This document shows, piece after piece, positions 1 to 64,000 of a stretch of DNA of 64,000 nt. The translations under genes and the position numbers were made by a program. Under the pieces are notes generated by a model that searched no databases, had not been told where the DNA came from, and saw only the letters and a list, made by a program, of their open reading frames with translations. Source of the DNA: Phycisphaerae bacterium (GTDB lineage: Bacteria > Chloroflexota > Anaerolineae > 4572-78 > J111); NCBI GenBank assembly GCA_028285035.1, contig JANQQF010000051.1, positions 53,876 to 117,875 on the forward strand. The letters are read 5' to 3'. Positions within the stretch are counted from its first letter, which is position 1. Every line of letters begins with the position of its first letter.

Positions 1-1162
1 CCCTTCGTTGAGCGGATGTTTCATTTCGATCAGCCCCAAGTTGTTCCAATTTTTTATCGTCAAATATGAGTTCCCTTACCTTGTCCCAGACTTTTTCATC
101 AAATGGGTGAGCCTTAATTCTAGGTTTTGAATTACAAGGACGTGTGTATCCATCTTGCTTGCAGCTAACAGATCTAGGACAAATATAATAGGTATATTTG
201 TATTCAATCCCTTTTCGTATTTGGGTTGAAGTTGAAGCAGTAATAGAGTATTTACACTCTGCACATACACACCGATACCTAAGCAATACTTTTTCAGATT
301 TATTTCGATTTATCCCTCGTGTATTCTTCTTCTTCCGTTCTTGAGCAAGATTCCAGGTATCCATATCAATAATAGCGGGCTGCCGATTGGACAAATGAGC
401 ATACGTATAGTGTCCTATATAAACATGTTGGGTGAGCATTCGAGCAATTGCACCGTGACGCCACTCGTCAGCAAACTTACGATTATTACAAGGCTTGATC
501 CCCATTGCATTAAGTTTATGAGTAATTTGGCGAACAGTAAGTTTGTTACCGTCCTCATCGCCGACAGTGTACCAGTGAAAAACCATACGAACGACCTTGG
601 CTTGATCTTCAATAATTGCAAGTTTTTGTAGTTTACCGTCCTGAACAACATCGTAACCATATATACGATTACATTTGACCATCACTCCGCCTTGTTCAAC
701 TTTTTCATATCGCCCTCGGGTAGTATCTCTTTTGATCTGCTCTCCCCAATTTTGGGCAAATCGACCTTGAATATCTTCAACAACTTGGTGTCCGAAGCTA
801 TCTAGATCAATTTTACCTCTCGTAATGTAGTGTAATTCAACGCCTAATCTTTGAAGCTCTTTACGCAAAATCGCATAATCGGTACTGTCACGACTAATTC
901 TGTCATTATCCAGTGTAATTAAAGCATCAGCTTTACCCGCTCGTAGGTCATCCATCACATTATCAAATTCAGGTCTAGAAATGCTATATCCGGTAAAATC
1001 ATCAGAATATACCGCCGCCACGTTCATATCGTGGATATCAACATACGCTTTTGCCTTGCGAATTTGAGAGTCAATCGAGACCCCCTCAAGTTGTTTGGCT
1101 GATGACACCCGAGCATAAATAATTGCACGACGTATCTCTTTGCTGGTTTGTTTTTTGCTCAT
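1..1162 (-). CDS. Large serine recombinase, C-terminus beyond left edge
   Basis: About 387 residues are visible and the frame stays open to base 1, so the C-terminus is missing. Residues 13-21 read IYARVSSAK, the catalytic-serine motif of the resolvase/invertase fold (nucleophile about Ser20), followed by DRISRD near residue 90. A Recombinase (PF07508-type) region follows, then a zinc ribbon with paired cysteines (CVCAEC, then YYICP and further Cys). Large serine recombinases integrate and excise phages and conjugative elements by attP x attB exchange. The start is the ATG at 1162, with GGAG seven to ten bases upstream. As it opens the window next to transfer-type genes, it probably integrates this element. 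No att core could be identified. Confidence 0.9.
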   Translation of the reverse strand, partial: MSKKQTSKEIRRAIIYARVSSAKQLEGVSIDSQIRKAKAYVDIHDMNVAAVYSDDFTGYSISRPEFDNVMDDLRAGKADALITLDNDRISRDSTDYAILRKELQRLGVELHYITRGKIDLDSFGHQVVEDIQGRFAQNWGEQIKRDTTRGRYEKVEQGGVMVKCNRIYGYDVVQDGKLQKLAIIEDQAKVVRMVFHWYTVGDEDGNKLTVRQITHKLNAMGIKPCNNRKFADEWRHGAIARMLTQHVYIGHYTYAHLSNRQPAIIDMDTWNLAQERKKKNTRGINRNKSEKVLLRYRCVCAECKYSITASTSTQIRKGIEYKYTYYICPRSVSCKQDGYTRPCNSKPRIKAHPFDEKVWDKVRELIFDDKKLEQLGADRNETSAQRR

Positions 1163-1301
1163 AATTTCTCCAATCTTATTTTGTCAGGCAAAAAAGACCT
1201 GGATTTCTTGATTAGTAACTGCTAGAATATAGCTACGTTTGATACTGCTTCTTTGGAAGCTTCATCAGTCATCCAGAAGAACCGTATCAAGGTGATAAAA
1301 A

Positions 1302-1463
1302 ATGAATAATGCAATTTCAGGTGAGCAGCCTTCATCACCACAAACTGATAATCCATCCAATGAGACTTTGACCCCCAAGCAGAAAAAGGTAATGCTGTCT
1401 ATAATTTCGTATCTTGAGCGACGATATCGAGACAAAGCCCCCTTGCAATCTAAGTCAAAATAA
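1302..1463 (+). CDS. Small ORF, 53 aa, LexA-N-terminus-like
   Basis: A 53-residue ORF divergent from the serine recombinase, with AAGGTG upstream of its ATG. Residues 24-42 (LTPKQKKVMLSIISYLERR) resemble the first helix of the LexA DNA-binding domain (LTxRQxEVLxFI), but the rest of a winged helix is missing. It could be a small regulator of the recombinase, a truncated remnant, or chance. The LexA resemblance is my own pattern match. Confidence 0.35.
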   Translation: MNNAISGEQPSSPQTDNPSNETLTPKQKKVMLSIISYLERRYRDKAPLQSKSK

Positions 1464-1532
1464 TTTTTCATCGTCCCAGGTGTAAAATGTAGCTTTCCTG
1501 TTACCCCCTGATGTAATGTACACCTTACACAT

Positions 1533-2408
1533 TTACACCCGTTCATATTTCTCCAAAATACCTTTAATCTTCTGATTTTGATTGCCTCCCTTCGATCCAT
1601 AAATCATTTGAGCAATCACTGAGACCTTCTCCCCCTGGTCAAATAAATCCAAGACTTTTTGTTCCATTGGTGTAGATTCTACTGCTAAATCAATGACTTC
1701 ATCGTAATTCGATACACCCGATTGTTGAGTAGGATAGGGGCCAGGAAGGGCAGCAATTGCCTCTCCACCGCCGGTATCAATTGTGGCTTGACGTTGGCCA
1801 TTAGCTATTGTCAATCGAACTACCGCAAAACCATCTTTGAGATCATATTCACCATCCAGCCCCAAAGGTTTTGCTCGATCAGAGTGAGTGGCGATAAACA
1901 CACTGAAGGCGGCTTTGCGGCTCTCCGTTAGGAGTGATTTGATGGCTTCACCTGCCCCTTTAACGTTGTAGACAATGGCACGCCACTCATCAATGAGAAT
2001 GGTAATTCGGGGATGAGCCTGTTCTGCCACGATACCTTTGCCAATCTCGGTATATCGTTTGGTCATAAGACGAACCAGACTTTCAAGTGCTAGTCCAATG
2101 TCGTTATAGTTGCGTCCGGTTCCGATCACCGTACACTGCTGCCACTTGTCAGGATAAGCGTGCGGATCAATCACAATTACTTTTGAGCTTTGGGCACGTC
2201 GCTGAACCAACCATTGCAATACCGTTGTCTTACCAGAATCGCTGGACCCAACAATTAAACATCGCTGAACCGTATCTAAGGCAGACAGTAATTCGATTTG
2301 GGTGTTGGCAGGAAGTAGGGAAGGTTGCACGTTGCTGGCTGTCTTACGTTGGTTTCTGAGTGTATACAACTGCCACGATTGAATCTCTGTATTATTGGGC
2401 AGCGTCAC
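1533..2408 (-). CDS. FtsK/HerA-type ATPase, probably C-terminal part of a frameshifted membrane ATPase
   Basis: 291 residues from a GTG start. Walker A GSSDSGKT lies at residues 54-61 and Walker B ITILIDEW near 133-141. The C-terminal 45 residues look like a small winged helix. The P-loop type fits FtsK/HerA/VirD4 DNA-pumping ATPases of plasmids and integrative elements. The reading frame stays open about 115 bases upstream of the GTG with protein-like sequence (for example VYIRDTDKEATWRNAHL) but has no start codon there. It connects to the preceding membrane ORF by a -1 shift at a T7 run. The two were probably one protein: two membrane helices, a linker, then the ATPase. Confidence 0.75.
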   Translation of the reverse strand: MTLPNNTEIQSWQLYTLRNQRKTASNVQPSLLPANTQIELLSALDTVQRCLIVGSSDSGKTTVLQWLVQRRAQSSKVIVIDPHAYPDKWQQCTVIGTGRNYNDIGLALESLVRLMTKRYTEIGKGIVAEQAHPRITILIDEWRAIVYNVKGAGEAIKSLLTESRKAAFSVFIATHSDRAKPLGLDGEYDLKDGFAVVRLTIANGQRQATIDTGGGEAIAALPGPYPTQQSGVSNYDEVIDLAVESTPMEQKVLDLFDQGEKVSVIAQMIYGSKGGNQNQKIKGILEKYERV

Positions 2409-2434
2409 CTGACCATTGGCTTGTACTCGAACAT

Positions 2435-2689
2435 CTAAATGAGCATTGCGCCAAGTGGCTTCTTTGTCAGTGTCTCGGATGTAAACCTGTTGCCCTTCAT
2501 TCGCTCTCGAATAATCAAGATCAAAAAAAGAGCAGCACCACTAATAAATATGATGATCACACCAGTTATGAGGTAAATGGCGAACCGAATAGTCAATACA
2601 AGCTGGGCGTGGGCCACGGAATCGATATACCATCCAAGACCAACGAGTAGAAGTAACGCGACAAGAAGGGGAAGGGTGTATTGTTTCAT
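2435..2689 (-). CDS. Two-helix membrane segment, N-terminal part of the frameshifted ATPase
   Basis: 84 residues. Two hydrophobic segments (about 5-25 and 32-60) are followed by a charged tail. The tail after about residue 62 overlaps a better-looking frame that leads into the FtsK/HerA-like ATPase. The zero frame reads CTT TTT TTG at 2530-2522, which is the X XXY YYZ layout of a -1 slippery heptamer. Slipping there gives a continuous membrane-ATPase fusion. FtsK-like and VirD4-like ATPases commonly carry N-terminal membrane helices, which supports the fusion. Alternatives are an indel mutation or a base-calling error in the homopolymer. Confidence 0.55.
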   Translation of the reverse strand: MKQYTLPLLVALLLLVGLGWYIDSVAHAQLVLTIRFAIYLITGVIIIFISGAALFLILIIRERMKGNRFTSETLTKKPLGAMLI

Positions 2690-2952
2690 TGTTTTACTCC
2701 TATGCCATACAACAGAGATTGAACTACTACCTCTAATACCCGTAACGAAAACATAGTCGCTACCATTACATCACCAATGAACAACCAAGCCTCATATAAA
2801 ACGTGGGATGCAACATAGATCAGTTGCCATATCCAATAGAACAGGTATGTGGTGAATTGAACAGTCAGTGCCAATGCACCACTGTCATCTTCAATCAGGA
2901 TGTTCACAGCTAATCGTGTTTGGTGTTGCAGGCTCAATCGTTGAACACTCAT
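2686..2952 (-). CDS. Small membrane protein, transfer-region type
   Basis: 88 residues from the ATG at 2952, which is preceded by GGAGGT at ideal spacing. A longer start at 2967 would place the ribosome-binding site inside the ORF. A hydrophobic aromatic-rich stretch near residues 30-80 suggests one or two membrane helices. Its ATG overlaps the stop of the upstream DUF2637-like gene (ATGA), and its stop overlaps the next start, so the three genes are translationally coupled. I do not recognise the family. The context suggests a role in element transfer or maintenance. Confidence 0.6.
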   Translation of the reverse strand: MSVQRLSLQHQTRLAVNILIEDDSGALALTVQFTTYLFYWIWQLIYVASHVLYEAWLFIGDVMVATMFSLRVLEVVVQSLLYGIGVKQ

Positions 2953-3755
2953 TGGATGACCTCCCAACCATTCCCATTTTTATGAATATGTCCTGCCTCT
3001 GACAGTGCTTTGAGATCGCTGTACACTGTATTGCGTGAGATGTGCAGTTGTGCTGCAATAACAGACACTCCAATATCCCTCTCGGTGGACAAAATCTGTA
3101 ACAACGTATCACGTCGCCGTTCAATGGTTTGGGCATCATATTGAGCTTTGGTTTGTTTTGCGCGTTCAAGACTGCTGTGTTGAACACGTTTTGTTTGTTT
3201 AATGTCAAGTTGAAGCGTATTTAGGGTTTGTTGAGCCTGTTCAATGGCTTCATTCAATTGGCTCACCTCGGTGTTCAATCGATCTACTTCTGTTTGTTTA
3301 CTCAAAATAAGATCATTCATCTCGCGTTGCTTATCCTCTAATTGAGTTTCCAGATCAGCTAAACTGAACAGTAAGGTGTTGCGTGCCACGCCGTGTTTAA
3401 TTTGGTTTAGAAAGCTCTCAAAGGACAGTAGCAAAAATAAACTAGGCATCGCTGCCATCACTCGTGAGACAATATTTGCCTCTGCGTGCAACACATTAAA
3501 TGTTCCAGCAATCAAACTACTTCCAATAATTAAGAACCACTGCCAGCGAGCATGTTCTCCCTGTATAGAGCGGTGGAGGGCATTGAGGCTAAAAATGATC
3601 ACTCCAGCTTCAACTACCAGTGGAAAGAGAAACGGGATACTGATGTTATGCTGGGATGCTAAATCCGTTAGCGCGTTGAAACTCAAGATAAAGCTCGACA
3701 AAGCCAGTAGTAAGGTTAATGTTCCAGTAATCTTCGCAATCGTTTGTGTATACAT
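2949..3755 (-). CDS. DUF2637-like membrane protein with coiled coil and C-terminal HTH
   Basis: 268 residues. Four hydrophobic segments in the first 125 residues match the DUF2637/SpdB-like membrane domain of actinobacterial and Chloroflexota mobile elements. A long coiled coil (about 128-190) follows, then a winged-helix/HTH (about 213-268, GVSVIAAQLHISRNTVYSDL). This family accompanies FtsK-like translocases in conjugative plasmids; in Streptomyces, Spd proteins act in plasmid spread. AAGGAG precedes the ATG. A perfect 12-bp-arm palindrome lies just upstream of the ribosome-binding site, so transcription is probably repressed by a dimeric HTH protein, possibly one of the two encoded next door. 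Confidence 0.75.
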   Translation of the reverse strand: MYTQTIAKITGTLTLLLALSSFILSFNALTDLASQHNISIPFLFPLVVEAGVIIFSLNALHRSIQGEHARWQWFLIIGSSLIAGTFNVLHAEANIVSRVMAAMPSLFLLLSFESFLNQIKHGVARNTLLFSLADLETQLEDKQREMNDLILSKQTEVDRLNTEVSQLNEAIEQAQQTLNTLQLDIKQTKRVQHSSLERAKQTKAQYDAQTIERRRDTLLQILSTERDIGVSVIAAQLHISRNTVYSDLKALSEAGHIHKNGNGWEVIQ

Positions 3756-3768
3756 AGTTAACTCCTTG

Positions 3769-3800
3769 CCAAATAGGTAGCATCGATACTACCTATTTGG
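3769..3800. promoter_or_regulatory. Palindromic operator 1 (12-8-12)
   Basis: Perfect inverted repeat: left arm CCAAATAGGTAG (3769-3780), 8-base spacer CATCGATA, right arm CTACCTATTTGG (3789-3800). It sits 14 bases upstream of the DUF2637-like start and shares its 9-base core AATAGGTAG with a second copy at 4105. The arrangement is typical of a repressor-dimer site. Confidence 0.65.
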
Positions 3801-3814
3801 TTAAAAAAATATTC

Positions 3815-4069
3815 TTACTTCTTGGATTTAGGTCCAGTCCGTGAGTCATCTGACCCTTTTATTGCTTCAATATATTTTTCTAAACTTTGAATATCGATTA
3901 GATACATTGTCCCAATCTTAGTGGCTTCGATCTTATTCTGCCGAATCAATCGTCGTAGATATTCTTCGTTATAACCAGTCTTTTGACTGGCTTCTTTAAT
4001 AGTATAGCTTGGCCCTTCAGGCATAAAATCGTCCGATATATAAGAGTGATAATTCAACGATTTTAGCAT
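3815..4069 (-). CDS. Excisionase/MerR-like HTH protein
   Basis: 84 residues from the ATG at 4069. The frame is open to 4138, but that extension would run through the palindrome at 4105-4130, so a downstream start is more likely (4024 is an alternative). The core YTIKEASQKTGYNEEYLRRL is a helix-turn-helix of the excisionase-like (HTH_17) family. It is followed by a wing (IEATKIGTMYLID) and a basic tail ending GPKSKK. Such proteins bind DNA as excision factors or regulators. It is a paralogue of the plus-strand gene at 4339. It may act on the two matching palindromes. Confidence 0.7.
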   Translation of the reverse strand: MLKSLNYHSYISDDFMPEGPSYTIKEASQKTGYNEEYLRRLIRQNKIEATKIGTMYLIDIQSLEKYIEAIKGSDDSRTGPKSKK

Positions 4070-4104
4070 GGCCCAAAAATTCTTCCTAATTATATTACCA
4101 TCAA

Positions 4105-4130
4105 AATAGGTAGCATCAATACTACCTATT
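4105..4130. promoter_or_regulatory. Palindromic operator 2 (9-8-9)
   Basis: AATAGGTAG, spacer CATCAATA, CTACCTATT. This is a second copy of the operator at 3769, with one spacer change and shorter arms. It lies upstream of the excisionase-like gene. Two near-identical palindromes before two same-strand genes point to one shared regulator. Confidence 0.65.
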
Positions 4131-4338
4131 CTAGTCATTCTAATTTAATTGTCAAATCCTTTTAGTATTCTTAATTTTTCGATCAGATAACACTATAAGA
4201 GTTCGGTAGTGAAAAGAGCATCGCTTTCCATAAAAAGGATTATCCTCTTTGCTTTTGACAATTTTAATAAAGCAAAGTAATGTCCAAGCAGAGTTGGTCC
4301 TATCATTAGGATAATCCTTTACAACAGCATACGGTATC

Positions 4339-4575
4339 GTGTCTGAGCAAACCCCGAAGGGGGGTCCACTACAAGACCTCACTTCAAGCCTCATTTCAGT
4401 AACGGAGGCTTCTAAGTTAAGCGGGTTGACCACAGGTCATCTAAGAAAACTCCTTCGTGACGGTCAAATAGAAGGGGTAAAAGTTGGCCGAAACTGGCTC
4501 ACCACTGAAGAAGCACTCCAAATATATTTGCAACAAGAAATCAAACCAGGTCCCAAGCCCAAAAAACAAGCATAA
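4339..4575 (+). CDS. Excisionase/MerR-like HTH protein, paralogue
   Basis: 78 residues from a GTG start. Residues 20-60 (ISVTEASKLSGLTTGHLRKL, then a VKVGRNWLT wing) form the same HTH_17/excisionase-type domain as the minus-strand neighbour, and both end in a GPKPKK-like basic tail. The two lie about 270 bases apart on opposite strands, a layout reminiscent of phage-type divergent regulators. Direct repeats downstream could be binding sites for this protein. No strong Shine-Dalgarno was seen, so the exact start is uncertain. Confidence 0.7.
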   Translation: MSEQTPKGGPLQDLTSSLISVTEASKLSGLTTGHLRKLLRDGQIEGVKVGRNWLTTEEALQIYLQQEIKPGPKPKKQA

Positions 4576-4595
4576 TCTGGTACTATCGAAGCAAA

Positions 4596-4661
4596 TAATT
4601 ATCACCGATACCGAAGATATTAATTTGTAATTATCACCGATACCGCATACAATTATCGGTA
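4596..4661. repeat. Direct repeats TAATTATCACCGATACCG plus a partial inverted copy
   Basis: Two identical 18-base copies lie at 4596-4613 and 4628-4645 (start-to-start 32 bases, about three helical turns). A partial copy, AATTATCGGTA, follows at 4651-4661; its ATCGGTA is the complement of the repeat core TACCGAT. They lie directly after an excisionase-like gene. Possible roles are regulator-binding sites, recombination arm sites or replication iterons. Confidence 0.6.
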
Positions 4662-4707
4662 ACCAACGTTGGTTTTCTTCTTACCTCATTTCTTTACTAT
4701 ACTATAA

Positions 4708-4755
4708 ATGAAAAGGAGGGACTGGCTGATGAAAGCTGGCGGAAACGGCGGTTAG
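4708..4755 (+). CDS. Possible 15-residue leader peptide
   Basis: A tiny ORF, MKRRDWLMKAGGNGG. An internal in-frame ATG at 4729 sits 9-10 bases after AGGAGG, and TATACTATAAAT upstream resembles a -10 box. It is followed by a 10-bp-stem hairpin at 4762-4800, giving a leader-and-hairpin appearance. The ORF could easily be chance. Confidence 0.2.
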   Translation: MKRRDWLMKAGGNGG

Positions 4756-4761
4756 ATAGGT

Positions 4762-4800
4762 CAAAAGAGCGGGGGGAATCCGGAGCCTTTCGCTCTTTTG
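4762..4800. terminator. Hairpin between 4.7 kb and the 4.8 kb gene
   Basis: Perfect 10-base arms CAAAAGAGCG (4762-4771) and CGCTCTTTTG (4791-4800) with a 19-base GC-rich loop. It lies just past the 3' end of the minus-strand gene at 4805 and downstream of a possible plus-strand leader. It may terminate either strand, though the trailing U tract is weak. Confidence 0.45.
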
Positions 4801-4804
4801 CATT

Positions 4805-5500
4805 TTACCACCACCACTTAATGGTATAATCTTCAAAGTGTTTGAGGCTATTGGTTTCCCAAGTTAGCATTTGCCGACCATCCGGCAGTGTACTGAAATG
4901 CTCTTGATTAAAGGGATGTTCTCGGTGACGATAAAGTAAGGTTGCCCGACGACAACGACGTGTCTTTGGAAAAATGATCGCCAACTTGAACTGTCGCGTC
5001 CGATGTCGAATTGAAGTCTGCCAGGCCTCGACCTTATTAATGAAGCCCTCTTTGATCTTCCGTTCGGTATAGAAGGTCATCTCCTCTCCAGCGTTTTTTG
5101 TGCCTCGTAACGAAATCAAAATATTCCACTGATTACCCTCACGATATCGATCTACCTCAACGCCAGGGGAACATTTATAATCCGCAAAGATGTTGCCTTC
5201 ACCCCAAGCATAATCCTGAAAGGCAATAATGTAATCTTGTAGAAATTTGATGTGTTGCTGCCGTTTGAAGATGGCGGTTTTACCTCGCCTATCGAGTAGT
5301 TCAAGGGTCGCGTCATACTCCAGAATCTCATACATTCCCTCGTGTTCTTGTCGTTTCAACCAACGGGATAGTAAGTTGAATAGAGGGGGGAGGAGGGTTA
5401 ACCAATCGATTGAAAAGTGACCCAAGACCTTGGTCAACAATGAGGGCATAGTTTTGGTAGGTTTGGTATTGTCAGCCACGACCTCACTATAGTGGGTCAT
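4805..5500 (-). CDS. Hypothetical protein, 231 aa
   Basis: I do not recognise this protein. It has no convincing signal peptide; residues 20-45 (SLLTKVLGHFSIDWLTLLPPLF) are moderately hydrophobic. The middle and C-terminus are rich in Arg, aromatic and charged residues (HRTRQFKLAIIFPKTRRCRR), suggesting a soluble protein that may bind nucleic acid. It lies 10 bases downstream of the 81-residue gene in the same direction, so the two form an operon beside the transfer-type genes. Confidence 0.65.
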   Translation of the reverse strand: MTHYSEVVADNTKPTKTMPSLLTKVLGHFSIDWLTLLPPLFNLLSRWLKRQEHEGMYEILEYDATLELLDRRGKTAIFKRQQHIKFLQDYIIAFQDYAWGEGNIFADYKCSPGVEVDRYREGNQWNILISLRGTKNAGEEMTFYTERKIKEGFINKVEAWQTSIRHRTRQFKLAIIFPKTRRCRRATLLYRHREHPFNQEHFSTLPDGRQMLTWETNSLKHFEDYTIKWWW

Positions 5501-5510
5501 ATAACCAAAT

Positions 5511-5756
5511 TCAACTAGAAGCCTTTGGTTCAGGCGGCCACGCCAACCCTAACTGACCACACACTGCTTTATATTCCCTCGCCAACTCATCAAAGTGGTT
5601 GTCCAATTCTTCTTCATCCGTAATGTCTGTCTCTCGGCGAAGCAAGCCGTATTCCTTTAGCTGCTTGACCCGTATTTGGTAAATAGCGAGAGCCATCGCA
5701 TATGGGTCAGGTTCTGAGGATAAAGTAGGGGGAATAGGGGAGCGTTCGGACTTCAT
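5511..5756 (-). CDS. Hypothetical protein, 81 aa
   Basis: A small acidic soluble protein. It has a proline-rich N-terminus and a helical body (YAMALAIYQIRVKQLKEYGLL, then acidic EEELDNHFDELAREY). I do not recognise it. It is divergent from the RadC-like gene at 5822, with 65 bases between them, and is the first gene of a two-gene operon with the 231-residue protein. Confidence 0.6.
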   Translation of the reverse strand: MKSERSPIPPTLSSEPDPYAMALAIYQIRVKQLKEYGLLRRETDITDEEELDNHFDELAREYKAVCGQLGLAWPPEPKASS

Positions 5757-5821
5757 TCTGTTAGTCTAACATAGCTTTCGGTCCACTTGAGAAGTGGGAT
5801 TAGCGTGATACCATACCCGTT

Positions 5822-6358
5822 ATGTCCGAACGGCTTTACCAGCGTCGCTTTGATGAGCAATTCCAGTCACAGTTTCCCCAAGAGGTCACACCCCAAGGCT
5901 TTGAGGCTGGGTTCTTATCACCACAACAGGATTTGGGTCGTTTTGTCGCGGAAACCCGCCAGCACGTCCAGGTAACCTCTCCCCAAGTGGCCGCGCGGTA
6001 TCTGAAAGAGAAGATTTACGTCCCATTTGAAGCATTTGATCAAGAAGAGGTGTGGGTTCTGTTGCTGGACATCAAGAACAACATCACGCACGAGGCAATG
6101 GTCTATCGCGGCACAGTTCATCAAGCCCTTATCCGACCCGCCGAAATCTTCAAGCCAGCCGTCCGACTCAATGCTCCTGCCTTGATTTTATCGCATTGCC
6201 ACCCATCAGGGGACCCCACACCAAGCCCAGAAGACGTTCTCATCACCCGCTCGTTGATTGAGGCGGGTGAGCTTTTGAGTATCGAGGTTTTGGATCATAT
6301 CATCGTTGGACGAGGGAATTGGATTTCGTTGAAGGAGCGGGGTGGGGCGTTTGGGTAG
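5822..6358 (+). CDS. radC: RadC-like JAB-domain protein
   Basis: 178 residues. The JAMM/MPN-type metal motif is SHCHPSGDPTPSPED, with His125, His127 and Asp138 as probable metal ligands. Flanking sequence (TVHQALIRPAEIFKPAVRLNAPALIL) is typical of RadC. The N-terminal helix-hairpin-helix of chromosomal RadC (about 220 residues) is missing, giving the short form found on plasmids, phages and genomic islands. The function of RadC is unsettled: a repair role was withdrawn, and short versions are linked to mobile DNA. It converges on the DUF3883 gene. Confidence 0.85.
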   Translation: MSERLYQRRFDEQFQSQFPQEVTPQGFEAGFLSPQQDLGRFVAETRQHVQVTSPQVAARYLKEKIYVPFEAFDQEEVWVLLLDIKNNITHEAMVYRGTVHQALIRPAEIFKPAVRLNAPALILSHCHPSGDPTPSPEDVLITRSLIEAGELLSIEVLDHIIVGRGNWISLKERGGAFG

Positions 6359-6379
6359 GGTCTTTTGTATGACTACTCA

Positions 6380-8002
6380 CTACCCAATCCAGACGCGATA
6401 ATTCACAATCTTCAAGTTGAATTGAGTCTCATCATCAAAGGCAGGTTGGGGGATGTCAAGAATCTTCGGAGAATCGCTTTTTACATCCTTAACCAAATAC
6501 AGATGATAATTTGGCAGTTGTTGCGATTTTTCCAATTCATTTTGGGTCAGAAAAAATGTCTTCCGACCAGTCATTGACTTGACAGCTTTGACTTCGATCT
6601 GCATTTCTTGTCCAGTTTCATCGTAAGAGAGAATGTCATAGCCAAGATGGGTTTGATCGGATACATCTTCAACTTGATCTGCCAAATCTGCACGACCACG
6701 CTCTTGCAATCTATTTTTCTCACTGGTCAAAACAATTTGTTGGGCTAGTTGGCCAATGGCTGTTTGGCGACGCTGTTGTTCAATGTAGTTAGGCTTATTG
6801 TTTACAGGAGAATCAGAGCGGGGTGGAGACCCAATCGCGTGAGGGATATAGGTTTCGTAGGTCGCTATTGTTGGGGGAAAAGATGAAGTTGTATCAGGCG
6901 AAAATTTACGGCCAATAATCCAGAGAAAAGAATGCGCATCAAGTAATGTAACATCTGGACCGATTTGCTCACGTAAAAAATCTCTCACCTGCTGAATCAA
7001 TCCATTATAGGTTTGATAGTTTTCCCAGGAGCATTGACGACTTGTAACAAAATCTACTTCAAGCAAAGCAAATGCTTTATCAAAGGTATCTGGGGCAATA
7101 GGCATATATTGTCCCCAATCTTTGAGAAAAAAGAGATAGGCTAGATAGGCATATTTTTTCTTTGCAAACTTGATAAATCGTTCAAAAGCCAAATCAGTAC
7201 TGATTTGGTCAAAATAGAAATCATAGAGCAGCTTTTCATAATGCAAGGTCTCTGTTTCACTTCCCTGAGCATTGTAAAGAGATTGGTGATAGCGACTATC
7301 TTCACCACGCTTCAATGTGTGCTGCAAAAGGTTGTTCTGAGGAAACTCAATCGCTGCAATCGTCTGCTCAATAATCCGACCACTACCAATATCTGTTTCT
7401 TGCCAAGACATCAAGTTCAAATTTTTACGCCCGACCCTATGAATATCATATTTGTAGCCTTCTTCGTCATAAACGAAAGGGTGTTGTAAAAAGGAGCGGA
7501 ACTGTGTTTTTGGTGATTGGGCTTCTACAAATTCAATAAATTTGGTGTAGAACACCGTCAGATGAGAATACGCTATGGTCGGAGTTTTTATCTGCTCAAA
7601 TTTTGGAATAGTCGTCTCAAATCCATCAACGGCCTCAATGATCTGATCATACACCGCTGGAGGCACTTTTGTGCCGAATCGAGAATGCTTCAAGGGAAAG
7701 TCTTTCGTTCGAAAGGTTTTATTCTTAAAGATACGGATTTCTTGAATTAAATACGTTTTTTTTACTTTTGCATACAGGGCGGCATCCTCTTTTGTTGGCG
7801 GAATGATCTGATCAACAACCAATTCGGCCAGTAGTTCGCCGCCAAACGAAAAGATGATAATGTCTACATTTTTGTTAAAGGTTGTGCGATAACGAAACGC
7901 ATTGTCTTTAGGCAGCCATTCTCGCAGATAGCGCAGGGCCGCAGCTTTGTTCTTAAATTCTTCGCGGTGGTCACTTGGTGCGTGACCATAAATGTAGATC
8001 AT
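6380..8002 (-). CDS. DUF3883-domain protein, nuclease-like, probable defence gene
   Basis: 540 residues. The C-terminal 110 residues carry a DUF3883 pattern: GYDILSY, then EMQIEVKAVK and an FFLTQNELEKS segment, the D...ExK layout of the PD-(D/E)XK nuclease fold. Residues 1-400 are a poorly conserved region that may sense or bind DNA. DUF3883 is common in restriction and other defence systems. The gene lies 15 bases downstream of the 122-residue gene at 8018, probably in one operon. The substrate is unknown. Confidence 0.7.
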   Translation of the reverse strand: MIYIYGHAPSDHREEFKNKAAALRYLREWLPKDNAFRYRTTFNKNVDIIIFSFGGELLAELVVDQIIPPTKEDAALYAKVKKTYLIQEIRIFKNKTFRTKDFPLKHSRFGTKVPPAVYDQIIEAVDGFETTIPKFEQIKTPTIAYSHLTVFYTKFIEFVEAQSPKTQFRSFLQHPFVYDEEGYKYDIHRVGRKNLNLMSWQETDIGSGRIIEQTIAAIEFPQNNLLQHTLKRGEDSRYHQSLYNAQGSETETLHYEKLLYDFYFDQISTDLAFERFIKFAKKKYAYLAYLFFLKDWGQYMPIAPDTFDKAFALLEVDFVTSRQCSWENYQTYNGLIQQVRDFLREQIGPDVTLLDAHSFLWIIGRKFSPDTTSSFPPTIATYETYIPHAIGSPPRSDSPVNNKPNYIEQQRRQTAIGQLAQQIVLTSEKNRLQERGRADLADQVEDVSDQTHLGYDILSYDETGQEMQIEVKAVKSMTGRKTFFLTQNELEKSQQLPNYHLYLVKDVKSDSPKILDIPQPAFDDETQFNLKIVNYRVWIG

Positions 8003-8017
8003 CAGATTCTTTTCCCC

Positions 8018-8386
8018 TTAATTTCCCCGACCAATCTGCCACGCTTCGAGCAACTCCTCCGCTGTTGGAGGATAAAGCCCATACCAATCATACTGGAAGA
8101 CTTTCTCGCGGTCGGCATTCAATTCAGCCCCAACCAATCCTTCACCCGGTAAGCCAGTCTCCTGGTTAACAACAATGACCGTCAGAGGCGGTAGGCCGTG
8201 CTGTTGGCAATAGAACATAATATGTCCCAAGACCGAGGCAAGGGTTCCAGCCCCTTTGAAACCCAACATCTCGGCTAGAATACCATAGGTAATGATCTGC
8301 CGATGATGCGCTTTAGCGATCAAGATTTGCCAAACTTGTAAGGCGCGAGTGGTGTTGGTTGGATTTTCGTTAAAGAATTGAGGCAT
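8018..8386 (-). CDS. Alkyltransferase-like (ATL/MGMT-fold?) small protein
   Basis: 122 residues, ATG preceded by TAGGAGG. Residues 16-50 (RALQVWQILIAKAHHRQIITYGILAEMLG) resemble the winged-helix part of the MGMT/ATL family (VWxxLxxIPxGxVxTYGxIA). The active-site PCHR is absent, as in non-enzymatic ATL proteins, and the match fades in the C-terminal half. It may recognise modified or damaged DNA for the DUF3883 protein encoded 15 bases downstream. That pairing is inferred from position. Confidence 0.5.
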   Translation of the reverse strand: MPQFFNENPTNTTRALQVWQILIAKAHHRQIITYGILAEMLGFKGAGTLASVLGHIMFYCQQHGLPPLTVIVVNQETGLPGEGLVGAELNADREKVFQYDWYGLYPPTAEELLEAWQIGRGN

Positions 8387-8436
8387 CAGGTAGCCTCCTA
8401 ATATAAATATTTTTCAAAAAAACCGATATAATCATG

Positions 8437-9333
8437 TTATAGACCAGACTTAAGTGTTTCTCTAAACAGGTTTACATATTGTGCGGTATGATCCCTAATC
8501 AGGTCAGACTTACTTACCCTCAACAAATTTTCTACATCATAAACACGTTTATCAAATCCGATAGTTTGTCCTACATTACATACAAACTCATTACAGATGT
8601 AACCATAATAGACCAACCTTAGCCAAAAAATAGGTTTATCAGCAATGGTAAAATCATCCAGAATATGGCGGAGTGGAGCAAGGTATTTTGCGTCCTTGCT
8701 ATCTAAAAATGGTTCAAATTCATGGAAATGCAGACAACGCTTGGTGTTTGTTTCATCTTGAATGATTAGAGATCGGGCAGCAGCCGTAAGGCTATTAGAG
8801 AATAAATGCTCTGCCTGTTTACCCCAGTTAGGATTTAGATCGTCGCCCAAAATGGCGGCATCTGTGAAAGCAACATACACAGACTTTTTGAATTTGAGCA
8901 AGGCTATAGCGGTTGGGTCAACCGAGAAATCGGCGTAAGCCATTTGATCTTCGATTAATTCAGACAGTGTTACGGGCTTCAAAAGACGGTATAAGGTACT
9001 TTTGCCGTAATATTTTCGAGTGTGCGTGCCATAGCTGACTTCCGCATAATTTTCGATACGACTGGCCGCATCACGGCAGGCCATTAAGAGTTGAAACTGT
9101 AGTGGACCAATCGCCCCATATAAGCGTTTTCGAGCTTCTAACATATACTCACGTTCAGAAGCCTTTTCACCAAGATAGAGAGCGACCTCTTTTTGAATCT
9201 CACTTTGTCGTGTGGCCTCGAATTCGACTTTATATCTATCGAGACGGTAGGAAAGCAGCCACTGACCAAAGCCAAGTACGACACCTATAGCAGCAGCAAC
9301 TGAGGTGATGAGTGTTGCAATATCTATGTTCAT
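8437..9333 (-). CDS. Membrane-anchored hypothetical protein, 298 aa
   Basis: Residues 5-29 form one hydrophobic segment (ATLITSVAAAIGVVLGFGQWLL) followed by a charged helix, so the protein is probably anchored with its body in the cytoplasm. The remainder is helical with no motif I recognise. It lies about 100 bases downstream of the DUF4352-like membrane gene on the same strand, so it may be co-expressed with the AlbA-membrane protein. The anchor plus large soluble domain resembles membrane effectors in defence operons, but that is only a resemblance. Confidence 0.6.
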   Translation of the reverse strand: MNIDIATLITSVAAAIGVVLGFGQWLLSYRLDRYKVEFEATRQSEIQKEVALYLGEKASEREYMLEARKRLYGAIGPLQFQLLMACRDAASRIENYAEVSYGTHTRKYYGKSTLYRLLKPVTLSELIEDQMAYADFSVDPTAIALLKFKKSVYVAFTDAAILGDDLNPNWGKQAEHLFSNSLTAAARSLIIQDETNTKRCLHFHEFEPFLDSKDAKYLAPLRHILDDFTIADKPIFWLRLVYYGYICNEFVCNVGQTIGFDKRVYDVENLLRVSKSDLIRDHTAQYVNLFRETLKSGL

Positions 9334-9434
9334 ATTACTCCTCGTTCGTTATACGGCTCCGCACCACCCTCAAATCGTAAATGGTGGTTTAGACACGGCT
9401 AGGATTGTCTCAATTTTAAAGCCCCAATTGCTAA

Positions 9435-10217
9435 TCACTGACCTAAATCCACTTGAAATTCCGGTCCTTGGCTCAATGAGTTCTCAGAGAAGATCAGGCT
9501 TTTATGGATCAAGGTGAATCCCGAAGCGTCTTCATCTATTTGAAAACCAATTACACCCGTGGCTGTTTTCCCTAACGGTAAACGGTTTGGTCTGTCGGTC
9601 CAATTCGGGTCTAGCTCGATGGCCGACTGATCGGCCAAGCTACCGAAAGTTGGGGCGAGTTTGTCATAGGTATTGCCTTGACCGTCGATCAAGAAAAAGC
9701 CCTCGTAGCCATCAAAACCAACCCCGTCCGACTGACTAACATTCTCAAGGGTAATCTCAAGAATGAGATGACGCTGTCCTTGAGCGATGCGTTCAGGTAG
9801 TACCCTATTAACCTTATCCACCCTAAAGCCAACGCCTTGTACGATGAGACGATCACCAACTTGGCCTGAATTGGAGGTTTCAGTCACTGTTGGGATAATT
9901 GTGGTGGTTGAGGCGGGAAACGTTGGAGCTTCAGATGCAGTTGGTGGGGGCCAGGATAAAGAGGTGTCCTGAACGAAGAGCATAAGAACTAGGCCAAAGC
10001 CCCAGCCAATGATCGCGCCAAGTGGACCAAAGATCCGCCAACCATTTATAGCACCACCTCCAAAGGCCACCCCTGTGGCCAAGCCAATCATAACACCAGT
10101 TCCCCCAAATACCACGGCGAAAAAACACGAAACCGTAGCTATCGTACGATCGGTACGGGCAATCAAAAAGAAGCACACGACAACCAGAACAATGAGTAAA
10201 AGACCGATGCGTCTCAT
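9435..10217 (-). CDS. Membrane protein with DUF4352-like extracellular domain
   Basis: 260 residues. Hydrophobic segments lie near residues 5-40 and 45-85 (the latter with glycine-rich GLATGVAFGGGAINGW). A Ser/Thr/Pro linker follows (about 93-115), then a beta-sandwich-like domain (about 118-260: VGDRLIVQGVGFRV, HLILEITLENVS, GVIGFQID) that fits the DUF4352/Telomeric-repeat-2 type of exported immunoglobulin-like domains. Its start overlaps the stop of the AlbA-membrane gene by four bases, showing translational coupling. Its role is unknown. Confidence 0.65.
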   Translation of the reverse strand: MRRIGLLLIVLVVVCFFLIARTDRTIATVSCFFAVVFGGTGVMIGLATGVAFGGGAINGWRIFGPLGAIIGWGFGLVLMLFVQDTSLSWPPPTASEAPTFPASTTTIIPTVTETSNSGQVGDRLIVQGVGFRVDKVNRVLPERIAQGQRHLILEITLENVSQSDGVGFDGYEGFFLIDGQGNTYDKLAPTFGSLADQSAIELDPNWTDRPNRLPLGKTATGVIGFQIDEDASGFTLIHKSLIFSENSLSQGPEFQVDLGQ

Positions 10218-11098
10218 ACCGTATCACTCGTTTTTCGTAGCATCCCCCCCACCAATTTGGCCCCTCGACTAGCTATCGTAAACAGACTTATGATAGTGGC
10301 AACCAAAAAGATGCGCCCTAATGGCGAAAGAAAATGCCACTGATATCTATACTCCTTCCAGTTGCCATAGAGTAGACCAATGAGCCAGCCCGTCCCGCTC
10401 CCTAAAACTGATCCAGCAATCAAACGAGCAATGATATATTCCTTAGTAGCTGGTCGTGAAGGGGCGTCAGGGGCCGCAGCCATCCAAGACCCAGAGACCG
10501 CTCCAACCAAGGCCCCAAAGGGCATAGGAGATGGTTTACGGGTATCTGTAAAATGAATCCGTTTGAGCTTACGTATTGTTTCTCGTTCGCGATCCGAGGC
10601 AACAGCAACGCTCTCATTGTGGCGAATGAAGACGATGTGTTTGGTGAAACTGGTATTCTTACTTTGCGCGGTACCAGTCGAGGTTTTGAGATCACGCGTG
10701 GTTTCGTGGAGATGGGGTGTCGGCCAAATGGTGATGACCAGAAGTCGTTTGCCTTCGATCTCGACGGTATGACACTCGATGTCTTCAAGAGGCGGAGTAC
10801 ACGCCGGATTGACCAACTGGAGGATACGTCGGGGTGTCAATGTCGTAGCCTCAACATCAAACAACGTTCGCGTTCCATCAGCTTGAAGCTTATCAGCGGC
10901 CCCAATAATTAAATACGCTTTCTCCCCAACTGTTGTGGCATTGCCATTGGCCAGCGAGAGAATATCTTTGATGAGTTCACCCCGCTGCCGCTCTTGGATT
11001 TTGGGATCACTGTCGTCGAGTTTATACAGCTTACGTTTGAATTCAAGCGTTATATTTTCAGTTTGAGTTAGAAGTTGCTGTAGTTTCTTAACATCCAA
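10214..11098 (-). CDS. AlbA_2 (Schlafen-like) protein with C-terminal membrane helices
   Basis: 294 residues. The N-terminal 170 residues are an AlbA_2/Schlafen-type domain: ENITLEFKRKL at the start, then ILSLANGNA, and YLIIGAADK matching the conserved glycine strand. The C-terminus has about three hydrophobic segments (about 195-215, 225-248, 262-282), an unusual addition that would tether the domain to the membrane. AlbA_2 domains occur in transcriptional regulators and defence-associated proteins and may bind nucleic acid or nucleotides. It overlaps the DUF4352-like gene. Confidence 0.75.
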   Translation of the reverse strand: MDVKKLQQLLTQTENITLEFKRKLYKLDDSDPKIQERQRGELIKDILSLANGNATTVGEKAYLIIGAADKLQADGTRTLFDVEATTLTPRRILQLVNPACTPPLEDIECHTVEIEGKRLLVITIWPTPHLHETTRDLKTSTGTAQSKNTSFTKHIVFIRHNESVAVASDRERETIRKLKRIHFTDTRKPSPMPFGALVGAVSGSWMAAAPDAPSRPATKEYIIARLIAGSVLGSGTGWLIGLLYGNWKEYRYQWHFLSPLGRIFLVATIISLFTIASRGAKLVGGMLRKTSDTV

Positions 11099-11132
11099 TT
11101 AGCTTGGCTCCCTCTGATTAGTTGGATCGTAT

Positions 11133-11945
11133 TCAAACAGTTTCGTCAGACTCCTGACTGAGATCACCTATACTAAAAGCCTCTGAAATTTTCTCAGTTC
11201 TTGCTTGGAGAATTTTATGTGCCATATTTGCTGTAGGGCTTGCAGCATTTCCTAACTGCACTTCAAAGAATAATAGCAATAAAAATGCTACAACAATCGC
11301 CCCAGGATTATCCTCATTGCTTTTTCTTACTTGATAGACGTCGCCCTTTTGTTCAGGATCATCAATACCAAGACTGCCAATGGGTGACCAACGATGAATA
11401 ATGGTTCCCTCTTCCATAAGAAAAATAACCATTGGGCTATGCTCCATAGGCAACCTTTTTGAATATTTCCTTAAATGTTTAATTATTGTTTTTGCTTTCA
11501 ATGAATTAAAGGCGAATATTACCCCTACATTCATATTCATATAAGGCAGTTTCTTCGCTGTACTAATATTTTCAAGAGCATCATAAAGGGCATCTTTATT
11601 CAATTTGGTCTTGACTTCAATAACTAGTTTGACAGAACGAGGGCGTACAACTTTCACCTCCCCAATATGATCCACAAGAGGATATGAGAAAGCATCATAC
11701 ACAAGAATGTCACATTGTTTGCTTACATGTTCTGGAATCGTTGGGTCACAAATAAATCCTTGCCCAACCTCATATTGTTTTGCGGAAAATCCCGATAAAA
11801 AATCGCGAAGCATCAGTTCATTAGCATTTCCTGACGTTAAGTTATGTTCAGGAACATAGATTCTGATTTTATTGAGCCGAGCAAAGAACTCGTCAGCTAA
11901 TTTTCGACAATATTCTATAAATTTTTCTTGATTATCTTCCATCAA
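11133..11945 (-). CDS. DUF6602-like nuclease-fold protein
   Basis: 270 residues. The segment KQCDILVYDAFSYPLVD, then SVKLVIEVKTKLN, gives the D...ExK signature of a PD-(D/E)XK-like fold, and the upstream sequence (NELMLRDFLSGFSAKQYEVGQGFI) matches the DUF6602 pattern. DUF6602 proteins are frequent in defence islands, but their activity is not established. A hydrophobic segment at about 213-230 (AIVVAFLLLLFFEVQLGNA) suggests partial membrane association. It is the first gene of a same-strand series with the AlbA and DUF4352 proteins and lies 28 bases after the methylase remnant. Confidence 0.65.
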   Translation of the reverse strand: MMEDNQEKFIEYCRKLADEFFARLNKIRIYVPEHNLTSGNANELMLRDFLSGFSAKQYEVGQGFICDPTIPEHVSKQCDILVYDAFSYPLVDHIGEVKVVRPRSVKLVIEVKTKLNKDALYDALENISTAKKLPYMNMNVGVIFAFNSLKAKTIIKHLRKYSKRLPMEHSPMVIFLMEEGTIIHRWSPIGSLGIDDPEQKGDVYQVRKSNEDNPGAIVVAFLLLLFFEVQLGNAASPTANMAHKILQARTEKISEAFSIGDLSQESDETV

Positions 11946-11972
11946 TACCGCCTCCTATCACTCTTTAAATAT

Positions 11973-13808
11973 CTACCCCCACCGATCCTTCACATACGCC
12001 ACCAACTCTGGGCCTTGCAACTCAGCGGTTTGATTGCCAGCACGGACGTAGAGCTTGTTGTTGACGTAGACGGGTTCGGGGGCGGGGTGGACTTGGATGC
12101 GGCAGATGGTTTTATCGGCCTGAGTGTGTTGGAAGAGGCGGAAGTATTGGAAGGGATTAGCTAGGGAAAGGCTGTTGCGGAGTAGATTTTCAAGGAATAA
12201 GCTGTAGCTGTCCCAGGTGGGCTTGGCTTTGTTAACAATATCATACTCGACCTCAACCCCGGTGACACTGCCATCATCGGCCACGCCGATCAGCAGGGTT
12301 CCGCCCGTTTCACTGTTCATAAAGCCAGCCACCGCTTTAAGAATGTTGTCACTGATTTTTTGCCCGCCATCCCGGCCTGTGTGGGGATTGCGTCGGGCGG
12401 CTTCTTTGAACTCGACCTGCGGCCCTTCACCATCGTTGATAAGGCTGATGAGTTCAGGGTCGGGGGCCAGCCGACGATATTCAGCCAGGGTCGCGTCTTT
12501 AACGTCATCAGCCACCAATGGAAACGTCGATAAAACATGCTTGAACTCCGTTTCGGTCAAGCCATAGATGTGGGCGATCATCCCATCCAATTCGGCCCGG
12601 AGTTTAGCCCGCTCTACCTCATCCGTGACGCCATTGTGATGATTACCCAGCCCGACTTCAGCCGCCAACTCATCAAATTCGGGGGTGGTACAGATAAGTT
12701 TGGCGGCACGTTCGACGATGGGGGAAAAGGCTGGGGCTTTTTGGGTTAGACGGGGGACGGGGAGTTGATAGATATAGAACATATTCAAAGTTGTAGTCAC
12801 TTTCTGGCGTAAATACCAATCCAGTACAAAGCTATTTGTGATGCCACACAAAAATAACATCTCGGAATTTTTTATATCTGTCTCCAATACCTTAATTGTA
12901 GTACTGTTGACCTCTGTGAAAGTATTTTTGGGTGTAATTGTGGCTATGAAAGTGCGTTCATTTGTACTACTAGCAATCCGACGATGTACCCATCGATATC
13001 CTTGATAATCCAATGGCTGCCCCATATCAGTTGTTTTACCTAGAAGTGACTCTCTACCAGCCTTTTCATCAATCCAGTAACCAGAGTGTTCATTTGTAAG
13101 GGTAAATTGATGAAACATTTTTCCCGTAAATAGAGGTAGATGATTTTTCTGCGCGTTAGTTTGGAATAAATGACTACTGTTTCTCATATGGAATTCATTT
13201 GTTAGAACAAAATTCCAAACACTTTGAATTTCTTCATTGAGTGGTGGGTATTGCAACATTTTATCTGCTATTTGCATATCAATCACTTGATTGAATTCCA
13301 TAATCGAAAGTGATCCCGGAGAAAGACGCTCTATCAAATTAACTGATATTCTCAATCCATTTTCATTTGGAAAATTTGCCAACTCTGCAACGTCATGACG
13401 CATAAAAGTAGCTGTAAATATTTTTGTAGAATTGTCTTTTGCAAAAGTCAGCACTACGAACTTAAATTGGCGATGAACTCCTTCGAAAATTGCCTTACGA
13501 TTCTCGAATCCAAACAATCCTGTGATCTGAGTTTGTTCAAACAACATTTTTCGCAATCCAGTTGCACCCAGATCGGTATAAATTCCACTGGGAATAACAA
13601 TGCCACATTCACCGCCTGTTCGTAATAGATTGTAGCATTGTTCAGTAAAGAGTTTGTAAAAGTTAATATCACTACCAGTTGTACGCCCGTTGACTACAGC
13701 TCGTTGATTCTCATACTGTGAAGAACTACGGAAATATAGGCTTTGATGAGGAAATCCGCTCAAATAATTTAACCAAGCTTCGCGCAACTCGTTATCACGT
13801 AGCAGCTC
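11973..13808 (-). pseudogene. C-terminal half of broken Eco57I-like methylase, fused to AlbA_2 domain
   Basis: The open frame enters at about 13808 with ELLRDNELREAWLNYL; the first ATG is at 13787 (604 residues). The first 400 residues match the downstream half of type II/IIG-like adenine methylases (GSDINFYKLF, CGIVIPSGIYTDLG, GLFGFENRKAIFEG) including the target-recognition region. The last 130 residues are an AlbA_2 domain (GPQVEFKEAARRN, GGTLLIGVADDGSV). No NPP(Y/W/F) motif occurs here or in the N-terminal half, so methyl transfer is unlikely. It is separated from that half by a frameshift at an apparent deletion junction. Confidence 0.75.
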
Positions 13809-15616
13809 CTGAGGGTGGCGTTGGCTTTTTTACGTTGGGCTAAAATGTTGTCACGCAGACTTTGCAAATCATCGGTCAGACTGGTCATCGCCTTATAATC
13901 TCGGATTAAGCGATTCTTTTCAGCCACGATCTCCCGATACGATTGGGTGCGTGATGAGCCAAACATCTCCTGTTGGGTGACGACGCCGATGCCAGTTTGC
14001 TTATGGGTGTCAAATTGGTTGGGATCAACCCGCAGCAAGCCAATCAAGGAGTTGCCGGGGAGAATATTAAAGTCGATATTGGGTAGGGGTTCCAGATCAT
14101 CAATGGTTTGGGCCGAGGCGACCAGGGCCAAAAAAAGCCGCAAGCGGGCAATCTCAACAGCCTCGGCCATAATATCGACCCCATAGAGATTGTTGGTGAT
14201 GATCTCCTTTTTGATAAAGTAGTCGAGGCTGGGGTGGTCAGCTCTGATTTGGTCCAGCCACTGGGTCAGGGCCTCATCTTTCAAAAAATCGATCCGCCCG
14301 ACCACCCCCTGATAGATAACCACCATCGTTTTGAGAGCGGCGATAAGAAAGGCCCCAGAGCCACAAGCTGGGTCCAGCAGGCTCAATTTGGGCAAGATGT
14401 GGTGGAGCAGTTGACTACAGCGGAGCGCGTCAAGATTGAGCAGCAGATCACCGATTGAGTCGAATTGTGGTGGTTCTGGCAAACCTGGGACAGGCTGGTT
14501 CATCTCCGCCAGCTTATCCAAAATCAACTTGTGGATTGTCTGCTCACACAGATACTCGGTGATTTCAGGCCGGGTATAGTAGGCCCCAAATGCTTTCTGG
14601 TTAATGTACTTCTCAAAGATGTAGCCCAGCACATCGGGGTTGATCTCATCATCCCGTCCACCCACGGTGTCATCCAGGCTCCAGGAGTAGCGACGAAAGA
14701 GATCAAAGAGCTGACTAAACGCTTCATCAGGAATGGTAATCTTATCGCCATACTTCTCCTCAATGGGATGGGGTAGAAATAGCCCCCCATTGAGATATTT
14801 GATCTGACCAATCTGGCCCTTCGTCGCTTCATCACGCTGTTCTTCCGGCTTGGCAAAGCCCTCAAAAAAGAGAACGTGCAGAAAATCAGCGTAGTAGCGA
14901 TCAGCCGCTTGGCTCTGGCTGGCGGTCAATTTATCCGCCAAATAGCCCCGATCATCGTTATTGATAAAGCCTTTGACTTGCAAAAACCAGATAAACATGA
15001 CCCGATTAAGAATAACCGAGGTGTACCAGCGTCGCTCTCGTTCGTCATCAATGCCGCCAATGTAACCCAGAAATTTGGTGTGGGCCAGTTGAAACTCATC
15101 AAAGAACTTCTTGGTCACCCGCTCGATGTCCAAGGCCGTTTTTAAGCGATTGGCCACCTCGACCACCGAGATATTGCCCTCATCATCCAACTCGCTCATA
15201 TCGACAAACATCGCCTTGAGCTTGCCCAAGAAGAGATCCCCCGTCTGACCTTTGACATAGTGGTGGGAACGAGGATACCGTTTGCTACCATCCCGCTTCA
15301 CCCAATACCACACGCTTCGGGTCCGGTCCGTATCGACGAAGATCAGTAAATTTTCGTAATATTGGTCGGTAATTTCCTTTTGCAGCTTGGCTCGAATCTT
15401 GCCGTCAGGAATTTGCCCATCCGTCGCCGTAATCTCAAAGACAACGACGCTGGCTAGCTGGGCCACTTGACGTCGCTCGTAGCTCTCGCCTTCATAGGAC
15501 AAAGTGTCCGGTCGGGTTTGGGTCGGCTGCTCCCAGCCCAATTCCTCAATAAAGAGGTCTTCAAAGTTGAATTGTTGTAACAATTTGCGGGTGCGTTCAA
15601 TGTTGAACGTGGCCAT
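13769..15616 (-). pseudogene. N-terminal half of broken Eco57I-like adenine methylase
   Basis: 615 residues. The SAM-binding motif I LLDPACGSGAFL lies at residues 413-424, preceded by GAYYTRPEITEYL, a signature of Eco57I/type IIG-like methylases. The protein ends in a frameshifted tail after RKKANATL. In relatives I remember, about 110-130 residues with PFHWGYEF and the catalytic NPPW lie at this point; here RKKANATL abuts ELLRDNELREAW in another frame. One out-of-frame deletion explains both defects. It starts 15 bases after the PLD-SNF2 gene stop, in the same operon. It may still bind SAM but should not methylate. Confidence 0.75.
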
Positions 15617-15631
15617 TTATCCGGTTCTCCT

Positions 15632-18600
15632 CTATGTCAATCCCAACGAACAGATAATTTGTGGTTCGCCCAATTCCTTGGTTTCTTGCACGAGACACAA
15701 ACTCTCGTTTTCATACAAATTGATGACAATCTGCGCCAATTCCTCATCAGAAATGCCGCTTCGCAATTGGCGGTTTAAGCTATTTTTGGCAATCTCACGC
15801 AGCGGGTAGCGATATATTTGATCTAAGGCAGGAGACAAGGTTTGGGCTTCGTGGGCAAATAGGGTTTGTTGCAGGTGTTCGGCGTATCGCTTCAGACGTT
15901 CATAGACCCTAAAGCGTGCCCCAGAAGGTCGCCCGAGCTGGCCGCCAAGGGTGTGATGCTCGGTCATAATATATTTCACCCCACGCTCAACCAGATCATG
16001 ATGATTAGCCTGGCGTTCCAAAGCGGGCGTATCCAAAGCACAGGCTGCCGCCCGCAGGATGGCAAATTGGGACTCTGTCACACTCTCCCCAGCCTGATCA
16101 AGCCACGCCAAGGCACTATTCCCCTCGGTGGTGTTCAAATAAACCAAAACCCCAGCAGAACCAACAGGTTCGCCATCACGCAACCGTGATTTGGTGGAAT
16201 AGACCACCGGACGCAGCTTGGGAATGATCCGTTTGAGAGCGGGATTGGCGTCAGTCGCGTTTTTCCAAATCTGATAGGCGTGAGAGACCAGATCAATCTC
16301 AGTTTCTGGCTCATCATCCAAAATCCCACTCTTTTCGTGATAAAGATCAACAAGAGGTTGGCTCGTGGCCTCATCCTCAAAAAAGGCTTCATCCGTACCC
16401 ACGACCTCGGCATTCTCCCGCAGTCGTTGCCGTAAGCGTTCGCGCAGTCGAATAATCCGCTCGACCCCCTCAGCAGGCCAAAAGGTGTAGCCGACAATTT
16501 CAGTAGCTTGCTGCCCAATCCGGTCAACCCGGCCCACCCGCTGGATCAGCCGAATGATGGCCCACGGTAAGTCATAATTGACCACGATGGCACTGTCTTG
16601 TAAATTCTGCCCCTCACTAAGCACATCAGTGGCGATCAACACCCGTAGCTCCCGATCTGGGCTGACCTGCGCTCGCTTGCCATTACTGACGGGGCTAAAT
16701 CGCCACGCCAGCGCCGTTGGATCATCCGAATTCCCACTGACCGCCGCCACCTGACTGACCTGACGTCGCTGCAACTGGTCGGCTAGGTAGTAAACCGTAT
16801 CGGCAAACTGGCTAAAAATCAGCACTTTGTCATTGGGGTGAGTTTCGGTGAGAAGCGTATGAAGGGCATTGAGTTGGGTATCCTGACTGGGGTCCCACTC
16901 GCCAAAATCCTGCACCAGCGTGAGCAAAGCCAACGCATCCTCACGCAGTTGCTTGGCGAGCTTTTTATGGAAAAGGCCAGACCGAATCCAACGAAATCGC
17001 CGTTGAAACCGTCCTTCATACAAAGCATAGATTGTCTTGGCTCTGGCTTTGAAATCTGCCTCGGAGCGAAGGAGGCCACTCACTGGCGTCGCCTCGGTCT
17101 CATCCTCCGCCTCAGTATCATCATCAAACATATCAACCGTGCGATAATTGATCGCCTCGGCATCATTATCCTCAAAGCGTGGATCAAGCATCTCCGCTCC
17201 CTGCGTGCCAATAGGCAAAGGGAGATCATTTTCCAAGGCGTGGATAAAGATATAGTTCCGCAAAATATGCCGTTCAACCGACAGCAAAAAGGCATAACCG
17301 CTACTCTCCAATCGCTTGAACAGGTTGGTCCGGCTAAATCCCATCAGACGTCGCCCACCTCGTGACAAGTCATTGATGACCTTCTGTTCCTGTGTGGTAG
17401 GAGGTCGCTTTGGTTTCTTGACCACATAGTTCCCCAAACCATATCGCGGCAAATTCAGGCTACTGATCGTATCAACGACGGTTGTGCTATAAAGGCGAGC
17501 GTAAGGATCGCTAAGGTCATGCTCATTGGTTTCAAAATGAACCCGTTTGGGTAAGCGAGTAGGGAAGTAGGCCCGGGTGCCATCGGCAAAGGCCAAATAT
17601 TTACGCTGATCTGTCTCATCGGTAATGGCGTAGTTATCGCGGATAAAGCTGCGGGTACGACGGACCATAAACAAGCTCATCAACTCACGCCAATCATCAG
17701 CGTATTCACTCTTTTCAAAGGCAGCCAAGGAGCGGATGGCGGCTTGATGCTGGCGACTAAACTCAACCTCGCCCAGTTTACGTAACAGCCGTTCAGGGCG
17801 GATGCCCAAATCGATCTCCTCTGATAAAAAGAGACGGAGTTGGCTAGAGAGATCGAGATATGTTTTGTTGTATGGTGTGGCCGAGAGCAAAATACACTTA
17901 CTATCATTGCGCCGGATATATTCCTGGATCGCTCGATAGCGTTTCCCCTCACGATTACGAAGGTTGTGGCTCTCATCAATGAGGACGAGCCGATACCGCC
18001 GCAGGTCTGGCAAATCTTTGATCACCCGCGTGACGGATAAAACCTTGGCTCGTAACCCATACTCCTCAACATAATCTTCCCACATCGTCACCAAGTTTTT
18101 GGGACAAATAATCAACGTGGTCAGATCGAAATCTTCCTCAAATATCTTGGCCAGGGCCGTGGCCATAATTGTCTTACCCAAACCGACCACATCCCCAATC
18201 AAGACTCCATTGCGCTGATTGAGGTGACGGGCCGCGATCTTTACAGCGGCGGTTTGGAAATCAAAAAGCTTGTTACGAAATTGACGAGGTATATTAAACT
18301 CGGTTAAGCCAGCCCGGGCTTCCCGTGAAAGGTGATAGGCCATTTTTAGATAAATATGATAGGGAGGGATCAACGTCTCGCTGGCCCAGCTCTCTTCGAT
18401 GATCTTGACCAGTTCCTGCGAAATATCCAAACACCACCGATCCGCCCAGCGATCCTCAAACCATTGCTCTAGCTTCTGGGCCGCATCCTGATCGGTCACA
18501 TCAATATTGAGTTCACCCTGCCCCGATAAACCAGAGAAGGTCAGGTTGCTACTGCCCAAAAAGCCGATTTTGGGTGTGGCAATATCACTCCGATGGAGTA

Positions 18601-19030
18601 GGTAAAGTTTGGCGTGCAGGGGATGGCGCAAGAAAAGTTGGACCACCACTTTCCCATCTTTAATCTGTTGGGCTAAACGCCGCAATCCAATTTCATCGGC
18701 ATTGGTCGGAGCACCCAAGGTGAGTTGCTGTCGGAACTCTTCCGCCAAATCTTTCTTCAGGCGGATGGCCTTGGCATTGTCCATCCGCTGTCCATTCTCC
18801 CGAAAGCTAAACGCCGTCTTGAGTTCATCCTGGGGCCGTCGCTGCATCCCAATCAACAGCCGGCACTGATACGTCTCTCCACCAACCCACTCTTCAATCT
18901 TCTCATCAATCTGCCGCCACCCACGCAGGTTAAAATAGCCGACACAAAAGTCGGCTCGATAGGAGACATCTAACGTTTCTTGGAGCGCGGGCAAAAGTTT
19001 TTGATTGATATTGTCAAATATTCGAGGCAT
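15632..19030 (-). CDS. PLD-nuclease/SNF2 helicase fusion of a restriction-type system
   Basis: 1132 residues. The N-terminal region has one HxK motif of the phospholipase-D nuclease family (HAKLYLL, His139/Lys141, with GSSNLT at 159-164). An SNF2-type superfamily 2 helicase follows: Walker [10 protein letters not shown] at 279-287, DESH at 352-355, SATPYN, then the C-terminal helicase domain with [19 protein letters not shown] and [11 protein letters not shown]. The layout resembles helicase-nuclease subunits paired with Eco57I-like methylases in DISARM/BREX-like phage defence; I cannot assign a named type. With its methylase broken, self-protection is an open question. Confidence 0.85.
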
Positions 19031-19191
19031 TAGGAGGGTCCGATCACTGCCTTCAACCGATCATTAAAGTCTTATCAAATTCATTTTACTTGAGTGTGAT
19101 GATTTTAGCATGGCTGTGGGTTGATGACAATCAACTTGACAGAAAAAAGTAAGATATTGTTGGAATATTTGAGTTCAATTCATTATTCCCA

Positions 19192-19428
19192 CTATTTTCC
19201 TAAACGCCATCGTTTGATCTGTTCTTGCAGCCAACCATTAGTCTCAATCGACTCGTTCAGACTGGGCATGTAGATTTGGGTGCCAAATAGACCTCTTTTG
19301 ACAATGACTGTTTTGCCATCTTTGGTGCTGATGGTCAGTCCACCCAAGAGTAGGGGAGCGGTCCAGTTAATCATCACCCGCCCACGATTATCTTTAACTT
19401 TTACCCGATACCATTTTTCATTACCCAT
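19192..19428 (-). CDS. Hypothetical protein, 78 aa
   Basis: Short, mainly beta-strand sequence (YRVKVKDNRGRVMINW, GLTISTKDGKTVIVKRG). Its ATG has AAAGGGG eleven to fifteen bases upstream. Fifteen bases separate it from the small membrane gene before it, so the two are probably one operon. I do not recognise the family. Confidence 0.55.
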   Translation of the reverse strand: MGNEKWYRVKVKDNRGRVMINWTAPLLLGGLTISTKDGKTVIVKRGLFGTQIYMPSLNESIETNGWLQEQIKRWRLGK

Positions 19429-19443
19429 CTTTGCAGCCCCTTT

Positions 19444-19629
19444 CTACAAGTAATATGTTGAGATAGTTTGAACTGTCTGATACAAGGTGAGCAATACCAT
19501 AACCACAAGCGTGATAACGATACTCATTGCAATCAGACACCCTTTGGGTTCGGGGTTCATCGTCAGCCTTAGAACACCAATAATGGCGACAATTCCCACA
19601 ATAATCCCAATTACAAATACGATTAACAT
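19444..19629 (-). CDS. Small two-helix membrane protein, 61 aa
   Basis: The start is taken at the ATG at 19629, which has AAGGAGGT eight bases upstream; an upstream ATG at 19662 would bury this ribosome-binding site. Two hydrophobic helices (about 1-20 and 30-52) are joined by a short loop with MNPEPKGC. A 9-bp inverted repeat (19654-19677) overlaps the probable promoter. Together with the 78-residue gene it forms a two-gene operon of unknown function. Small membrane proteins of this kind can be toxins or modulators, but nothing here decides that. Confidence 0.55.
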   Translation of the reverse strand: MLIVFVIGIIVGIVAIIGVLRLTMNPEPKGCLIAMSIVITLVVMVLLTLYQTVQTISTYYL

Positions 19630-19653
19630 AAGCCACCTCCTTGAGAAATAAAA

Positions 19654-19677
19654 TAGCATCACAATTTAGTGATGCTA
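19654..19677. promoter_or_regulatory. Palindromic operator (9-6-9)
   Basis: TAGCATCAC, spacer AATTTA, GTGATGCTA: a perfect inverted repeat located 25 bases upstream of the small membrane gene start at 19629. It is likely a dimeric regulator site. Its layout resembles the 3769/4105 palindromes, but the sequence differs. Confidence 0.5.
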
Positions 19678-19786
19678 CATTGATTTGTTATCGATTATTG
19701 TAACTTAAAAAGGGGATTGCGAACTTACAATGGGGTTACATATACAAAACAAAGTAAGAACAAGGCTCTTACACTCACGTTATAAT

Positions 19787-21817
19787 TTATTCAAACAGAT
19801 GACAAGTTCCTGCAAATCTATACCCAACATCTGATACAGTCTGTATAAATTGGGGATCAGAGGCCTTAGGTTCAATCTTTAAACGTACATTTCGAACCAG
19901 AGTATAAACTCGCTGCACAAAATTGTGACGGTATTCTATAGGACCATCCTCATTGTACACCTCGTTTTTTATCATTTCATACGTATATGGCTTAGTAGGG
20001 TTCTCTTGCGAATATTCGCATAGACGAAGCAGGAAAAAATATTGATACCCTCTTATAGTAACCTCTCGTCCTAACACCCACACTCTTCGATTCGAAGTAT
20101 CAATTGATATACCATCCTTTAAGGGTTCTGTTGTGGGTGGATCAACTATATCAAAGTTAAGATGATCCGAAATCATCATGGCACATAGAAGAGAATGTAT
20201 GTATTTCACAAGCTCACGACGAGGATAAAAAATGTCGGGATTATAGGTCTTTAGCCGAATAATTGCCTGAAAAAGTGAACCAATTTGGTAGACCTCTGAG
20301 CTTATACCCAAAATAGTCTTGGCCCATTTACGGATATGGGGGATTATGGAAATAGCTTTTTGAATGTCTGGATCAAAATCTACCAAACCATCCTCTAATA
20401 AAGACTGATCTTCTTGATCTAACAAAAACTCTTCTAACTGATACCGATTCAAAACATTGTGTGTTGCCAATAGATCAAATTTTATAGCAGCCTCCAACTC
20501 GACAAATTGAGCCAGTAACGGCTTTAACTGAATCTCGCTAAAGTCAATCAACCATGTTCTTTGTGATTGATCAACCAAGATGCGTTTTAGATTCAGACAT
20601 ACTGGCGTTTGTCCATATAAAATATCAACTTCATAGGAAGATACCTGTTTAGATAAGAAAGTAACAGGATTAACAAAAGTTAACTCGTCATTTTGGTATG
20701 AAAGCGTAAGCTTATCTGTACTATATTTTATTTTCTGCAAATTAAGCTGCCGTGATTTTCGACAAAGGGCTTTAATATTGTCATCTAATATCGTTAGATC
20801 CCATATTTCCTCTGTTCTTTGTGCCCAATCAGAGTAAAATTCAGTCAACAAACCCATCGTCTTACCATTACTATGTTCACTCCAGGGGTCTAAAGTTTGA
20901 CCAAATAAAAATTCCAAAGATTTTAATATTCGAGCTACTGACCAGCTACGATAACCATCCTCAAAAGAGATCATTTCCTCTATATTACCACTGACAAGTT
21001 TGTAAGTTGTTGCAGCGAAACGGATTGTTTCTTGAGTTTTGAATTTGAGTATATTTCCTGCTCGCTGCCTTTTAGGGGCATACTCTTGATATAGGTTGGC
21101 TTCGCTCAGCACCTCGGCTTTTTGCCCACAACAAACAATAAACGTTTCATCTCGACCTTGATCATTGTAAGTAAATACCTCCAACAAAACCATACTATCC
21201 TGTCGAATCAATAACCTATCAATAGTAATTTGGGATTTACCAAAAAATAGCTTTCTTAATAAGTCGGTAATTTCTAAAGATCGATCTGATAATTGCATCT
21301 CATCCACCTGGGTCAGGATTAAGTTGGTGAGATGCAATGGGGTATGTATCTCTTGAATATTCCACTGAATTACAAGATCCCAGTTAAATTGAACATGATC
21401 ATCAAAGGCTTCGGCTATCTCATCTATTAACTTGGCCTCTGACTTATGAAGAAAATCAACGGCAAGTTGTTCACCATTCGCATTAGATCGTAAGGCAGCT
21501 TGAACAAGAGCCATATCAGAATAACCCGTAACAACAACTTTAGGTATACCTATATAATTTTTATTACTTAATAGATTAAAGCCACTCCGATCTAAGTCAT
21601 CCATCTTAGGTCCAGACATATTCAAATCAACAATTACAAAATGAATCCAAATTTCATCAAGAATATGGACTGCTTCATTTAAAGTATTTGCTTTGAAGAC
21701 TTTATAACCTTTAATCTCAAGAAGCTCAGCGGTAGGATTTAAAAATTCTGGATCATCATCCATAAATAAAATGCGTTTTTCAACTAATCTTGAATTCTGT
21801 TGATACATTTCTCTCAT
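19787..21817 (-). CDS. Atypical response regulator: REC, long middle region, C-terminal wHTH
   Basis: 676 residues. The N-terminal receiver domain has the acidic pair FMDDDPEF, the phospho-acceptor in VIVDLNMSG (about Asp64), and VVVTGYSD. A middle region of about 430 residues has no domain I can name; the stretch ICNL-like RILVDQSQRTWLIDFSEIQ is reminiscent of phosphotransferase-fold sequences. The C-terminus (about 585-676) is an OmpR-type winged helix (VWVLGREVTIRGYQYFFLLRL, VGYRFAG). Its ATG lies five bases after the kinase stop, so the pair is coupled. It probably acts as a DNA-binding output of the kinase. Confidence 0.8.
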   Translation of the reverse strand: MREMYQQNSRLVEKRILFMDDDPEFLNPTAELLEIKGYKVFKANTLNEAVHILDEIWIHFVIVDLNMSGPKMDDLDRSGFNLLSNKNYIGIPKVVVTGYSDMALVQAALRSNANGEQLAVDFLHKSEAKLIDEIAEAFDDHVQFNWDLVIQWNIQEIHTPLHLTNLILTQVDEMQLSDRSLEITDLLRKLFFGKSQITIDRLLIRQDSMVLLEVFTYNDQGRDETFIVCCGQKAEVLSEANLYQEYAPKRQRAGNILKFKTQETIRFAATTYKLVSGNIEEMISFEDGYRSWSVARILKSLEFLFGQTLDPWSEHSNGKTMGLLTEFYSDWAQRTEEIWDLTILDDNIKALCRKSRQLNLQKIKYSTDKLTLSYQNDELTFVNPVTFLSKQVSSYEVDILYGQTPVCLNLKRILVDQSQRTWLIDFSEIQLKPLLAQFVELEAAIKFDLLATHNVLNRYQLEEFLLDQEDQSLLEDGLVDFDPDIQKAISIIPHIRKWAKTILGISSEVYQIGSLFQAIIRLKTYNPDIFYPRRELVKYIHSLLCAMMISDHLNFDIVDPPTTEPLKDGISIDTSNRRVWVLGREVTIRGYQYFFLLRLCEYSQENPTKPYTYEMIKNEVYNEDGPIEYRHNFVQRVYTLVRNVRLKIEPKASDPQFIQTVSDVGYRFAGTCHLFE

Positions 21818-21822
21818 TTTCC

Positions 21823-24800
21823 CTACCTTTCTGTTTCATGAATTGGTAACCAAACAACCACACTTGTCCCATCAGGTGAATTAGACTTTATATAACAATC
21901 ACCGTTATATGTTTGCAAAATTATCTGGGTTAATGATAAACCTATTCCTTGTCCAGACGTCCTATTACTTTTATCGACAATGCCACTAAACAATTGGTTT
22001 TCAATATCTGGAGCAATACCTTTCCCTGTATCAGAAACAGTGAGTCTCACTTGATTCTCTACAAGTTCAGAAGCTACGGTCAATTTCTTTATTTGTACAC
22101 TATCCATAGCATTAATCGCATTGCTCATAACATTATCAATTGCTAATTTCAACCAAGCGGGATTTACATTAATTGAGGCAATACATTTTGGGTCAAGATC
22201 TAGTTCATATGGAAAAACTCGGCGTCTTTCCTCATCCCAATAAAATTGACTTATCAATTCTTCAATGAATTGATTAAAATTAATGACTTCCAAACCTTGG
22301 TCAGGAGCTAGTGGTGTGGATATTTTCTTTTCTCGTGTTTTTTCAATTACTCGTTCAATATCAACTAAACGCCCCCTGATTGTCATTGGAGGCGCTGATA
22401 TGTTTAGATCATGTGAAATGAGTTGAGTATGTTTCTCGATTGCACTTATGTAACCCACAATTTTATGCTGCCAAGCGGTGCGGTCAGCAGCCATCCAAGC
22501 AATAGCGGTTCTAGCTGCCAAGAGGTTCTTGGGATGATATTGTTCCGCATTCTTTATTGCGATAACGGCCAATTCAGCTAATAAGGTAAGGGCTTGTTCA
22601 TCAATCTCATCAAAAGCTCCTATCTGATCACTTTCTAAACCCAATACCCCTAATGCCTCATCGCCATCAAGAAGTGGAACATCTAGCTCAGAACGAGTTT
22701 GATCAGATAACTTCATATAGTCTTCATCTAAGCGAACATCAGGTACACGTTGAGGTTTCCGTTCTAATATTGCCCGTCCTTGAATCCCAATTTTATTTTG
22801 ATTTCTGTCTAATAATCGTCTTTTGCCTAGCTGGGTCTCCCACCAATGCCCCATTTTTTCTGGCAAAACGCTCTCAGGTATTAGCTCATTTGTAGCTTTA
22901 TCATAAAGCTGAATGACCCCTAAAATGGAATGTGTTCCTTTTGCAGGCTTGATACGTTCAATAGCCTGTTGCAAAATTCGATCTAGCAAATCTTTTCGTG
23001 TTACGGTAATTCCAGCAGAGATGATCCGACTCGCCTCGTGAACAGCCTGTTGATGTTGACTCCAACGATTAAGGTTGTCATACTGCTTAGCTTTGTCAAT
23101 TGCAATACCTGCCTGTGTTGCGAGGGCCACAACAGCTATTTGATCATCTTTGTTAAAGGCGTTTTTATCAATATGCTCAATGTTAATAATCCCAATGACT
23201 TTATTATCAATTTTAATTGGAACAGTAAGCTCAGATTTGGTCTCTGGAACACAACATACATAATCGGGATCAATTGAAACATCAGGGACTAATTGCGGGT
23301 CTCCAGTTCGATATGCTCGCCCAATAACTCCTCTCAAGAGATTATTTTTATTTGGATAATCCTGATCTACCAGACAATCATCTTTAATTCGATCCAGTTT
23401 CTCGGTTGGGTAAGCCGCGATAAGCTGACTCCGACCATCTTGAATCAACCTAATACTTGCAAAGCTAACACCTCGTCCTTGTTTTCTAATTACTTTAGGG
23501 GTTTGTTGGACAATCTGACCAAGAATATCTGTCAATTTTAGTGAGGCAGTTATAGCCCTTCCGGCTTGATATAATGCTTTTCGCATACCAGATCGTTGTG
23601 CTTCTTTTTCATATAGCTTAGCATTTTCAATTGCCACGGCAAGCTGATCAGCTAAGGCTTCCAGGAGTTTTTGGTCATCATCATCAAATGCATTTTTTAG
23701 AGAGCTTTGCAAGTCTAAGACACCAATAAGAGTCTCTTCTTTCCAATGGCAAATAGGAACAGTTAATTCAGATTGAGTGCCTGACATCAATCTTAAAAAA
23801 TCTTTGCATTTTTCTACATCACCACAGCTTTTAGAAGTTTTATGAGAAGCTACCCAACCACATATTCCCTCATCTAATCTTTGTGTTGTCCTTCCTTTTT
23901 CAGCAGGTATATCAATCTTTTTATGAAAGGATTCATGCCAATCGGGAGGAAATTCTAATAAGCCTCTTTCAGGATTAAACAATCGAATACTGACAATAGC
24001 CTCTTTCTTCTTTAGGTCCTGCTCTAGCAGCTGACAAACTTGTTTAAGTAATTGAGGAATCTTTAAATTATGGGTTGAGCTTCGGCTAACTTTTGCAATA
24101 GTTTTGAAGCGTTTTTTATCAGCTTCACTTTTTTCATATAATTGAGCATTACGAATAGCAACTGCAGCTACTTTGGCCAGTAATTCAAGGGTTTGTTGAT
24201 CTTCTGGGGTAAATGCATCATAATCTCTATGTTCAATATCAATAACCCCAATAACTTCATTTTGTTGATTAATGATAGGAACGGCTAGCTCTGAATGAGT
24301 GGCCGAGTCGGATAAAATATAATCCGCGTGTGATACAACCTGACCTTCGATTATTGATTTACCATCAACAACAGCTCGGCCTGAAATCCCGATTTTATTA
24401 TCACTTTCTAAATCTATTCTGCCGATTGTTCTTTTTAATTGAGCTTCATATCTAACTGGATAAGCTGCTGTTAGCTCCAAATTTCTTCCAGCACGCAGGG
24501 AGATATGACAAGATTGAGAAGCATTTGTAAATTGCCACGCTTGCTCGGCTAAAGAATCAAGAGTTTCCTTTAAATCTAATGAGGATTTAATTAACTCTAG
24601 ACTAGCTTTGTATTCTCGTCGATCTTGAAAGAACCCCACACTTCCGGCAAATTGCCCATCGTGATCAAACAACATTGAAGCAGAAAGACGAATAGGGATT
24701 TCTTGTTCATACTTATTGGTTAACGAAGTATTGAAATTTGAAATACGATGACCGTTGTCAGGTCGTCTAAGATGTCTCATTACTTCTTGTGCATCTGAAA

Positions 24801-26424
24801 GGTGGGTATATAGTTTTCTGATCGGGATTTTGTTGATCACTTCCTCAGCTTTATATCCTAATATTCTTTCAGCTTGCGTATTAAACTGAACAATCTGTCC
24901 ATTTTTATCTAAAGCAATAATGGCATCAAAAGCGTCTTCCATTAATCGTTTTTTCTCACCAATACGATAAATATTTCCCAGAGCAACCGCCGCTAAGTTA
25001 CCAAGATACCATAATAAATCTAGCTCCTCAGATCCGAACTGGCTGCCAGGCACATTATCGTGAACAGCCAAAACACCTTTGACCTCTCCTTGCCAGCCGA
25101 TAGGCGCAGCAGCCACTGAGCTAAAACTCTGATCGCTATTTTGGATAGGGCGATTGGGCCACTCGTTATAATTTGATATAGTAATGGCCTTTACTTCTGC
25201 AATGACACGACCAACTAAATCATCCTCAACAGCGCGTTTACCTCCAATCGTTAGATCGAGCCGATTTTTCTTAGCCAAGAGCTTTAGATTTTTTCCTTCC
25301 TTGTCTAATAGATATACACATCCACCCTGTACATCTAAGGTATTCACTGCATTATCTAGGATTTGATTAAGTAAGCGTTCACTATCCTCATAGCTAATTA
25401 ATTCCAATGAGCGATGAAACAAATCCTCAAATGCTTTAGCCCGACGTTGTTCACTTTCAACTAATTGTGCTTTCTCAAGGGCAATCGCGGCTTGACTGGC
25501 TAAACTTTCAAGTAGCTTTTGATCACGAGAGTTGAAATCATTATTTTTCACAGAATTTACAAATAAGGCTCCCATAACCCGCACGTCCTTTTCTACTGTG
25601 CTTGAAATTTTGAGAGGAACCCCAATGATAGATTTTATCCCACGATCTTTTGTCGTTTGCTTAACTCTAGGATCTAAATGGGTATCAGAAATAATAAGAG
25701 CGCTATTCTCATTTGCTACCGTCTGTGTCAATCCATCTGGTCGAGGTGTAAAATTTCCTTTTCTATAAGAGGGAAATTTTTTTCCTTTAATTCGACTCCC
25801 GACTCTGGTTTCAGTCAAAAGAATGGCGCTTGACTCGCTGCCCAGAAGGAAGTAAGCATACTCAGCAATTTTAGTAAGCATATCATCTAAGTTTAAGGTT
25901 GATAGCTCTATACCAATATCCTTAAGTATTTGATTTTCGATGGCAATTGAAAGATGGTCGGCTAAAATTGAGAGTTGGGTGATTTTTTGGTCATCAAAAA
26001 AATAAGTTTCTTGTTTCTCAACACAGATAAAGCCAATAATACGAGTCTCTGAGGTGACTGGGATACAGAGCAGTGTCCCATTCCCTCCATCAAAATTAAG
26101 AGATAAATTCGAGTCTTGAGATGTATCCGGACAGTAGAAAACATCATCAGCTGAAAAAATGTGTTCAACTAGAGGAGGTATTAGCCCGTTATCTATATCA
26201 AAAAAGCTCGCAATCAGGCTATCATCACGCACTGTACTTCGAATGTAAACATCTCTCGTTGTAGAATTTAGGAGTATAATCAGGCTGTCATCAGCTTGCG
26301 TTAATTTTAAGCTTTCTTTACGGGCTGTCTCTAAAAGCTCATTTAATGTTAGGCATGCATTAAGCTGTCTAACAACCTGTGGTAGCGATTTTTTTACAGA
26401 TATGGTCTCTTTTTTAGATAACAA
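21823..26424 (-). CDS. Multi-GAF/PAS sensor histidine kinase
   Basis: 1533 residues. About seven GAF domains (starting near 15, 165, 330, 605, 775, 950 and 1130) are interrupted by one PAS domain (about 488-600, AFDAIIALDKNGQIVQFN). No membrane helix is seen, so it is a cytoplasmic sensor. The C-terminus has an HATPase core with N box NVMSNAINAM, DTGKGIAPD and GQGIGLSLTQ. The dimerisation region is unusual: the likely phospho-histidine is in TAWQHKIVGY rather than a canonical H box. Ligands are unknown. It is followed directly by its REC-wHTH partner. Confidence 0.85.
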   Translation of the reverse strand: MLSKKETISVKKSLPQVVRQLNACLTLNELLETARKESLKLTQADDSLIILLNSTTRDVYIRSTVRDDSLIASFFDIDNGLIPPLVEHIFSADDVFYCPDTSQDSNLSLNFDGGNGTLLCIPVTSETRIIGFICVEKQETYFFDDQKITQLSILADHLSIAIENQILKDIGIELSTLNLDDMLTKIAEYAYFLLGSESSAILLTETRVGSRIKGKKFPSYRKGNFTPRPDGLTQTVANENSALIISDTHLDPRVKQTTKDRGIKSIIGVPLKISSTVEKDVRVMGALFVNSVKNNDFNSRDQKLLESLASQAAIALEKAQLVESEQRRAKAFEDLFHRSLELISYEDSERLLNQILDNAVNTLDVQGGCVYLLDKEGKNLKLLAKKNRLDLTIGGKRAVEDDLVGRVIAEVKAITISNYNEWPNRPIQNSDQSFSSVAAAPIGWQGEVKGVLAVHDNVPGSQFGSEELDLLWYLGNLAAVALGNIYRIGEKKRLMEDAFDAIIALDKNGQIVQFNTQAERILGYKAEEVINKIPIRKLYTHLSDAQEVMRHLRRPDNGHRISNFNTSLTNKYEQEIPIRLSASMLFDHDGQFAGSVGFFQDRREYKASLELIKSSLDLKETLDSLAEQAWQFTNASQSCHISLRAGRNLELTAAYPVRYEAQLKRTIGRIDLESDNKIGISGRAVVDGKSIIEGQVVSHADYILSDSATHSELAVPIINQQNEVIGVIDIEHRDYDAFTPEDQQTLELLAKVAAVAIRNAQLYEKSEADKKRFKTIAKVSRSSTHNLKIPQLLKQVCQLLEQDLKKKEAIVSIRLFNPERGLLEFPPDWHESFHKKIDIPAEKGRTTQRLDEGICGWVASHKTSKSCGDVEKCKDFLRLMSGTQSELTVPICHWKEETLIGVLDLQSSLKNAFDDDDQKLLEALADQLAVAIENAKLYEKEAQRSGMRKALYQAGRAITASLKLTDILGQIVQQTPKVIRKQGRGVSFASIRLIQDGRSQLIAAYPTEKLDRIKDDCLVDQDYPNKNNLLRGVIGRAYRTGDPQLVPDVSIDPDYVCCVPETKSELTVPIKIDNKVIGIINIEHIDKNAFNKDDQIAVVALATQAGIAIDKAKQYDNLNRWSQHQQAVHEASRIISAGITVTRKDLLDRILQQAIERIKPAKGTHSILGVIQLYDKATNELIPESVLPEKMGHWWETQLGKRRLLDRNQNKIGIQGRAILERKPQRVPDVRLDEDYMKLSDQTRSELDVPLLDGDEALGVLGLESDQIGAFDEIDEQALTLLAELAVIAIKNAEQYHPKNLLAARTAIAWMAADRTAWQHKIVGYISAIEKHTQLISHDLNISAPPMTIRGRLVDIERVIEKTREKKISTPLAPDQGLEVINFNQFIEELISQFYWDEERRRVFPYELDLDPKCIASINVNPAWLKLAIDNVMSNAINAMDSVQIKKLTVASELVENQVRLTVSDTGKGIAPDIENQLFSGIVDKSNRTSGQGIGLSLTQIILQTYNGDCYIKSNSPDGTSVVVWLPIHETER

Positions 26425-26542
26425 CTTCCACCTCTTTCCTGCACCAAATCATCATAATGCACTTAAATTGTTTATCGCTGTCTGGATTTCATTTATTTCA
26501 CTGAAAAAATCCAAAGAAGCCGCCTCATTCATAGTCATGGGT

Positions 26543-27394
26543 TTAATTGAGCTTGAGGTTGGCTTTGGCTAATTCAGCCTCAAAAGATTTCCGGAGAGTT
26601 GCATCATAACCGATATATTTAGCTGGGTTATAGTAGTGTAGATGATTGCGTGAGAATTCATTATCAGCCCCAAAAGAAAATAGGGCCGCATATTTTCGAT
26701 TAGATACATCTCCGCCAACATGAATTAAGCGAGGATCAAATATAACGCAATTGACAGGTTTTGTTTGCAACCAATGAGGTTCTGTTGGAGGTCGAAGGCC
26801 GAATCTAGAAGGGGTCGTGTGGATCCATAGTCGCCCGTCGGTTCCATCAAGATAGGGTAATCGTGAGCTAATTTGAGGTTGTGGTCGTGGAGAAATCATC
26901 TGCCATAATCGCTTCTCCCAATTTGATAATGGCTGTTCATAACGATGGCTTCCCGGTAGTGCTCCCCACTGAAATTGATTTTCTGAACTCTGGAAATAAA
27001 AGGCAACTCTAACAACTTTATATTGGTTTGCGGTACCATTCCATTCAGGACCAGTGCCATAATGTTTGGACACATTATCGCGATGCCATCCAGAGGCTGG
27101 TTGGTGAGCCCAAACCTTTAATTCAGACTGTTCAGTATAACAAATTGTAGAGGAATCTAGAATTTTTCTTATTATATCATGTAAATCTTTGTTAAAGATT
27201 AATGACCAAAAAGTAGGAGTTACGGATATACCATTCTTTAGATTCCAACGAAATGATCTTTTCTCTAGGTCATGCAAAGGTATATTTGACATCTTTTCTA
27301 AAGATTGAGCGTAGCTTAATGCCTCTTTTTCAGACAATAAATCGTTAATCACAACGTAACCATCTTTTTGAAATTGTATTCTCAAAGATTCCAT
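26543..27394 (-). CDS. Phytanoyl-CoA dioxygenase (PhyH) family protein
   Basis: 283 residues. The Fe(II)/2-oxoglutarate oxygenase signature is present: HxD in GWHRDN, a distal histidine in PRLIHVGG, and a following Arg in NRKYA that could bind 2-oxoglutarate. The N-terminal FQKDGYVVINDLL is typical of PhyH. Bacterial members hydroxylate small molecules, often in natural-product or modified-lipid pathways. It sits 28 bases downstream of a PEP-utilising-enzyme-like gene on the same strand, so the two may act in one pathway. The substrate is unknown. Confidence 0.85.
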   Translation of the reverse strand: MESLRIQFQKDGYVVINDLLSEKEALSYAQSLEKMSNIPLHDLEKRSFRWNLKNGISVTPTFWSLIFNKDLHDIIRKILDSSTICYTEQSELKVWAHQPASGWHRDNVSKHYGTGPEWNGTANQYKVVRVAFYFQSSENQFQWGALPGSHRYEQPLSNWEKRLWQMISPRPQPQISSRLPYLDGTDGRLWIHTTPSRFGLRPPTEPHWLQTKPVNCVIFDPRLIHVGGDVSNRKYAALFSFGADNEFSRNHLHYYNPAKYIGYDATLRKSFEAELAKANLKLN

Positions 27395-27422
27395 AATTTT
27401 CCTCCATATGTTTCATATACGT

Positions 27423-28664
27423 CTATGCAGCTAACTGATAAGACTGGTTAATATCACGATTATTAGCTATGCGTTGATATTCAGCACAACATAAAGAAAT
27501 GTGTTTTAGATGCACCGAGTGTTTTAGAAAGAAAAGTAAATCCTCATACAATGTAAAAAGTGAAACTGGCATATTATGCGCCAGACATGTATTGAGTACT
27601 TGATCAATGTAAGAGACAACAGAACGTTTCCGTGTATCATAGATATGAGCTACTCGCGCATTCCCCCGATCACACCCTAAAACCAGTTGTGTTAAATCTT
27701 TTGTTCCAATATAAACAGAGGTTACTCCCTCATCAATCATAAAGGATAATTCACTAACCGCTGCAGGCGTTTCAACAAAAATCCCCAATCTAATATCATG
27801 GCTACAATGTTTATGGATAAGCTGTTTTACTTGCCTTAGTTCATCCTGATCGTTAACAAAAGGTAACGAGAAGGTAATATTGCTGTAACCTTGACCATAG
27901 AGGTCATCGATTGCTTGCAGTTCAGCAACTAGAAAATCTTCCTCAATCAATAATTGTCTAATGCCATGTAAGCCAAGTTGCGGATTGATCTCTACTTGAG
28001 CGTGGCCCTCTCGAAAGTGACGAAAATCATCTGATCGTATATCAAGACTACGATAATTTAACCATTGTCCTGATTTCATTTTTGTAAGACAGGCACCTAA
28101 ATTTGAAATCAATAATTCAGTTGTTTTACTTGATCCGAAACGTTTGAAAAATGCAAAGGGGCTAATATTTTCTCGCACCCAGATAAACTCTTCTCGTAAG
28201 AAGAACTCATCTACATAAGTGTGATCTAATGAATTGATCCAATCAATATTCTGTTCATTGACAATACTCAACTGAAAATGAATCGGACGATTTTGAATTA
28301 CAGCGGATAGTTCATTATTAGCTCGACTATAGATAGGCTTTGGAATATATCGTTTACCAAAGTAGACTCTGCCTGTAATAGCGTCAAGCGTAAGCTCCTC
28401 ATTTTCAGTAAAGATTTGAGTCGCGTTTTTTATTAAAAAAACGGGTATTCCTAATATCCGACAAATTACTGTCATATGTCCAGTTTTACCACCCTGTTCA
28501 CAAATAACGGCTTGACTGGCTAAGACTTTTGTATAGTCTCCCATCTCAAGTTCTTTGGTAAGAAATATTAGATTAGTGTTCTCCCGTTTTTCAGGAGGAG
28601 TAGTTGTTACCTGACCATAACAAGTCTCGCCACCCGCTAGTACTACACCATTAACGTATCGCAT
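27423..28664 (-). CDS. PEP-utilising enzyme-like protein lacking the ATP-grasp half
   Basis: 413 residues from the ATG at 28664, which follows AAAGGAG; a start at 28688 is less likely. The swivelling phospho-histidine domain is recognisable (EQGGKTGHMTVICRILGIP, with the His of the usual TSHxAIxAR motif kept). The C-terminal half matches the PEP/pyruvate TIM barrel (GIFVETPAAV, VYIGTKDLTQ). The ATP-grasp domain of PEP synthase or PPDK is absent, as in PTS enzyme I, but the EI HPr-binding region is absent too. It may take phosphate from a partner or transfer it to another acceptor. Next to PhyH it may serve a specialised pathway. Confidence 0.75.
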   Translation of the reverse strand: MRYVNGVVLAGGETCYGQVTTTPPEKRENTNLIFLTKELEMGDYTKVLASQAVICEQGGKTGHMTVICRILGIPVFLIKNATQIFTENEELTLDAITGRVYFGKRYIPKPIYSRANNELSAVIQNRPIHFQLSIVNEQNIDWINSLDHTYVDEFFLREEFIWVRENISPFAFFKRFGSSKTTELLISNLGACLTKMKSGQWLNYRSLDIRSDDFRHFREGHAQVEINPQLGLHGIRQLLIEEDFLVAELQAIDDLYGQGYSNITFSLPFVNDQDELRQVKQLIHKHCSHDIRLGIFVETPAAVSELSFMIDEGVTSVYIGTKDLTQLVLGCDRGNARVAHIYDTRKRSVVSYIDQVLNTCLAHNMPVSLFTLYEDLLFFLKHSVHLKHISLCCAEYQRIANNRDINQSYQLAA

Positions 28665-28735
28665 TTTCGCTCCTTTGCCGCTACTCAAAATAACTCTATT
28701 AACCGATACTTATCATCGAGGCTGAATAGGTTTGT

Positions 28736-28960
28736 TTAACGCCACACCGTTGGCTCTGGTCGCTCTAAATGCCCAGCCAACCAATTCGCATGATCCTGTA
28801 ATCTTTCGACCAATTCTTCATTTCCTGCTACAGAAATATCCAGTTTTTCTTGTAACAAACGGAAATCCTGCTTAATTCTTTGAAAACGCCGATAGCTTTC
28901 AGCATCCATCATATATGACCACCGGGTGGTTATACTTCTTTGTTCAAAGGGCGATGACAT
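28736..28960 (-). CDS. Small hypothetical protein, 74 aa
   Basis: Helical, charged protein (AESYRRFQRIKQDFRLLQEKLDI) with a C-terminal tryptophan-containing tail. It is the first gene of the probable operon with the PEP-utilising-like and PhyH genes, 71 bases upstream of the former. I do not recognise it. It could be a carrier or an adaptor; the short length and the operon position are the only clues. Confidence 0.5.
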   Translation of the reverse strand: MSSPFEQRSITTRWSYMMDAESYRRFQRIKQDFRLLQEKLDISVAGNEELVERLQDHANWLAGHLERPEPTVWR

Positions 28961-29057
28961 TACGAATCTCCTAGCAAATTATTTTGATATGATGTAATTT
29001 TTTGTTACTTGACAGTCTAACAGAAAATTTTGCTAGTGTTCTAACAACACTCTTACA

Positions 29058-29087
29058 ATCCCCTTACAACTAAAAATTGTAAGGGAT
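29058..29087. terminator. Hairpin with 11-bp stem downstream of the PIN toxin
   Basis: ATCCCCTTACAA (29058-29069) and TTGTAAGGGAT (29077-29087) pair with one bulged C around a 7-base loop, with ATTTTTATTG following on the plus strand. It lies beyond the 3' end of the toxin gene on the minus strand. It may terminate that operon, although the U-rich side faces the plus strand. Confidence 0.35.
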
Positions 29088-29209
29088 ATTTTTATTGATT
29101 TTTACTTTTGTAGGACAGGGGTAAAAATTCGCATAAATGAGGGGACAAAGAGGATTTAAAGATGGAGTGTTATTCATTTTTGTGATTAGGGAGTGGCTGT
29201 AGAAACCGT

Positions 29210-29647
29210 TTACCCCTTAATCAACTTCAACCCAAACTTCTTGGGATAAATCTTATCAAAACTAAAAATTTTCGGTATTTCAAATCGTTGCATCACAGCC
29301 ACATTGGCACAATCCGTCACACTGGTCCCCTTTTTATCTTGATCTGAAAATATATCTAAAGCCGTCTCTTGGAGCGTTTCGTCGATATGAATGATTGGAA
29401 CATTTCCCCGCTTCATCACCTCAAGAAAAGTACGGGCTAGGTTTTGCCCCACCCGATAGCTCAAAACGGTAGCGGATTCAGCTATGACCAGACTGGTCGT
29501 TACGAACTGTACCTTCTTTTTGGCTAGAGACTGTAAAATTTCATTGGCTCGATTGAAGTGAGCATCATCGGGATTGACCTGACCGACGAAGGCATCACTA
29601 TCTATTAAGACCTGAAATCTATTCTTCAGTTGGTCGCCATGCGCCAT
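29210..29647 (-). CDS. PIN-domain toxin (VapC-like)
   Basis: About 145 residues from the ATG at 29647; 29656 and 29683 are alternatives because the start overlaps the antitoxin end. The PIN-fold acidic residues are present: VLIDSDAF (Asp16), VIAES (Glu57), TDCANV (Asp112) and SFDKIY (Asp131), which together bind Mg for RNA cleavage in VapC-type toxins. The upstream overlapping RHH-like gene is the usual antitoxin partner. Transcription runs antitoxin then toxin. Confidence 0.85.
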   Translation of the reverse strand: MAHGDQLKNRFQVLIDSDAFVGQVNPDDAHFNRANEILQSLAKKKVQFVTTSLVIAESATVLSYRVGQNLARTFLEVMKRGNVPIIHIDETLQETALDIFSDQDKKGTSVTDCANVAVMQRFEIPKIFSFDKIYPKKFGLKLIKG

Positions 29648-29882
29648 TGTCTCCATAAATATCATTGATGGTTGTCGAGACATCGGTCAAACCTTTTGGC
29701 CCGATGCCCTGCAACTCCAGCAAATCTTGATACATTTGATCGGTTCGCCCTTGTTCCTGATCGATTAAGGCTTTGTCCAATAACTCCCGAATAAAATCAG
29801 AAATTGCTTGTTGTTTGTACTGTGCAGCCAGCACCAGACGTTGGTGTAAGGGAGGTGGTAAGGTGAGAGACGTTCTAATCAT
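29619..29882 (-). CDS. Ribbon-helix-helix-like antitoxin
   Basis: 87 residues. The N-terminus (RTSLTLPPPLHQRLVLAAQYKQQAISDFIRELL) has the beta-strand-helix-helix pattern of RHH DNA-binding antitoxins. The acidic C-terminus would wrap the toxin. Its 3' end overlaps the PIN gene by about 29 bases, implying translational coupling. It is divergent from the tyrosine recombinase. Confidence 0.8.
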   Translation of the reverse strand: MIRTSLTLPPPLHQRLVLAAQYKQQAISDFIRELLDKALIDQEQGRTDQMYQDLLELQGIGPKGLTDVSTTINDIYGDNGAWRPTEE

Positions 29883-30043
29883 ATAAGCGATGATAACACA
29901 CCGTCTTTTGGTGTATCAAGGGGTGTTTGCTGCTCATATGCGCGATTGCGATTGATGCTTATGCAAGCGAAAAACACCAACCGCAAGCCACCAATGATTA
30001 CACCAACATATTGCACCTTTATCGCCTTTCGTAAAGCTGATAG

Positions 30044-30077
30044 AATAGGACTCATAAAGGACGTTATGAGTCCTATT
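30044..30077. other. Perfect 14-6-14 inverted repeat, candidate recombinase core site
   Basis: AATAGGACTCATAA (30044-30057), spacer AGGACG, TTATGAGTCCTATT (30064-30077). The right arm ends 10 bases before the tyrosine recombinase start. Two inverted arms around a 6-base spacer is the layout of tyrosine-recombinase core sites (dif has 11-6-11). It could also be an operator or a transcription-blocking hairpin. Confidence 0.55.
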
Positions 30078-30087
30078 CGCATTTTCA

Positions 30088-31062
30088 ATGAAACTCCTCA
30101 TCCCAACCACCAACACGACACTACAAACCCTAAATCCAAGCAAGGTTCCGGCTTTGATCGCCAAAGTGGGTGAACGGGCTGTTCATCGTTACATTGAATT
30201 TTTTACGGCCAATATTCGGAACGCCAATACCCGGAATGCGTATGCGGTCGCGGTCAACCACTTTGCGGATTGGTGTGAAGTTTGTGGCTTGCAGTTACAT
30301 CAACTCAACCCAACGGTGATTGCCTTGTATGTAGAACAATTGGGGCAAGAGGTTTCCGCCCCAACGGTTAAACAACATTTAGCGGCCATTCGGATGTTGT
30401 TTGACTATTTGGTGATTGGTCAGATTATGCCCACCAATCCAGCCACCGCAGTTCGTGGCCCCAAGCACGTGGTAAAAAAGGGCAAAACACCTGTCTTGAC
30501 CCCATCAGATACCCGCACCCTACTCGACTCGATTGATACTCGAACCATTGCTGGGTTGCGAGATCGAGCCTTGATCGGGGTGATGGTATACAGCTTTGCC
30601 CGGGTTAGTGCAGTGCTTCAGATGAATGTAGAGGATTACTTTTTTGTGGGGCGGCGAGGCTGGTTTCGTTTGCACGAAAAAGGTGGAAAGTATCACGAAG
30701 TACCCACCCATCATACGGTGGTGGCCTATTTAGAGGATTATCTTGAGGTAGCTGGTATTCGGGATCAGAAAAGGACACCCCTGTTTCGTTCCCTTACTCC
30801 AAAACGAATCATATCTGAACGGAAGATGCGCCGTCGCCACGTCCTAAAAATGGTCAAACGACGGGTGAATCGAGTCGGTTTGCCTGAGGCGATTTGTAAT
30901 CACAGCTTTCGAGCGACAGGGATCACTGCGTACCTGTCAGAAGGCGGGTCACTTGAGATTGCCCAACAAATCGCCGCCCACGAATCACCTCGCACCACCA
31001 AGTTATATGACCGTCGCAGTGACGATATTTCCCTCGATGAAATCGAGCGCATTCGCATCTAA
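30088..31062 (+). CDS. Tyrosine recombinase/integrase
   Basis: 324 residues. The N-terminal SAM-like core-binding domain (about 30-125) precedes the catalytic domain with Arg172 (SFARVSAVLQM), Lys198, His272-Arg275 (HSFRATGITAYL), His298 and Tyr307 (TTKLYDRR). That is the complete catalytic set, so it should be active. It lies just after a 14-6-14 inverted repeat and divergent from the toxin-antitoxin pair, as in mobile cassettes or small integrative units. No target or second att copy was found. The ATG at 30088 lacks a clear Shine-Dalgarno. Confidence 0.9.
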   Translation: MKLLIPTTNTTLQTLNPSKVPALIAKVGERAVHRYIEFFTANIRNANTRNAYAVAVNHFADWCEVCGLQLHQLNPTVIALYVEQLGQEVSAPTVKQHLAAIRMLFDYLVIGQIMPTNPATAVRGPKHVVKKGKTPVLTPSDTRTLLDSIDTRTIAGLRDRALIGVMVYSFARVSAVLQMNVEDYFFVGRRGWFRLHEKGGKYHEVPTHHTVVAYLEDYLEVAGIRDQKRTPLFRSLTPKRIISERKMRRRHVLKMVKRRVNRVGLPEAICNHSFRATGITAYLSEGGSLEIAQQIAAHESPRTTKLYDRRSDDISLDEIERIRI

Positions 31063-31079
31063 TCGAGGTGTTCATTTAT

Positions 31080-31310
31080 ATGAAAGCTACCCTACACTCA
31101 CAAAAGCGCACCTTCATTTTCAGTGGTTCTATGTTCAAATATGAGGATCGCGTTGAGCAGCTTGCCGCTCAGGTCCTCCACCCCAAGTTCGATGTGGTTG
31201 TTGTTATCAATTCCAAGCTGGCAAAACAGGCTCAGTTCTTGACGACGGTAGCGAAACGATTAAATCAAAGAAAGCATCGAGTTAAGATTTGGGAGCCTCG
31301 ACATCCTTAG
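31080..31310 (+). CDS. Hypothetical protein, 76 aa
   Basis: Starts at the ATG 31080 with GAGGTG six to eleven bases upstream and 17 bases after the integrase stop. The frame also allows a GTG at 31068. The sequence is basic, with a central beta-like FDVVVVINSKLA and a Lys/Arg-rich C-terminus (KRLNQRKHRVKIWEPRHP). It could be a small nucleic-acid-associated partner of the integrase. I do not recognise it. Confidence 0.5.
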   Translation: MKATLHSQKRTFIFSGSMFKYEDRVEQLAAQVLHPKFDVVVVINSKLAKQAQFLTTVAKRLNQRKHRVKIWEPRHP

Positions 31311-31410
31311 GCTATTATTTGTGATGTAAATCTTTTAGTGACCAAAATAACTAAAAGGTTATATCAGCAGGTAAATTCAAGACTAGTAATGAAACAAGAT
31401 AGTCCATAAA

Positions 31411-31959
31411 TTATTCATTTTGACTTAAATATTTTTCAGCAAGGTGATATGCTGCAACAACAAAAATATTATGTACCTCCCCTTGTATAATCTTATTACC
31501 AAAATTATTAAAAGATACCCATTCAGTTTCAAAGAGTTCTTCAGGATCGGGTTTAGGATCAGATATTTCGTTAAAGACTTCTGCTATAAACACATGAACT
31601 TTAGTTGTTAGCCAACCCGGATCTGCATCCAACACACCAATTGGGGCCAAATTACCGATGGATAGTCCCGTCTCTTCTAGAAATTCACGCCTAGCAGCAT
31701 TCATAGGGCTTTCTTTATCATTCACTCTACCAGCGGGAAATTTATATCCGATTGCTTGAACGCCTCTTTCGAACTCCCTCATTATCATTGTTCTGCCATC
31801 AGATGTTATAGGGACAATTAAAACTATGTCAGGTTTTTCAACGATATAATAATCTGGAATAAGGTTACCATTAGGCAAAAGGAACTCTCTTTTTGACAGT
31901 TTAATCCATCGATTGTCTAAGATGTATTCAGATTTTAATTGCTTCCAAGGTTTCAACAT
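31411..31959 (-). CDS. Nudix hydrolase
   Basis: 182 residues. A complete Nudix box at residues 77-99 (GRVNDKESPMNAARREFLEETGL) carries the REx2EExG catalytic core. Nudix enzymes cleave nucleoside diphosphates linked to another group; sequence around it (LIVPITSDGRTMIMREFERGVQ) resembles the ADP-sugar pyrophosphatase group. It overlaps the epimerase gene by seven bases and is the second gene of that operon, so it may act on a nucleotide-sugar. The substrate is inferred from class only. Confidence 0.85.
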   Translation of the reverse strand: MLKPWKQLKSEYILDNRWIKLSKREFLLPNGNLIPDYYIVEKPDIVLIVPITSDGRTMIMREFERGVQAIGYKFPAGRVNDKESPMNAARREFLEETGLSIGNLAPIGVLDADPGWLTTKVHVFIAEVFNEISDPKPDPEELFETEWVSFNNFGNKIIQGEVHNIFVVAAYHLAEKYLSQNE

Positions 31960-32849
31960 GGAGAACCACCTTCGTTATTGATTTTGATAGAAATCTCTTC
32001 TAAGCCTTTTTGTAGGTTTATTGGCATCCACCCCAGCTTTTGTATTGCTTTAGCAGAAGACATATAAGGTAAACTTGAAACTTCTCGTTTTGAAGGGTCA
32101 AATTGTATATTTACGTTAAACAAAGAAGAGCACATACCGGCTAAGTCCTGTACAGTTGTCTGTTCAGGGGAGATTAAATTGTATACGCCGGGTTCTGCAT
32201 CTAAAGCCAAGAGACAGCCATTAACGATGTCACCTATGTACGTATATTGATTTTTTCTATTCCCAGTCCCCCATATATCAACAACTCCGCCAGTCAAACC
32301 AGCTTGAATGAGATCACCAACTAAATTAGAGGCCCCTATTCCATATATCGAACCAAAACGTAAAGATACGGTATTAACAGCAAAATAAACACTGTAGTGT
32401 GACATTAGTTGTTCTGCAAGATACTTTGATCCACCAAAGACATTTGCTTGATCTAAATTGATAGTTGTTTCCTCGTGAACTTCTGTTATTGTTGGATTTA
32501 TACCTATATAAACGTAAAAACTACTTGCCATAATCACTTTGTGAATTTCTAATTGCTTCGCAGACTCAAGAATATTAAGAGTTCCTTGAGTCTGCAATTT
32601 CCAGCTAACAAATGGCTTTTTTCTCGCGCTACCTTGTACCGCCCCAGCTAGGTGAAAAATAACATCAACATCCTTAAGTGTTTGACTTAATTCCGAAAAA
32701 TTGAGAACATCTACTGGTTTTTGACTTGTATCAGCTTTTTGTTGTATGTCAATCTCAATAACAGATAACCCCATATTCTTCAGCCTCTTAACTAATTCCT
32801 GGCCGACAAATCCCGAACTTCCTGTTACAGCAATTTTTGAATAATTCAT
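31953..32849 (-). CDS. NAD-dependent epimerase/dehydratase (extended SDR) with Tyr-to-Phe change
   Basis: 298 residues. The NAD-binding motif GSSGFVG is at 10-16 and the fold continues through HLAGAVQG and ASSFYVY. At the usual YxxxK site the sequence is NVFGGSKYLAEQ, with Phe138 in place of the catalytic Tyr while Lys142 is kept. The family normally epimerises or dehydrates nucleotide-sugars; without the Tyr the usual chemistry should be weak, so a binding or altered role is possible. It is the first gene of the epimerase-Nudix pair. Confidence 0.8.
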   Translation of the reverse strand: MNYSKIAVTGSSGFVGQELVKRLKNMGLSVIEIDIQQKADTSQKPVDVLNFSELSQTLKDVDVIFHLAGAVQGSARKKPFVSWKLQTQGTLNILESAKQLEIHKVIMASSFYVYIGINPTITEVHEETTINLDQANVFGGSKYLAEQLMSHYSVYFAVNTVSLRFGSIYGIGASNLVGDLIQAGLTGGVVDIWGTGNRKNQYTYIGDIVNGCLLALDAEPGVYNLISPEQTTVQDLAGMCSSLFNVNIQFDPSKREVSSLPYMSSAKAIQKLGWMPINLQKGLEEISIKINNEGGSPC

Positions 32850-32908
32850 ATAAAATCCTTTGTCTGAAATGAATAAGACATTTATAAAATTATGTAGTAC
32901 TAATTATA

Positions 32909-35900
32909 CTATGGCGTAAACTGAACCGTACTCGCTGCGGGATTAGTGGTTCCAGTCAGGCTATCGATATATTCAACTCGAATACGACCAACCCCACCAT
33001 TTCCACCGCTTGCACCGTTAGGGCTATCTGGCACAAAGCCATCCCCCCCCAATGCTTCAACTAAATTTGTACCAAGAGTTGCGGTTTGAGCTTTGATAAA
33101 GACGGTTCCGCCAGAACCGCCACCACCGCCACCGACAATACTTCCAGCTGGTTCTTGTTGCCCATCAGCTCCATTAACTTGAATGGTACCAGTATTATTT
33201 ACAACAATATTAGCACTAAAGATGATAACAGCGCCGCCACCAGCACCACCTTTTGAGGCATTCCCTGACCAGTCACCCCCTGCACCACCGCCTGATCCTA
33301 GGAAAATACGGCTCATATCTGCATTCCCATAACTCTCTCCGCCTAAACCAGCAGGTTTATTCCTTGTCTCTCCATCCTCTCCAGGTGTGCCATATCCACC
33401 ACCGCCACCACCACCCCGCAAACTGGGAGGTTCCACTGACTCAGAGGTCCCTCCACCTCCACCGTGTGGGCTGTTATTGATTGCGCAGGTTGCAGAACTG
33501 ATATAGCTTTCCCCATATTGGCCAAAATTACCAGGGCAACTTGAACTATATTTTGTTCCCCCACCATGAAAGCCGATTGGTGGTCCACCTGGAGTGTCAT
33601 CTGCTTCAATTCTAGTGCTCGAACCATTAATAGTACCATCAATAGTGACCGTTCCATCAGCTAAAAAAGCCAATATTCCACCTGTATTTCCATTCCAGCC
33701 TTTGACATTCCATCTCTTACCACTCTCAACTGTGACATCTGTATACTGTTTCAAGACCAAGACTTGGCCTTTTGAAACTCCTGATGAGTAATCATAATCA
33801 AGCGGATCAACGGTCGTTATAGTACCTTCAGCATAGGATGCAATCTCATTAATTTCATAGAAACCAGCCTTAGTATTTTGCATCTGTATAATCAAAATTT
33901 TCTGACCCGCACTAAAGTCAGGATTTGTTGCGTTGAGGATGTTTGTACCAGCTAAGCCTGTTGCTACAGAATCGATAGGTATATCATTTGTGTCAGTCGA
34001 AATTGTTAACGGACCATCACGTCCATCGCCAAAAATGGCTGGGGCAGTGACAGATATGTAGCCTGATTTCACTTCTGTATCTGTTCCATTTGGACCTGAA
34101 ACTGTTAGGGTTACATCATAAGTACCAGCCTCATTATAGGTGTGCTGTGGATTCTGATCGGTACTGCTATTACCATCCCCAAAGTTCCACTGCCAACTAT
34201 CGATTTGACCAGAGGACTGGTCATTAAAGTTAACGGTAAATGGCATATGACCTGATGTTGTATCAGCTTGAAAATCAGCCGTTGGGTCACTTTGGCCAGT
34301 TACGATGACATAGCTTGACTTGATTTCTGTGGCACCCCCTTCAGATCCACTAACAGTTAGAATAACGTTATAAACGCCAGGGTTAGTGTAGGTGTGTTGC
34401 GGATTTTGGGCCGTACTTGTCCCGCCATCGCCAAAATCCCAGATCCATTCTGTAACTTGCCCAATGGATTGATCGGTGAAGGAGACCGTTAGTGGCGTAT
34501 CACCATTCAACGGGGTTGCATCAAAAGCAGCCGTTGGCCCGGTCTCACTCACGACAATGTACCCATTCTTAGTTTTGGTATCACTCTCTCCTGAACCAGA
34601 GACAGTCAGGCTGACACTAAAAGTACCCAATGTGGTGTAGGTGTGTTGTGGATGCTGTTGGGTGCTCGTATTCCCATCGCCAAAATCCCATTGCCAACTG
34701 GTAGTCTCGCCCGTTGATTGGTCATTGAAAATAACGGTTAATGGCGATTTACCCTTTACAGGAAGACCATTAAAGGCAGCGTTAATCTCGGCCCCAGGTT
34801 CTGAGGTTGGGGTTGGGGCTATAGTTGGCACGGGTGTTGGGGTTGCGACAGAGCCGCCACTTCCCTTCAAAATTATAGGTAGATAGAGGGTACTATTGAT
34901 CGTTGGTGGGCCGGTACCCGTTTCATAGAAAGAAACCGTATATATTGTACGACATCCGCCCACGTTAGGATTCCAATGTTTTACCAATAAGTAATAGATA
35001 CCATCGGCTGGTGCAGTCCAATCAATCCGAGAGGCTAACGTGTCATCATAATCGTCATTTGAGGCTAGCAGCGTGGTGCTATCTGTATCATACAAATATA
35101 GGTAGGTATCTGCACTGAGGCCTAAATTCGAGGTTTCAAGGATATAGGCTACCCCGCCAGATGCCTGTACTTGAAGCCAATCTTCATCAGCTAGGGCGTG
35201 GAAATTGCGGGTTTGGAAATCACCCGGTGTTAATAAGATTGGGGCTGAGGTCAAGTCGCTACTTTCGTTAGCATCAGGAGCAGCGATACAAATTTCAGTG
35301 CCAAAGGTTGAAATATTGTTGCTGTCGTCAGGCTCTGAGACCACCCCAGTGGAGTCAACTTGACTAAAGAGGGTGGTCGATATTTCTTCCATTGCCGATA
35401 ATAAACTCACTTGGCTGAGGCTGCCTAAGCTACCCAGATCATTGATGACCGTTGTCAGCGTAATACTTTCGCCAGCGGCAATCGGATCATTGACCAAAAA
35501 GTCGATGGTTTGGAAGAAATCGTTGGGGCCACCAGGCAGATGGTCGACATAGAAATGGGTATAAAATCCATTGGTGGTCGAGGCATCCCCTTCATTTTTG
35601 ACCAGCGCCTGAATGATAACCCCACTTTCAAAGGTGACGCCATCCACCGGATAGGTCGTTAATGATTGAAGCACTAAGTCGGAGGTGGTTCCTGCGGCCC
35701 CTGGGGGGAGGATGACACTCCCAGCGGCCACGGTGGGATCAATCTCCTTGCGGCTGAGCGGGAATTCCGTCCGGGCGATGTTTGACACTCGGACGTGCTG
35801 CATTTGACCGGGGAAAGGATTGGTCCCCGGCCAATTTGTGACCCCACCCAGTTTGAAAGGCGCATTGCTGTTATTGGGTGTATGATTTTCTGTCTTTTGG

Positions 35901-38900
35901 GCGCACTGTTCTCCATTGACATATATTCGGAAATCATTGGAGCCATTAAAGGTCACGGCCACGTGATACCATTTGTTTAAATCGAGAGCGGGACAATTGA
36001 AGCTGACCTCGCCCCCAAAAATCTTGGCGTGGGGCTTACGGTCATTGGTGATTCGCAACCAATAATTTTCCTTGTTGAAGACGTGGGGATAGGTACTGGT
36101 TGAGCCATCAAGTAAGATCCAGGCTTCCAAGGTCATCGCGCTCAAATTGAAATCGTTGTGATTACCAAAGTTGACTTCTGAGCTTGAGCCATTGAACAGA
36201 CCCGCGCGGCCAAATCGACCGCTGGTCCAGCCGGCTCCAGCAAACGAGCCATTATGCCCTCGCCCCGAGGCGTCGGTCACCGTGGAGCCACTCCCCTCTT
36301 GGAAGTGCCATAGACCCATTGTATTCCCATCCGGTTTTGGGAAAAAGACAGTATTCAAATCGGTGGGAGGGTCGGACACGGCGGCATTGCCATAATAAAG
36401 CTGATAATTATTTTCATCCGAGGCATTAACCCCAATATCGGCTTGCACCGGGAACCAAATATCAATGGCATCGGGCGTAAAGCTCTCGATAAATCGATTG
36501 AGTTCGGTGCTATTTTCATAAATAACGCGAACATCATCGCCCTTTGTAGACGATTGCGAGGCATCATAAATCTCTTGGGCGGTGGGCGTGGTTGAGGCAT
36601 CAAAGTGGAGATGAACGGTGTAATCGACGGGGGTCAAAAGCCAGTGGTTGTTCAAGATAACCAAGTTTCGTTTGAAACTGTAATCATCATTCCACCACGG
36701 GGTCACAGGAGTAGCGGTTGGGTCGATCAGGGTGCTGGTATCACCATCACCTGTTGGATAGCTCTCATAGTTACCAATTTTATCCATTGCCCGGACCCGG
36801 AAGTAGTAGGTGTGGCCAGTTTGCCCTGCAAAAATAGCGGTTCGATCTCGGGTATTGAGTAGCCAATCCTCCCAGGTGCCGGCCAAGCCATCACGTACTT
36901 GAACATCGTACCAGCGAATCTCGGAGCGATCATCAGAGCCACTCCAGCTCACGGTTACTTTTGTATCAAAGCTGGTTGCTGGCAAGGCTTGTACCACTGA
37001 GCTAGGGGCTTCAACATCAATATGGAAGAATGAACTCGACTCATTGGTGCCATATGGCCCGGTAGATGTCACTTGCCAATAGATGGTCTCGTGTGGGCTG
37101 GCAAAGGTGTGTTCATACTCTGTTGTCCCTGAAGAAAAGGTTTGGTCAATCAATGGGCTACTAAAATCTGAATTGGTACTGGCGACCAAGCGGTAGCTAT
37201 TGGTACGAAGTGTCTCCGGCCAATCAAATAGCACCGTGGTGCTGTTTATATAGCTATCCCGCTTTGGCACTTGAGAAAAGGGTTTATTAGGCCGACGATC
37301 AGCCGGTAAATTAATGACCAATTCGCTGGTCGCTGCTGCCTCCCACGTACCGGATTTACGGGCGTAGAGTCGAACAAGGTGTGCCCCCGCTTCATACTCC
37401 AATTGGGTCCAGGTTGGCGGACGATCCCCATCGTCGTCACATTCATAGTCGCCTACCCCAAGCTCATTGAGAATCTGCCACTCACCATTCCCTGAACCAT
37501 CGGTCGCTCGGTTGACCTGCACCTTTAAGGCCGAGGCATTGGTATCCGCACAGAAACAAACTTGATCTGAGGCTCCCCAACTTCCTTCACACCACCGCCA
37601 ATGAAAATCATAAATTTGGGGGTCTGGATTTTCGATATTAAAGCGATGGACCTCACTCCAGTCACTTTCTGCCCCCCGACTATCTTTCACTTTGGCCCGC
37701 CACTGATATCCCCAGAAGCCTAAGCCTGGTGGGGTCCAACTGTTGCTAGTTGTCCAACCACTCTTAGGAACATCATGGCTCTCGAAAATGTCGAAGAAGT
37801 ATTCGACAATCTCATCGCCATCGGGATCACCATTATGTTCTACTCTCAGGGTGGGAGTCGTCCCATCAAACACTGCCCAGTCCCCGGGATCAACCAAAGT
37901 CGGCGGGTTAGGCGGTTTATTCAAGTCTTCCGGCTTTTGGGTGCTAAATTTGATCTCGATTTCTGGTCCAACCCACCGACCATCTCGCCACACTTGCCAT
38001 ATACTGGTGTAGGTGCCAGGTTCATTAGGCGCGACCATCGGATTGTCCGCATAGAATTGGAAGGTATAGGTTTGTCCAGCCCCGACACTGCCCTCAACCG
38101 CAACGTGCGGAAAAGCTCCGTAACGCTCTCCACTTTTGTGGCGCAATAGATCCCCCCGACTATGTAGCAAAGATCCACTATTCACTTTGACCACAATCTC
38201 TGGGCGGAAGCTCTGACCAGGCTCAACGACTGAGGGGTAGCTGGCATCGTCAATTTCAATGTCGCCTGTTGGAGATGGATCAATTGGCTCATCAGAGCCG
38301 TTCCCTGGCACAATTAATTGGACCCACACTGGATCACCAAAATAAGTTCCACTTGGATTGCGGAGTTGCCACTGCCCATAGTATTTACCTGGCGCGGTTG
38401 GGGATTTTATATCAACCGATAAATCAACAGTGTTTCCAGGTGGTGTTGAAGGCACATCAACTGCTTGCGGTGCCCCCATCTGATCGCCACTTCTAAAGAC
38501 CAGTTGATAGCCACTGCCCCAAGTACTGGTTCCGCTATTTCGCATTCGCCAGGTTTTGATCAAAGCTTCACCTGGATTGACGGTTGAATTGTCGGGGATG
38601 GTGATGTCGGCAATGAAGGTGGCGGAATCAGAGGACCATAAGTGACTAACAGGTAACATTATACCTGGCCCGCCAATATATTGAGTATTAAAAGCATCCC
38701 AAATAATACCTATACTAGAGCGAGTTGGTGCCTGCCCTATTGAACGTGGAGTGTTGCCAAACCATAAATTTTGACTAGCCTCGCCCTCATAGCTTATTAA
38801 GGGGTCTGGAGGTGGAGTGGTACAGGTGTAACACCAACCAAATGGGTCCGTTACCTTTCCGTTTTTTAGCACTCTAAAGTGAAGATGGTTTCCTGTACTT

Positions 38901-39670
38901 TTGCCAGTACTACCTTGAGTACCGATTTGTTCACCAGCTTCTACGCATTCACCTGGTTCTTTAGTGTGAGACCCGCTAACAAGGTGAGAGTATCTTGTCA
39001 CATATCCATTAAGGTGATCTATTTCCGCGGTCCAACCATAGCTCCCATCGTACCAAGCTCTTACAAATTTACCAGATGCGCCAGCCAAAATCGGTGCGTC
39101 TGTGCCAGAAATTGCCCAATCATAGCCATCGTGACCATCATAGAAGATAGCTGACTCGCCTGTCGCTCCTAAATAACCTGAGATTGCTCCGCAAGAACCT
39201 GGATTTAATGGACCAATTGTGGATCCTGGGGCGTAACAGTTAGCAATCTCTTCCCCACTTATAGTCTTTGTAAGGACAGGGCTAGCTACTTCGCCATCCC
39301 ATAATACAATTTTCATTCCACGATTTATGCAATTTGAGTCTAATCCTAATGAACAAGTATAATCTGGAAAATGATGATCAAATGCGGCTGTCATTGTGTC
39401 CAGCCAGTCTCCACCTGTACCCGTATCATATGGGAGAAACAGAAAGTTGCTCGCAGGAGCGGCCTCACAGGATGCATCTGTAGGTGATAGAGCATTCTGA
39501 CTCGATACAAACTTTGATATCTTTATATCAAAAATCGGAATCTCTATTTGTCTTGCTTGTTGACTCCAATCTAAGCTAAAGATTAAAGCTATTGGCATAG
39601 AAAAAATAATTATCAGGAGATACTTTTGAATAATCCTATTTTGGATTATTAGAGGTAATAAATCTCGCAT
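32909..39670 (-). CDS. Giant secreted multidomain protein with M23 peptidase domain
   Basis: 2253 residues from the ATG 39670, preceded by AGAGAGG; a TTG at 39691 is less likely. An N-terminal membrane/signal segment (about 15-33) is followed by an M23-type peptidase domain with ligands His180, Asp184 (HDGYD) and HLH (262-264). Then come an NBR1-type Ig-like domain, fibronectin/TIG-like segments, DUF2341, a LamG-like fold, CARDB (SDLVLQSLTTYP), a PPC-like domain and three PKD repeats (WDFGDG). The C-terminus is glycine-rich with GGGG runs. It should be a surface or secreted peptidoglycan- or polymer-binding protein. The triple PKD and Gly tail suggest stalk-like adhesion. Confidence 0.8.
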   Translation of the reverse strand: MRDLLPLIIQNRIIQKYLLIIIFSMPIALIFSLDWSQQARQIEIPIFDIKISKFVSSQNALSPTDASCEAAPASNFLFLPYDTGTGGDWLDTMTAAFDHHFPDYTCSLGLDSNCINRGMKIVLWDGEVASPVLTKTISGEEIANCYAPGSTIGPLNPGSCGAISGYLGATGESAIFYDGHDGYDWAISGTDAPILAGASGKFVRAWYDGSYGWTAEIDHLNGYVTRYSHLVSGSHTKEPGECVEAGEQIGTQGSTGKSTGNHLHFRVLKNGKVTDPFGWCYTCTTPPPDPLISYEGEASQNLWFGNTPRSIGQAPTRSSIGIIWDAFNTQYIGGPGIMLPVSHLWSSDSATFIADITIPDNSTVNPGEALIKTWRMRNSGTSTWGSGYQLVFRSGDQMGAPQAVDVPSTPPGNTVDLSVDIKSPTAPGKYYGQWQLRNPSGTYFGDPVWVQLIVPGNGSDEPIDPSPTGDIEIDDASYPSVVEPGQSFRPEIVVKVNSGSLLHSRGDLLRHKSGERYGAFPHVAVEGSVGAGQTYTFQFYADNPMVAPNEPGTYTSIWQVWRDGRWVGPEIEIKFSTQKPEDLNKPPNPPTLVDPGDWAVFDGTTPTLRVEHNGDPDGDEIVEYFFDIFESHDVPKSGWTTSNSWTPPGLGFWGYQWRAKVKDSRGAESDWSEVHRFNIENPDPQIYDFHWRWCEGSWGASDQVCFCADTNASALKVQVNRATDGSGNGEWQILNELGVGDYECDDDGDRPPTWTQLEYEAGAHLVRLYARKSGTWEAAATSELVINLPADRRPNKPFSQVPKRDSYINSTTVLFDWPETLRTNSYRLVASTNSDFSSPLIDQTFSSGTTEYEHTFASPHETIYWQVTSTGPYGTNESSSFFHIDVEAPSSVVQALPATSFDTKVTVSWSGSDDRSEIRWYDVQVRDGLAGTWEDWLLNTRDRTAIFAGQTGHTYYFRVRAMDKIGNYESYPTGDGDTSTLIDPTATPVTPWWNDDYSFKRNLVILNNHWLLTPVDYTVHLHFDASTTPTAQEIYDASQSSTKGDDVRVIYENSTELNRFIESFTPDAIDIWFPVQADIGVNASDENNYQLYYGNAAVSDPPTDLNTVFFPKPDGNTMGLWHFQEGSGSTVTDASGRGHNGSFAGAGWTSGRFGRAGLFNGSSSEVNFGNHNDFNLSAMTLEAWILLDGSTSTYPHVFNKENYWLRITNDRKPHAKIFGGEVSFNCPALDLNKWYHVAVTFNGSNDFRIYVNGEQCAQKTENHTPNNSNAPFKLGGVTNWPGTNPFPGQMQHVRVSNIARTEFPLSRKEIDPTVAAGSVILPPGAAGTTSDLVLQSLTTYPVDGVTFESGVIIQALVKNEGDASTTNGFYTHFYVDHLPGGPNDFFQTIDFLVNDPIAAGESITLTTVINDLGSLGSLSQVSLLSAMEEISTTLFSQVDSTGVVSEPDDSNNISTFGTEICIAAPDANESSDLTSAPILLTPGDFQTRNFHALADEDWLQVQASGGVAYILETSNLGLSADTYLYLYDTDSTTLLASNDDYDDTLASRIDWTAPADGIYYLLVKHWNPNVGGCRTIYTVSFYETGTGPPTINSTLYLPIILKGSGGSVATPTPVPTIAPTPTSEPGAEINAAFNGLPVKGKSPLTVIFNDQSTGETTSWQWDFGDGNTSTQQHPQHTYTTLGTFSVSLTVSGSGESDTKTKNGYIVVSETGPTAAFDATPLNGDTPLTVSFTDQSIGQVTEWIWDFGDGGTSTAQNPQHTYTNPGVYNVILTVSGSEGGATEIKSSYVIVTGQSDPTADFQADTTSGHMPFTVNFNDQSSGQIDSWQWNFGDGNSSTDQNPQHTYNEAGTYDVTLTVSGPNGTDTEVKSGYISVTAPAIFGDGRDGPLTISTDTNDIPIDSVATGLAGTNILNATNPDFSAGQKILIIQMQNTKAGFYEINEIASYAEGTITTVDPLDYDYSSGVSKGQVLVLKQYTDVTVESGKRWNVKGWNGNTGGILAFLADGTVTIDGTINGSSTRIEADDTPGGPPIGFHGGGTKYSSSCPGNFGQYGESYISSATCAINNSPHGGGGGTSESVEPPSLRGGGGGGGYGTPGEDGETRNKPAGLGGESYGNADMSRIFLGSGGGAGGDWSGNASKGGAGGGAVIIFSANIVVNNTGTIQVNGADGQQEPAGSIVGGGGGGSGGTVFIKAQTATLGTNLVEALGGDGFVPDSPNGASGGNGGVGRIRVEYIDSLTGTTNPAASTVQFTP

Positions 39671-39786
39671 TTTAATCCTCTCTTTACTCAATCTGCAGTT
39701 GGATACTAATCAAAAACTTTGTCACTTTTGCTTAAACCTGCTACCAGGTTCATACAATGAACGATAGAAAAAGAAATAGGGAGATA

Positions 39787-40452
39787 TTATTTTAGGGGCT
39801 CGAATAATCGAAGAATAGATAAAAACATATCAAATACCTCATTGTTGTTCAGAGGTGCCTCTTCCCTAAGCCAAATTTCATAAAGCCACTCTTCAGAGAC
39901 TAGTTTTACTGCTATCGATCCGGCTTTAAGCGTCACCACTTGTACTTCCTCTATAGTATCAGCAGTCTTCAGGAGTTCATTTGATACTTTTACCGTATCA
40001 GATATAAACCTTTTATCAAATTTATTTTTAGGGATTTGATTTATTTTATCTCGTTCAAGACGCTCTCTTACAGAAATACGCATTATTAGTTTAGAATAAT
40101 TATTGGTCTGTACCTCCAAATCGACATATCTAAAAGGTTGAGAGGAGAGAGCTAAATTGCTGATCATTTTATGATCAATTTTTGCAGCTTTAGGATGTCT
40201 AAATCGAAAAAAACTACCAGGTTCTTCATATACTTTCCAGTCATCAATGCTGTATTCAATCGATATAGGAAGTGGTGTTGAGAATATATTTAGAGAGTCT
40301 TTAGATTGGTTAACTAGCGATTCATTTCCATTTGGCAATCTATAAGCATTAAGGTAGCAAATTAGTCCAATGAGTATCCCAATAACCAATACAGTGCCAA
40401 GAATATCGTGACTATGTTTTAATAAAGAAGAGAATTGTTGACTTGACATCAT
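39787..40452 (-). CDS. Membrane-anchored hypothetical protein, 221 aa
   Basis: Residues 15-37 are a hydrophobic helix (HDILGTVLVIGILIGLICYL). The remaining 180 residues are probably exported: the stretch YEEPGSFFRFRHPKAAKI, followed by ISNLALSSQPFRYVDLEVQTNN, looks like a PsbP-like or lipoprotein-type beta domain. I do not recognise the family with confidence. It precedes the secreted M23 protein by about 120 bases on the same strand and may be its membrane partner. Confidence 0.55.
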   Translation of the reverse strand: MMSSQQFSSLLKHSHDILGTVLVIGILIGLICYLNAYRLPNGNESLVNQSKDSLNIFSTPLPISIEYSIDDWKVYEEPGSFFRFRHPKAAKIDHKMISNLALSSQPFRYVDLEVQTNNYSKLIMRISVRERLERDKINQIPKNKFDKRFISDTVKVSNELLKTADTIEEVQVVTLKAGSIAVKLVSEEWLYEIWLREEAPLNNNEVFDMFLSILRLFEPLK

Positions 40453-40530
40453 ACCTTACAAAAATAATGAAACTCTGTCAGTTTATCATTTACTTATCCT
40501 CCTTGATAGAGAGAATTTGATCATATTTTA

Positions 40531-40690
40531 GGGAGCCAAACCGTCTCTGCGAGACGGCAGCGAGAATGAAAATTTGGAGTCCGATGGCTTGGCCCATTGC
40601 TGTAGATCGCAACAGCTAAAGCCGTTACACTCCATATTTATTTACAAGGGAGCCAAATAGTCTCTGACGAGACGAGAGCGGGGAATGAAA
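40531..40690. repeat. Repeated hairpin units flanking a three-stem structure
   Basis: Unit 1 (40531-40570) and unit 2 (40648-40690) share GGGAGCCAAA, a GTCTC/GAGAC hairpin and an AGCG(G)GAATGAAA end. Between them stems GGAGT/ACTCC (40576-40580, 40629-40633), GGCTT/AAGCC (40586-40590, 40619-40623) and GCTGT/ACAGC (40599-40603, 40612-40616) nest in one hairpin. This looks like a dispersed repeat element or structured RNA. Confidence 0.5.
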
Positions 40691-40915
40691 GGGGGGGACT
40701 ACCCCCCAAGCCCCCGGTCTGCGACGCTATTTTCATAGGAGATTTATCAAAAACTTTTAGCCCTTGTTGCTTTAAACTATGTTAAGATACCCAAATTTAC
40801 GGCATCTTCTCTCGTGAACTTTCAATTTCAATGTCACCAGATGAACGCTTTGTGAAAAAACAAAGTCTGGCAGTGCTCTGCAAATTTAGCATACTTCATA
40901 GAGGGCCTTTTTTTA

Positions 40916-40951
40916 TATCAAATTTTATTATTTCTTATCAAATTTTATTAT
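40916..40951. promoter_or_regulatory. Two 16-base direct repeats with 20-base period upstream of promoter
   Basis: TATCAAATTTTATTAT occurs at 40916-40931 and 40936-40951. A 20-base period places both on the same face of DNA, typical of activator or regulator sites. They lie just upstream of a promoter-like pair, TTGTTC (40967-40972), 17-base spacer, TATGCT (40990-40995). Confidence 0.45.
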
Positions 40952-40966
40952 CACGTATAAAACTTA

Positions 40967-40995
40967 TTGTTCCTCACCAAAGAATGTGATATGCT
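40967..40995 (+). promoter_or_regulatory. Sigma-70-like promoter for the STAND cluster
   Basis: TTGTTC and TATGCT with a 17-base spacer, 28 bases upstream of the GTG start at 41023, whose Shine-Dalgarno is GGGAGGGG (41011-41018). This is a consensus match by eye, not experimental. Confidence 0.45.
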
Positions 40996-41022
40996 ACAGT
41001 CATAAACTTCGGGAGGGGCTGT

Positions 41023-42438
41023 GTGGAAAAAATTGGGCTATCAACCTCTAAACTTCGTAATGGTGTTCAGGAAGTCCTCAAAAAGTGGCATAATCTTCCT
41101 CCTAATTACAATCCGTTTGCAACATTAACCATCTTTCGACAGGCTCGGCAGACGTCAGATAGCGATCAAGACGCCATCCAAAAACTTCTGCAAGACGCAA
41201 TTGATCTTTTAGGAACAGATCAAAAAGATCATTCAGATTTGTTGCGCAAATACTTTATCCAACGTATGACCGTACAAAATATCGCCCAATCGCGTAGCAT
41301 CAGCGAACCCAGTGTTTATAGAAAGAAAGATGAGAGTCTTGAGCATCTAACTTCTGTGCTACAGCGAATGGAAGTTAAGGCGCGGGAAACGTGGCAGGTT
41401 GAACTAGAACAATTATTGGATATACCTGCTTTTGTCTCTTTGGTTGGTTCAACTAAGCCGTTAACACAACTTGTAGAGGTTATAAATCAGGCTCCAGAGC
41501 CTGAAATTATTTGTATTGACGGGCTTGGTGGTATTGGAAAAACTGCCTTGGCGAGCGCTTTACTGCGACAGCCAAGTATTTCTGGTCAATTCCATAAAGC
41601 AGCTTGGGTTAGTGCAAAACAACAGGTTTTTCTTCCTGGAAAAGGGATGCAAACCTTGGCGCATGGCCCTGCCCTCAATGTTGAAACCTTGATAGATGCG
41701 CTTCTGGACCAGCTTAATGTTGACATTACTTCCCCCCAATCTCCTCAACAGAAAAAGGCTAGCCTGATTGAGCTAACAAAATCATTACCTATTTTGATTG
41801 TGATCGATAATCTTGAAACAGTGTTGGACTATGAGGCGCTACTACCCTTCTTAAGAAAGCTCACTAATCCTAGTAAAATAGTATTGACCAGTCGTCACAG
41901 TCTTCGGGCCTACTCTGGCATCTACAGTTTGAGTCTAAATGAGCTTAACCAAATGGATACGTTACGTCTTATCCAAAAGGAGGCCAGTGATAAAGGTCTA
42001 GCTGAAATTGCTGAGGCAACAGATAAAACGTTACAGGTCGTATATGATATTGTTGGGGGCAATCCACTCGCCCTTAAATTAGTGGTTGGGCAAGTATCTG
42101 TCTTGTCGCTCTCAGAAGTTTTAGAAAATTTGTGGGCTGTCAAAGGAGAAACCATTGAAGATTTATACAAATACATCTATTGGCAGACGTGGGCGATGCT
42201 AACAGAGGCGGCAAAAAAAATCCTGTTAATGATGCCAACCGTGGATGAAGCAATTATTCCCCAACTCTCAGCCGCCACTCGATTGGATACAACCCAGGTT
42301 CAACAAGGTCTGCAACAATTGGCCCAAGTATCTTTAGTTCAGGTTGGTGGTACCCTTGAACATCGTCGATATACCATTCATCGGCTGACTGAAAATTTTC
42401 TTTTGAATGAGGCACTTCAGTGGAACAAATCAATGTAG
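41023..42438 (+). CDS. STAND regulator 1: sigma-like HTH plus NB-ARC ATPase
   Basis: 471 residues from a GTG start. Residues 65-115 (LLRKYFIQRMTVQNIAQSRSISEPSVYR) form a sigma-70-region-4-like HTH found on Chloroflexota NB-ARC proteins. NB-ARC motifs: P-loop GLGGIGKT (167-174), kinase-2 LIVIDNLE (about 258-265), LTSRHS, and GGNPLALKL (about 345). It ends in a winged-helix-like segment without TPRs; the TPR partner is the next gene, which overlaps it by 19 bases. STAND proteins are ATP-dependent switches; the HTH suggests transcriptional control rather than direct killing. Confidence 0.8.
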   Translation: MEKIGLSTSKLRNGVQEVLKKWHNLPPNYNPFATLTIFRQARQTSDSDQDAIQKLLQDAIDLLGTDQKDHSDLLRKYFIQRMTVQNIAQSRSISEPSVYRKKDESLEHLTSVLQRMEVKARETWQVELEQLLDIPAFVSLVGSTKPLTQLVEVINQAPEPEIICIDGLGGIGKTALASALLRQPSISGQFHKAAWVSAKQQVFLPGKGMQTLAHGPALNVETLIDALLDQLNVDITSPQSPQQKKASLIELTKSLPILIVIDNLETVLDYEALLPFLRKLTNPSKIVLTSRHSLRAYSGIYSLSLNELNQMDTLRLIQKEASDKGLAEIAEATDKTLQVVYDIVGGNPLALKLVVGQVSVLSLSEVLENLWAVKGETIEDLYKYIYWQTWAMLTEAAKKILLMMPTVDEAIIPQLSAATRLDTTQVQQGLQQLAQVSLVQVGGTLEHRRYTIHRLTENFLLNEALQWNKSM

Positions 42439-43643
42439 ATCATCACAAAGACCGTCTCAATTTCTTTCAACAAGGCATTGTCGATAACCTCCTCTATTGG
42501 CAAGGTGTAGTGACCCAATCTCCTACCGACCTCAACAGGTTAGATAGGGAACGAAACAATATACTCAAAGCTATTCGTTATGCGTTGCAGCTTGAAAAAC
42601 TTGCTTGGACATCTGCACGAAATATTATCGAGAGCTACTCCACTTTTGTAGAGCGACGTGGGTATTGGGAGCGTTGGCAGCAGATTCTGAGTCAAGCTGT
42701 TGAAGTAGCACAAAAATGTGGTGACGCAACTGGGGTCGCTAATATATCTGCCATCAATGCTCGTTTATTTTCTCACCAACGTCGCGTAAAAGAAGCAGTA
42801 GTGACCTATCAAAACGCTATAAAACTGTCTCGTCAACTCGATGACGCCTTTGGAGAAGCACGAGCCTGCACAAATTTAGGTTATCTCTACGTAGAACAAG
42901 GCTACTGGTGGCGGGCTGAGGTGCTATGTTGCCACGCCCTACGATTATTTGAAGAAATTGATAGCGACCATGGTCGGGCACATACCGAGAATCATTTGGG
43001 TTTCTTATATACTTGGCGATGCGAATGGAATCGTGCTCAACATCATCTAGAACGGGCTTGTACGATCTGGCTAAATATGGAAGATGAGCATGGCTTGATG
43101 CGAGGGTATATCAATCTAGCGGCAATGTATCTCCGCATAAAACAAGCAGATTTAGCCTTGACCTATTTGAAAAAAGCCTCACATCAGGCTAAATTAACCA
43201 GAGAGGAAGCGTCAATTGGGATGATTTATGCAAATATGGGCTACGCCTATTTTCTAACCAATAAATTGGATCAGGCCAAAAGCCATATAGATGAAGCTAT
43301 AGAAATCTTTCAATATTTTTCAGACACGGCTGGACTAGGGTTAGCCTGGAATATTTTGGGTGTTACCTACATTGGTCAGGGTAATCTATCAGAAGGTATG
43401 CAGTATTTTGAAAAATCCTTCAATGCTTGGCATAAATTAGACAATAAACTTGGCAAGGCTGAGGTATTGATGGACATGATTGAGTATCATTTAACCCAAG
43501 AAGAATACCAACAAGCCTGTATCCGGATCGATCAGGCAGAGGACATGATTGGACAAAACCCCCATCAGAAATATGAACACTTTCAGCCACGCTTAATCGA
43601 GTATCGTGACATATTAAACGAGCGATTGTCACTCATAAAATGA
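42420..43643 (+). CDS. TPR-repeat protein, partner of STAND regulator 1
   Basis: 407 residues from a GTG start overlapping the NB-ARC gene by 19 bases in another frame. Helical repeats follow the TPR pattern (ACTNLGYLYVEQGYWWRAEVL, HLGFLYTWRCEWNRAQHHL, NMGYAYFLTNKLDQAKSHI, ILGVTYIGQGNLSEGMQYF). TPR proteins bind peptides or protein partners. In single-chain STAND proteins such a domain follows the NB-ARC as the sensor, so this looks like a split STAND receptor. It converges on the small secreted-peptide gene 64 bases downstream. Confidence 0.8.
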   Translation: MEQINVDHHKDRLNFFQQGIVDNLLYWQGVVTQSPTDLNRLDRERNNILKAIRYALQLEKLAWTSARNIIESYSTFVERRGYWERWQQILSQAVEVAQKCGDATGVANISAINARLFSHQRRVKEAVVTYQNAIKLSRQLDDAFGEARACTNLGYLYVEQGYWWRAEVLCCHALRLFEEIDSDHGRAHTENHLGFLYTWRCEWNRAQHHLERACTIWLNMEDEHGLMRGYINLAAMYLRIKQADLALTYLKKASHQAKLTREEASIGMIYANMGYAYFLTNKLDQAKSHIDEAIEIFQYFSDTAGLGLAWNILGVTYIGQGNLSEGMQYFEKSFNAWHKLDNKLGKAEVLMDMIEYHLTQEEYQQACIRIDQAEDMIGQNPHQKYEHFQPRLIEYRDILNERLSLIK

Positions 43644-43707
43644 ATCTCCAAAAATGGCTTGTTGAAGACAAGCCTCAACAAGCCACTCTCAAAATTTAAC
43701 TACTAGA

Positions 43708-43863
43708 TTAGCAACCGCCGCCAGAACCACCTGATGTAGCACAAGCGTGGGTTTGCGGTGTTACTGCAAAGCCAAGGGCATCAGCTACGATCCCAGTTGA
43801 ACCCGTTACGGCTGCCAATAACGCCAGCCCAGTAACGATACCAAGGATACGCTTTTTAAGCAT
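43708..43863 (-). CDS. Small secreted peptide, 51 aa, Gly/Cys-rich C-terminus
   Basis: ATG at 43863 with AAGGAGGT eight bases upstream, an excellent ribosome-binding site. Residues 1-20 are a typical signal sequence (MLKKRILGIVTGLALLAAV) and the C-terminus is short and polar with ATSGGSGGGC and a second Cys. The gene lies between the TPR gene and STAND regulator 2, on the reverse strand. The Shine-Dalgarno is inside a hairpin: CCTCC/GGAGG and TTTCC/GGAAA arms at 43873-43895. It could be a secreted signalling peptide, bacteriocin-like or modified peptide; nothing resolves which. Confidence 0.6.
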   Translation of the reverse strand: MLKKRILGIVTGLALLAAVTGSTGIVADALGFAVTPQTHACATSGGSGGGC

Positions 43864-43872
43864 CTCAGTTGA

Positions 43873-43895
43873 CCTCCTTTCCGTGGAAATGGAGG
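43873..43895 (-). promoter_or_regulatory. Hairpin sequestering the peptide ribosome-binding site
   Basis: On the minus strand CCTCC-A-TTTCC pairs with GGAAA-GGAGG around a 2-base loop; the second arm holds the Shine-Dalgarno. Translation would be blocked until the structure opens, a common form of post-transcriptional control. Confidence 0.5.
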
Positions 43896-43924
43896 ACCAG
43901 TGAGATGAGAGATCTCCCGGCTAG

Positions 43925-44000
43925 ACGTCAGAATGACGTTTAACCAATTCGCGAATTATCTATGGCCCAATATGAATAAAGCTTTGGGTTCGGACCGAAC
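43925..44000. promoter_or_regulatory. Divergent control region of peptide 1 and STAND regulator 2
   Basis: Contains ACGTCA/TGACGT (43925-43939), the 12-base palindrome AATTCGCGAATT (43946-43957) and GTTCGG-A-CCGAAC (43988-44000). The last shares TTCGGWCCGAA with the region before STAND regulator 3. Such a cluster fits control of divergent genes by the HTH proteins. Confidence 0.55.
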
Positions 44001-44030
44001 TTTGTGCGAGCTCAGCTACAGCGTAACAGA

Positions 44031-44053
44031 GGGTACGGTACCTGTACGTACCC
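44031..44053. promoter_or_regulatory. Inverted repeat 7-9-7 before STAND regulator 2
   Basis: GGGTACG, spacer GTACCTGTA, CGTACCC. It lies between the GTTCGGACCGAAC palindrome and the preferred start at 44085, so that start, not the GTG at 44004, is more likely. Confidence 0.45.
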
Positions 44054-44084
44054 GGGGTACGTGGACCAAATGATGGAGCATGAG

Positions 44085-46676
44085 ATGGCTTTGCCGCCAC
44101 CACAATATGAAGATAGCCTTGGGGTCTTTTGCGGGGATTTACGCTCGCTGTTATTTAACAGCCAACGTGAAGCAGCCGGGTATTTTGGCGTAGCCCGTCC
44201 CACCATCAACCGCTATGAGGCAGGCCGGTATCCTGCCCCCGTAGCTTATATCGCCGCCTTAATTTATCTTGTGGTGGAAGCGCAAGAGGAAGCAGATAGG
44301 GAAGAATATCGCAAGCGTTTGTTACAAGGGGTTAATCAAGCCATTCGGGACTATCACACAGATGAGATTTTTCAAGACTGGCTTGATTTAGAAACCGTCG
44401 CCAAAGATCGTCTGGCACAGGTAGACAAAACAAATAAATCTGATGACAGAGCTCAAACCAATATTCCCCACGAGGCCGGCCCGCTTCCGACTGTCTATGT
44501 CGAACGCAAACGCTTACAAGATTTGCTGGTGCAAAAAATAATCGAGGAGAAAACTTCTGCTTTGGTCTTGTGGGGGGCTGGGGGAATGGGTAAGAGTATG
44601 ATCGCTCAGTGGCTCATAAACCAAGGTCACTCAGAGTTCCCCGATGGTCAGCTTTGGGTCGAGGTCCCCGAAACAGGTACCCCCGCAACCGCCATCCAAG
44701 AGGTACAGGCCAGCGTGGCTAGACGATTCGGCGTCACGTTATACGGCACTGCCCTGGCCGAGCGTGCAGCCCAACTACGCACCCTGCTAGCGGAGAAACG
44801 CTGTCTTATTATTTTGGATAATCTCTGGTTTACCAGCCAGTTATCCCACTTAAAAATTATCAGCGAGGGCAGTCATTTGCTGATAACAACGCGCTATCAA
44901 AAAGTGGCCGATGTGTTGGAGACGCCAGTGATCCCTGTCAAAGGAATGTCGTTAGCAGAGGGGGAGGCTTTATTAGCAAATTGGGCGGAACAGCCGATAG
45001 AGGGCTCGAAGCTGGTAGATCGTTTGGGGGGGTTGCCTTTAGCCCTCAAGCTAAGCGGGGTTCAACTTCGTGAGGGGGAAACTGTCGAAGCGTTGCTGGG
45101 TTATTTTCGACAAAATCAAGTTGATCTTTCGCAATTAGCCCTGGATAATCCTGAAAGTACCTCAGATAGTCTCATTCCTTGCTTTGATCAAAGCTTTATC
45201 CGGCTCAATGAGGCTGAACAAAAAAGATTTAGGCAACTCGGCTGTTTTATTGCTCGGTTTGACCAACTTGCCTGTCAAAATTTATGGGGCTTGCCTACCC
45301 CCGAGGTTAAACGGCTGCTGCGGCGATTTTGTGCGCTCGCCTTGGTCGAGCGATTTAAGACACACTATCGACTCCATCCCTTAATTCGCGACTATGCACA
45401 GCAGAAGCTCCAAACTGACCAAACTGATTATGCAACTGCCCAACGCCGCCTCGCCGCTTATCACATTCGTTATTACTTATATCACCCCCAGGTGTTAGAT
45501 GATGTGACAACTCAAGCTCCAAGTGTTGAGGATATCTGGCCTGATATTGTGGCGGGTGTCAATTGGGCCACGCAACATACCCCTCAGTTGGCAGCGATGG
45601 CCACACTGCTAGCTCACACCGAGCGTCCTGCCTTACTCGAAGCGGTTGGTCCATCACTGATCGATAGTATCGAACTTTATTTGACCAACGACCTCGACAA
45701 CACATCTGAACAGGCACTCATACATGACCTTTTAGGTGACTTATATATTTTAAATGGCGATTTATCTAAGGCTCTAAATCATTTTGAAAAATCTGCTGCT
45801 TTATGGACAGTTATTGACCAGCCCTTTATTAGTCATCGTGCAATCTTGCGTATGGCCGGACTCAGTCTAATCATAAGTGATTTAAATGCTACAGGTAACA
45901 AACTTGCTCAAGCTCAAAAGAATTTATCAGAATGTCTGCCAATTTCCCCAGATCACTTAGAAGTGGCCCGTTGGCTTTTCTATTGGTTTGATCTTATTTA
46001 TACAATATTTATAAGATCAAATTCTATTGAATTGCTAGCGGACCTTGTCATTGACTTTGTGAACTTGGCCAAAGAAACCGAACAACCGCTTTTGGAAGCA
46101 AGGGGCCTTCATATTTACCGCTTATACTTAACCGCCAATCATCCATTGAAGGATCACCCAAAAGGCCGTCAAGCAGCGGCAACGGCGGCGTGGTTATGGT
46201 GGAAATATGGTGAAAAGGACAAAGCGTTAGCTGAGGTCATGTGGGCGCAAGAAGCAACCAGCCCCCGAAAAAACGTTTACAACCTTCGACGAAAAAAATT
46301 CGCACGAAGACTCTCACACGCTACACCAACTCTCAGTCAGGATCAAATTGAAATTATTGAGCAGGATCAGATGCGGTCTTGGTTAATGATGCGTGAAGAT
46401 GATCGCATTACCTGGTTTGTTGAGGAGTTAATGCCACCAGGGACAGACAATTGGGAGGCTGTTAAAGATATATTAAGCATCAGCACGATGGGAAAACCAA
46501 TACGCCGGCTAGCGCAAGGGCTTACACGACCGGATGATTCGATGATCAGCGAGTCGATATGGAAATTGCTAACGGGTCAACGCGCCCTCCCATTGGTAGG
46601 CCACTCGGTCCAAAATGTGGTTCAGCGTTATCTAAATCTTTTAGAGGCGACTTTACGTGATGATTACTATGGCTAA
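44085..46676 (+). CDS. STAND regulator 2: XRE-type HTH, NB-ARC, helical sensor region
   Basis: 863 residues from the ATG 44085, preceded by GGAG; an upstream GTG at 44004 runs through two palindromes. An N-terminal HTH (about 25-50, SQREAAGYFGVARPTINRYE) is followed by an NB-ARC ATPase: P-loop GAGGMGKS (about 164-171), kinase-2 CLIILDNLW, ITTRYQ and GGLPLALKL. The C-terminal 430 residues are helical repeats. It is a complete single-chain STAND transcription regulator. The divergent peptide gene and the shared palindrome suggest it senses a peptide and controls the locus. Confidence 0.8.
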   Translation: MALPPPQYEDSLGVFCGDLRSLLFNSQREAAGYFGVARPTINRYEAGRYPAPVAYIAALIYLVVEAQEEADREEYRKRLLQGVNQAIRDYHTDEIFQDWLDLETVAKDRLAQVDKTNKSDDRAQTNIPHEAGPLPTVYVERKRLQDLLVQKIIEEKTSALVLWGAGGMGKSMIAQWLINQGHSEFPDGQLWVEVPETGTPATAIQEVQASVARRFGVTLYGTALAERAAQLRTLLAEKRCLIILDNLWFTSQLSHLKIISEGSHLLITTRYQKVADVLETPVIPVKGMSLAEGEALLANWAEQPIEGSKLVDRLGGLPLALKLSGVQLREGETVEALLGYFRQNQVDLSQLALDNPESTSDSLIPCFDQSFIRLNEAEQKRFRQLGCFIARFDQLACQNLWGLPTPEVKRLLRRFCALALVERFKTHYRLHPLIRDYAQQKLQTDQTDYATAQRRLAAYHIRYYLYHPQVLDDVTTQAPSVEDIWPDIVAGVNWATQHTPQLAAMATLLAHTERPALLEAVGPSLIDSIELYLTNDLDNTSEQALIHDLLGDLYILNGDLSKALNHFEKSAALWTVIDQPFISHRAILRMAGLSLIISDLNATGNKLAQAQKNLSECLPISPDHLEVARWLFYWFDLIYTIFIRSNSIELLADLVIDFVNLAKETEQPLLEARGLHIYRLYLTANHPLKDHPKGRQAAATAAWLWWKYGEKDKALAEVMWAQEATSPRKNVYNLRRKKFARRLSHATPTLSQDQIEIIEQDQMRSWLMMREDDRITWFVEELMPPGTDNWEAVKDILSISTMGKPIRRLAQGLTRPDDSMISESIWKLLTGQRALPLVGHSVQNVVQRYLNLLEATLRDDYYG

Positions 46677-46708
46677 TTAAGAGATGCCCGGGTACATCTC
46701 GTTAAACC

Positions 46709-46771
46709 CTACTTACCGCCAATGGAGGTATCTGCATCACTACCACCATTGTTAGCCACGATTGTAAACAC
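46709..46771 (-). CDS. Small ORF, 20 aa, with strong Shine-Dalgarno
   Basis: GTG at 46771 with AGGAGG six bases upstream. The product is short, Gly/Asn/Asp-rich (NNGGSDADTSIGG) and lacks a signal sequence. It lies on the reverse strand between STAND regulators 2 and 3, the same position as peptide 1. A weaker CCTC/GAGG hairpin precedes it. Its length makes it uncertain, but the ribosome-binding site and the repeated layout argue for a real micro-gene. Confidence 0.35.
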   Translation of the reverse strand: MFTIVANNGGSDADTSIGGK

Positions 46772-46862
46772 GTAACGCCTCCTTTTACTGAGGATAAGTT
46801 TGGATAGCGCGTCTATCACAAAATTGGTGTAACGTTACGATTTACAATGTAAGGCATTGACA

Positions 46863-46890
46863 ATTCGATGATTTCGAATTTCGGTCCGAA
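46863..46890. promoter_or_regulatory. Palindromes between small ORF and STAND regulator 3
   Basis: ATTCGA/TCGAAT with a 5-base spacer (46863-46879) and TTCGG-T-CCGAA (46880-46890). The second matches GTTCGGACCGAAC upstream of STAND regulator 2. Confidence 0.55.
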
Positions 46891-46929
46891 TCTACTTCGA
46901 AAATTCCGAAAAAGGAGGAACGAGCCACG

Positions 46930-48336
46930 ATGGCAAGTCAATTTGGGGAGCTATTAACAGAAGCAATTTATAAAATTAAAAGCCTAACCTCGAAACCAGT
47001 TGGCATCATAGAGGAAGAATTAGGGAATGCCTTGGGGAAAGATGGCCGTGCATCTATTGAAAGTTGGCGTCGGCCAAATAGTCGTCCCCCGGCGAAAGTT
47101 GAGGATGTTATTAAACTAGCTCACATCATTGCTGAACATACTGATTTTGATCGACAGTGGCTACAAAGGTTTCTTCATCATGGCCGTCATCCCAACCCAA
47201 AAGAATTTTGTAATGCATTATTTGGCCCACTACCTTCAGATGATGAGGCAACAGCCTCAACCAGCCAACCAACCACTTCAAAAGAATTGCCAACACAACT
47301 ACCCGATAAAGCATATGGCAAACTGGTCGGACGCGATACACTTATCGAAGAGATATTGGGTGTCCTGCAGAGTGAATCAGGGAAACGTATCATTGCCATT
47401 GACGGAATGGGTGGTATAGGGAAAACGGCCCTAGCCCGTGAGCTTGTTGACCTCAGCCTAGAAAAACAGTCATTTGAATTAGCAATATGGGTAGAATCGC
47501 CAAAAGAAAAATTTATCGATTTGAGTTATAGTCAAAAAAGTAGCGATTTAACATTTGAGACAGTTTTAGACGGAATCGCTCGGCACTTGGGGGCACGGGA
47601 TATCTTTAAGCTTAAAGGATCAGAAAAAGAGGCTCGAATAAGGGTGTTACTTCAAATGCAATCTATTCTTCTAATATTAGACAACCTAGAAACGGCTAAA
47701 GAATCTCAAAATGAGATTGCTCAGAAACTTTTACCATTGCTTGGAAATAGCAAGGCAATCTTTACCAGTCGTCAACGATTTGTGGGGGAAATGTATCCTA
47801 TCCATTTAACAGGTCTTGACGAAGCAGGCTCCTTAACATTTATTCGGCAAGAAGCCAGTGAAAAGAGCATCCGTCGAGTACAGACAGCGGAGATCGCTGA
47901 GCTAAAGCAAATCGCTCACGATACGGGTGGGTCTCCTTTGGCTTTAAAGCTTGTGGTGGGTCAACTCGTCTATCTAAATTTAGATCATATCTTAACCTTG
48001 CTTCGTGATGTACAGATACCAAATCAAGATAGTGGTGAAGATGAATACTTCAAACTATATCAAAATATTTTCTTTTCTTCTTGGAAAGTACTTTCCGATA
48101 ACAGTCAAAGATTACTGATTTCAATGTCTCATTTTGCTCCAAATGTTGGGGGCACGATTGAGGCGCTTGAACTTACGAGTGAAATTGACAAATCCACGCT
48201 AATTCGGGCAATCCGGCAATTGTGGCGACTGTCTTTTTTAGAAGTCGGAGAGTCGCCAAAGCTAAACAAGATACGCTATTATTTACACGCCTTAACCCAA
48301 CATTTTGTCTTAGCGGATATTGTGAAAATTATTTAG
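46930..48336 (+). CDS. STAND regulator 3: N-terminal HTH-like plus NB-ARC
   Basis: 468 residues, ATG preceded by AAAGGAGGAACG. Residues 1-90 form an XRE-like helical domain (TSKPVGIIEEELGNALG, SIESWRRP). NB-ARC: P-loop GMGGIGKT (159-166), kinase-2 SILLILDNLE, FTSRQRF and GGSPLALKL. Like STAND regulator 1 it lacks its own TPRs, and three TPR genes follow. It is a paralogue of regulator 1, and the pair look like split STAND receptors. Confidence 0.8.
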   Translation: MASQFGELLTEAIYKIKSLTSKPVGIIEEELGNALGKDGRASIESWRRPNSRPPAKVEDVIKLAHIIAEHTDFDRQWLQRFLHHGRHPNPKEFCNALFGPLPSDDEATASTSQPTTSKELPTQLPDKAYGKLVGRDTLIEEILGVLQSESGKRIIAIDGMGGIGKTALARELVDLSLEKQSFELAIWVESPKEKFIDLSYSQKSSDLTFETVLDGIARHLGARDIFKLKGSEKEARIRVLLQMQSILLILDNLETAKESQNEIAQKLLPLLGNSKAIFTSRQRFVGEMYPIHLTGLDEAGSLTFIRQEASEKSIRRVQTAEIAELKQIAHDTGGSPLALKLVVGQLVYLNLDHILTLLRDVQIPNQDSGEDEYFKLYQNIFFSSWKVLSDNSQRLLISMSHFAPNVGGTIEALELTSEIDKSTLIRAIRQLWRLSFLEVGESPKLNKIRYYLHALTQHFVLADIVKII

Positions 48337-48356
48337 TGAAGCCAACTTGAGGTAAT

Positions 48357-50039
48357 TTGAACGATTTAAAAACAATACGTGAGGTCTATTATTCATCTGA
48401 ACAAAAATTCGTGCTTCGATCGTTAGCACTTGTTCATGAGCATGGTGGATCGTCTATGAGCGAAATGGACATCCTTGTTTTAGATGAAGACTTAAAAAAT
48501 ATAATTCGTGCGATTAATAGCGTTTGGGCAAACAAACAGTGGGCGTATGTTAGAGAATTTAGCGCTAAGATGGCCGAATTTCTTGATAATCGATCACATT
48601 GGAACATCTGGGCTGAATTAGCTCAAATGGGCGTCGATGCAGCAAAACATTTAGATAATAAAGTGGCGTTAGCCGAAACTTTGGGTAATTTAGGGGTGGT
48701 CCAGATACGTCTAGGCGCTTGGGACAACGCTGTCGATATTTTGGGAGAAGCCTTAAATTTATTTCAACAATCACAAAATCCACATAATGTAGCACTCACC
48801 CTTAACAATCTAGGAAGCATTGCCCATGACAAAGGCGAATGGGATCAAGCGCTTGATTATTATCAACAATCCTTTGAACTTCACCGCCAGATTGGTGATC
48901 GATTTGAACAAAGTGATGTATTAATGAATATGGCCTCAATATATAGTGCTCGAGGAGATTGGGCAGAAGCTGTTAAGATATTGCAACAGTGCCAGAACAA
49001 CTTTGTTGAGCTAGATGATCAGATTGGTATTGCATTTGTCAATGTTAATCTTGGAAACGTTTATCGCTTGACGGGTCAATTCAATGAGGCAATGGCAGTT
49101 TATCAAACATCGCTAGAAACTTTTCGACGAATTGAGGATCGTTATAACGAAGGTCGAACTTTAGTCAACATTGGCAATATCCATTCACAAAGAGGCGAAT
49201 GGAAACAAGCCATGGCTTGTTATAAACAAGACCTTGATATCTGCAGAGAATTGAATGATGAAGAAGGCTTGGCTACAACCTTATTAAGTTTGGGTATGAT
49301 TTTACGTTACCAGGCTTCCTGGGCTGAAAGTATTCATTTTCTGAAGCAAGCCCTTCTAATATTTCGTAAATTAGGCGATGCACCTGGCGTTAGTCAGGCT
49401 TTAAATAATTTGGGGAATGTATATCTTCAACAAGAAGCATTTGATGATGCAATCAACTGTTATCAAGAAGATTTAGATTTATGTCGTCAGATTGGCGATC
49501 GTATCGGTGAAAGTACCACATTAAACAACCTTGGATTACTATTTTCCAAAACAGAGCAGATACAGGAGGCACTAGATTGTTTTAGCCAAGGGCTAAAATT
49601 GGCTGGGGAGCTTGAAGACCTTGATAATCAGTCATATCTCTTGGCAAATCTCGGGATGCTTTATCTTGATATTGGAGATTTACCCGCTGCTACAGAGAAT
49701 TTACAAAATAGTTTGGTCTTGTGTCGAAAATTGGATGACAAATTAGGCGAAAGCACTACCTTGATGAATATGGGAACCCTTCATCGTCAGCAAGACAATT
49801 TAGATATTGCCTTGAAAAATTATAACGAAAGTTTGATCTTGAAAGAAGATTTAGGTGATGTTGCGGGGATTGGTGAAGTAAAAGTCTGTATGGGCGGATT
49901 ATATTGGCAAAAAGGCGATTTGGATTTAGCAAGAAAATCGTTAGAGGATGCTTTTGACATCCTTAAAGATATTGATTCTCCTTATATCGAAACCATCATC
50001 AATTGGTTAAAACAGATACCATCCCATAATACCCCTTAA
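48357..50039 (+). CDS. TPR protein A, 560 aa
   Basis: Starts at a TTG 20 bases after STAND regulator 3. Roughly eleven TPR-type repeats at about 40-residue spacing span most of the protein (TLNNLGSIAHDKGEWDQALDY, NMASIYSARGDWAEAVK, NLGNVYRLTGQFNEAMAVY, NNLGNVYLQQEAFDDAIN). There is no catalytic motif. Probably the sensor subunit of STAND regulator 3, able to bind a peptide or protein ligand. Exact start is uncertain. Confidence 0.8.
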   Translation: MNDLKTIREVYYSSEQKFVLRSLALVHEHGGSSMSEMDILVLDEDLKNIIRAINSVWANKQWAYVREFSAKMAEFLDNRSHWNIWAELAQMGVDAAKHLDNKVALAETLGNLGVVQIRLGAWDNAVDILGEALNLFQQSQNPHNVALTLNNLGSIAHDKGEWDQALDYYQQSFELHRQIGDRFEQSDVLMNMASIYSARGDWAEAVKILQQCQNNFVELDDQIGIAFVNVNLGNVYRLTGQFNEAMAVYQTSLETFRRIEDRYNEGRTLVNIGNIHSQRGEWKQAMACYKQDLDICRELNDEEGLATTLLSLGMILRYQASWAESIHFLKQALLIFRKLGDAPGVSQALNNLGNVYLQQEAFDDAINCYQEDLDLCRQIGDRIGESTTLNNLGLLFSKTEQIQEALDCFSQGLKLAGELEDLDNQSYLLANLGMLYLDIGDLPAATENLQNSLVLCRKLDDKLGESTTLMNMGTLHRQQDNLDIALKNYNESLILKEDLGDVAGIGEVKVCMGGLYWQKGDLDLARKSLEDAFDILKDIDSPYIETIINWLKQIPSHNTP

Positions 50040-50064
50040 TTCGCCCTTTCAATTTCTTATCAAA

Positions 50065-51312
50065 ATGGCAATGGAACAGTCCTATACGTTTACTATTCAA
50101 CATTCTATCCAAATACCTCAGGCAGACATTGAAAAAGCTCAATCAATTTTTTATCAGTCGGGTCACTCCTTTGTAATATATTATTTCAGCTTTGTAAATG
50201 AATATCAAAATGATTTTGATGTTTTAAACATAGAGTTTGCTAACTTACGGCTTGTTCGCGATTGGTTTACTCATCACTTAGATATAAAATCGGCTCGACT
50301 GCTTCTTGATTTCATAGAGTTATTAACAAGTTATCTACATCGTCCTGAATTGGCCCACGAGTTACTAGACTTCTGTGAGGAGGGCTTGCAGGCTTGCAAC
50401 AAGCTAAATTCAAACCCTGGGTGGCTATTACTTTTACGATATGCGGCCCATAACTATCTAGGCAATTGGAGTACGGCGGTGGATGACGCTCAATCGGCTA
50501 TTGATACCGCTAGAGGTGTAGACACTGAAACATATGCACGGGGTATGTTGGCCTTAGGTAGTTTACAGTTTAATCAGGGAGACTATAAAACAGCCTTAGT
50601 CACCCTTTATCAGGCAGAAAAAATATTAACTCAAATAAATGATATCGAAGGCGTTGCTACAGCTAGGGCACAATATGCTGCTTATCACCTAAATCGTGGT
50701 GAATTAGATCAAGCCTTAATAAGGTATCAGGAAGTTGATCGGTTACGCCGTCAAATAGACCCTACCGGACCAACACATCATACCTTGCTAATGCTCGGCG
50801 TTGTTTATCGAAATAAAGGAGATTACAACCAAGGGGCTAAATATCTTCAGCAATTACTATCGCAAGGACAAGCGGAGAATAATCTTGGGGTAGTTGCAAC
50901 TGCCAGTCATCACCTAGCCTGGTTATATTTGCGACAACAAAAAATTGAAAGAGGGCGTCAGTTGGCAATTCAAGCTAAAAAGCTGTATGTTGAGATTAAT
51001 GACCCGAGAGGTATATCTGATACAAATGAGCAATTGGGGTTATTATCAATTATGGACCACAAGTTCGATATAGCAGAGGTTTACTTCAAGCAAGCACTGC
51101 TTGTTCGCCAAAATTTACAAAATAAGCAAGGTATGGCAAATACATTAGGGCTACTGGCTGATTTGTATGTTCGGCAACATAAAATTGGACTTGGCCTATG
51201 GTATATGTGCCGCAGTTGGATCATTTACCACCGTTTAGGGGTTTTAACTTATCAACAAATTATAAAAAAGTCAAAACAATTTTTGCAATTAGCTATAAAA
51301 AAGCATCAATGA
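50065..51312 (+). CDS. TPR protein B, 415 aa
   Basis: Starts 25 bases after TPR protein A. The N-terminal 130 residues resemble the first helical part of TPR proteins A and C (TPR-less, with FYQSGHSFVIYYFSFVNEYQNDF), then TPRs follow (ALGSLQFNQGDYKTALVTL, MLGVVYRNKGDYNQGAKYL, LGLLSIMDHKFDIAEVYF). A paralogue of the STAND-associated TPR genes but without any NB-ARC neighbour directly upstream. It ends in a basic tail. No enzyme domain is seen. Confidence 0.75.
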   Translation: MAMEQSYTFTIQHSIQIPQADIEKAQSIFYQSGHSFVIYYFSFVNEYQNDFDVLNIEFANLRLVRDWFTHHLDIKSARLLLDFIELLTSYLHRPELAHELLDFCEEGLQACNKLNSNPGWLLLLRYAAHNYLGNWSTAVDDAQSAIDTARGVDTETYARGMLALGSLQFNQGDYKTALVTLYQAEKILTQINDIEGVATARAQYAAYHLNRGELDQALIRYQEVDRLRRQIDPTGPTHHTLLMLGVVYRNKGDYNQGAKYLQQLLSQGQAENNLGVVATASHHLAWLYLRQQKIERGRQLAIQAKKLYVEINDPRGISDTNEQLGLLSIMDHKFDIAEVYFKQALLVRQNLQNKQGMANTLGLLADLYVRQHKIGLGLWYMCRSWIIYHRLGVLTYQQIIKKSKQFLQLAIKKHQ

Positions 51313-51319
51313 CAAACTC

Positions 51320-52522
51320 ATGATTTCTGACACAAATCTTCAAAATCATTCTAAGATTTTAGAACAACGTCAAGCCTATTTCTATAGAGCCCAGACCAAC
51401 TTTTATGTATTTTATCGAGATTATGCCATTGATTATTCAAATGAATGGGAGTGGCTTAAAGCAGAACATAATAATCTACTAGCTGCAATACAAAATTGTC
51501 GAGACAATGAAATTCTTGGGGATCTTCTCTCATTTCGCGATGCCTTACAACCTTATTTTGATTTACAAGGCCATTGGGAACACAGTCTTAAGATCAACGA
51601 GTGGGCGGTGGAAATAGCTAGTGAGCTAGATGATCAACTTAGTGTCGCTCGTTTTACACATGACAGAGCTGACATCTTCCATCAAATCGGTCACTATCAG
51701 GAAGCCAAAACCCTTTATCATAAGAGTGAAGATATTTACTTTAGCTTGGATGAAAAATTCATGGCAATCCAGAGTCGTCATATGCGAACGTTAGTGATAC
51801 GCGCTCAGGGAAATTTAAGGGAAGCTGAGGAATTATGTGAAGCAGTAATTAATCAGGCCAAAGAATTATCTACTGATACCTGGATTGCCCACCCCCTTTA
51901 CGTGCGTGCCTTACTGGCTCGGGATCATGGTAATTTTCGACAGGCACGCCAAAGTATAGAGGATGCGTTACAGCATTTGAGTCAAACTGACGAAACTGCA
52001 ATGATTGCCCAGTGCTATCATTTTTTAGGTGAATTGGCATTCCTGGGGGGAGATTTAGTTACAGCTCGATCTCATCTTCAAAAAAGCCTCGAATTAAGCC
52101 AGTTGGTCGGTATTCTAAGACGAGTGTCAGCCACCCAACGCATCTTAGGGGATGTGACCCACATCGAAGGGCACTACATAGAGGCCAAAGAGCTTTATCG
52201 GAAAGCCTATGACTTGGCGGTAGAGTTAGGCGATCAGCCACAGCAAGCCCGTGTTCTTTTATCACAGGCTCAACTACAAGTTACTTTAAAAGAATATGAT
52301 AAGGCGATTACCTTATTAAAAAATACTCTAACCCTCTATCAAGATATTGGCGATCCACGGCACATAGCCGCGGCGTCTCTCTTACTGACTCGTTTATACT
52401 TCAGACAAGGCCGAGTTCCTTTGGCTTTACAACAAACCATATATATTGTTAAAATACTTTATCAGGCAAAGCTTTTGCAACCAAAATTATTGATAGGTTT
52501 GTGGCGACGGCGTGGGAAGTGA
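51320..52522 (+). CDS. TPR protein C, 400 aa
   Basis: Starts seven bases after TPR protein B, so the operon continues. The N-terminal region (FYRAQTNFYVFYRDYAIDYSNEWEWLKAEHNNLLAAIQ) matches protein B's; TPRs begin near residue 110 (DRADIFHQIGHYQEAKTL, FLGELAFLGGDLVTARSHL, RILGDVTHIEGHYIEAKELY). The last gene of the plus-strand cluster, followed by two hairpins. It may supply a further sensor or scaffold. Confidence 0.75.
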   Translation: MISDTNLQNHSKILEQRQAYFYRAQTNFYVFYRDYAIDYSNEWEWLKAEHNNLLAAIQNCRDNEILGDLLSFRDALQPYFDLQGHWEHSLKINEWAVEIASELDDQLSVARFTHDRADIFHQIGHYQEAKTLYHKSEDIYFSLDEKFMAIQSRHMRTLVIRAQGNLREAEELCEAVINQAKELSTDTWIAHPLYVRALLARDHGNFRQARQSIEDALQHLSQTDETAMIAQCYHFLGELAFLGGDLVTARSHLQKSLELSQLVGILRRVSATQRILGDVTHIEGHYIEAKELYRKAYDLAVELGDQPQQARVLLSQAQLQVTLKEYDKAITLLKNTLTLYQDIGDPRHIAAASLLLTRLYFRQGRVPLALQQTIYIVKILYQAKLLQPKLLIGLWRRRGK

Positions 52523-52552
52523 TACAATTTTTTAGTCTTGCAATAAATAAGA

Positions 52553-52645
52553 CGAGGCTCACAGTTAAAACATAAATCAAAATAACTGTAAGCACTCGCC
52601 TACTTTGGATAAAACCTTGCCCCCCTACTCGGCTTTGTGAGTAGG
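52553..52645. terminator. Two hairpins between converging genes
   Basis: Hairpin 1 pairs CGAGGCTCACAGTTA (52553-52567) with TAACTGTAAGCACTCG (52583-52598), with one mismatch and one bulge. Hairpin 2 pairs CCTACTC (52624-52630) with GAGTAGG (52639-52645). They lie between the end of TPR protein C and the end of the minus-strand methylase-helicase, so they probably terminate both. Confidence 0.5.
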
Positions 52646-52663
52646 CTAACAAAAATTCCATCG

Positions 52664-55600
52664 CTACAAAAAACTGTACTGCTCCCCAACTAAAGCAACT
52701 GTAATCTCAAGCTGTTTACTCACTCGTTTTCGCTTAGGTTTCTTAGTCGAAGCGACATTGGTCTCCATCAAATCAGCCCAAGAAAGCTGGCTGATCCCAT
52801 TTGAACCCACCTCGACAATATCGACCTCAACATCTGGGGCTGGCGCTAAATCCTCGGATAACGGTATCTGGGGTGACAGAATGATCTTCTCAATGGCCGC
52901 AATCTCCATTCCTGACCACTCAATTGTTCGCTTCTTACCATTCGCTACCGCTTTCATCAAAGCATCCATCAGATTGCCATCATCCACATCCATCGCAGCT
53001 AAACCCTCAGCCAAGTTGCCTTCAACCATCAAGGCCGCTTTGAGTTTCTGGGCCACTAATTGTAAGGCCGTTTCCTGCATCGAATCCTCGTAGTAGAGAA
53101 AGATGACGCGCACTGGCTTGGTTTGACCCAATCGCCAAGAACGACGATCCCGTTGCCGGAGGTCATTGATTTTGTACTCCACCCCTGTTTCGATCAAAGT
53201 GGGGAGTTCTAGTAAATCTAAGCCCTCCTTGATCAGGTTACCGTTCATGAGCAGCACCGGCTTCTGTCCACGACTGTGGCAGCGTTTAACACAAGCCCGA
53301 TACCAGGCTTCTCGATCTTGTGGTTTGCAAGTGTCAGAGCGCAGGATTTCCGAGTAGATGCCCCGTTCTTGCAGCAACTTTTGGATGCGTCCCATCCAAT
53401 CTCGGCGATTGACCTGCGAGAAGAAGATCCCGACCCCACGATCATTAGCGAGTTCTGCCTCAATGAGATCAAGGAGAACCTCATCTTTAGCCAGTGGCTC
53501 ATCCAGACAGGTGTCATTGCTCACCAAGATGCCCTCAATCGTATGAGTGGTCAGCACCTTCCCTTCTCTATCTTTGCCGACTAATTGCTCGGTGATCGGG
53601 CAATCTAACCAACCAAGACTAGCATACAACCAAGCCGAGAGTAGTCCTGGCTTGCCTTCCCTGGCCAAACTGACCGCCTCTTGATACAGTCCGGCTAACG
53701 CCTCAATTCCATCTTCCAAACGCGGATCAAGCGGAACCGGCAAGCGTTCTTCGGTGTACTTGGGTAAGACAAAGCCAATATCGGATAAACGCAGAAAGGC
53801 ACTGTGATTGAGAATTTTAGCCACCATTTGGGGGGATACGCCAGGCAACTCCTTGACCCGTTCATTCTCTCTGGCATAACCGTAGGCACTGTGATGTCGA
53901 TCCGAGGTTTTGACCTTGGTGATGGTCTCGATCAGCCCGTGATGGGTGACAAAGCGTTGCACATCGGTGTGACTGTAGATCTGGCGAAACTCATAGAACA
54001 AGCGATAGAGCATATAAAATGCGCCGCTGGCTTTGCCATTGTAAAAGGTGCCCGTCATCGCAATTACCTTTTTAGCCCCTGAGATCAAGTCTTGCGAAGC
54101 TTGGCCACGGTCTGTTCGTCCGCCTTTAGCTACGTGAATTTCGTCCATCACGAGGTTGTAGCGTCCACTATACCGGCGATTGAGAAACTCAGCCACGGCA
54201 AACCTTCCGCCATAAGAAAAAGGGATCATCTGCCATAAAGCTGCGCCACAACTGCACCACAACTTACGTTTACCCAACTGCTTAACGGTTATCATAGGCA
54301 CATCCTGAGCATCAGTCAAAACCTCATCACAATCAGGACAGCACAATACCCGATCCACTTTTGTCATCTCTTTTTCAACAATTCGACGATAAGGGTAATT
54401 TGGGATCTGTTCCTCCACCTCGACAGAATATCGCAACGGTTTGAGGCGGGTGGCGGGGGCGTGTTCCCAACGGGAACTATTCTTCAAGGTTTCATAGGAG
54501 ACAACCAAGATACTACGGCCGGGTTCTTCCATTGCCCGAATGGTATCAAGAATGGGCTTAGAGACCTTTCGAACTTTGCCTTGCCCATCGGCTTGCTTTC
54601 GTTTCTCACCAATCAAGTGAACCTGAACACTATATACAGCTAACACTGTTTTAGCTTCTCTGGCCCATTTTGCCGCAATCGGGGTCGGACAGGCAATCAC
54701 CGTTTTGGCCTTGTCTCCGCCTAACAAGGCAATGATGGCTTGGGCTGTACAAGTTTTTCCGGTCCCCATCTCACCGATAAGCACCACCGATTTATGATCT
54801 TTTAATCGTGTGGCTAAGGCGGCGGCTCGGACTTGTTGAGCTGGGAGTAACCCACCAGCTTTCTCTTGACCTGGTAGCTTACCTGGAGCTTGGACTTGAG
54901 ACAGAGGTTCAACCCACTGCCCCATATCACGCTCCGGTTCAAACAAGGGCGGATACTGTTGCTCGATCATATCGACCAAGGTCTGTTGATGGGTTAGCAA
55001 GAAGTCGGCAAAGCCTGCTTTGTCATCCAGACTGTTATAGGTGGCAAAGCGACCATTCTCCAGATTGAACGCCGTGATCTGTTGGACCAACTGCTCTCGC
55101 TCTCGGGTAGTATGGATTGCATCTTCGCCTTCCATCTCCACATTCTTGCTCACCTTGAGCCGTTTGGTGGTCGAGCCTTTGATAAGGTAGGGTTCGCCTT
55201 CGATCTCAACCTCGGCCCCATTGACAATCCCTGCGGCAATGGCCATTGCCGCGTGACCAGCGGTTAGCCGTAAAATCGGCTGAAACTGCTCCAAACCTTG
55301 GCCCGTCCCACAGGTCAAGGTCTCCCAGCTATCTAAGGTCGAAATCCCTTGGGCCTCCACCTCCTCTAGCACGGTGACGATATTGGGAAAGCTCATCTCA
55401 AAGCGCGTAATCCCATTCTCTCTTGGCGTAAGTTGATAGGCAAACTCGGCCTGTTTCAACTCAGGAAAGCCCGTCTTAGCTTCCGTTTCCAAATCTTGGG
55501 TTTGGGTGTAGGTGTAGGTTGCAAGTTCGGTTCGTTTGATACCAAAAATGGCAATCTGCTTGAAGCGATCATAGAAGGGGTCGGGAAATCTTCGGATGTT

Positions 55601-56071
55601 GATCTCCTTGAGGTGTTGGACCAAGAGGTTGCACAACTCCCAGGTGATAATGGTATCGGGAATCACCCAGATACCAAGCCCGTCTGGTTCAAGCAGGGAT
55701 AGATCAAGTTTGATGTGATCCAACTCCATTCGAGTCCCTTCCAGTGTCTGATCATAGGGAGGGTTGTCAAACAAAACCGTAAACCCTCCTTCAACATCCA
55801 GATACTCTCTAGCCCCATTCAGACAATGATCCAAGCGAGCTTGGGCTTGGCTAAATCGCTCGGGGTGCAGCTCACAGCCGTAACTCAACAAGCCTAAATG
55901 ATTGGCTAGCATCGCCACAGGTAAGCCATCACCCACACAAGGATCGAGGATAGTCCCAATTCGTTCATCGGGTTCTGTTGCAGGGCTGACGATGTTACTG
56001 GCGATCAATTCCATCATTTCTAACGGGGTAGCATAAAACAACACTTTACTTTTTGCAGCTAATCGAGCCAC
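52664..56071 (-). CDS. N6-adenine methyltransferase/SNF2-like helicase fusion
   Basis: 1135 residues. N-terminal DUF6094-like methylase with SAM motif ILDPCVGDG (about 41-49) and catalytic NPPY at 103-106. The C-terminal part is a superfamily 2 helicase with Walker A GEMGTGKTCTA, the Walker B-like MDEIHVAKG, MTGTFYNGK and LRQRDRRSWRLGQ; a zinc ribbon (CCPDCD, WCSCG) sits inside it. Methylase-helicase fusions are found on phages, plasmids and ICEs (DarB-like antirestriction is one example). It may methylate element DNA or act in transfer. Its start follows AAGGAGATG. Confidence 0.85.
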   Translation of the reverse strand: MARLAAKSKVLFYATPLEMMELIASNIVSPATEPDERIGTILDPCVGDGLPVAMLANHLGLLSYGCELHPERFSQAQARLDHCLNGAREYLDVEGGFTVLFDNPPYDQTLEGTRMELDHIKLDLSLLEPDGLGIWVIPDTIITWELCNLLVQHLKEINIRRFPDPFYDRFKQIAIFGIKRTELATYTYTQTQDLETEAKTGFPELKQAEFAYQLTPRENGITRFEMSFPNIVTVLEEVEAQGISTLDSWETLTCGTGQGLEQFQPILRLTAGHAAMAIAAGIVNGAEVEIEGEPYLIKGSTTKRLKVSKNVEMEGEDAIHTTREREQLVQQITAFNLENGRFATYNSLDDKAGFADFLLTHQQTLVDMIEQQYPPLFEPERDMGQWVEPLSQVQAPGKLPGQEKAGGLLPAQQVRAAALATRLKDHKSVVLIGEMGTGKTCTAQAIIALLGGDKAKTVIACPTPIAAKWAREAKTVLAVYSVQVHLIGEKRKQADGQGKVRKVSKPILDTIRAMEEPGRSILVVSYETLKNSSRWEHAPATRLKPLRYSVEVEEQIPNYPYRRIVEKEMTKVDRVLCCPDCDEVLTDAQDVPMITVKQLGKRKLWCSCGAALWQMIPFSYGGRFAVAEFLNRRYSGRYNLVMDEIHVAKGGRTDRGQASQDLISGAKKVIAMTGTFYNGKASGAFYMLYRLFYEFRQIYSHTDVQRFVTHHGLIETITKVKTSDRHHSAYGYARENERVKELPGVSPQMVAKILNHSAFLRLSDIGFVLPKYTEERLPVPLDPRLEDGIEALAGLYQEAVSLAREGKPGLLSAWLYASLGWLDCPITEQLVGKDREGKVLTTHTIEGILVSNDTCLDEPLAKDEVLLDLIEAELANDRGVGIFFSQVNRRDWMGRIQKLLQERGIYSEILRSDTCKPQDREAWYRACVKRCHSRGQKPVLLMNGNLIKEGLDLLELPTLIETGVEYKINDLRQRDRRSWRLGQTKPVRVIFLYYEDSMQETALQLVAQKLKAALMVEGNLAEGLAAMDVDDGNLMDALMKAVANGKKRTIEWSGMEIAAIEKIILSPQIPLSEDLAPAPDVEVDIVEVGSNGISQLSWADLMETNVASTKKPKRKRVSKQLEITVALVGEQYSFL

Positions 56072-56106
56072 GTTTCACATCTCCTTTCGAGGTCATTAAT
56101 TTTGCG

Positions 56107-56973
56107 TTATTTGGGATGGGTACGTTTTGAAGGGATATATAGAGCCAGTTCGTGGTCCACGAGAAAATTAAGGCCAAGCTCTTTCTTCGCCCAAGCCAGT
56201 GCATAGGTCAGATTAGGGGCTTGAACCAACATTTCATCATCTTGATACAAACAATGGGTATCATCCTCAAGCAAAATCCTCCACTGGTCGGCCTCATAGC
56301 CTTGTGTAGTCGAAATCAATGGAATACCTAACGCCAATTGAGTCCGGACAATCTCCAGCCAAGTATCTTGATAACCACCATAAGTTCTGACCGAGAAACA
56401 ACGAACGTTTCCTAGTCCTTTGATTTCCGTAATCGGCAGGAAGGCTTTTTCAATAAGTTGGACTTGTTCTTGCAACTCATTCCCATTGCGGATCATCTTA
56501 GTTTCAAAAAACCATCGCTGAAGCGATTGTTGACCTAACTCCCAAAGCCAAGGTGTCCAGGTGTCTTGCAGGGGAATAGCCAGCGTCCGATTGAGCCGTT
56601 CAAAAAATCCGGTAGGAACGCTGTCTGTGTAGGACAACACAAAAAAGCCATATTCATTGTCCTCGGCCACCGTCAGGCGGGGGTGAATCAAGGCCAGATC
56701 AATCATTCCACTTGGTAATCGGGTGCGGACTGTTTTGTAGGTGACACCTTTCATCAAGGCCACGTGTTCGGGATAATGACGGCCAGGCACCAAAATCTTG
56801 ACCCCACTACTCCACGCCTTCCCGCGTGCATCCCGGCTCGATAATCTGGCCCAAATCGCATTTACGGTCGGCTCATCCCCGACCATTCGCAGGAAATAAC
56901 AGCCATCACTATCACTATCAACAAAATCAAGTAACATTGCTTTCAACTTGCCAAACTCTATCATGTGAATCAC
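56107..56973 (-). CDS. Hypothetical protein, 288 aa, mobile-element type
   Basis: The start is taken as a GTG at 56973 with AAGGAG eight bases upstream; the ATG at 56964 is an alternative. I do not recognise the family. The protein is soluble, with Trp-rich segments (DTWTPWLWELGQQSLQRWF) and a central region containing GNVRCFSVRTYGGYQDTWLEIV. It precedes the methylase-helicase gene by 35 bases in the same direction, so it may be a partner in DNA processing. Confidence 0.6.
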   Translation of the reverse strand: MIHMIEFGKLKAMLLDFVDSDSDGCYFLRMVGDEPTVNAIWARLSSRDARGKAWSSGVKILVPGRHYPEHVALMKGVTYKTVRTRLPSGMIDLALIHPRLTVAEDNEYGFFVLSYTDSVPTGFFERLNRTLAIPLQDTWTPWLWELGQQSLQRWFFETKMIRNGNELQEQVQLIEKAFLPITEIKGLGNVRCFSVRTYGGYQDTWLEIVRTQLALGIPLISTTQGYEADQWRILLEDDTHCLYQDDEMLVQAPNLTYALAWAKKELGLNFLVDHELALYIPSKRTHPK

Positions 56974-57000
56974 ACCAATATCTCCTTTTGTGAAATACAA

Positions 57001-57455
57001 AAAGGCCGCGCTTCTCAGGGAGAGAAACGGGCCTTGACCAATAATTTGTTATTCAGTTGTTGGCTTAAATAATTCGCAAAACAATGATCGAGATCAAAAA
57101 ATTTGGATTTGCTCCAAATAGATCGAAAATCGAATAGATTATGGCGAATTATTAAAAAGTAAACCGGATTTTAGCTATGGCTAGGCATAATGCTTGCCAT
57201 TTTAAAAAAACCGTTTTTTCCAAAGCTGCTTCCGGTTTACTCAAAAACGAGCGAGTTTTTAAGGTGCAATAAAACGACCACTATAGGGGGTGACAGCGCC
57301 CCAGATCAAGTACGGAAATGTATGACATTTTGTTATCCCATCCTGTTGGGACGATCCGACCTGGTAGATTTCCGCTCTCCGAGCGACGACTTGAGTTTCG
57401 CCTTGCTCCACTCAGGTCGTGGGTTTTGAAGATGTAAGGGGGATTTTGTCTACAA
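57001..57455. other. Gene-free 455 bases with multiple inverted repeats
   Basis: No ORF is convincing. Inverted repeats include AGTAAACCGGA (57158-57168) with TCCGGTTTACT (57231-57241), inner ATGGC/GCCAT, AAAAAACCG with TTTTTT, and ACGACTTGAGT/ACTCAGGTCGT (57384-57421, with one G-U pair). Located between coupling-type and XRE genes, it could be an origin of transfer or replication or a structured RNA. Confidence 0.45.
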
Positions 57456-57671
57456 TCAAGAATGAGGAAATAAATCACCGACCTTTATGCTAAACTTGCG
57501 GGCCAATCGATAAAGTAGTCTTAAACTGGGCCGCTCCTTTCCAGCTTCCAAGAATTGAATATATTTGGTACTCACCCGAACCTGCTCGGCTAGGTACTCC
57601 TGGGTCCAGCCTAAATGCTTGCGATGTTTCTTGATTTGCCGCCCTAAACGACGGTCTTGCTGGGTCATCAT
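57456..57671 (-). CDS. XRE-family HTH regulator
   Basis: 71 residues. A complete XRE helix-turn-helix: RLGRQIKKHRKHLGWTQEYL, then QVRVSTKYIQFLEAGKERPSL. ATG has an ATG duplicate (57671 and 57668) and no strong Shine-Dalgarno. Small XRE proteins repress mobile-element genes; the divergent 84-residue gene starts 123 bases away, and the repeat-rich region lies immediately downstream. It may control either. Confidence 0.85.
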   Translation of the reverse strand: MMTQQDRRLGRQIKKHRKHLGWTQEYLAEQVRVSTKYIQFLEAGKERPSLRLLYRLARKFSIKVGDLFPHS

Positions 57672-57794
57672 AACTGTAGCCTAACAAGCTCAGCCAAAAT
57701 TAACACCAAGTCAGACTTACCTTTTCTAGGGGAAATTGCCCTTGATTTTCATTCGCCAATTTCGGTATGCTTTTATGAGAAAGGAGATTGATGT

Positions 57795-58049
57795 ATGCAA
57801 GACCTCTACAGCACTTTGGAAGCCTTTGCCGAAGATATTTTGGCCAAAAGGGAGGAGCCAATTGAACTGATTGTGACCTATGGTCGTGAAATTAGGCGGC
57901 GCATCTTCAGCGAACCTTCATCACCCAGTATGTTAATTTATTTGGGGATTTTATCGAAAGCAGAGTATGCCGAGTGGCAGAAAAAAATACGTGAAGAAGC
58001 ACGAAAGGAGCTTGCCAAAACAGACGACACGGAGGAGGTAAAAAGTTAA
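57795..58049 (+). CDS. Small hypothetical protein, 84 aa
   Basis: ATG preceded by AAGGAGATTGATGT. Mainly helical, with a central hydrophobic segment (SMLIYLGILSKAEY) and a charged tail. It is divergent from the XRE gene and converges on the coupling ATPase. I do not recognise it. Confidence 0.55.
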   Translation: MQDLYSTLEAFAEDILAKREEPIELIVTYGREIRRRIFSEPSSPSMLIYLGILSKAEYAEWQKKIREEARKELAKTDDTEEVKS

Positions 58050-58058
58050 TCCATCTGT

Positions 58059-59900
58059 TTAGATCGACAACGGCAAGGGTTTGCGATGTGCCGTTGGCTG
58101 CTTTGCCCTCCGAGTAACCGATTTTTTATTTTGCCTTTTTGCAGGAGGTTTGGTAATAGTCTTTGGTGGTGATTTAGCAGATGTTGTTCTGCTTCTCCGG
58201 ACAGTGGACTTCGACACAAACAACGGCTCCTGCAAATGCGGGATAGCTTCAGGGGGCAGGTGCTCAATCGTCATTTCTTCCTCTTTCACTCTGGCAACCT
58301 TGATCCTGGCTGCCTTATTCCCCTGAATGATAAAGGCTCCACCCGTCGTCAACTCCCGCACATCGTTGGGATGCACCCGAAACTCATCATCTCTTTTAAT
58401 CGACCCCATTCCGGTAGCCTCACCCGTATCATACTGGATGGTTGGCACCACACTATCCTTGGTTCCGGCAATTGAGGCGATCAATTCAGGAAAGTTGCTT
58501 TGCAATAGATAGTAGGTGTCGATATTGGATAGTAAGTCTTGTACCTCTACCCCACCCCCCAACGAGGATGCATCCTGGGTCGATAGAAAGACTCGCACAT
58601 TTCTGGATTGGCACTGTCGTAATAACTCGGCGGTATTGTGACTGCCAATCGAGTTGAACTCATCAATCATCAAGATGATCTCGTGGTTGGGATCTTTACG
58701 CAGGGTGTAGTCTTTGAAGTCCTCAATCAAAAAGTCGAGGAATCGCTTGCCAGAGTCTTTCTGGGAACTAGCTGGAATGGAAAAGATGGCACATCGGCTG
58801 TTATCGAATGAGAAGCCTTGATGGTGCATAGCATAGCGGAACTCCTCATAAAAGGTATATAAAGAGCGTTTGAGGGTGACAAAATCGCTGGTTTTGACCC
58901 CCTTGAGAGCCATTCGGGCCACGGGATTGTGCTGGCACTCCTCCTTAAGCCAGGCTTCGTCAATCCGGTAGATCAACTCCAAAAAGGAGCGCGGTGGACC
59001 TCTACGCACACTTTTGCACACCGGCAACAAAATCGAACGATCCATCTCGGCGTAGTGTCTGGCTCCACCAACGGCCTCCCCCTTCTTGGTAATGGCGATC
59101 AAGCGATTGTAGATAGCCTCTGCCGAACCGTTAAAGCCATTATAGGGATGGGTTCGGGAGGGGTTGCCCAGTCGCAGGACCGGAGGATTGCCTCGTCCAG
59201 AGGCATAACAGGTGTTGCGAAAGAAGGGGATCAACTTTTCTTCACCCTTACCATCAATCAGGAAGATGTTAGCGTTGGTGTTCATGGCTGCTTCAAAGAG
59301 ATAGCGCTTTTGGGTTTCGGTCTTGCCGCTCTGGGTCTTACCCAAGGCAAAGCTATGTCCGGCTCGTATCTGGGTGTTTAGATAGAGCCATCGATCCTCC
59401 ACAGCGATTCCACTCTCTTTGGCAAAATCATCGCCCTCCAAAAACACCCCCAATCGAATCCGGCCAGATCGATTGGGAATGGGCTGTCTCTCGACTTGTT
59501 CAGCAGCTACTAACTGTTTGATTTTCTCCTTCCGTCGTTGCTGGGCCGCTTCCACAAACCAGTCTTCCACCGAGCGGGGGCGTAGGAAGGCGTGGACCGT
59601 GCCTAAAGGTTGAAGCATTCCGGTGACGAAGGGTATAGTCAGCAAAAAGGTTGTGGAGTCCTGAGATGGATCCAGAATGTACACCGGATGATAGTAGGCA
59701 TACCAGATCAAAGAGAAGCTACCACAACCCCAGATAAAGATTTTTAGTCGCTCATTGCGGCGGCAATACCAATGAGCCACAACAGATATGATAACTGTGA
59801 AGGGATGAAAGACCGCCCCTAATAAAGCTAGACCAAGACCGCCCAGACAATACCATTGGAAGCGATTGGGTTGGGCGATAACGTTTGAAGTAGTGGGCAT
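58059..59900 (-). CDS. Coupling-protein-like (TraG/VirD4-type) membrane ATPase
   Basis: 613 residues. Two to four hydrophobic helices (about 16-45, 55-72, 84-100) precede a RecA-like motor domain. Walker A GKTQSGKT lies at 187-194, with IILMIDEFN as Walker B near 420 and STQD later. A Lys/Arg/Thr/Pro-rich tail ends the protein. This is the layout of type IV coupling proteins that deliver DNA to a secretion channel, though no relaxase or channel gene is visible in the window. It lies downstream of the replication-relaxation-like gene. FtsK/HerA-like motor function is the safest statement. Confidence 0.8.
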   Translation of the reverse strand: MPTTSNVIAQPNRFQWYCLGGLGLALLGAVFHPFTVIISVVAHWYCRRNERLKIFIWGCGSFSLIWYAYYHPVYILDPSQDSTTFLLTIPFVTGMLQPLGTVHAFLRPRSVEDWFVEAAQQRRKEKIKQLVAAEQVERQPIPNRSGRIRLGVFLEGDDFAKESGIAVEDRWLYLNTQIRAGHSFALGKTQSGKTETQKRYLFEAAMNTNANIFLIDGKGEEKLIPFFRNTCYASGRGNPPVLRLGNPSRTHPYNGFNGSAEAIYNRLIAITKKGEAVGGARHYAEMDRSILLPVCKSVRRGPPRSFLELIYRIDEAWLKEECQHNPVARMALKGVKTSDFVTLKRSLYTFYEEFRYAMHHQGFSFDNSRCAIFSIPASSQKDSGKRFLDFLIEDFKDYTLRKDPNHEIILMIDEFNSIGSHNTAELLRQCQSRNVRVFLSTQDASSLGGGVEVQDLLSNIDTYYLLQSNFPELIASIAGTKDSVVPTIQYDTGEATGMGSIKRDDEFRVHPNDVRELTTGGAFIIQGNKAARIKVARVKEEEMTIEHLPPEAIPHLQEPLFVSKSTVRRSRTTSAKSPPKTITKPPAKRQNKKSVTRRAKQPTAHRKPLPLSI

Positions 59901-59978
59901 TGGGGCAGACGGTGGGTTACACAGCTAATAAGCTTACACGCTAACATACATCTCAAAGGCCACTCAAGTCCCAAGAAA

Positions 59979-60677
59979 TCAGACTGACAACTCTGCATAG
60001 GGGATCTGTCCCAAAGGGACATTGGTGAACTTGGCTTTATCAAAAGGGTTCAACCGTTTCAACCGGCTATTCACATACCTATATACTCTAGGATGCGAAT
60101 AGTAGACAATATATTCATACCGATAGGCCAACTGTTCTAGAATGTTATCAATATCAGACTCTTTTTTCTGATTAAGTTCAATCTCAAAGGCGACGACCGG
60201 GGTACCAGGGCGTTGCGCTTCCCCATCTGCGGCATGGGTGTCTTTTGGCTGTTCTTTGCGAATCTGACGCTCACTCTTCCAGATAACTGGGGTTTGATCG
60301 ACCCGGTTCTTATACTCAATATGCATCCGTAATAAATTCTGGTGATGATAATGGTCCAGCATACTGACCGCTGGCTTTCGTTCCAAATAAGGGTAGCCGA
60401 ACTCATCCAATGCGGCTTGTGTCGGCCAAACCCAGGCTATGGGAGAGTATCGATAAGCTCGACAAATTAACTTCTGTTGTTGCCATTTTGAGCGTTGTTT
60501 CTTAACGGCAAATCGAGTGACTCGATCTTTAGCACGCGTTTCCGTTTCTAAATATTTTTCATCAATCAAATACCGATACTGATACAACAAAATCTCCAAC
60601 AAATCCTCTCTCACGCCATACGACTCACAGATAAACTCCAAAACCCGCTTATTCCGTACTGATCGATCATTCATCAT
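59979..60677 (-). CDS. Replication-relaxation-like protein
   Basis: 232 residues. An N-terminal winged-helix-like section (VRNKRVLEFICESYGVREDLLEILLYQYRYL) precedes a domain with HHQNLLRMHIEYK, PVVAFEIELNQKKESD and YRYEYIVYYS, matching the replication-relaxation (PF13814) pattern. Members occur on conjugative plasmids and ICEs of Gram-positive and Chloroflexota bacteria next to coupling ATPases; a DNA-nicking or replication role is suspected but not established. It precedes the coupling ATPase on the same strand. Confidence 0.7.
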   Translation of the reverse strand: MMNDRSVRNKRVLEFICESYGVREDLLEILLYQYRYLIDEKYLETETRAKDRVTRFAVKKQRSKWQQQKLICRAYRYSPIAWVWPTQAALDEFGYPYLERKPAVSMLDHYHHQNLLRMHIEYKNRVDQTPVIWKSERQIRKEQPKDTHAADGEAQRPGTPVVAFEIELNQKKESDIDNILEQLAYRYEYIVYYSHPRVYRYVNSRLKRLNPFDKAKFTNVPLGQIPYAELSV

Positions 60678-61211
60678 AGATCTACAAAACTATATCAACA
60701 TTATGAACAAATAATGACCTTCTTTCTTTACTTTTCACTACGCTCCCCTACCCACGCCCACCCACCTCACCACGCCCGATTTCTTAACCCCATACCTGAT
60801 ATTCCTCGACGAGGCAGGTATGGGGTTAAGAAATTTTTTGGGAGCGATAGCGGACAAAAAAAGGGCGTTCTCTTGAGGTGGGTGGGCGCGGGGAATTGAT
60901 AATTTTGTCACCAAAGGGGTCACAAGCGTGACACCCTCACAATACAGATGTAGATACCGCTTTTGATACCCTCCGAATATTGAGGCGAAAAGACTTTAAT
61001 AAGTGGACATTTTTTGAAGGTGGGGATATTTTGTTTTCGAAGATGAGCAAATTAAAAAGTCAGTTGAAAATGGCTGACTGTCTGGATAAATTCTTAATTC
61101 TAACCTAGATGCGTCAAAAATAAATTGAAAGTGCCATTTTAATTAACTTCTCATTAACCGCATAAAAAGATAATTGGTTAGGCACTATCGCCGGCCCAAA
61201 ATATATTACAG
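60678..61211. other. 534-base gene-free region with a long nested palindrome
   Basis: Apart from the palindrome at 60751-60892 and a GTCAC/GTGAC hairpin (60916-60936), I see no ORF, tRNA or other feature. It separates the replication-relaxation gene from the caspase-like gene. Confidence 0.6.
60751..60892. repeat. Nested palindrome with 20-bp perfect inner arms
   Basis: Inner arms ATTTCTTAACCCCATACCTG (60779-60798) and its exact complement (60815-60834), with CCTCG/CGAGG in the loop. Middle arms CGCCC/GGGCG. Outer arms CCCACGCCCACCCACCTCA (60751-60769) and a complement with one mismatch (60874-60892). The whole spans about 142 bases and is likely a folded RNA, a miniature element end or a single-strand origin. 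Confidence 0.6.
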
Positions 61212-62238
61212 CTATGTTAACGAGAATAACACGGTAAGGGTTGAGCGATTCATTCGGTTCAGGAGCAGGTTCAAGTTGATTGGGGTTGGCGTGGGGCAGC
61301 AGAAAACAAACTCCCCTTTATCGTGCCGATTCAATGGCCACAGACTTGGCGTCTGCTCGTGCTGAACCTGCTTCTCGGCGCGGATTTCAACCTGCTCGTG
61401 TAGATAGAGATGCAGTTCAGTGGCGACTAAGACCCCATCACCATTGGTGTCGGCCTTACCTTCCAACGCGGTAAACAACGCCTCAGCAAAGGGAGAGTGT
61501 TCATGCCCAGTATCTTGGCGTGTGCCGAGTGTTGCTCCTGGCAAACTATCGAGGGCCTTTTGATCATGTCCGGCTGAGGTCAACACCTGCCAGACATCAA
61601 AGCGGATAAACCGCTCATATCGTTCGCGATAGAGAACGGCATCGGGGGACGTGAGAAAGCTTCGCTGACTGGACCAGCGGAAGGCACCGGAGAAACAACA
61701 GTCGAGGATAATCAGACAGTGACGACAGGGTAAGGCGATTAAGGCATCGTGAACTACCTGCATTGACAGGTAGCTGCTACGATCTTGGGCATTGGCATCT
61801 TGCGGTAACAGATACCCAGCCGGGCCATTATCCCCATCCAAGGCCACCCCGTGTCCAGCAAAATAGACAATCAATCGGTCATTCGGCCCAACCTTGGCAG
61901 GTAGCTCATCATTAAACAAGGTGGTTAGCCGCTGGTTACTGACCTCATCAACAAGAAGATCAACTTCATATTGATATTGCTCTTGTAAGATCTCGGCTAG
62001 TCGTTCGGCATCCTGTCTAGTCGTCTTCAAGACAGGAATCCCCCTTACCGTATGCATTGATCCCAATAATCATGGCCAGATTACGCTCGAAATCCTGTCG
62101 TTTCTTTGTCTCCCCTATCGCTTCCGAGTCAAATCCAGCATCGCGGGTATGGATATTTCCATTTCTGAGACATAGACTTTCCTTATTGTAAAGATTACAA
62201 TCGAGGTTATTGGAATAGAAATTTGTAATATTCAGCAA
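61212..62238 (-). pseudogene. Caspase-like (C14) peptidase, frameshifted near the N-terminus
   Basis: The main ORF (61212-62066) carries the peptidase C14-type core: catalytic His72 in YFAGHG and Cys124 in LDCCFSG. The start of the domain, FERNLAMIIGINAYGKG, lies in another frame (from 62238). The frames join at a C5 run (62040-62044, G5 on the coding strand). Removing one G gives GINAYGKGIPVLKTTRQDAERL, a normal caspase-like order. It is either broken, programmed, or a sequencing error. Caspase-like proteases often act as cell-death effectors, and the WD40/TPR gene alongside may be a sensor. Confidence 0.75.
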
Positions 62239-62376
62239 AAATAGAGTTAGGTCACTTTATACATAAATGCTAAGTCGTTAAGTTTTCATCAGCCAGATGT
62301 AGAATGATTGTGTATTGAAGAGAGGTAGGACAAGTTTGGCCTAGCACTGTACTCACTATTAAGGATTTTTGTAGTA

Positions 62377-64000
62377 TCAGTTTTGGCGTAATTCTTTCAA
62401 AACCTCATTTGAAAACGGATTTTCACCTACTTTTAGGGCTTCGGTCCACGCTTCACGGCTTTCCCATCCACCTCTCTGCTCGATAGCAAATTCAAAGTCT
62501 TCAATGGCACCCTCTACATCTCCAGTCAATGCTCGCGCTAAACCTCGACCGTCAAAATACAGACCATTGTTAGGTTCTAATTCTATGGCTTGTTCACAGT
62601 AACTTAATACTTTTTCAGCACTTCCATGCAGACTACCATACCAGCATAACAAATCTAAGTCTCTGGCATTGATTTCTAATTCGGGGTCGAGAGTTTGGGC
62701 CTCAGGAATCACGGCCATAGCTGTATCTATACTTCCACCAATAGCTAAATTATCAACTGCCTCAATCAATGCTTGTGCTAATATAGAATCTAATTCGGGG
62801 TCAAGAGCTTGAGCCTCAGCCACAATCTCTAAGGCTGTATCCAATTGTTCATCTTGAGCTAATATAGTTACTTCCTCAATTATAGAGGGGTCGATGGGAA
62901 GATTATCGCAGGTTTTGCGATATTCAATATCTTTTGGCATGTAACGATTCCACTCCATACGAGTGAGGTTACGCCATACTTTTTGGCAAACTGTCTCAGC
63001 AAGACTCTCGGTATTCATATTCCAGACTCGGATCGTACGATCATCACTAGCAGAGACTAAGCGGTATCCATCAGGGGTGATAGCTACCGAGTAGACAAAG
63101 CTCTGATGTCCAGTTAGAATAATTGGATTGGCTCCAGGGTTAGTTAAATCCCAGACCCGAATTGTACGATCATCACTAGCGGAGGCCAGGCGATTGCCAT
63201 CAGGGGTGATGGACACTGAATAAACAAGGCCCTGATGTCCAGTTAGAATAATTGGATTGGCTCCAGGGTTAGTTAAATCCCAAACCCGTACCGTATTATC
63301 GGCACTGGCAGAGGCCAGGCGATTGCCATCAGGGGTGATGGCTACCGAGTGAACCCTTTTTTTGTGTCCACTTAGAATAATGGAGCCAGCTTCAGGGTCA
63401 GTCAGATCCCAGACTCGAATTGTACGATCATCACTAGTCGAGGCCAGACGATTGCCATCAGGCGTAATAGCAACCGACCAGACTAAGCCTTGGTGGCCAC
63501 GGATGATGAGTGGGGCAGTTTCAGGATCGGTCAGGTCCCAAACTCGAATCGTCTGATCCTCACTAGCTGAAGCCAAGCGATTGCCATCAGGGGTGATAGC
63601 AACTGACCAGACCTTATCTTGGTGCCCACTTAAAATAATGGGGGCAGTTTCAGGGTTGGTCAAATCCCAAACTCGTGCTGTAAGGTCATCACTAGCTGAG
63701 GCTAAGTAATGACCATTAGAGGTTATAGCTAATGAAATAGATCTAGCCTCAAAGCCACGGATGATGAGTGGGGCAGTTTCAGGATCGGTCAGATCCCAAA
63801 CCCGAATTGCCTGATCAGTACTAGCCGAAGCCAGACGACGACCATCAGGGGTAATAACCATCGAGTGGACAAAACCGTCTTGGGTATATAGGGTAAGCGG
63901 ATCAGCTTCAGGATCAGTCAAGTCCCAAACCCGAATTGTCTGATCCTCACTAGACGAAGCCAAACGATTGCCATCACTGCTGATGGCAACTGACCAAACC
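62377..64000 (-). CDS. WD40-repeat protein with C-terminal TPR-like region, partial
   Basis: At least 541 residues are visible; the frame stays open to the right edge, so the N-terminus is missing. Eight WD40 repeats are seen, each about 43 residues with the pattern SVAITPDGNRLASASDDRTIRVWDL; neighbouring repeats are nearly identical at the DNA level with 129-base period. The C-terminal 200 residues are TPR-like (ALDPELDSILAQAL, YCEQAIELEPNNGLYF). Such proteins often carry NACHT, NB-ARC or protease domains at the N-terminus. It lies upstream of the caspase-like gene on the same strand and could be its sensor. Confidence 0.85.
   Translation of the reverse strand, partial: VWSVAISSDGNRLASSSEDQTIRVWDLTDPEADPLTLYTQDGFVHSMVITPDGRRLASASTDQAIRVWDLTDPETAPLIIRGFEARSISLAITSNGHYLASASDDLTARVWDLTNPETAPIILSGHQDKVWSVAITPDGNRLASASEDQTIRVWDLTDPETAPLIIRGHQGLVWSVAITPDGNRLASTSDDRTIRVWDLTDPEAGSIILSGHKKRVHSVAITPDGNRLASASADNTVRVWDLTNPGANPIILTGHQGLVYSVSITPDGNRLASASDDRTIRVWDLTNPGANPIILTGHQSFVYSVAITPDGYRLVSASDDRTIRVWNMNTESLAETVCQKVWRNLTRMEWNRYMPKDIEYRKTCDNLPIDPSIIEEVTILAQDEQLDTALEIVAEAQALDPELDSILAQALIEAVDNLAIGGSIDTAMAVIPEAQTLDPELEINARDLDLLCWYGSLHGSAEKVLSYCEQAIELEPNNGLYFDGRGLARALTGDVEGAIEDFEFAIEQRGGWESREAWTEALKVGENPFSNEVLKELRQN

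Follow-up and report, generated by a model that had tools for sequence, protein, structure and literature searches.

Several described systems resemble parts of the locus analyzed here. RRNPP systems are recognized by criteria that include a propeptide of 10–100 aa, a Sec-dependent signal detected by SignalP, a receptor of ~250–500 aa containing TPRs, and adjacency of the receptor and propeptide genes (PMC10075063). The window, i.e., the whole 64,000-nucleotide stretch of DNA under analysis, encodes a small candidate propeptide (51 aa) beside a TPR protein of suitable size (407 aa), and the same adjacency is seen at 39/43 sites overall. Like the RRNPP/RRNPPA systems (Rap-Phr, NprR-NprX, PlcR-PapR, Rgg-SHP, ComR-ComS, and AimR), the locus places a small precursor with a signal-like segment beside a TPR protein of 250–500 aa whose predicted fold is near those of Rap and NprR, and several paralogous pairs occur in one genome. 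Unlike them, the module has a TPR protein in which no DNA-binding domain is apparent and whose partner is a distinct NB-ARC ATPase; it is found in Chloroflexota, in convergent order, with a conserved structured leader RNA on the peptide gene and Gly-rich or Cys-bounded peptide tails. With STAND/NB-ARC regulators the locus shares the NB-ARC NTPase domain of its 471-aa protein; in contrast to the AfsR, MalT, and GutR type, however, the apparent regulator is split into two overlapping genes and linked to a peptide gene, whereas the ligands described for MalT-type proteins are small molecules. NB-ARC-TPR proteins are also linked to small peptide genes in RiPP systems (NCBIfam FxSxx_TPR and HaaT). 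The window's divergent protein is a weak match to both models, far below the curated cut-offs (50 of 300 and 73 of 1125 bits, respectively); moreover, the peptides here have signal-like leaders, and no modification enzyme was identified among the neighbors, which are only partly annotated. Finally, a junction RNA lying upstream of a Shine-Dalgarno (SD) hairpin with which a long-range stem overlaps recalls riboswitch-like leaders with SD-sequestering expression platforms, although it has no match in Rfam. No description of peptide signaling of this kind was present among the literature matches listed.

We favor, with some reservation, the interpretation that the locus is a peptide-signaling module in which a split STAND receptor detects an exported peptide and a leader RNA gates translation of the precursor. 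The broader proposal of a peptide quorum-sensing system in Anaerolineae, with split STAND (HTH-NB-ARC + TPR) proteins as pheromone receptors, a pheromone mRNA bearing an RNA switch of a new class, and several mutually distinct pairs operating in parallel in one cell, is more tentative, and we hold it to be slightly less probable than its negation. The features on which these proposals draw are collected in Table 1.

Table 1. Features of the peptide locus, in positions of the window
Feature	Position	Strand	Remarks
NB-ARC (STAND) protein, 471 aa, proposed regulator half of receptor	41023..42438	+	N-terminal HTH-like segment, weak
TPR protein, 407 aa, proposed peptide-binding receptor half	42420..43643	+	converges on peptide ORF; overlaps NB-ARC gene
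Inverted repeat, 11 bp, probably a shared terminator	43655..43685	.	between peptide gene and TPR gene
Peptide gene, 51 aa	43708..43863	-	ATG start, signal-like segment, Cys/Gly-rich tail CATSGGSGGGC after THA motif
Putative mature peptide CATSGGSGGGC (11 aa) and stop codon	43708..43743	-	cut between THA and C would fit signal peptidase I
SD-sequestering hairpin	43861..43907	-	SD core 43873-43877, anti-SD 43891-43895, start codon 43861-43863
Conserved leader RNA, type A, ~110 nt	43861..43971	-	P1/P2a/P2/P3 junction, then SD-sequestering hairpin
Long-range stem P1	43894..43968	-	43963-43968 with 43894-43899, 43958-43961 with 43903-43906; read from alignment
P3 hairpin of leader	43907..43918	-	
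P2 hairpin of leader	43919..43945	-	
P2a hairpin or operator palindrome, AATTCGCGAATT	43946..43957	-	sequence and alignment reading
Palindrome GTTCGGACCGAAC, possible operator 5' of leader	43988..44000	.	similarly placed palindromes in L027, L031
Divergent HTH-NB-ARC protein, 890 aa as listed, weak TPR matches	44004..46676	+	variable neighbor, possible target
Palindrome ACGTACCCGGGGTACGT, possible operator	44046..44062	.	

The module recurs within one class of Chloroflexota, the Anaerolineae, with the peptide gene tail to tail with the receptor pair. At 39 of the 43 assembled sites the peptide gene faces a convergent TPR gene, which is accompanied by an NB-ARC regulator gene at 34, compared with 16 that have a divergent NB-ARC gene; thus, the convergent NB-ARC/TPR pair is the usual partner. 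A sequence-only reading of the window had proposed a peptide gene that converges on a TPR gene and faces away from an HTH-NB-ARC gene, and had staked this on conservation beside STAND genes. Both neighbors are present in these orientations, and the gene order is kept beyond the genome of the window. The check for conservation beside STAND genes did not refute the proposal, whose interpretation is supported in part. STAND genes in fact lie on both sides of the peptide, but the divergent one, which that reading took as the partner, was rejected as a constant component. On the whole, the earlier observation of the locus is confirmed as real and proves to have been understated. The 43 sites include L065 (peptide masked by N), L115 (neither TPR nor NB-ARC found), L126 (convergent gene similar, by reading, to a MurJ-type transporter, where a related NB-ARC gene lies divergently), L011 (NB-ARC without TPR), L032 (a TPR fragment only, E 3.2e-12, plus a divergent NB-ARC + TPR pair), and L124 (NB-ARC only, with a TPR piece seen in a separate search); at L052 and L011 the leader is weak or was recognized solely by eye or at E 0.049. 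The count leaves out partial peptide matches (L015, L016), a peptide-profile match within a long unrelated ORF (L034, genome G319), weak matches in long ORFs (L044-L048), leader matches that lie at contig edges (L073, L079) or mark no module (L082, L090, L095), the additional tandem peptide copy at L029, and loci repeating one site under another number. One additional module was reached by a search from the NB-ARC gene.

The TPR protein matches TPR_12 (7.6e-21), and its predicted structure is a TPR superhelix that resembles the Rap-Phr and NprR receptors and, equally, other TPR superhelices; the VIA-align rows are a second look at the Foldseek list and cover the families listed there. In a profile search it hits RapF (3.5e-9) and NprR (2.5e-7), with generic TPRs scoring better. 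The 471-aa partner contains an NB-ARC domain (PF00931, 1.3e-14, 54.5 bits against a cut-off of 23.5), and its candidate HTH, seen in Pfam matches, falls below the cut-off (Phage_antitermQ, 2.9e-4). Among ten NB-ARC partners scanned, one has an HTH above the cut-off (L108, Sigma70_r4, 6.2e-7); that of L001 lies just below it (HTH_31, 1e-5).

Judged from its conservation, the 51-aa ORF is a real member of a coding family: a database search recovered 31 homologues besides itself (E<=1), and codon-position differences of 0.34/0.14/0.62 among six sequences of 51 aa reflect third-position divergence. The peptide is probably secreted. A hydropathy rule for a signal-like segment holds for 38/41 peptides of the module compared to 162/1636 control ORFs. 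As called, the peptides at other sites span 48–85 aa; the 85-aa call at L121 probably begins too early, and a later start, 90 nt beyond the leader end, was used for the codon analysis. The 51-aa peptide has no family match in Pfam or NCBIfam, searches of phages and plasmids with it gave zero matches, and viral contigs yielded pattern matches with no confirmed relative.

Such peptides could alternatively be an output, bacteriocin-like or otherwise effector in nature, that is secreted under the control of an NB-ARC/TPR pair answering another signal. STAND regulators such as AfsR and MalT govern secondary-metabolite and stress genes, and the peptides vary and are rich in Cys/Gly, with a second tandem copy, devoid of a leader, at L029, all of which would suit an effector. 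Nevertheless, we consider this unlikely because, in the gene maps, no neighbor apart from the NB-ARC/TPR pair recurs at most sites (although most others are without annotation), the predicted mature products are merely ~7–13 residues long, and the predicted TPR structure is Rap-like. Type I toxin mRNAs similarly combine a short hydrophobic peptide with an SD-sequestering leader, as observed here, and the locus could encode a small membrane peptide restrained by antisense RNA or by the neighboring regulator. This seems very unlikely to us, considering that the polar tail region contains six of the ten invariant residues in the window peptide family (T35, A40, C41, G48, G49, and C51), that an AxA site is enriched, and that a receptor-like operon usually adjoins the peptide gene.

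The occlusion of the ribosome site postulated in the sequence-only reading is borne out: the SD AAAGGAGG located 5' of the peptide ATG is enclosed in a hairpin with arms of 20 nt (43861-43880/43888-43907) that are 80% complementary, and folding of the 161-nt region 43830-43990(-) gives z = -3.4, matched by 0/200 shuffles. The mean unpaired probability of the SD is 0.22 for 41 peptide ORFs vs 0.47 for 218 other ORFs of the same loci, whose starts were set mechanically as the first start codon after a stop. The hairpin belongs to a larger conserved leader RNA, of which it forms the 3' end and which that reading had not described; this leader is a structured, covarying multi-helix junction that can hide the ribosome site. 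Leader model R1 was trained on the window sequence; model R2, built without it, still finds the window, best at 43861-43928(-) (E 0.0019) and next at 43821-43907(+) (E 0.032). The leader is a new family absent from Rfam: the window gave no match at the gathering score, the related loci gave two sub-threshold matches elsewhere in the loci and no leader family, and a further leader search gave one chance match only (E 6.7). Leader models detected additional loci whose short peptides are signal-like, mostly Gly-rich, and very dissimilar; in one scan, all 26 of 26 matches precede a short ORF. Three weak matches from a different search, at L082, L090, and L095, lack a module. A phylum-wide scan with model R3 was positive in 1/400 genomes, the centre genome itself; because both scans used strict filters and scored ten candidates per genome, they can miss leaders.

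Upstream palindromes, as reported by the same reading, are present, and two of them (43946-43957, 43919-43945) are helices of the leader. Conceivably, the element could act mainly as DNA, with stacked operators for HTH proteins and the helices as a by-product. P2a and P3 are, by reading, often palindromes with self-complementary centers, and within the 90 nt preceding the leader, the top palindrome, which differs in sequence between loci, is beaten by none of 20 shuffles at 13/43 sites. We give this little credence since compensatory changes accompany the pairing of P1 and P2, which spans variable insertions, there are more GU than AC cells on the peptide strand (98 vs 21, for structures chosen with GU allowed), and a conserved SD hairpin sits at the ribosome site. 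An attenuator or uORF role of the peptide ORF was rejected, as the gene is followed by the convergent TPR gene at 39/43 sites.

Under the peptide-signaling interpretation, the short precursor would be translated from an mRNA whose leader, with helices supported by covariation, pairs the SD into the hairpin. As P1 overlaps one arm of this hairpin, the full forms of the two compete and the leader can gate translation, presumably by switching between them. The precursor would be exported via Sec and cut near an AxA site, which would free a C-terminal peptide of ~7–13 residues, in the window CATSGGSGGGC, possibly a disulfide loop. The peptide, probably re-imported, would be recognized by the convergent operon's standalone TPR protein, as the recurring neighborhood and the Rap/NprR-like predicted superhelix suggest. 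This protein may work with the overlapping HTH-NB-ARC ATPase as a STAND regulator in two chains; at L033, a single ORF matches both. The pair may control the peptide promoter and/or the divergent gene via locus-specific palindromes. Paralogous modules within a single genome have different C-terminal peptides, as expected if signaling channels are separate; NEPHGGGG, at L066, is an example of a paralogous peptide. If these predictions hold, Chloroflexota would gain a defined cytoplasmic peptide-signaling system, and bacterial STAND (NLR-like) ATPases would have a peptide ligand of the cell's own making. Furthermore, the module makes it testable, gene by gene, what Chloroflexota NB-ARC/TPR proteins respond to, and the leader family serves as a finder, its models having located short peptide genes missed by the peptide profile.

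With respect to the divergent gene, other sites have a Trans_reg_C, HTH-propeller, AAA_35, or NUDIX protein, or one of no assigned identity, in this position. The likelier start of the window gene is, by reading, an in-frame ATG at 44070.

Comparison of related genomes gives good support, at the level of sequence, to a module that consists of a short signal-like peptide gene, its leader RNA and a convergent pair of NB-ARC and TPR genes, and the window carries one full copy of this module with a STAND gene as the divergent neighbor. Signaling is the best reading of the function of the module and, in our estimate, a somewhat probable one. The sequence-only reading had proposed a secreted 51-residue peptide with an occluded ribosome-binding site, divergent from a STAND regulator; the ORF, Shine-Dalgarno (SD) sequence, hairpin, palindromes, convergent TPR gene and divergent NB-ARC gene on which it drew are all correctly positioned.

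Components of the full module carried by the window
Feature	Position	Strand
NB-ARC gene	41023-42438	
TPR gene	42420-43643	
Peptide gene	43708-43863	-
Leader RNA	43861-43971	-

At E<=1, the protein collection contains 31 relatives of the 51-aa product of the window ORF, MLKKRILGIVTGLALLAAVTGSTGIVADALGFAVTPQTHACATSGGSGGGC, with identities of 45-75%; those with a source name are all labeled "hypothetical protein", and two come from Chloroflexi bacteria. Ten residues (M1, L2, K3, K4, T35, A40, C41, G48, G49, and C51) are invariant in the 32-row peptide alignment. Moreover, among the six 51-aa genes compared (the window and the loci L001, L002, L011, L027, and L030 of related genomes), differences at codon positions 1, 2, and 3 amount to 34, 14, and 62%, which is the pattern expected of a protein under purifying selection.

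At least two loci were confirmed by a species-genome scan, L001 in the Anaerolineales MAG H5_CFX5 and L002 in the Anaerolineae MAG HKST-UBA12. Within the class, 9 of 396 genomes gave peptide profile matches, as did 6 of 12 genomes of one family and 7 of 25 genomes of one order, each count including a false one, G319, which was rejected as a peptide-bearing genome because its match sits within a long ORF. A second order yielded matches in 11 of 46 genomes, with true copies in six and weak long-ORF matches in five. Around the true copies, a TPR gene of approximately 400 aa, tail to tail with the peptide gene, is recurrent, and in most cases an NB-ARC gene of 450-530 aa overlaps its start. At L033, a single 845-codon ORF matches both the NB-ARC and TPR parts; at L027, other ORFs separate the two genes; and L011 lacks the TPR gene. 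L029 (1659-2159) contains two tandem peptide genes with nearly identical sequences, only one of which (2004-2159) has a leader RNA.

The ATG of the peptide gene is preceded by a conserved 110 nt. In type A leaders, namely that of the window and seven others, a long-range stem (P1) and the P2a, P2, and P3 hairpins in the junction are followed by the SD hairpin, the 5′ arm of which overlaps the 3′ strand of P1. In a MAFFT alignment (A4), 92.5% of the cells pair and 11 pairs show changes on both sides; the number of double-change pairs and the covariation score were each reached by none of 500 shuffles and the number of pair types by 53, and the covariation signal was lost once the pairing partners were slid. 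Covariation is weaker in the SD hairpin, where 92.6% of the cells pair (2 of 500 shuffles reached the score and 79 the double-change pairs). With the six type B sequences, RNAalifold arrived at the P1/P2/P3 junction on its own, and 0, 10, and 79 of 500 shuffles reached the score, double-change pairs and pair types, respectively. Related sequences without structure can beat shuffles on the score, and pair counts are the safer measure. Across 26 model-aligned leaders, 94.4% of the cells pair, with double changes in 18 pairs (70 cells), and no measure was reached by any of 500 shuffles; the alignment itself is biased toward the structure. The excess of GU over AC cells (98 versus 21), in structures chosen with GU allowed, points to an RNA of the peptide's strand. 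In type B, P1 is compatible with the inner SD stem and overlapped by the outer one, so that switching would alternate between a shorter and a longer form of the SD hairpin. Peptide genes have a less accessible SD than 218 control ORFs from these loci, the starts of which were assigned mechanically. No Rfam family matches the leader.

The leader also served as a finder of new loci. In 25 genomes, model R1 (type A, trained with the window leader) recovered known leaders, a strong new match, G002:C837 (E 2e-16), and a weak one in G001:C4; R2, built without the window sequence, matched the G001:C4 leader strongly (E 2.5e-13) and another new one in G001:C3. Each of the three stands before a short ORF that converges on TPR and NB-ARC genes, the G002:C837 peptide being masked by N. 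In 46 genomes of another order, R2 gave 24 matches in 16 genomes; with one training locus set aside, 18 of the remaining 23 have a convergent TPR gene, four already known from the peptide, and the others comprise two contig ends, two unrelated matches and a short ORF (L075) for which no TPR gene was found. L095, a further R2 match from the first order and a weak one (E 0.04), is likewise unrelated. Under strict filters, model R3 produced 26 matches in 18 of the 396 class genomes, 23 with a convergent TPR gene; among 400 genomes across the phylum, it matched the center genome alone.

The short ORFs found in this manner have diverse tails, such as CGQQGSGC, DHTGGSTGGG, NEPHGGGG, DEPPGGH, EYESGGGG, CANQGGGGDC, CGTQCSSGSGGG, VCDDTSCH, and CHDTTCG. 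By rule, 38 of 41 peptides are signal-like, compared with 162 of 1636 mechanical ORFs; at least three glycines occur within the last ten residues in 34 of 41 (27 of 225 controls), and an AxA-like site lies 6-14 residues before the C-terminus in 32 of 41 (91 of 225 signal-like control ORFs).

Of 43 assembled sites, 42 came from peptide or leader matches and one from an NB-ARC search; profiles based on both proposed receptor proteins of the window, together with related sequences, located a convergent TPR gene at 39 sites, an NB-ARC gene in that orientation at 36 and both genes at 34. Conversely, the window NB-ARC protein has 25 matches at E<=1e-40 in seven genomes, 18 of them in modules, including one recognized solely in this way (L156; leader match E 0.003), with a new peptide ending in PAHAEECVGSSC. 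The seven matches outside modules comprise one cut by a contig end (L153), two genes without an adjoining TPR gene (L154 and L155), NB-ARC/TPR pairs with no leader detected (L157 and L158), a TPR gene on the opposite side (L159) and a divergent pair (L028). The N-terminus of the NB-ARC partner is HTH_31-like, just below cut-off, in L001 (11395-12771) and matches Sigma70_r4 in L108 (2465-3886); this DNA-binding part seems exchangeable. The window contains a second pair of NB-ARC and TPR genes (46930-50039), after which come two further TPR genes; 46930-52522 has no leader match, R1 and R2 matches in the window being confined to 43821-43971.

The STAND neighbor is present in the window as proposed and is not a constant partner: among the 41 sites whose upstream sequence exceeds 800 nt, 15 have a divergent NB-ARC-like gene, and L002 brings the count to 16 of 43. 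Ten divergent proteins scanned against Pfam included NB-ARC, HTH-propeller, AAA_35, PPC-domain, and NUDIX hydrolase types, an HTH protein whose C-terminal part is long and a Trans_reg_C-domain protein. Thus, the STAND gene is one of several exchangeable divergent genes. Seven divergent proteins (L001:8252-9712, L012, L013, L029, L030, L031, and L033) are related and, by reading, have P-loop-like motifs; the L001 member, the only one scanned, carries a Trans_reg_C winged helix at its C-terminus and matches no Pfam NTPase. Long C-terminal parts are present in L035:5654-7498 (HTH below cut-off and Reg_prop propeller matches), L111:6109-9159 (HTH_3 below cut-off) and L127:7639-10809 (PPC and Ig-like matches).

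Among the matches listed in literature on peptide signaling, RNA motifs and RiPP precursors, neither a STAND or NB-ARC peptide receptor nor the present leader is described. The RRNPP signature comprises five criteria (PMC10075063), and RRNPPA systems are treated in Firmicutes (PMC9765709); "chloroflex" and "NB-ARC" are absent from the main text of the former and from the accessible part of the latter. Elsewhere in the window, a 2260-aa ORF (32909-39691) contains a peptidoglycan-hydrolase-like segment and a match below cut-off to the gliding protein model AgmC_N.
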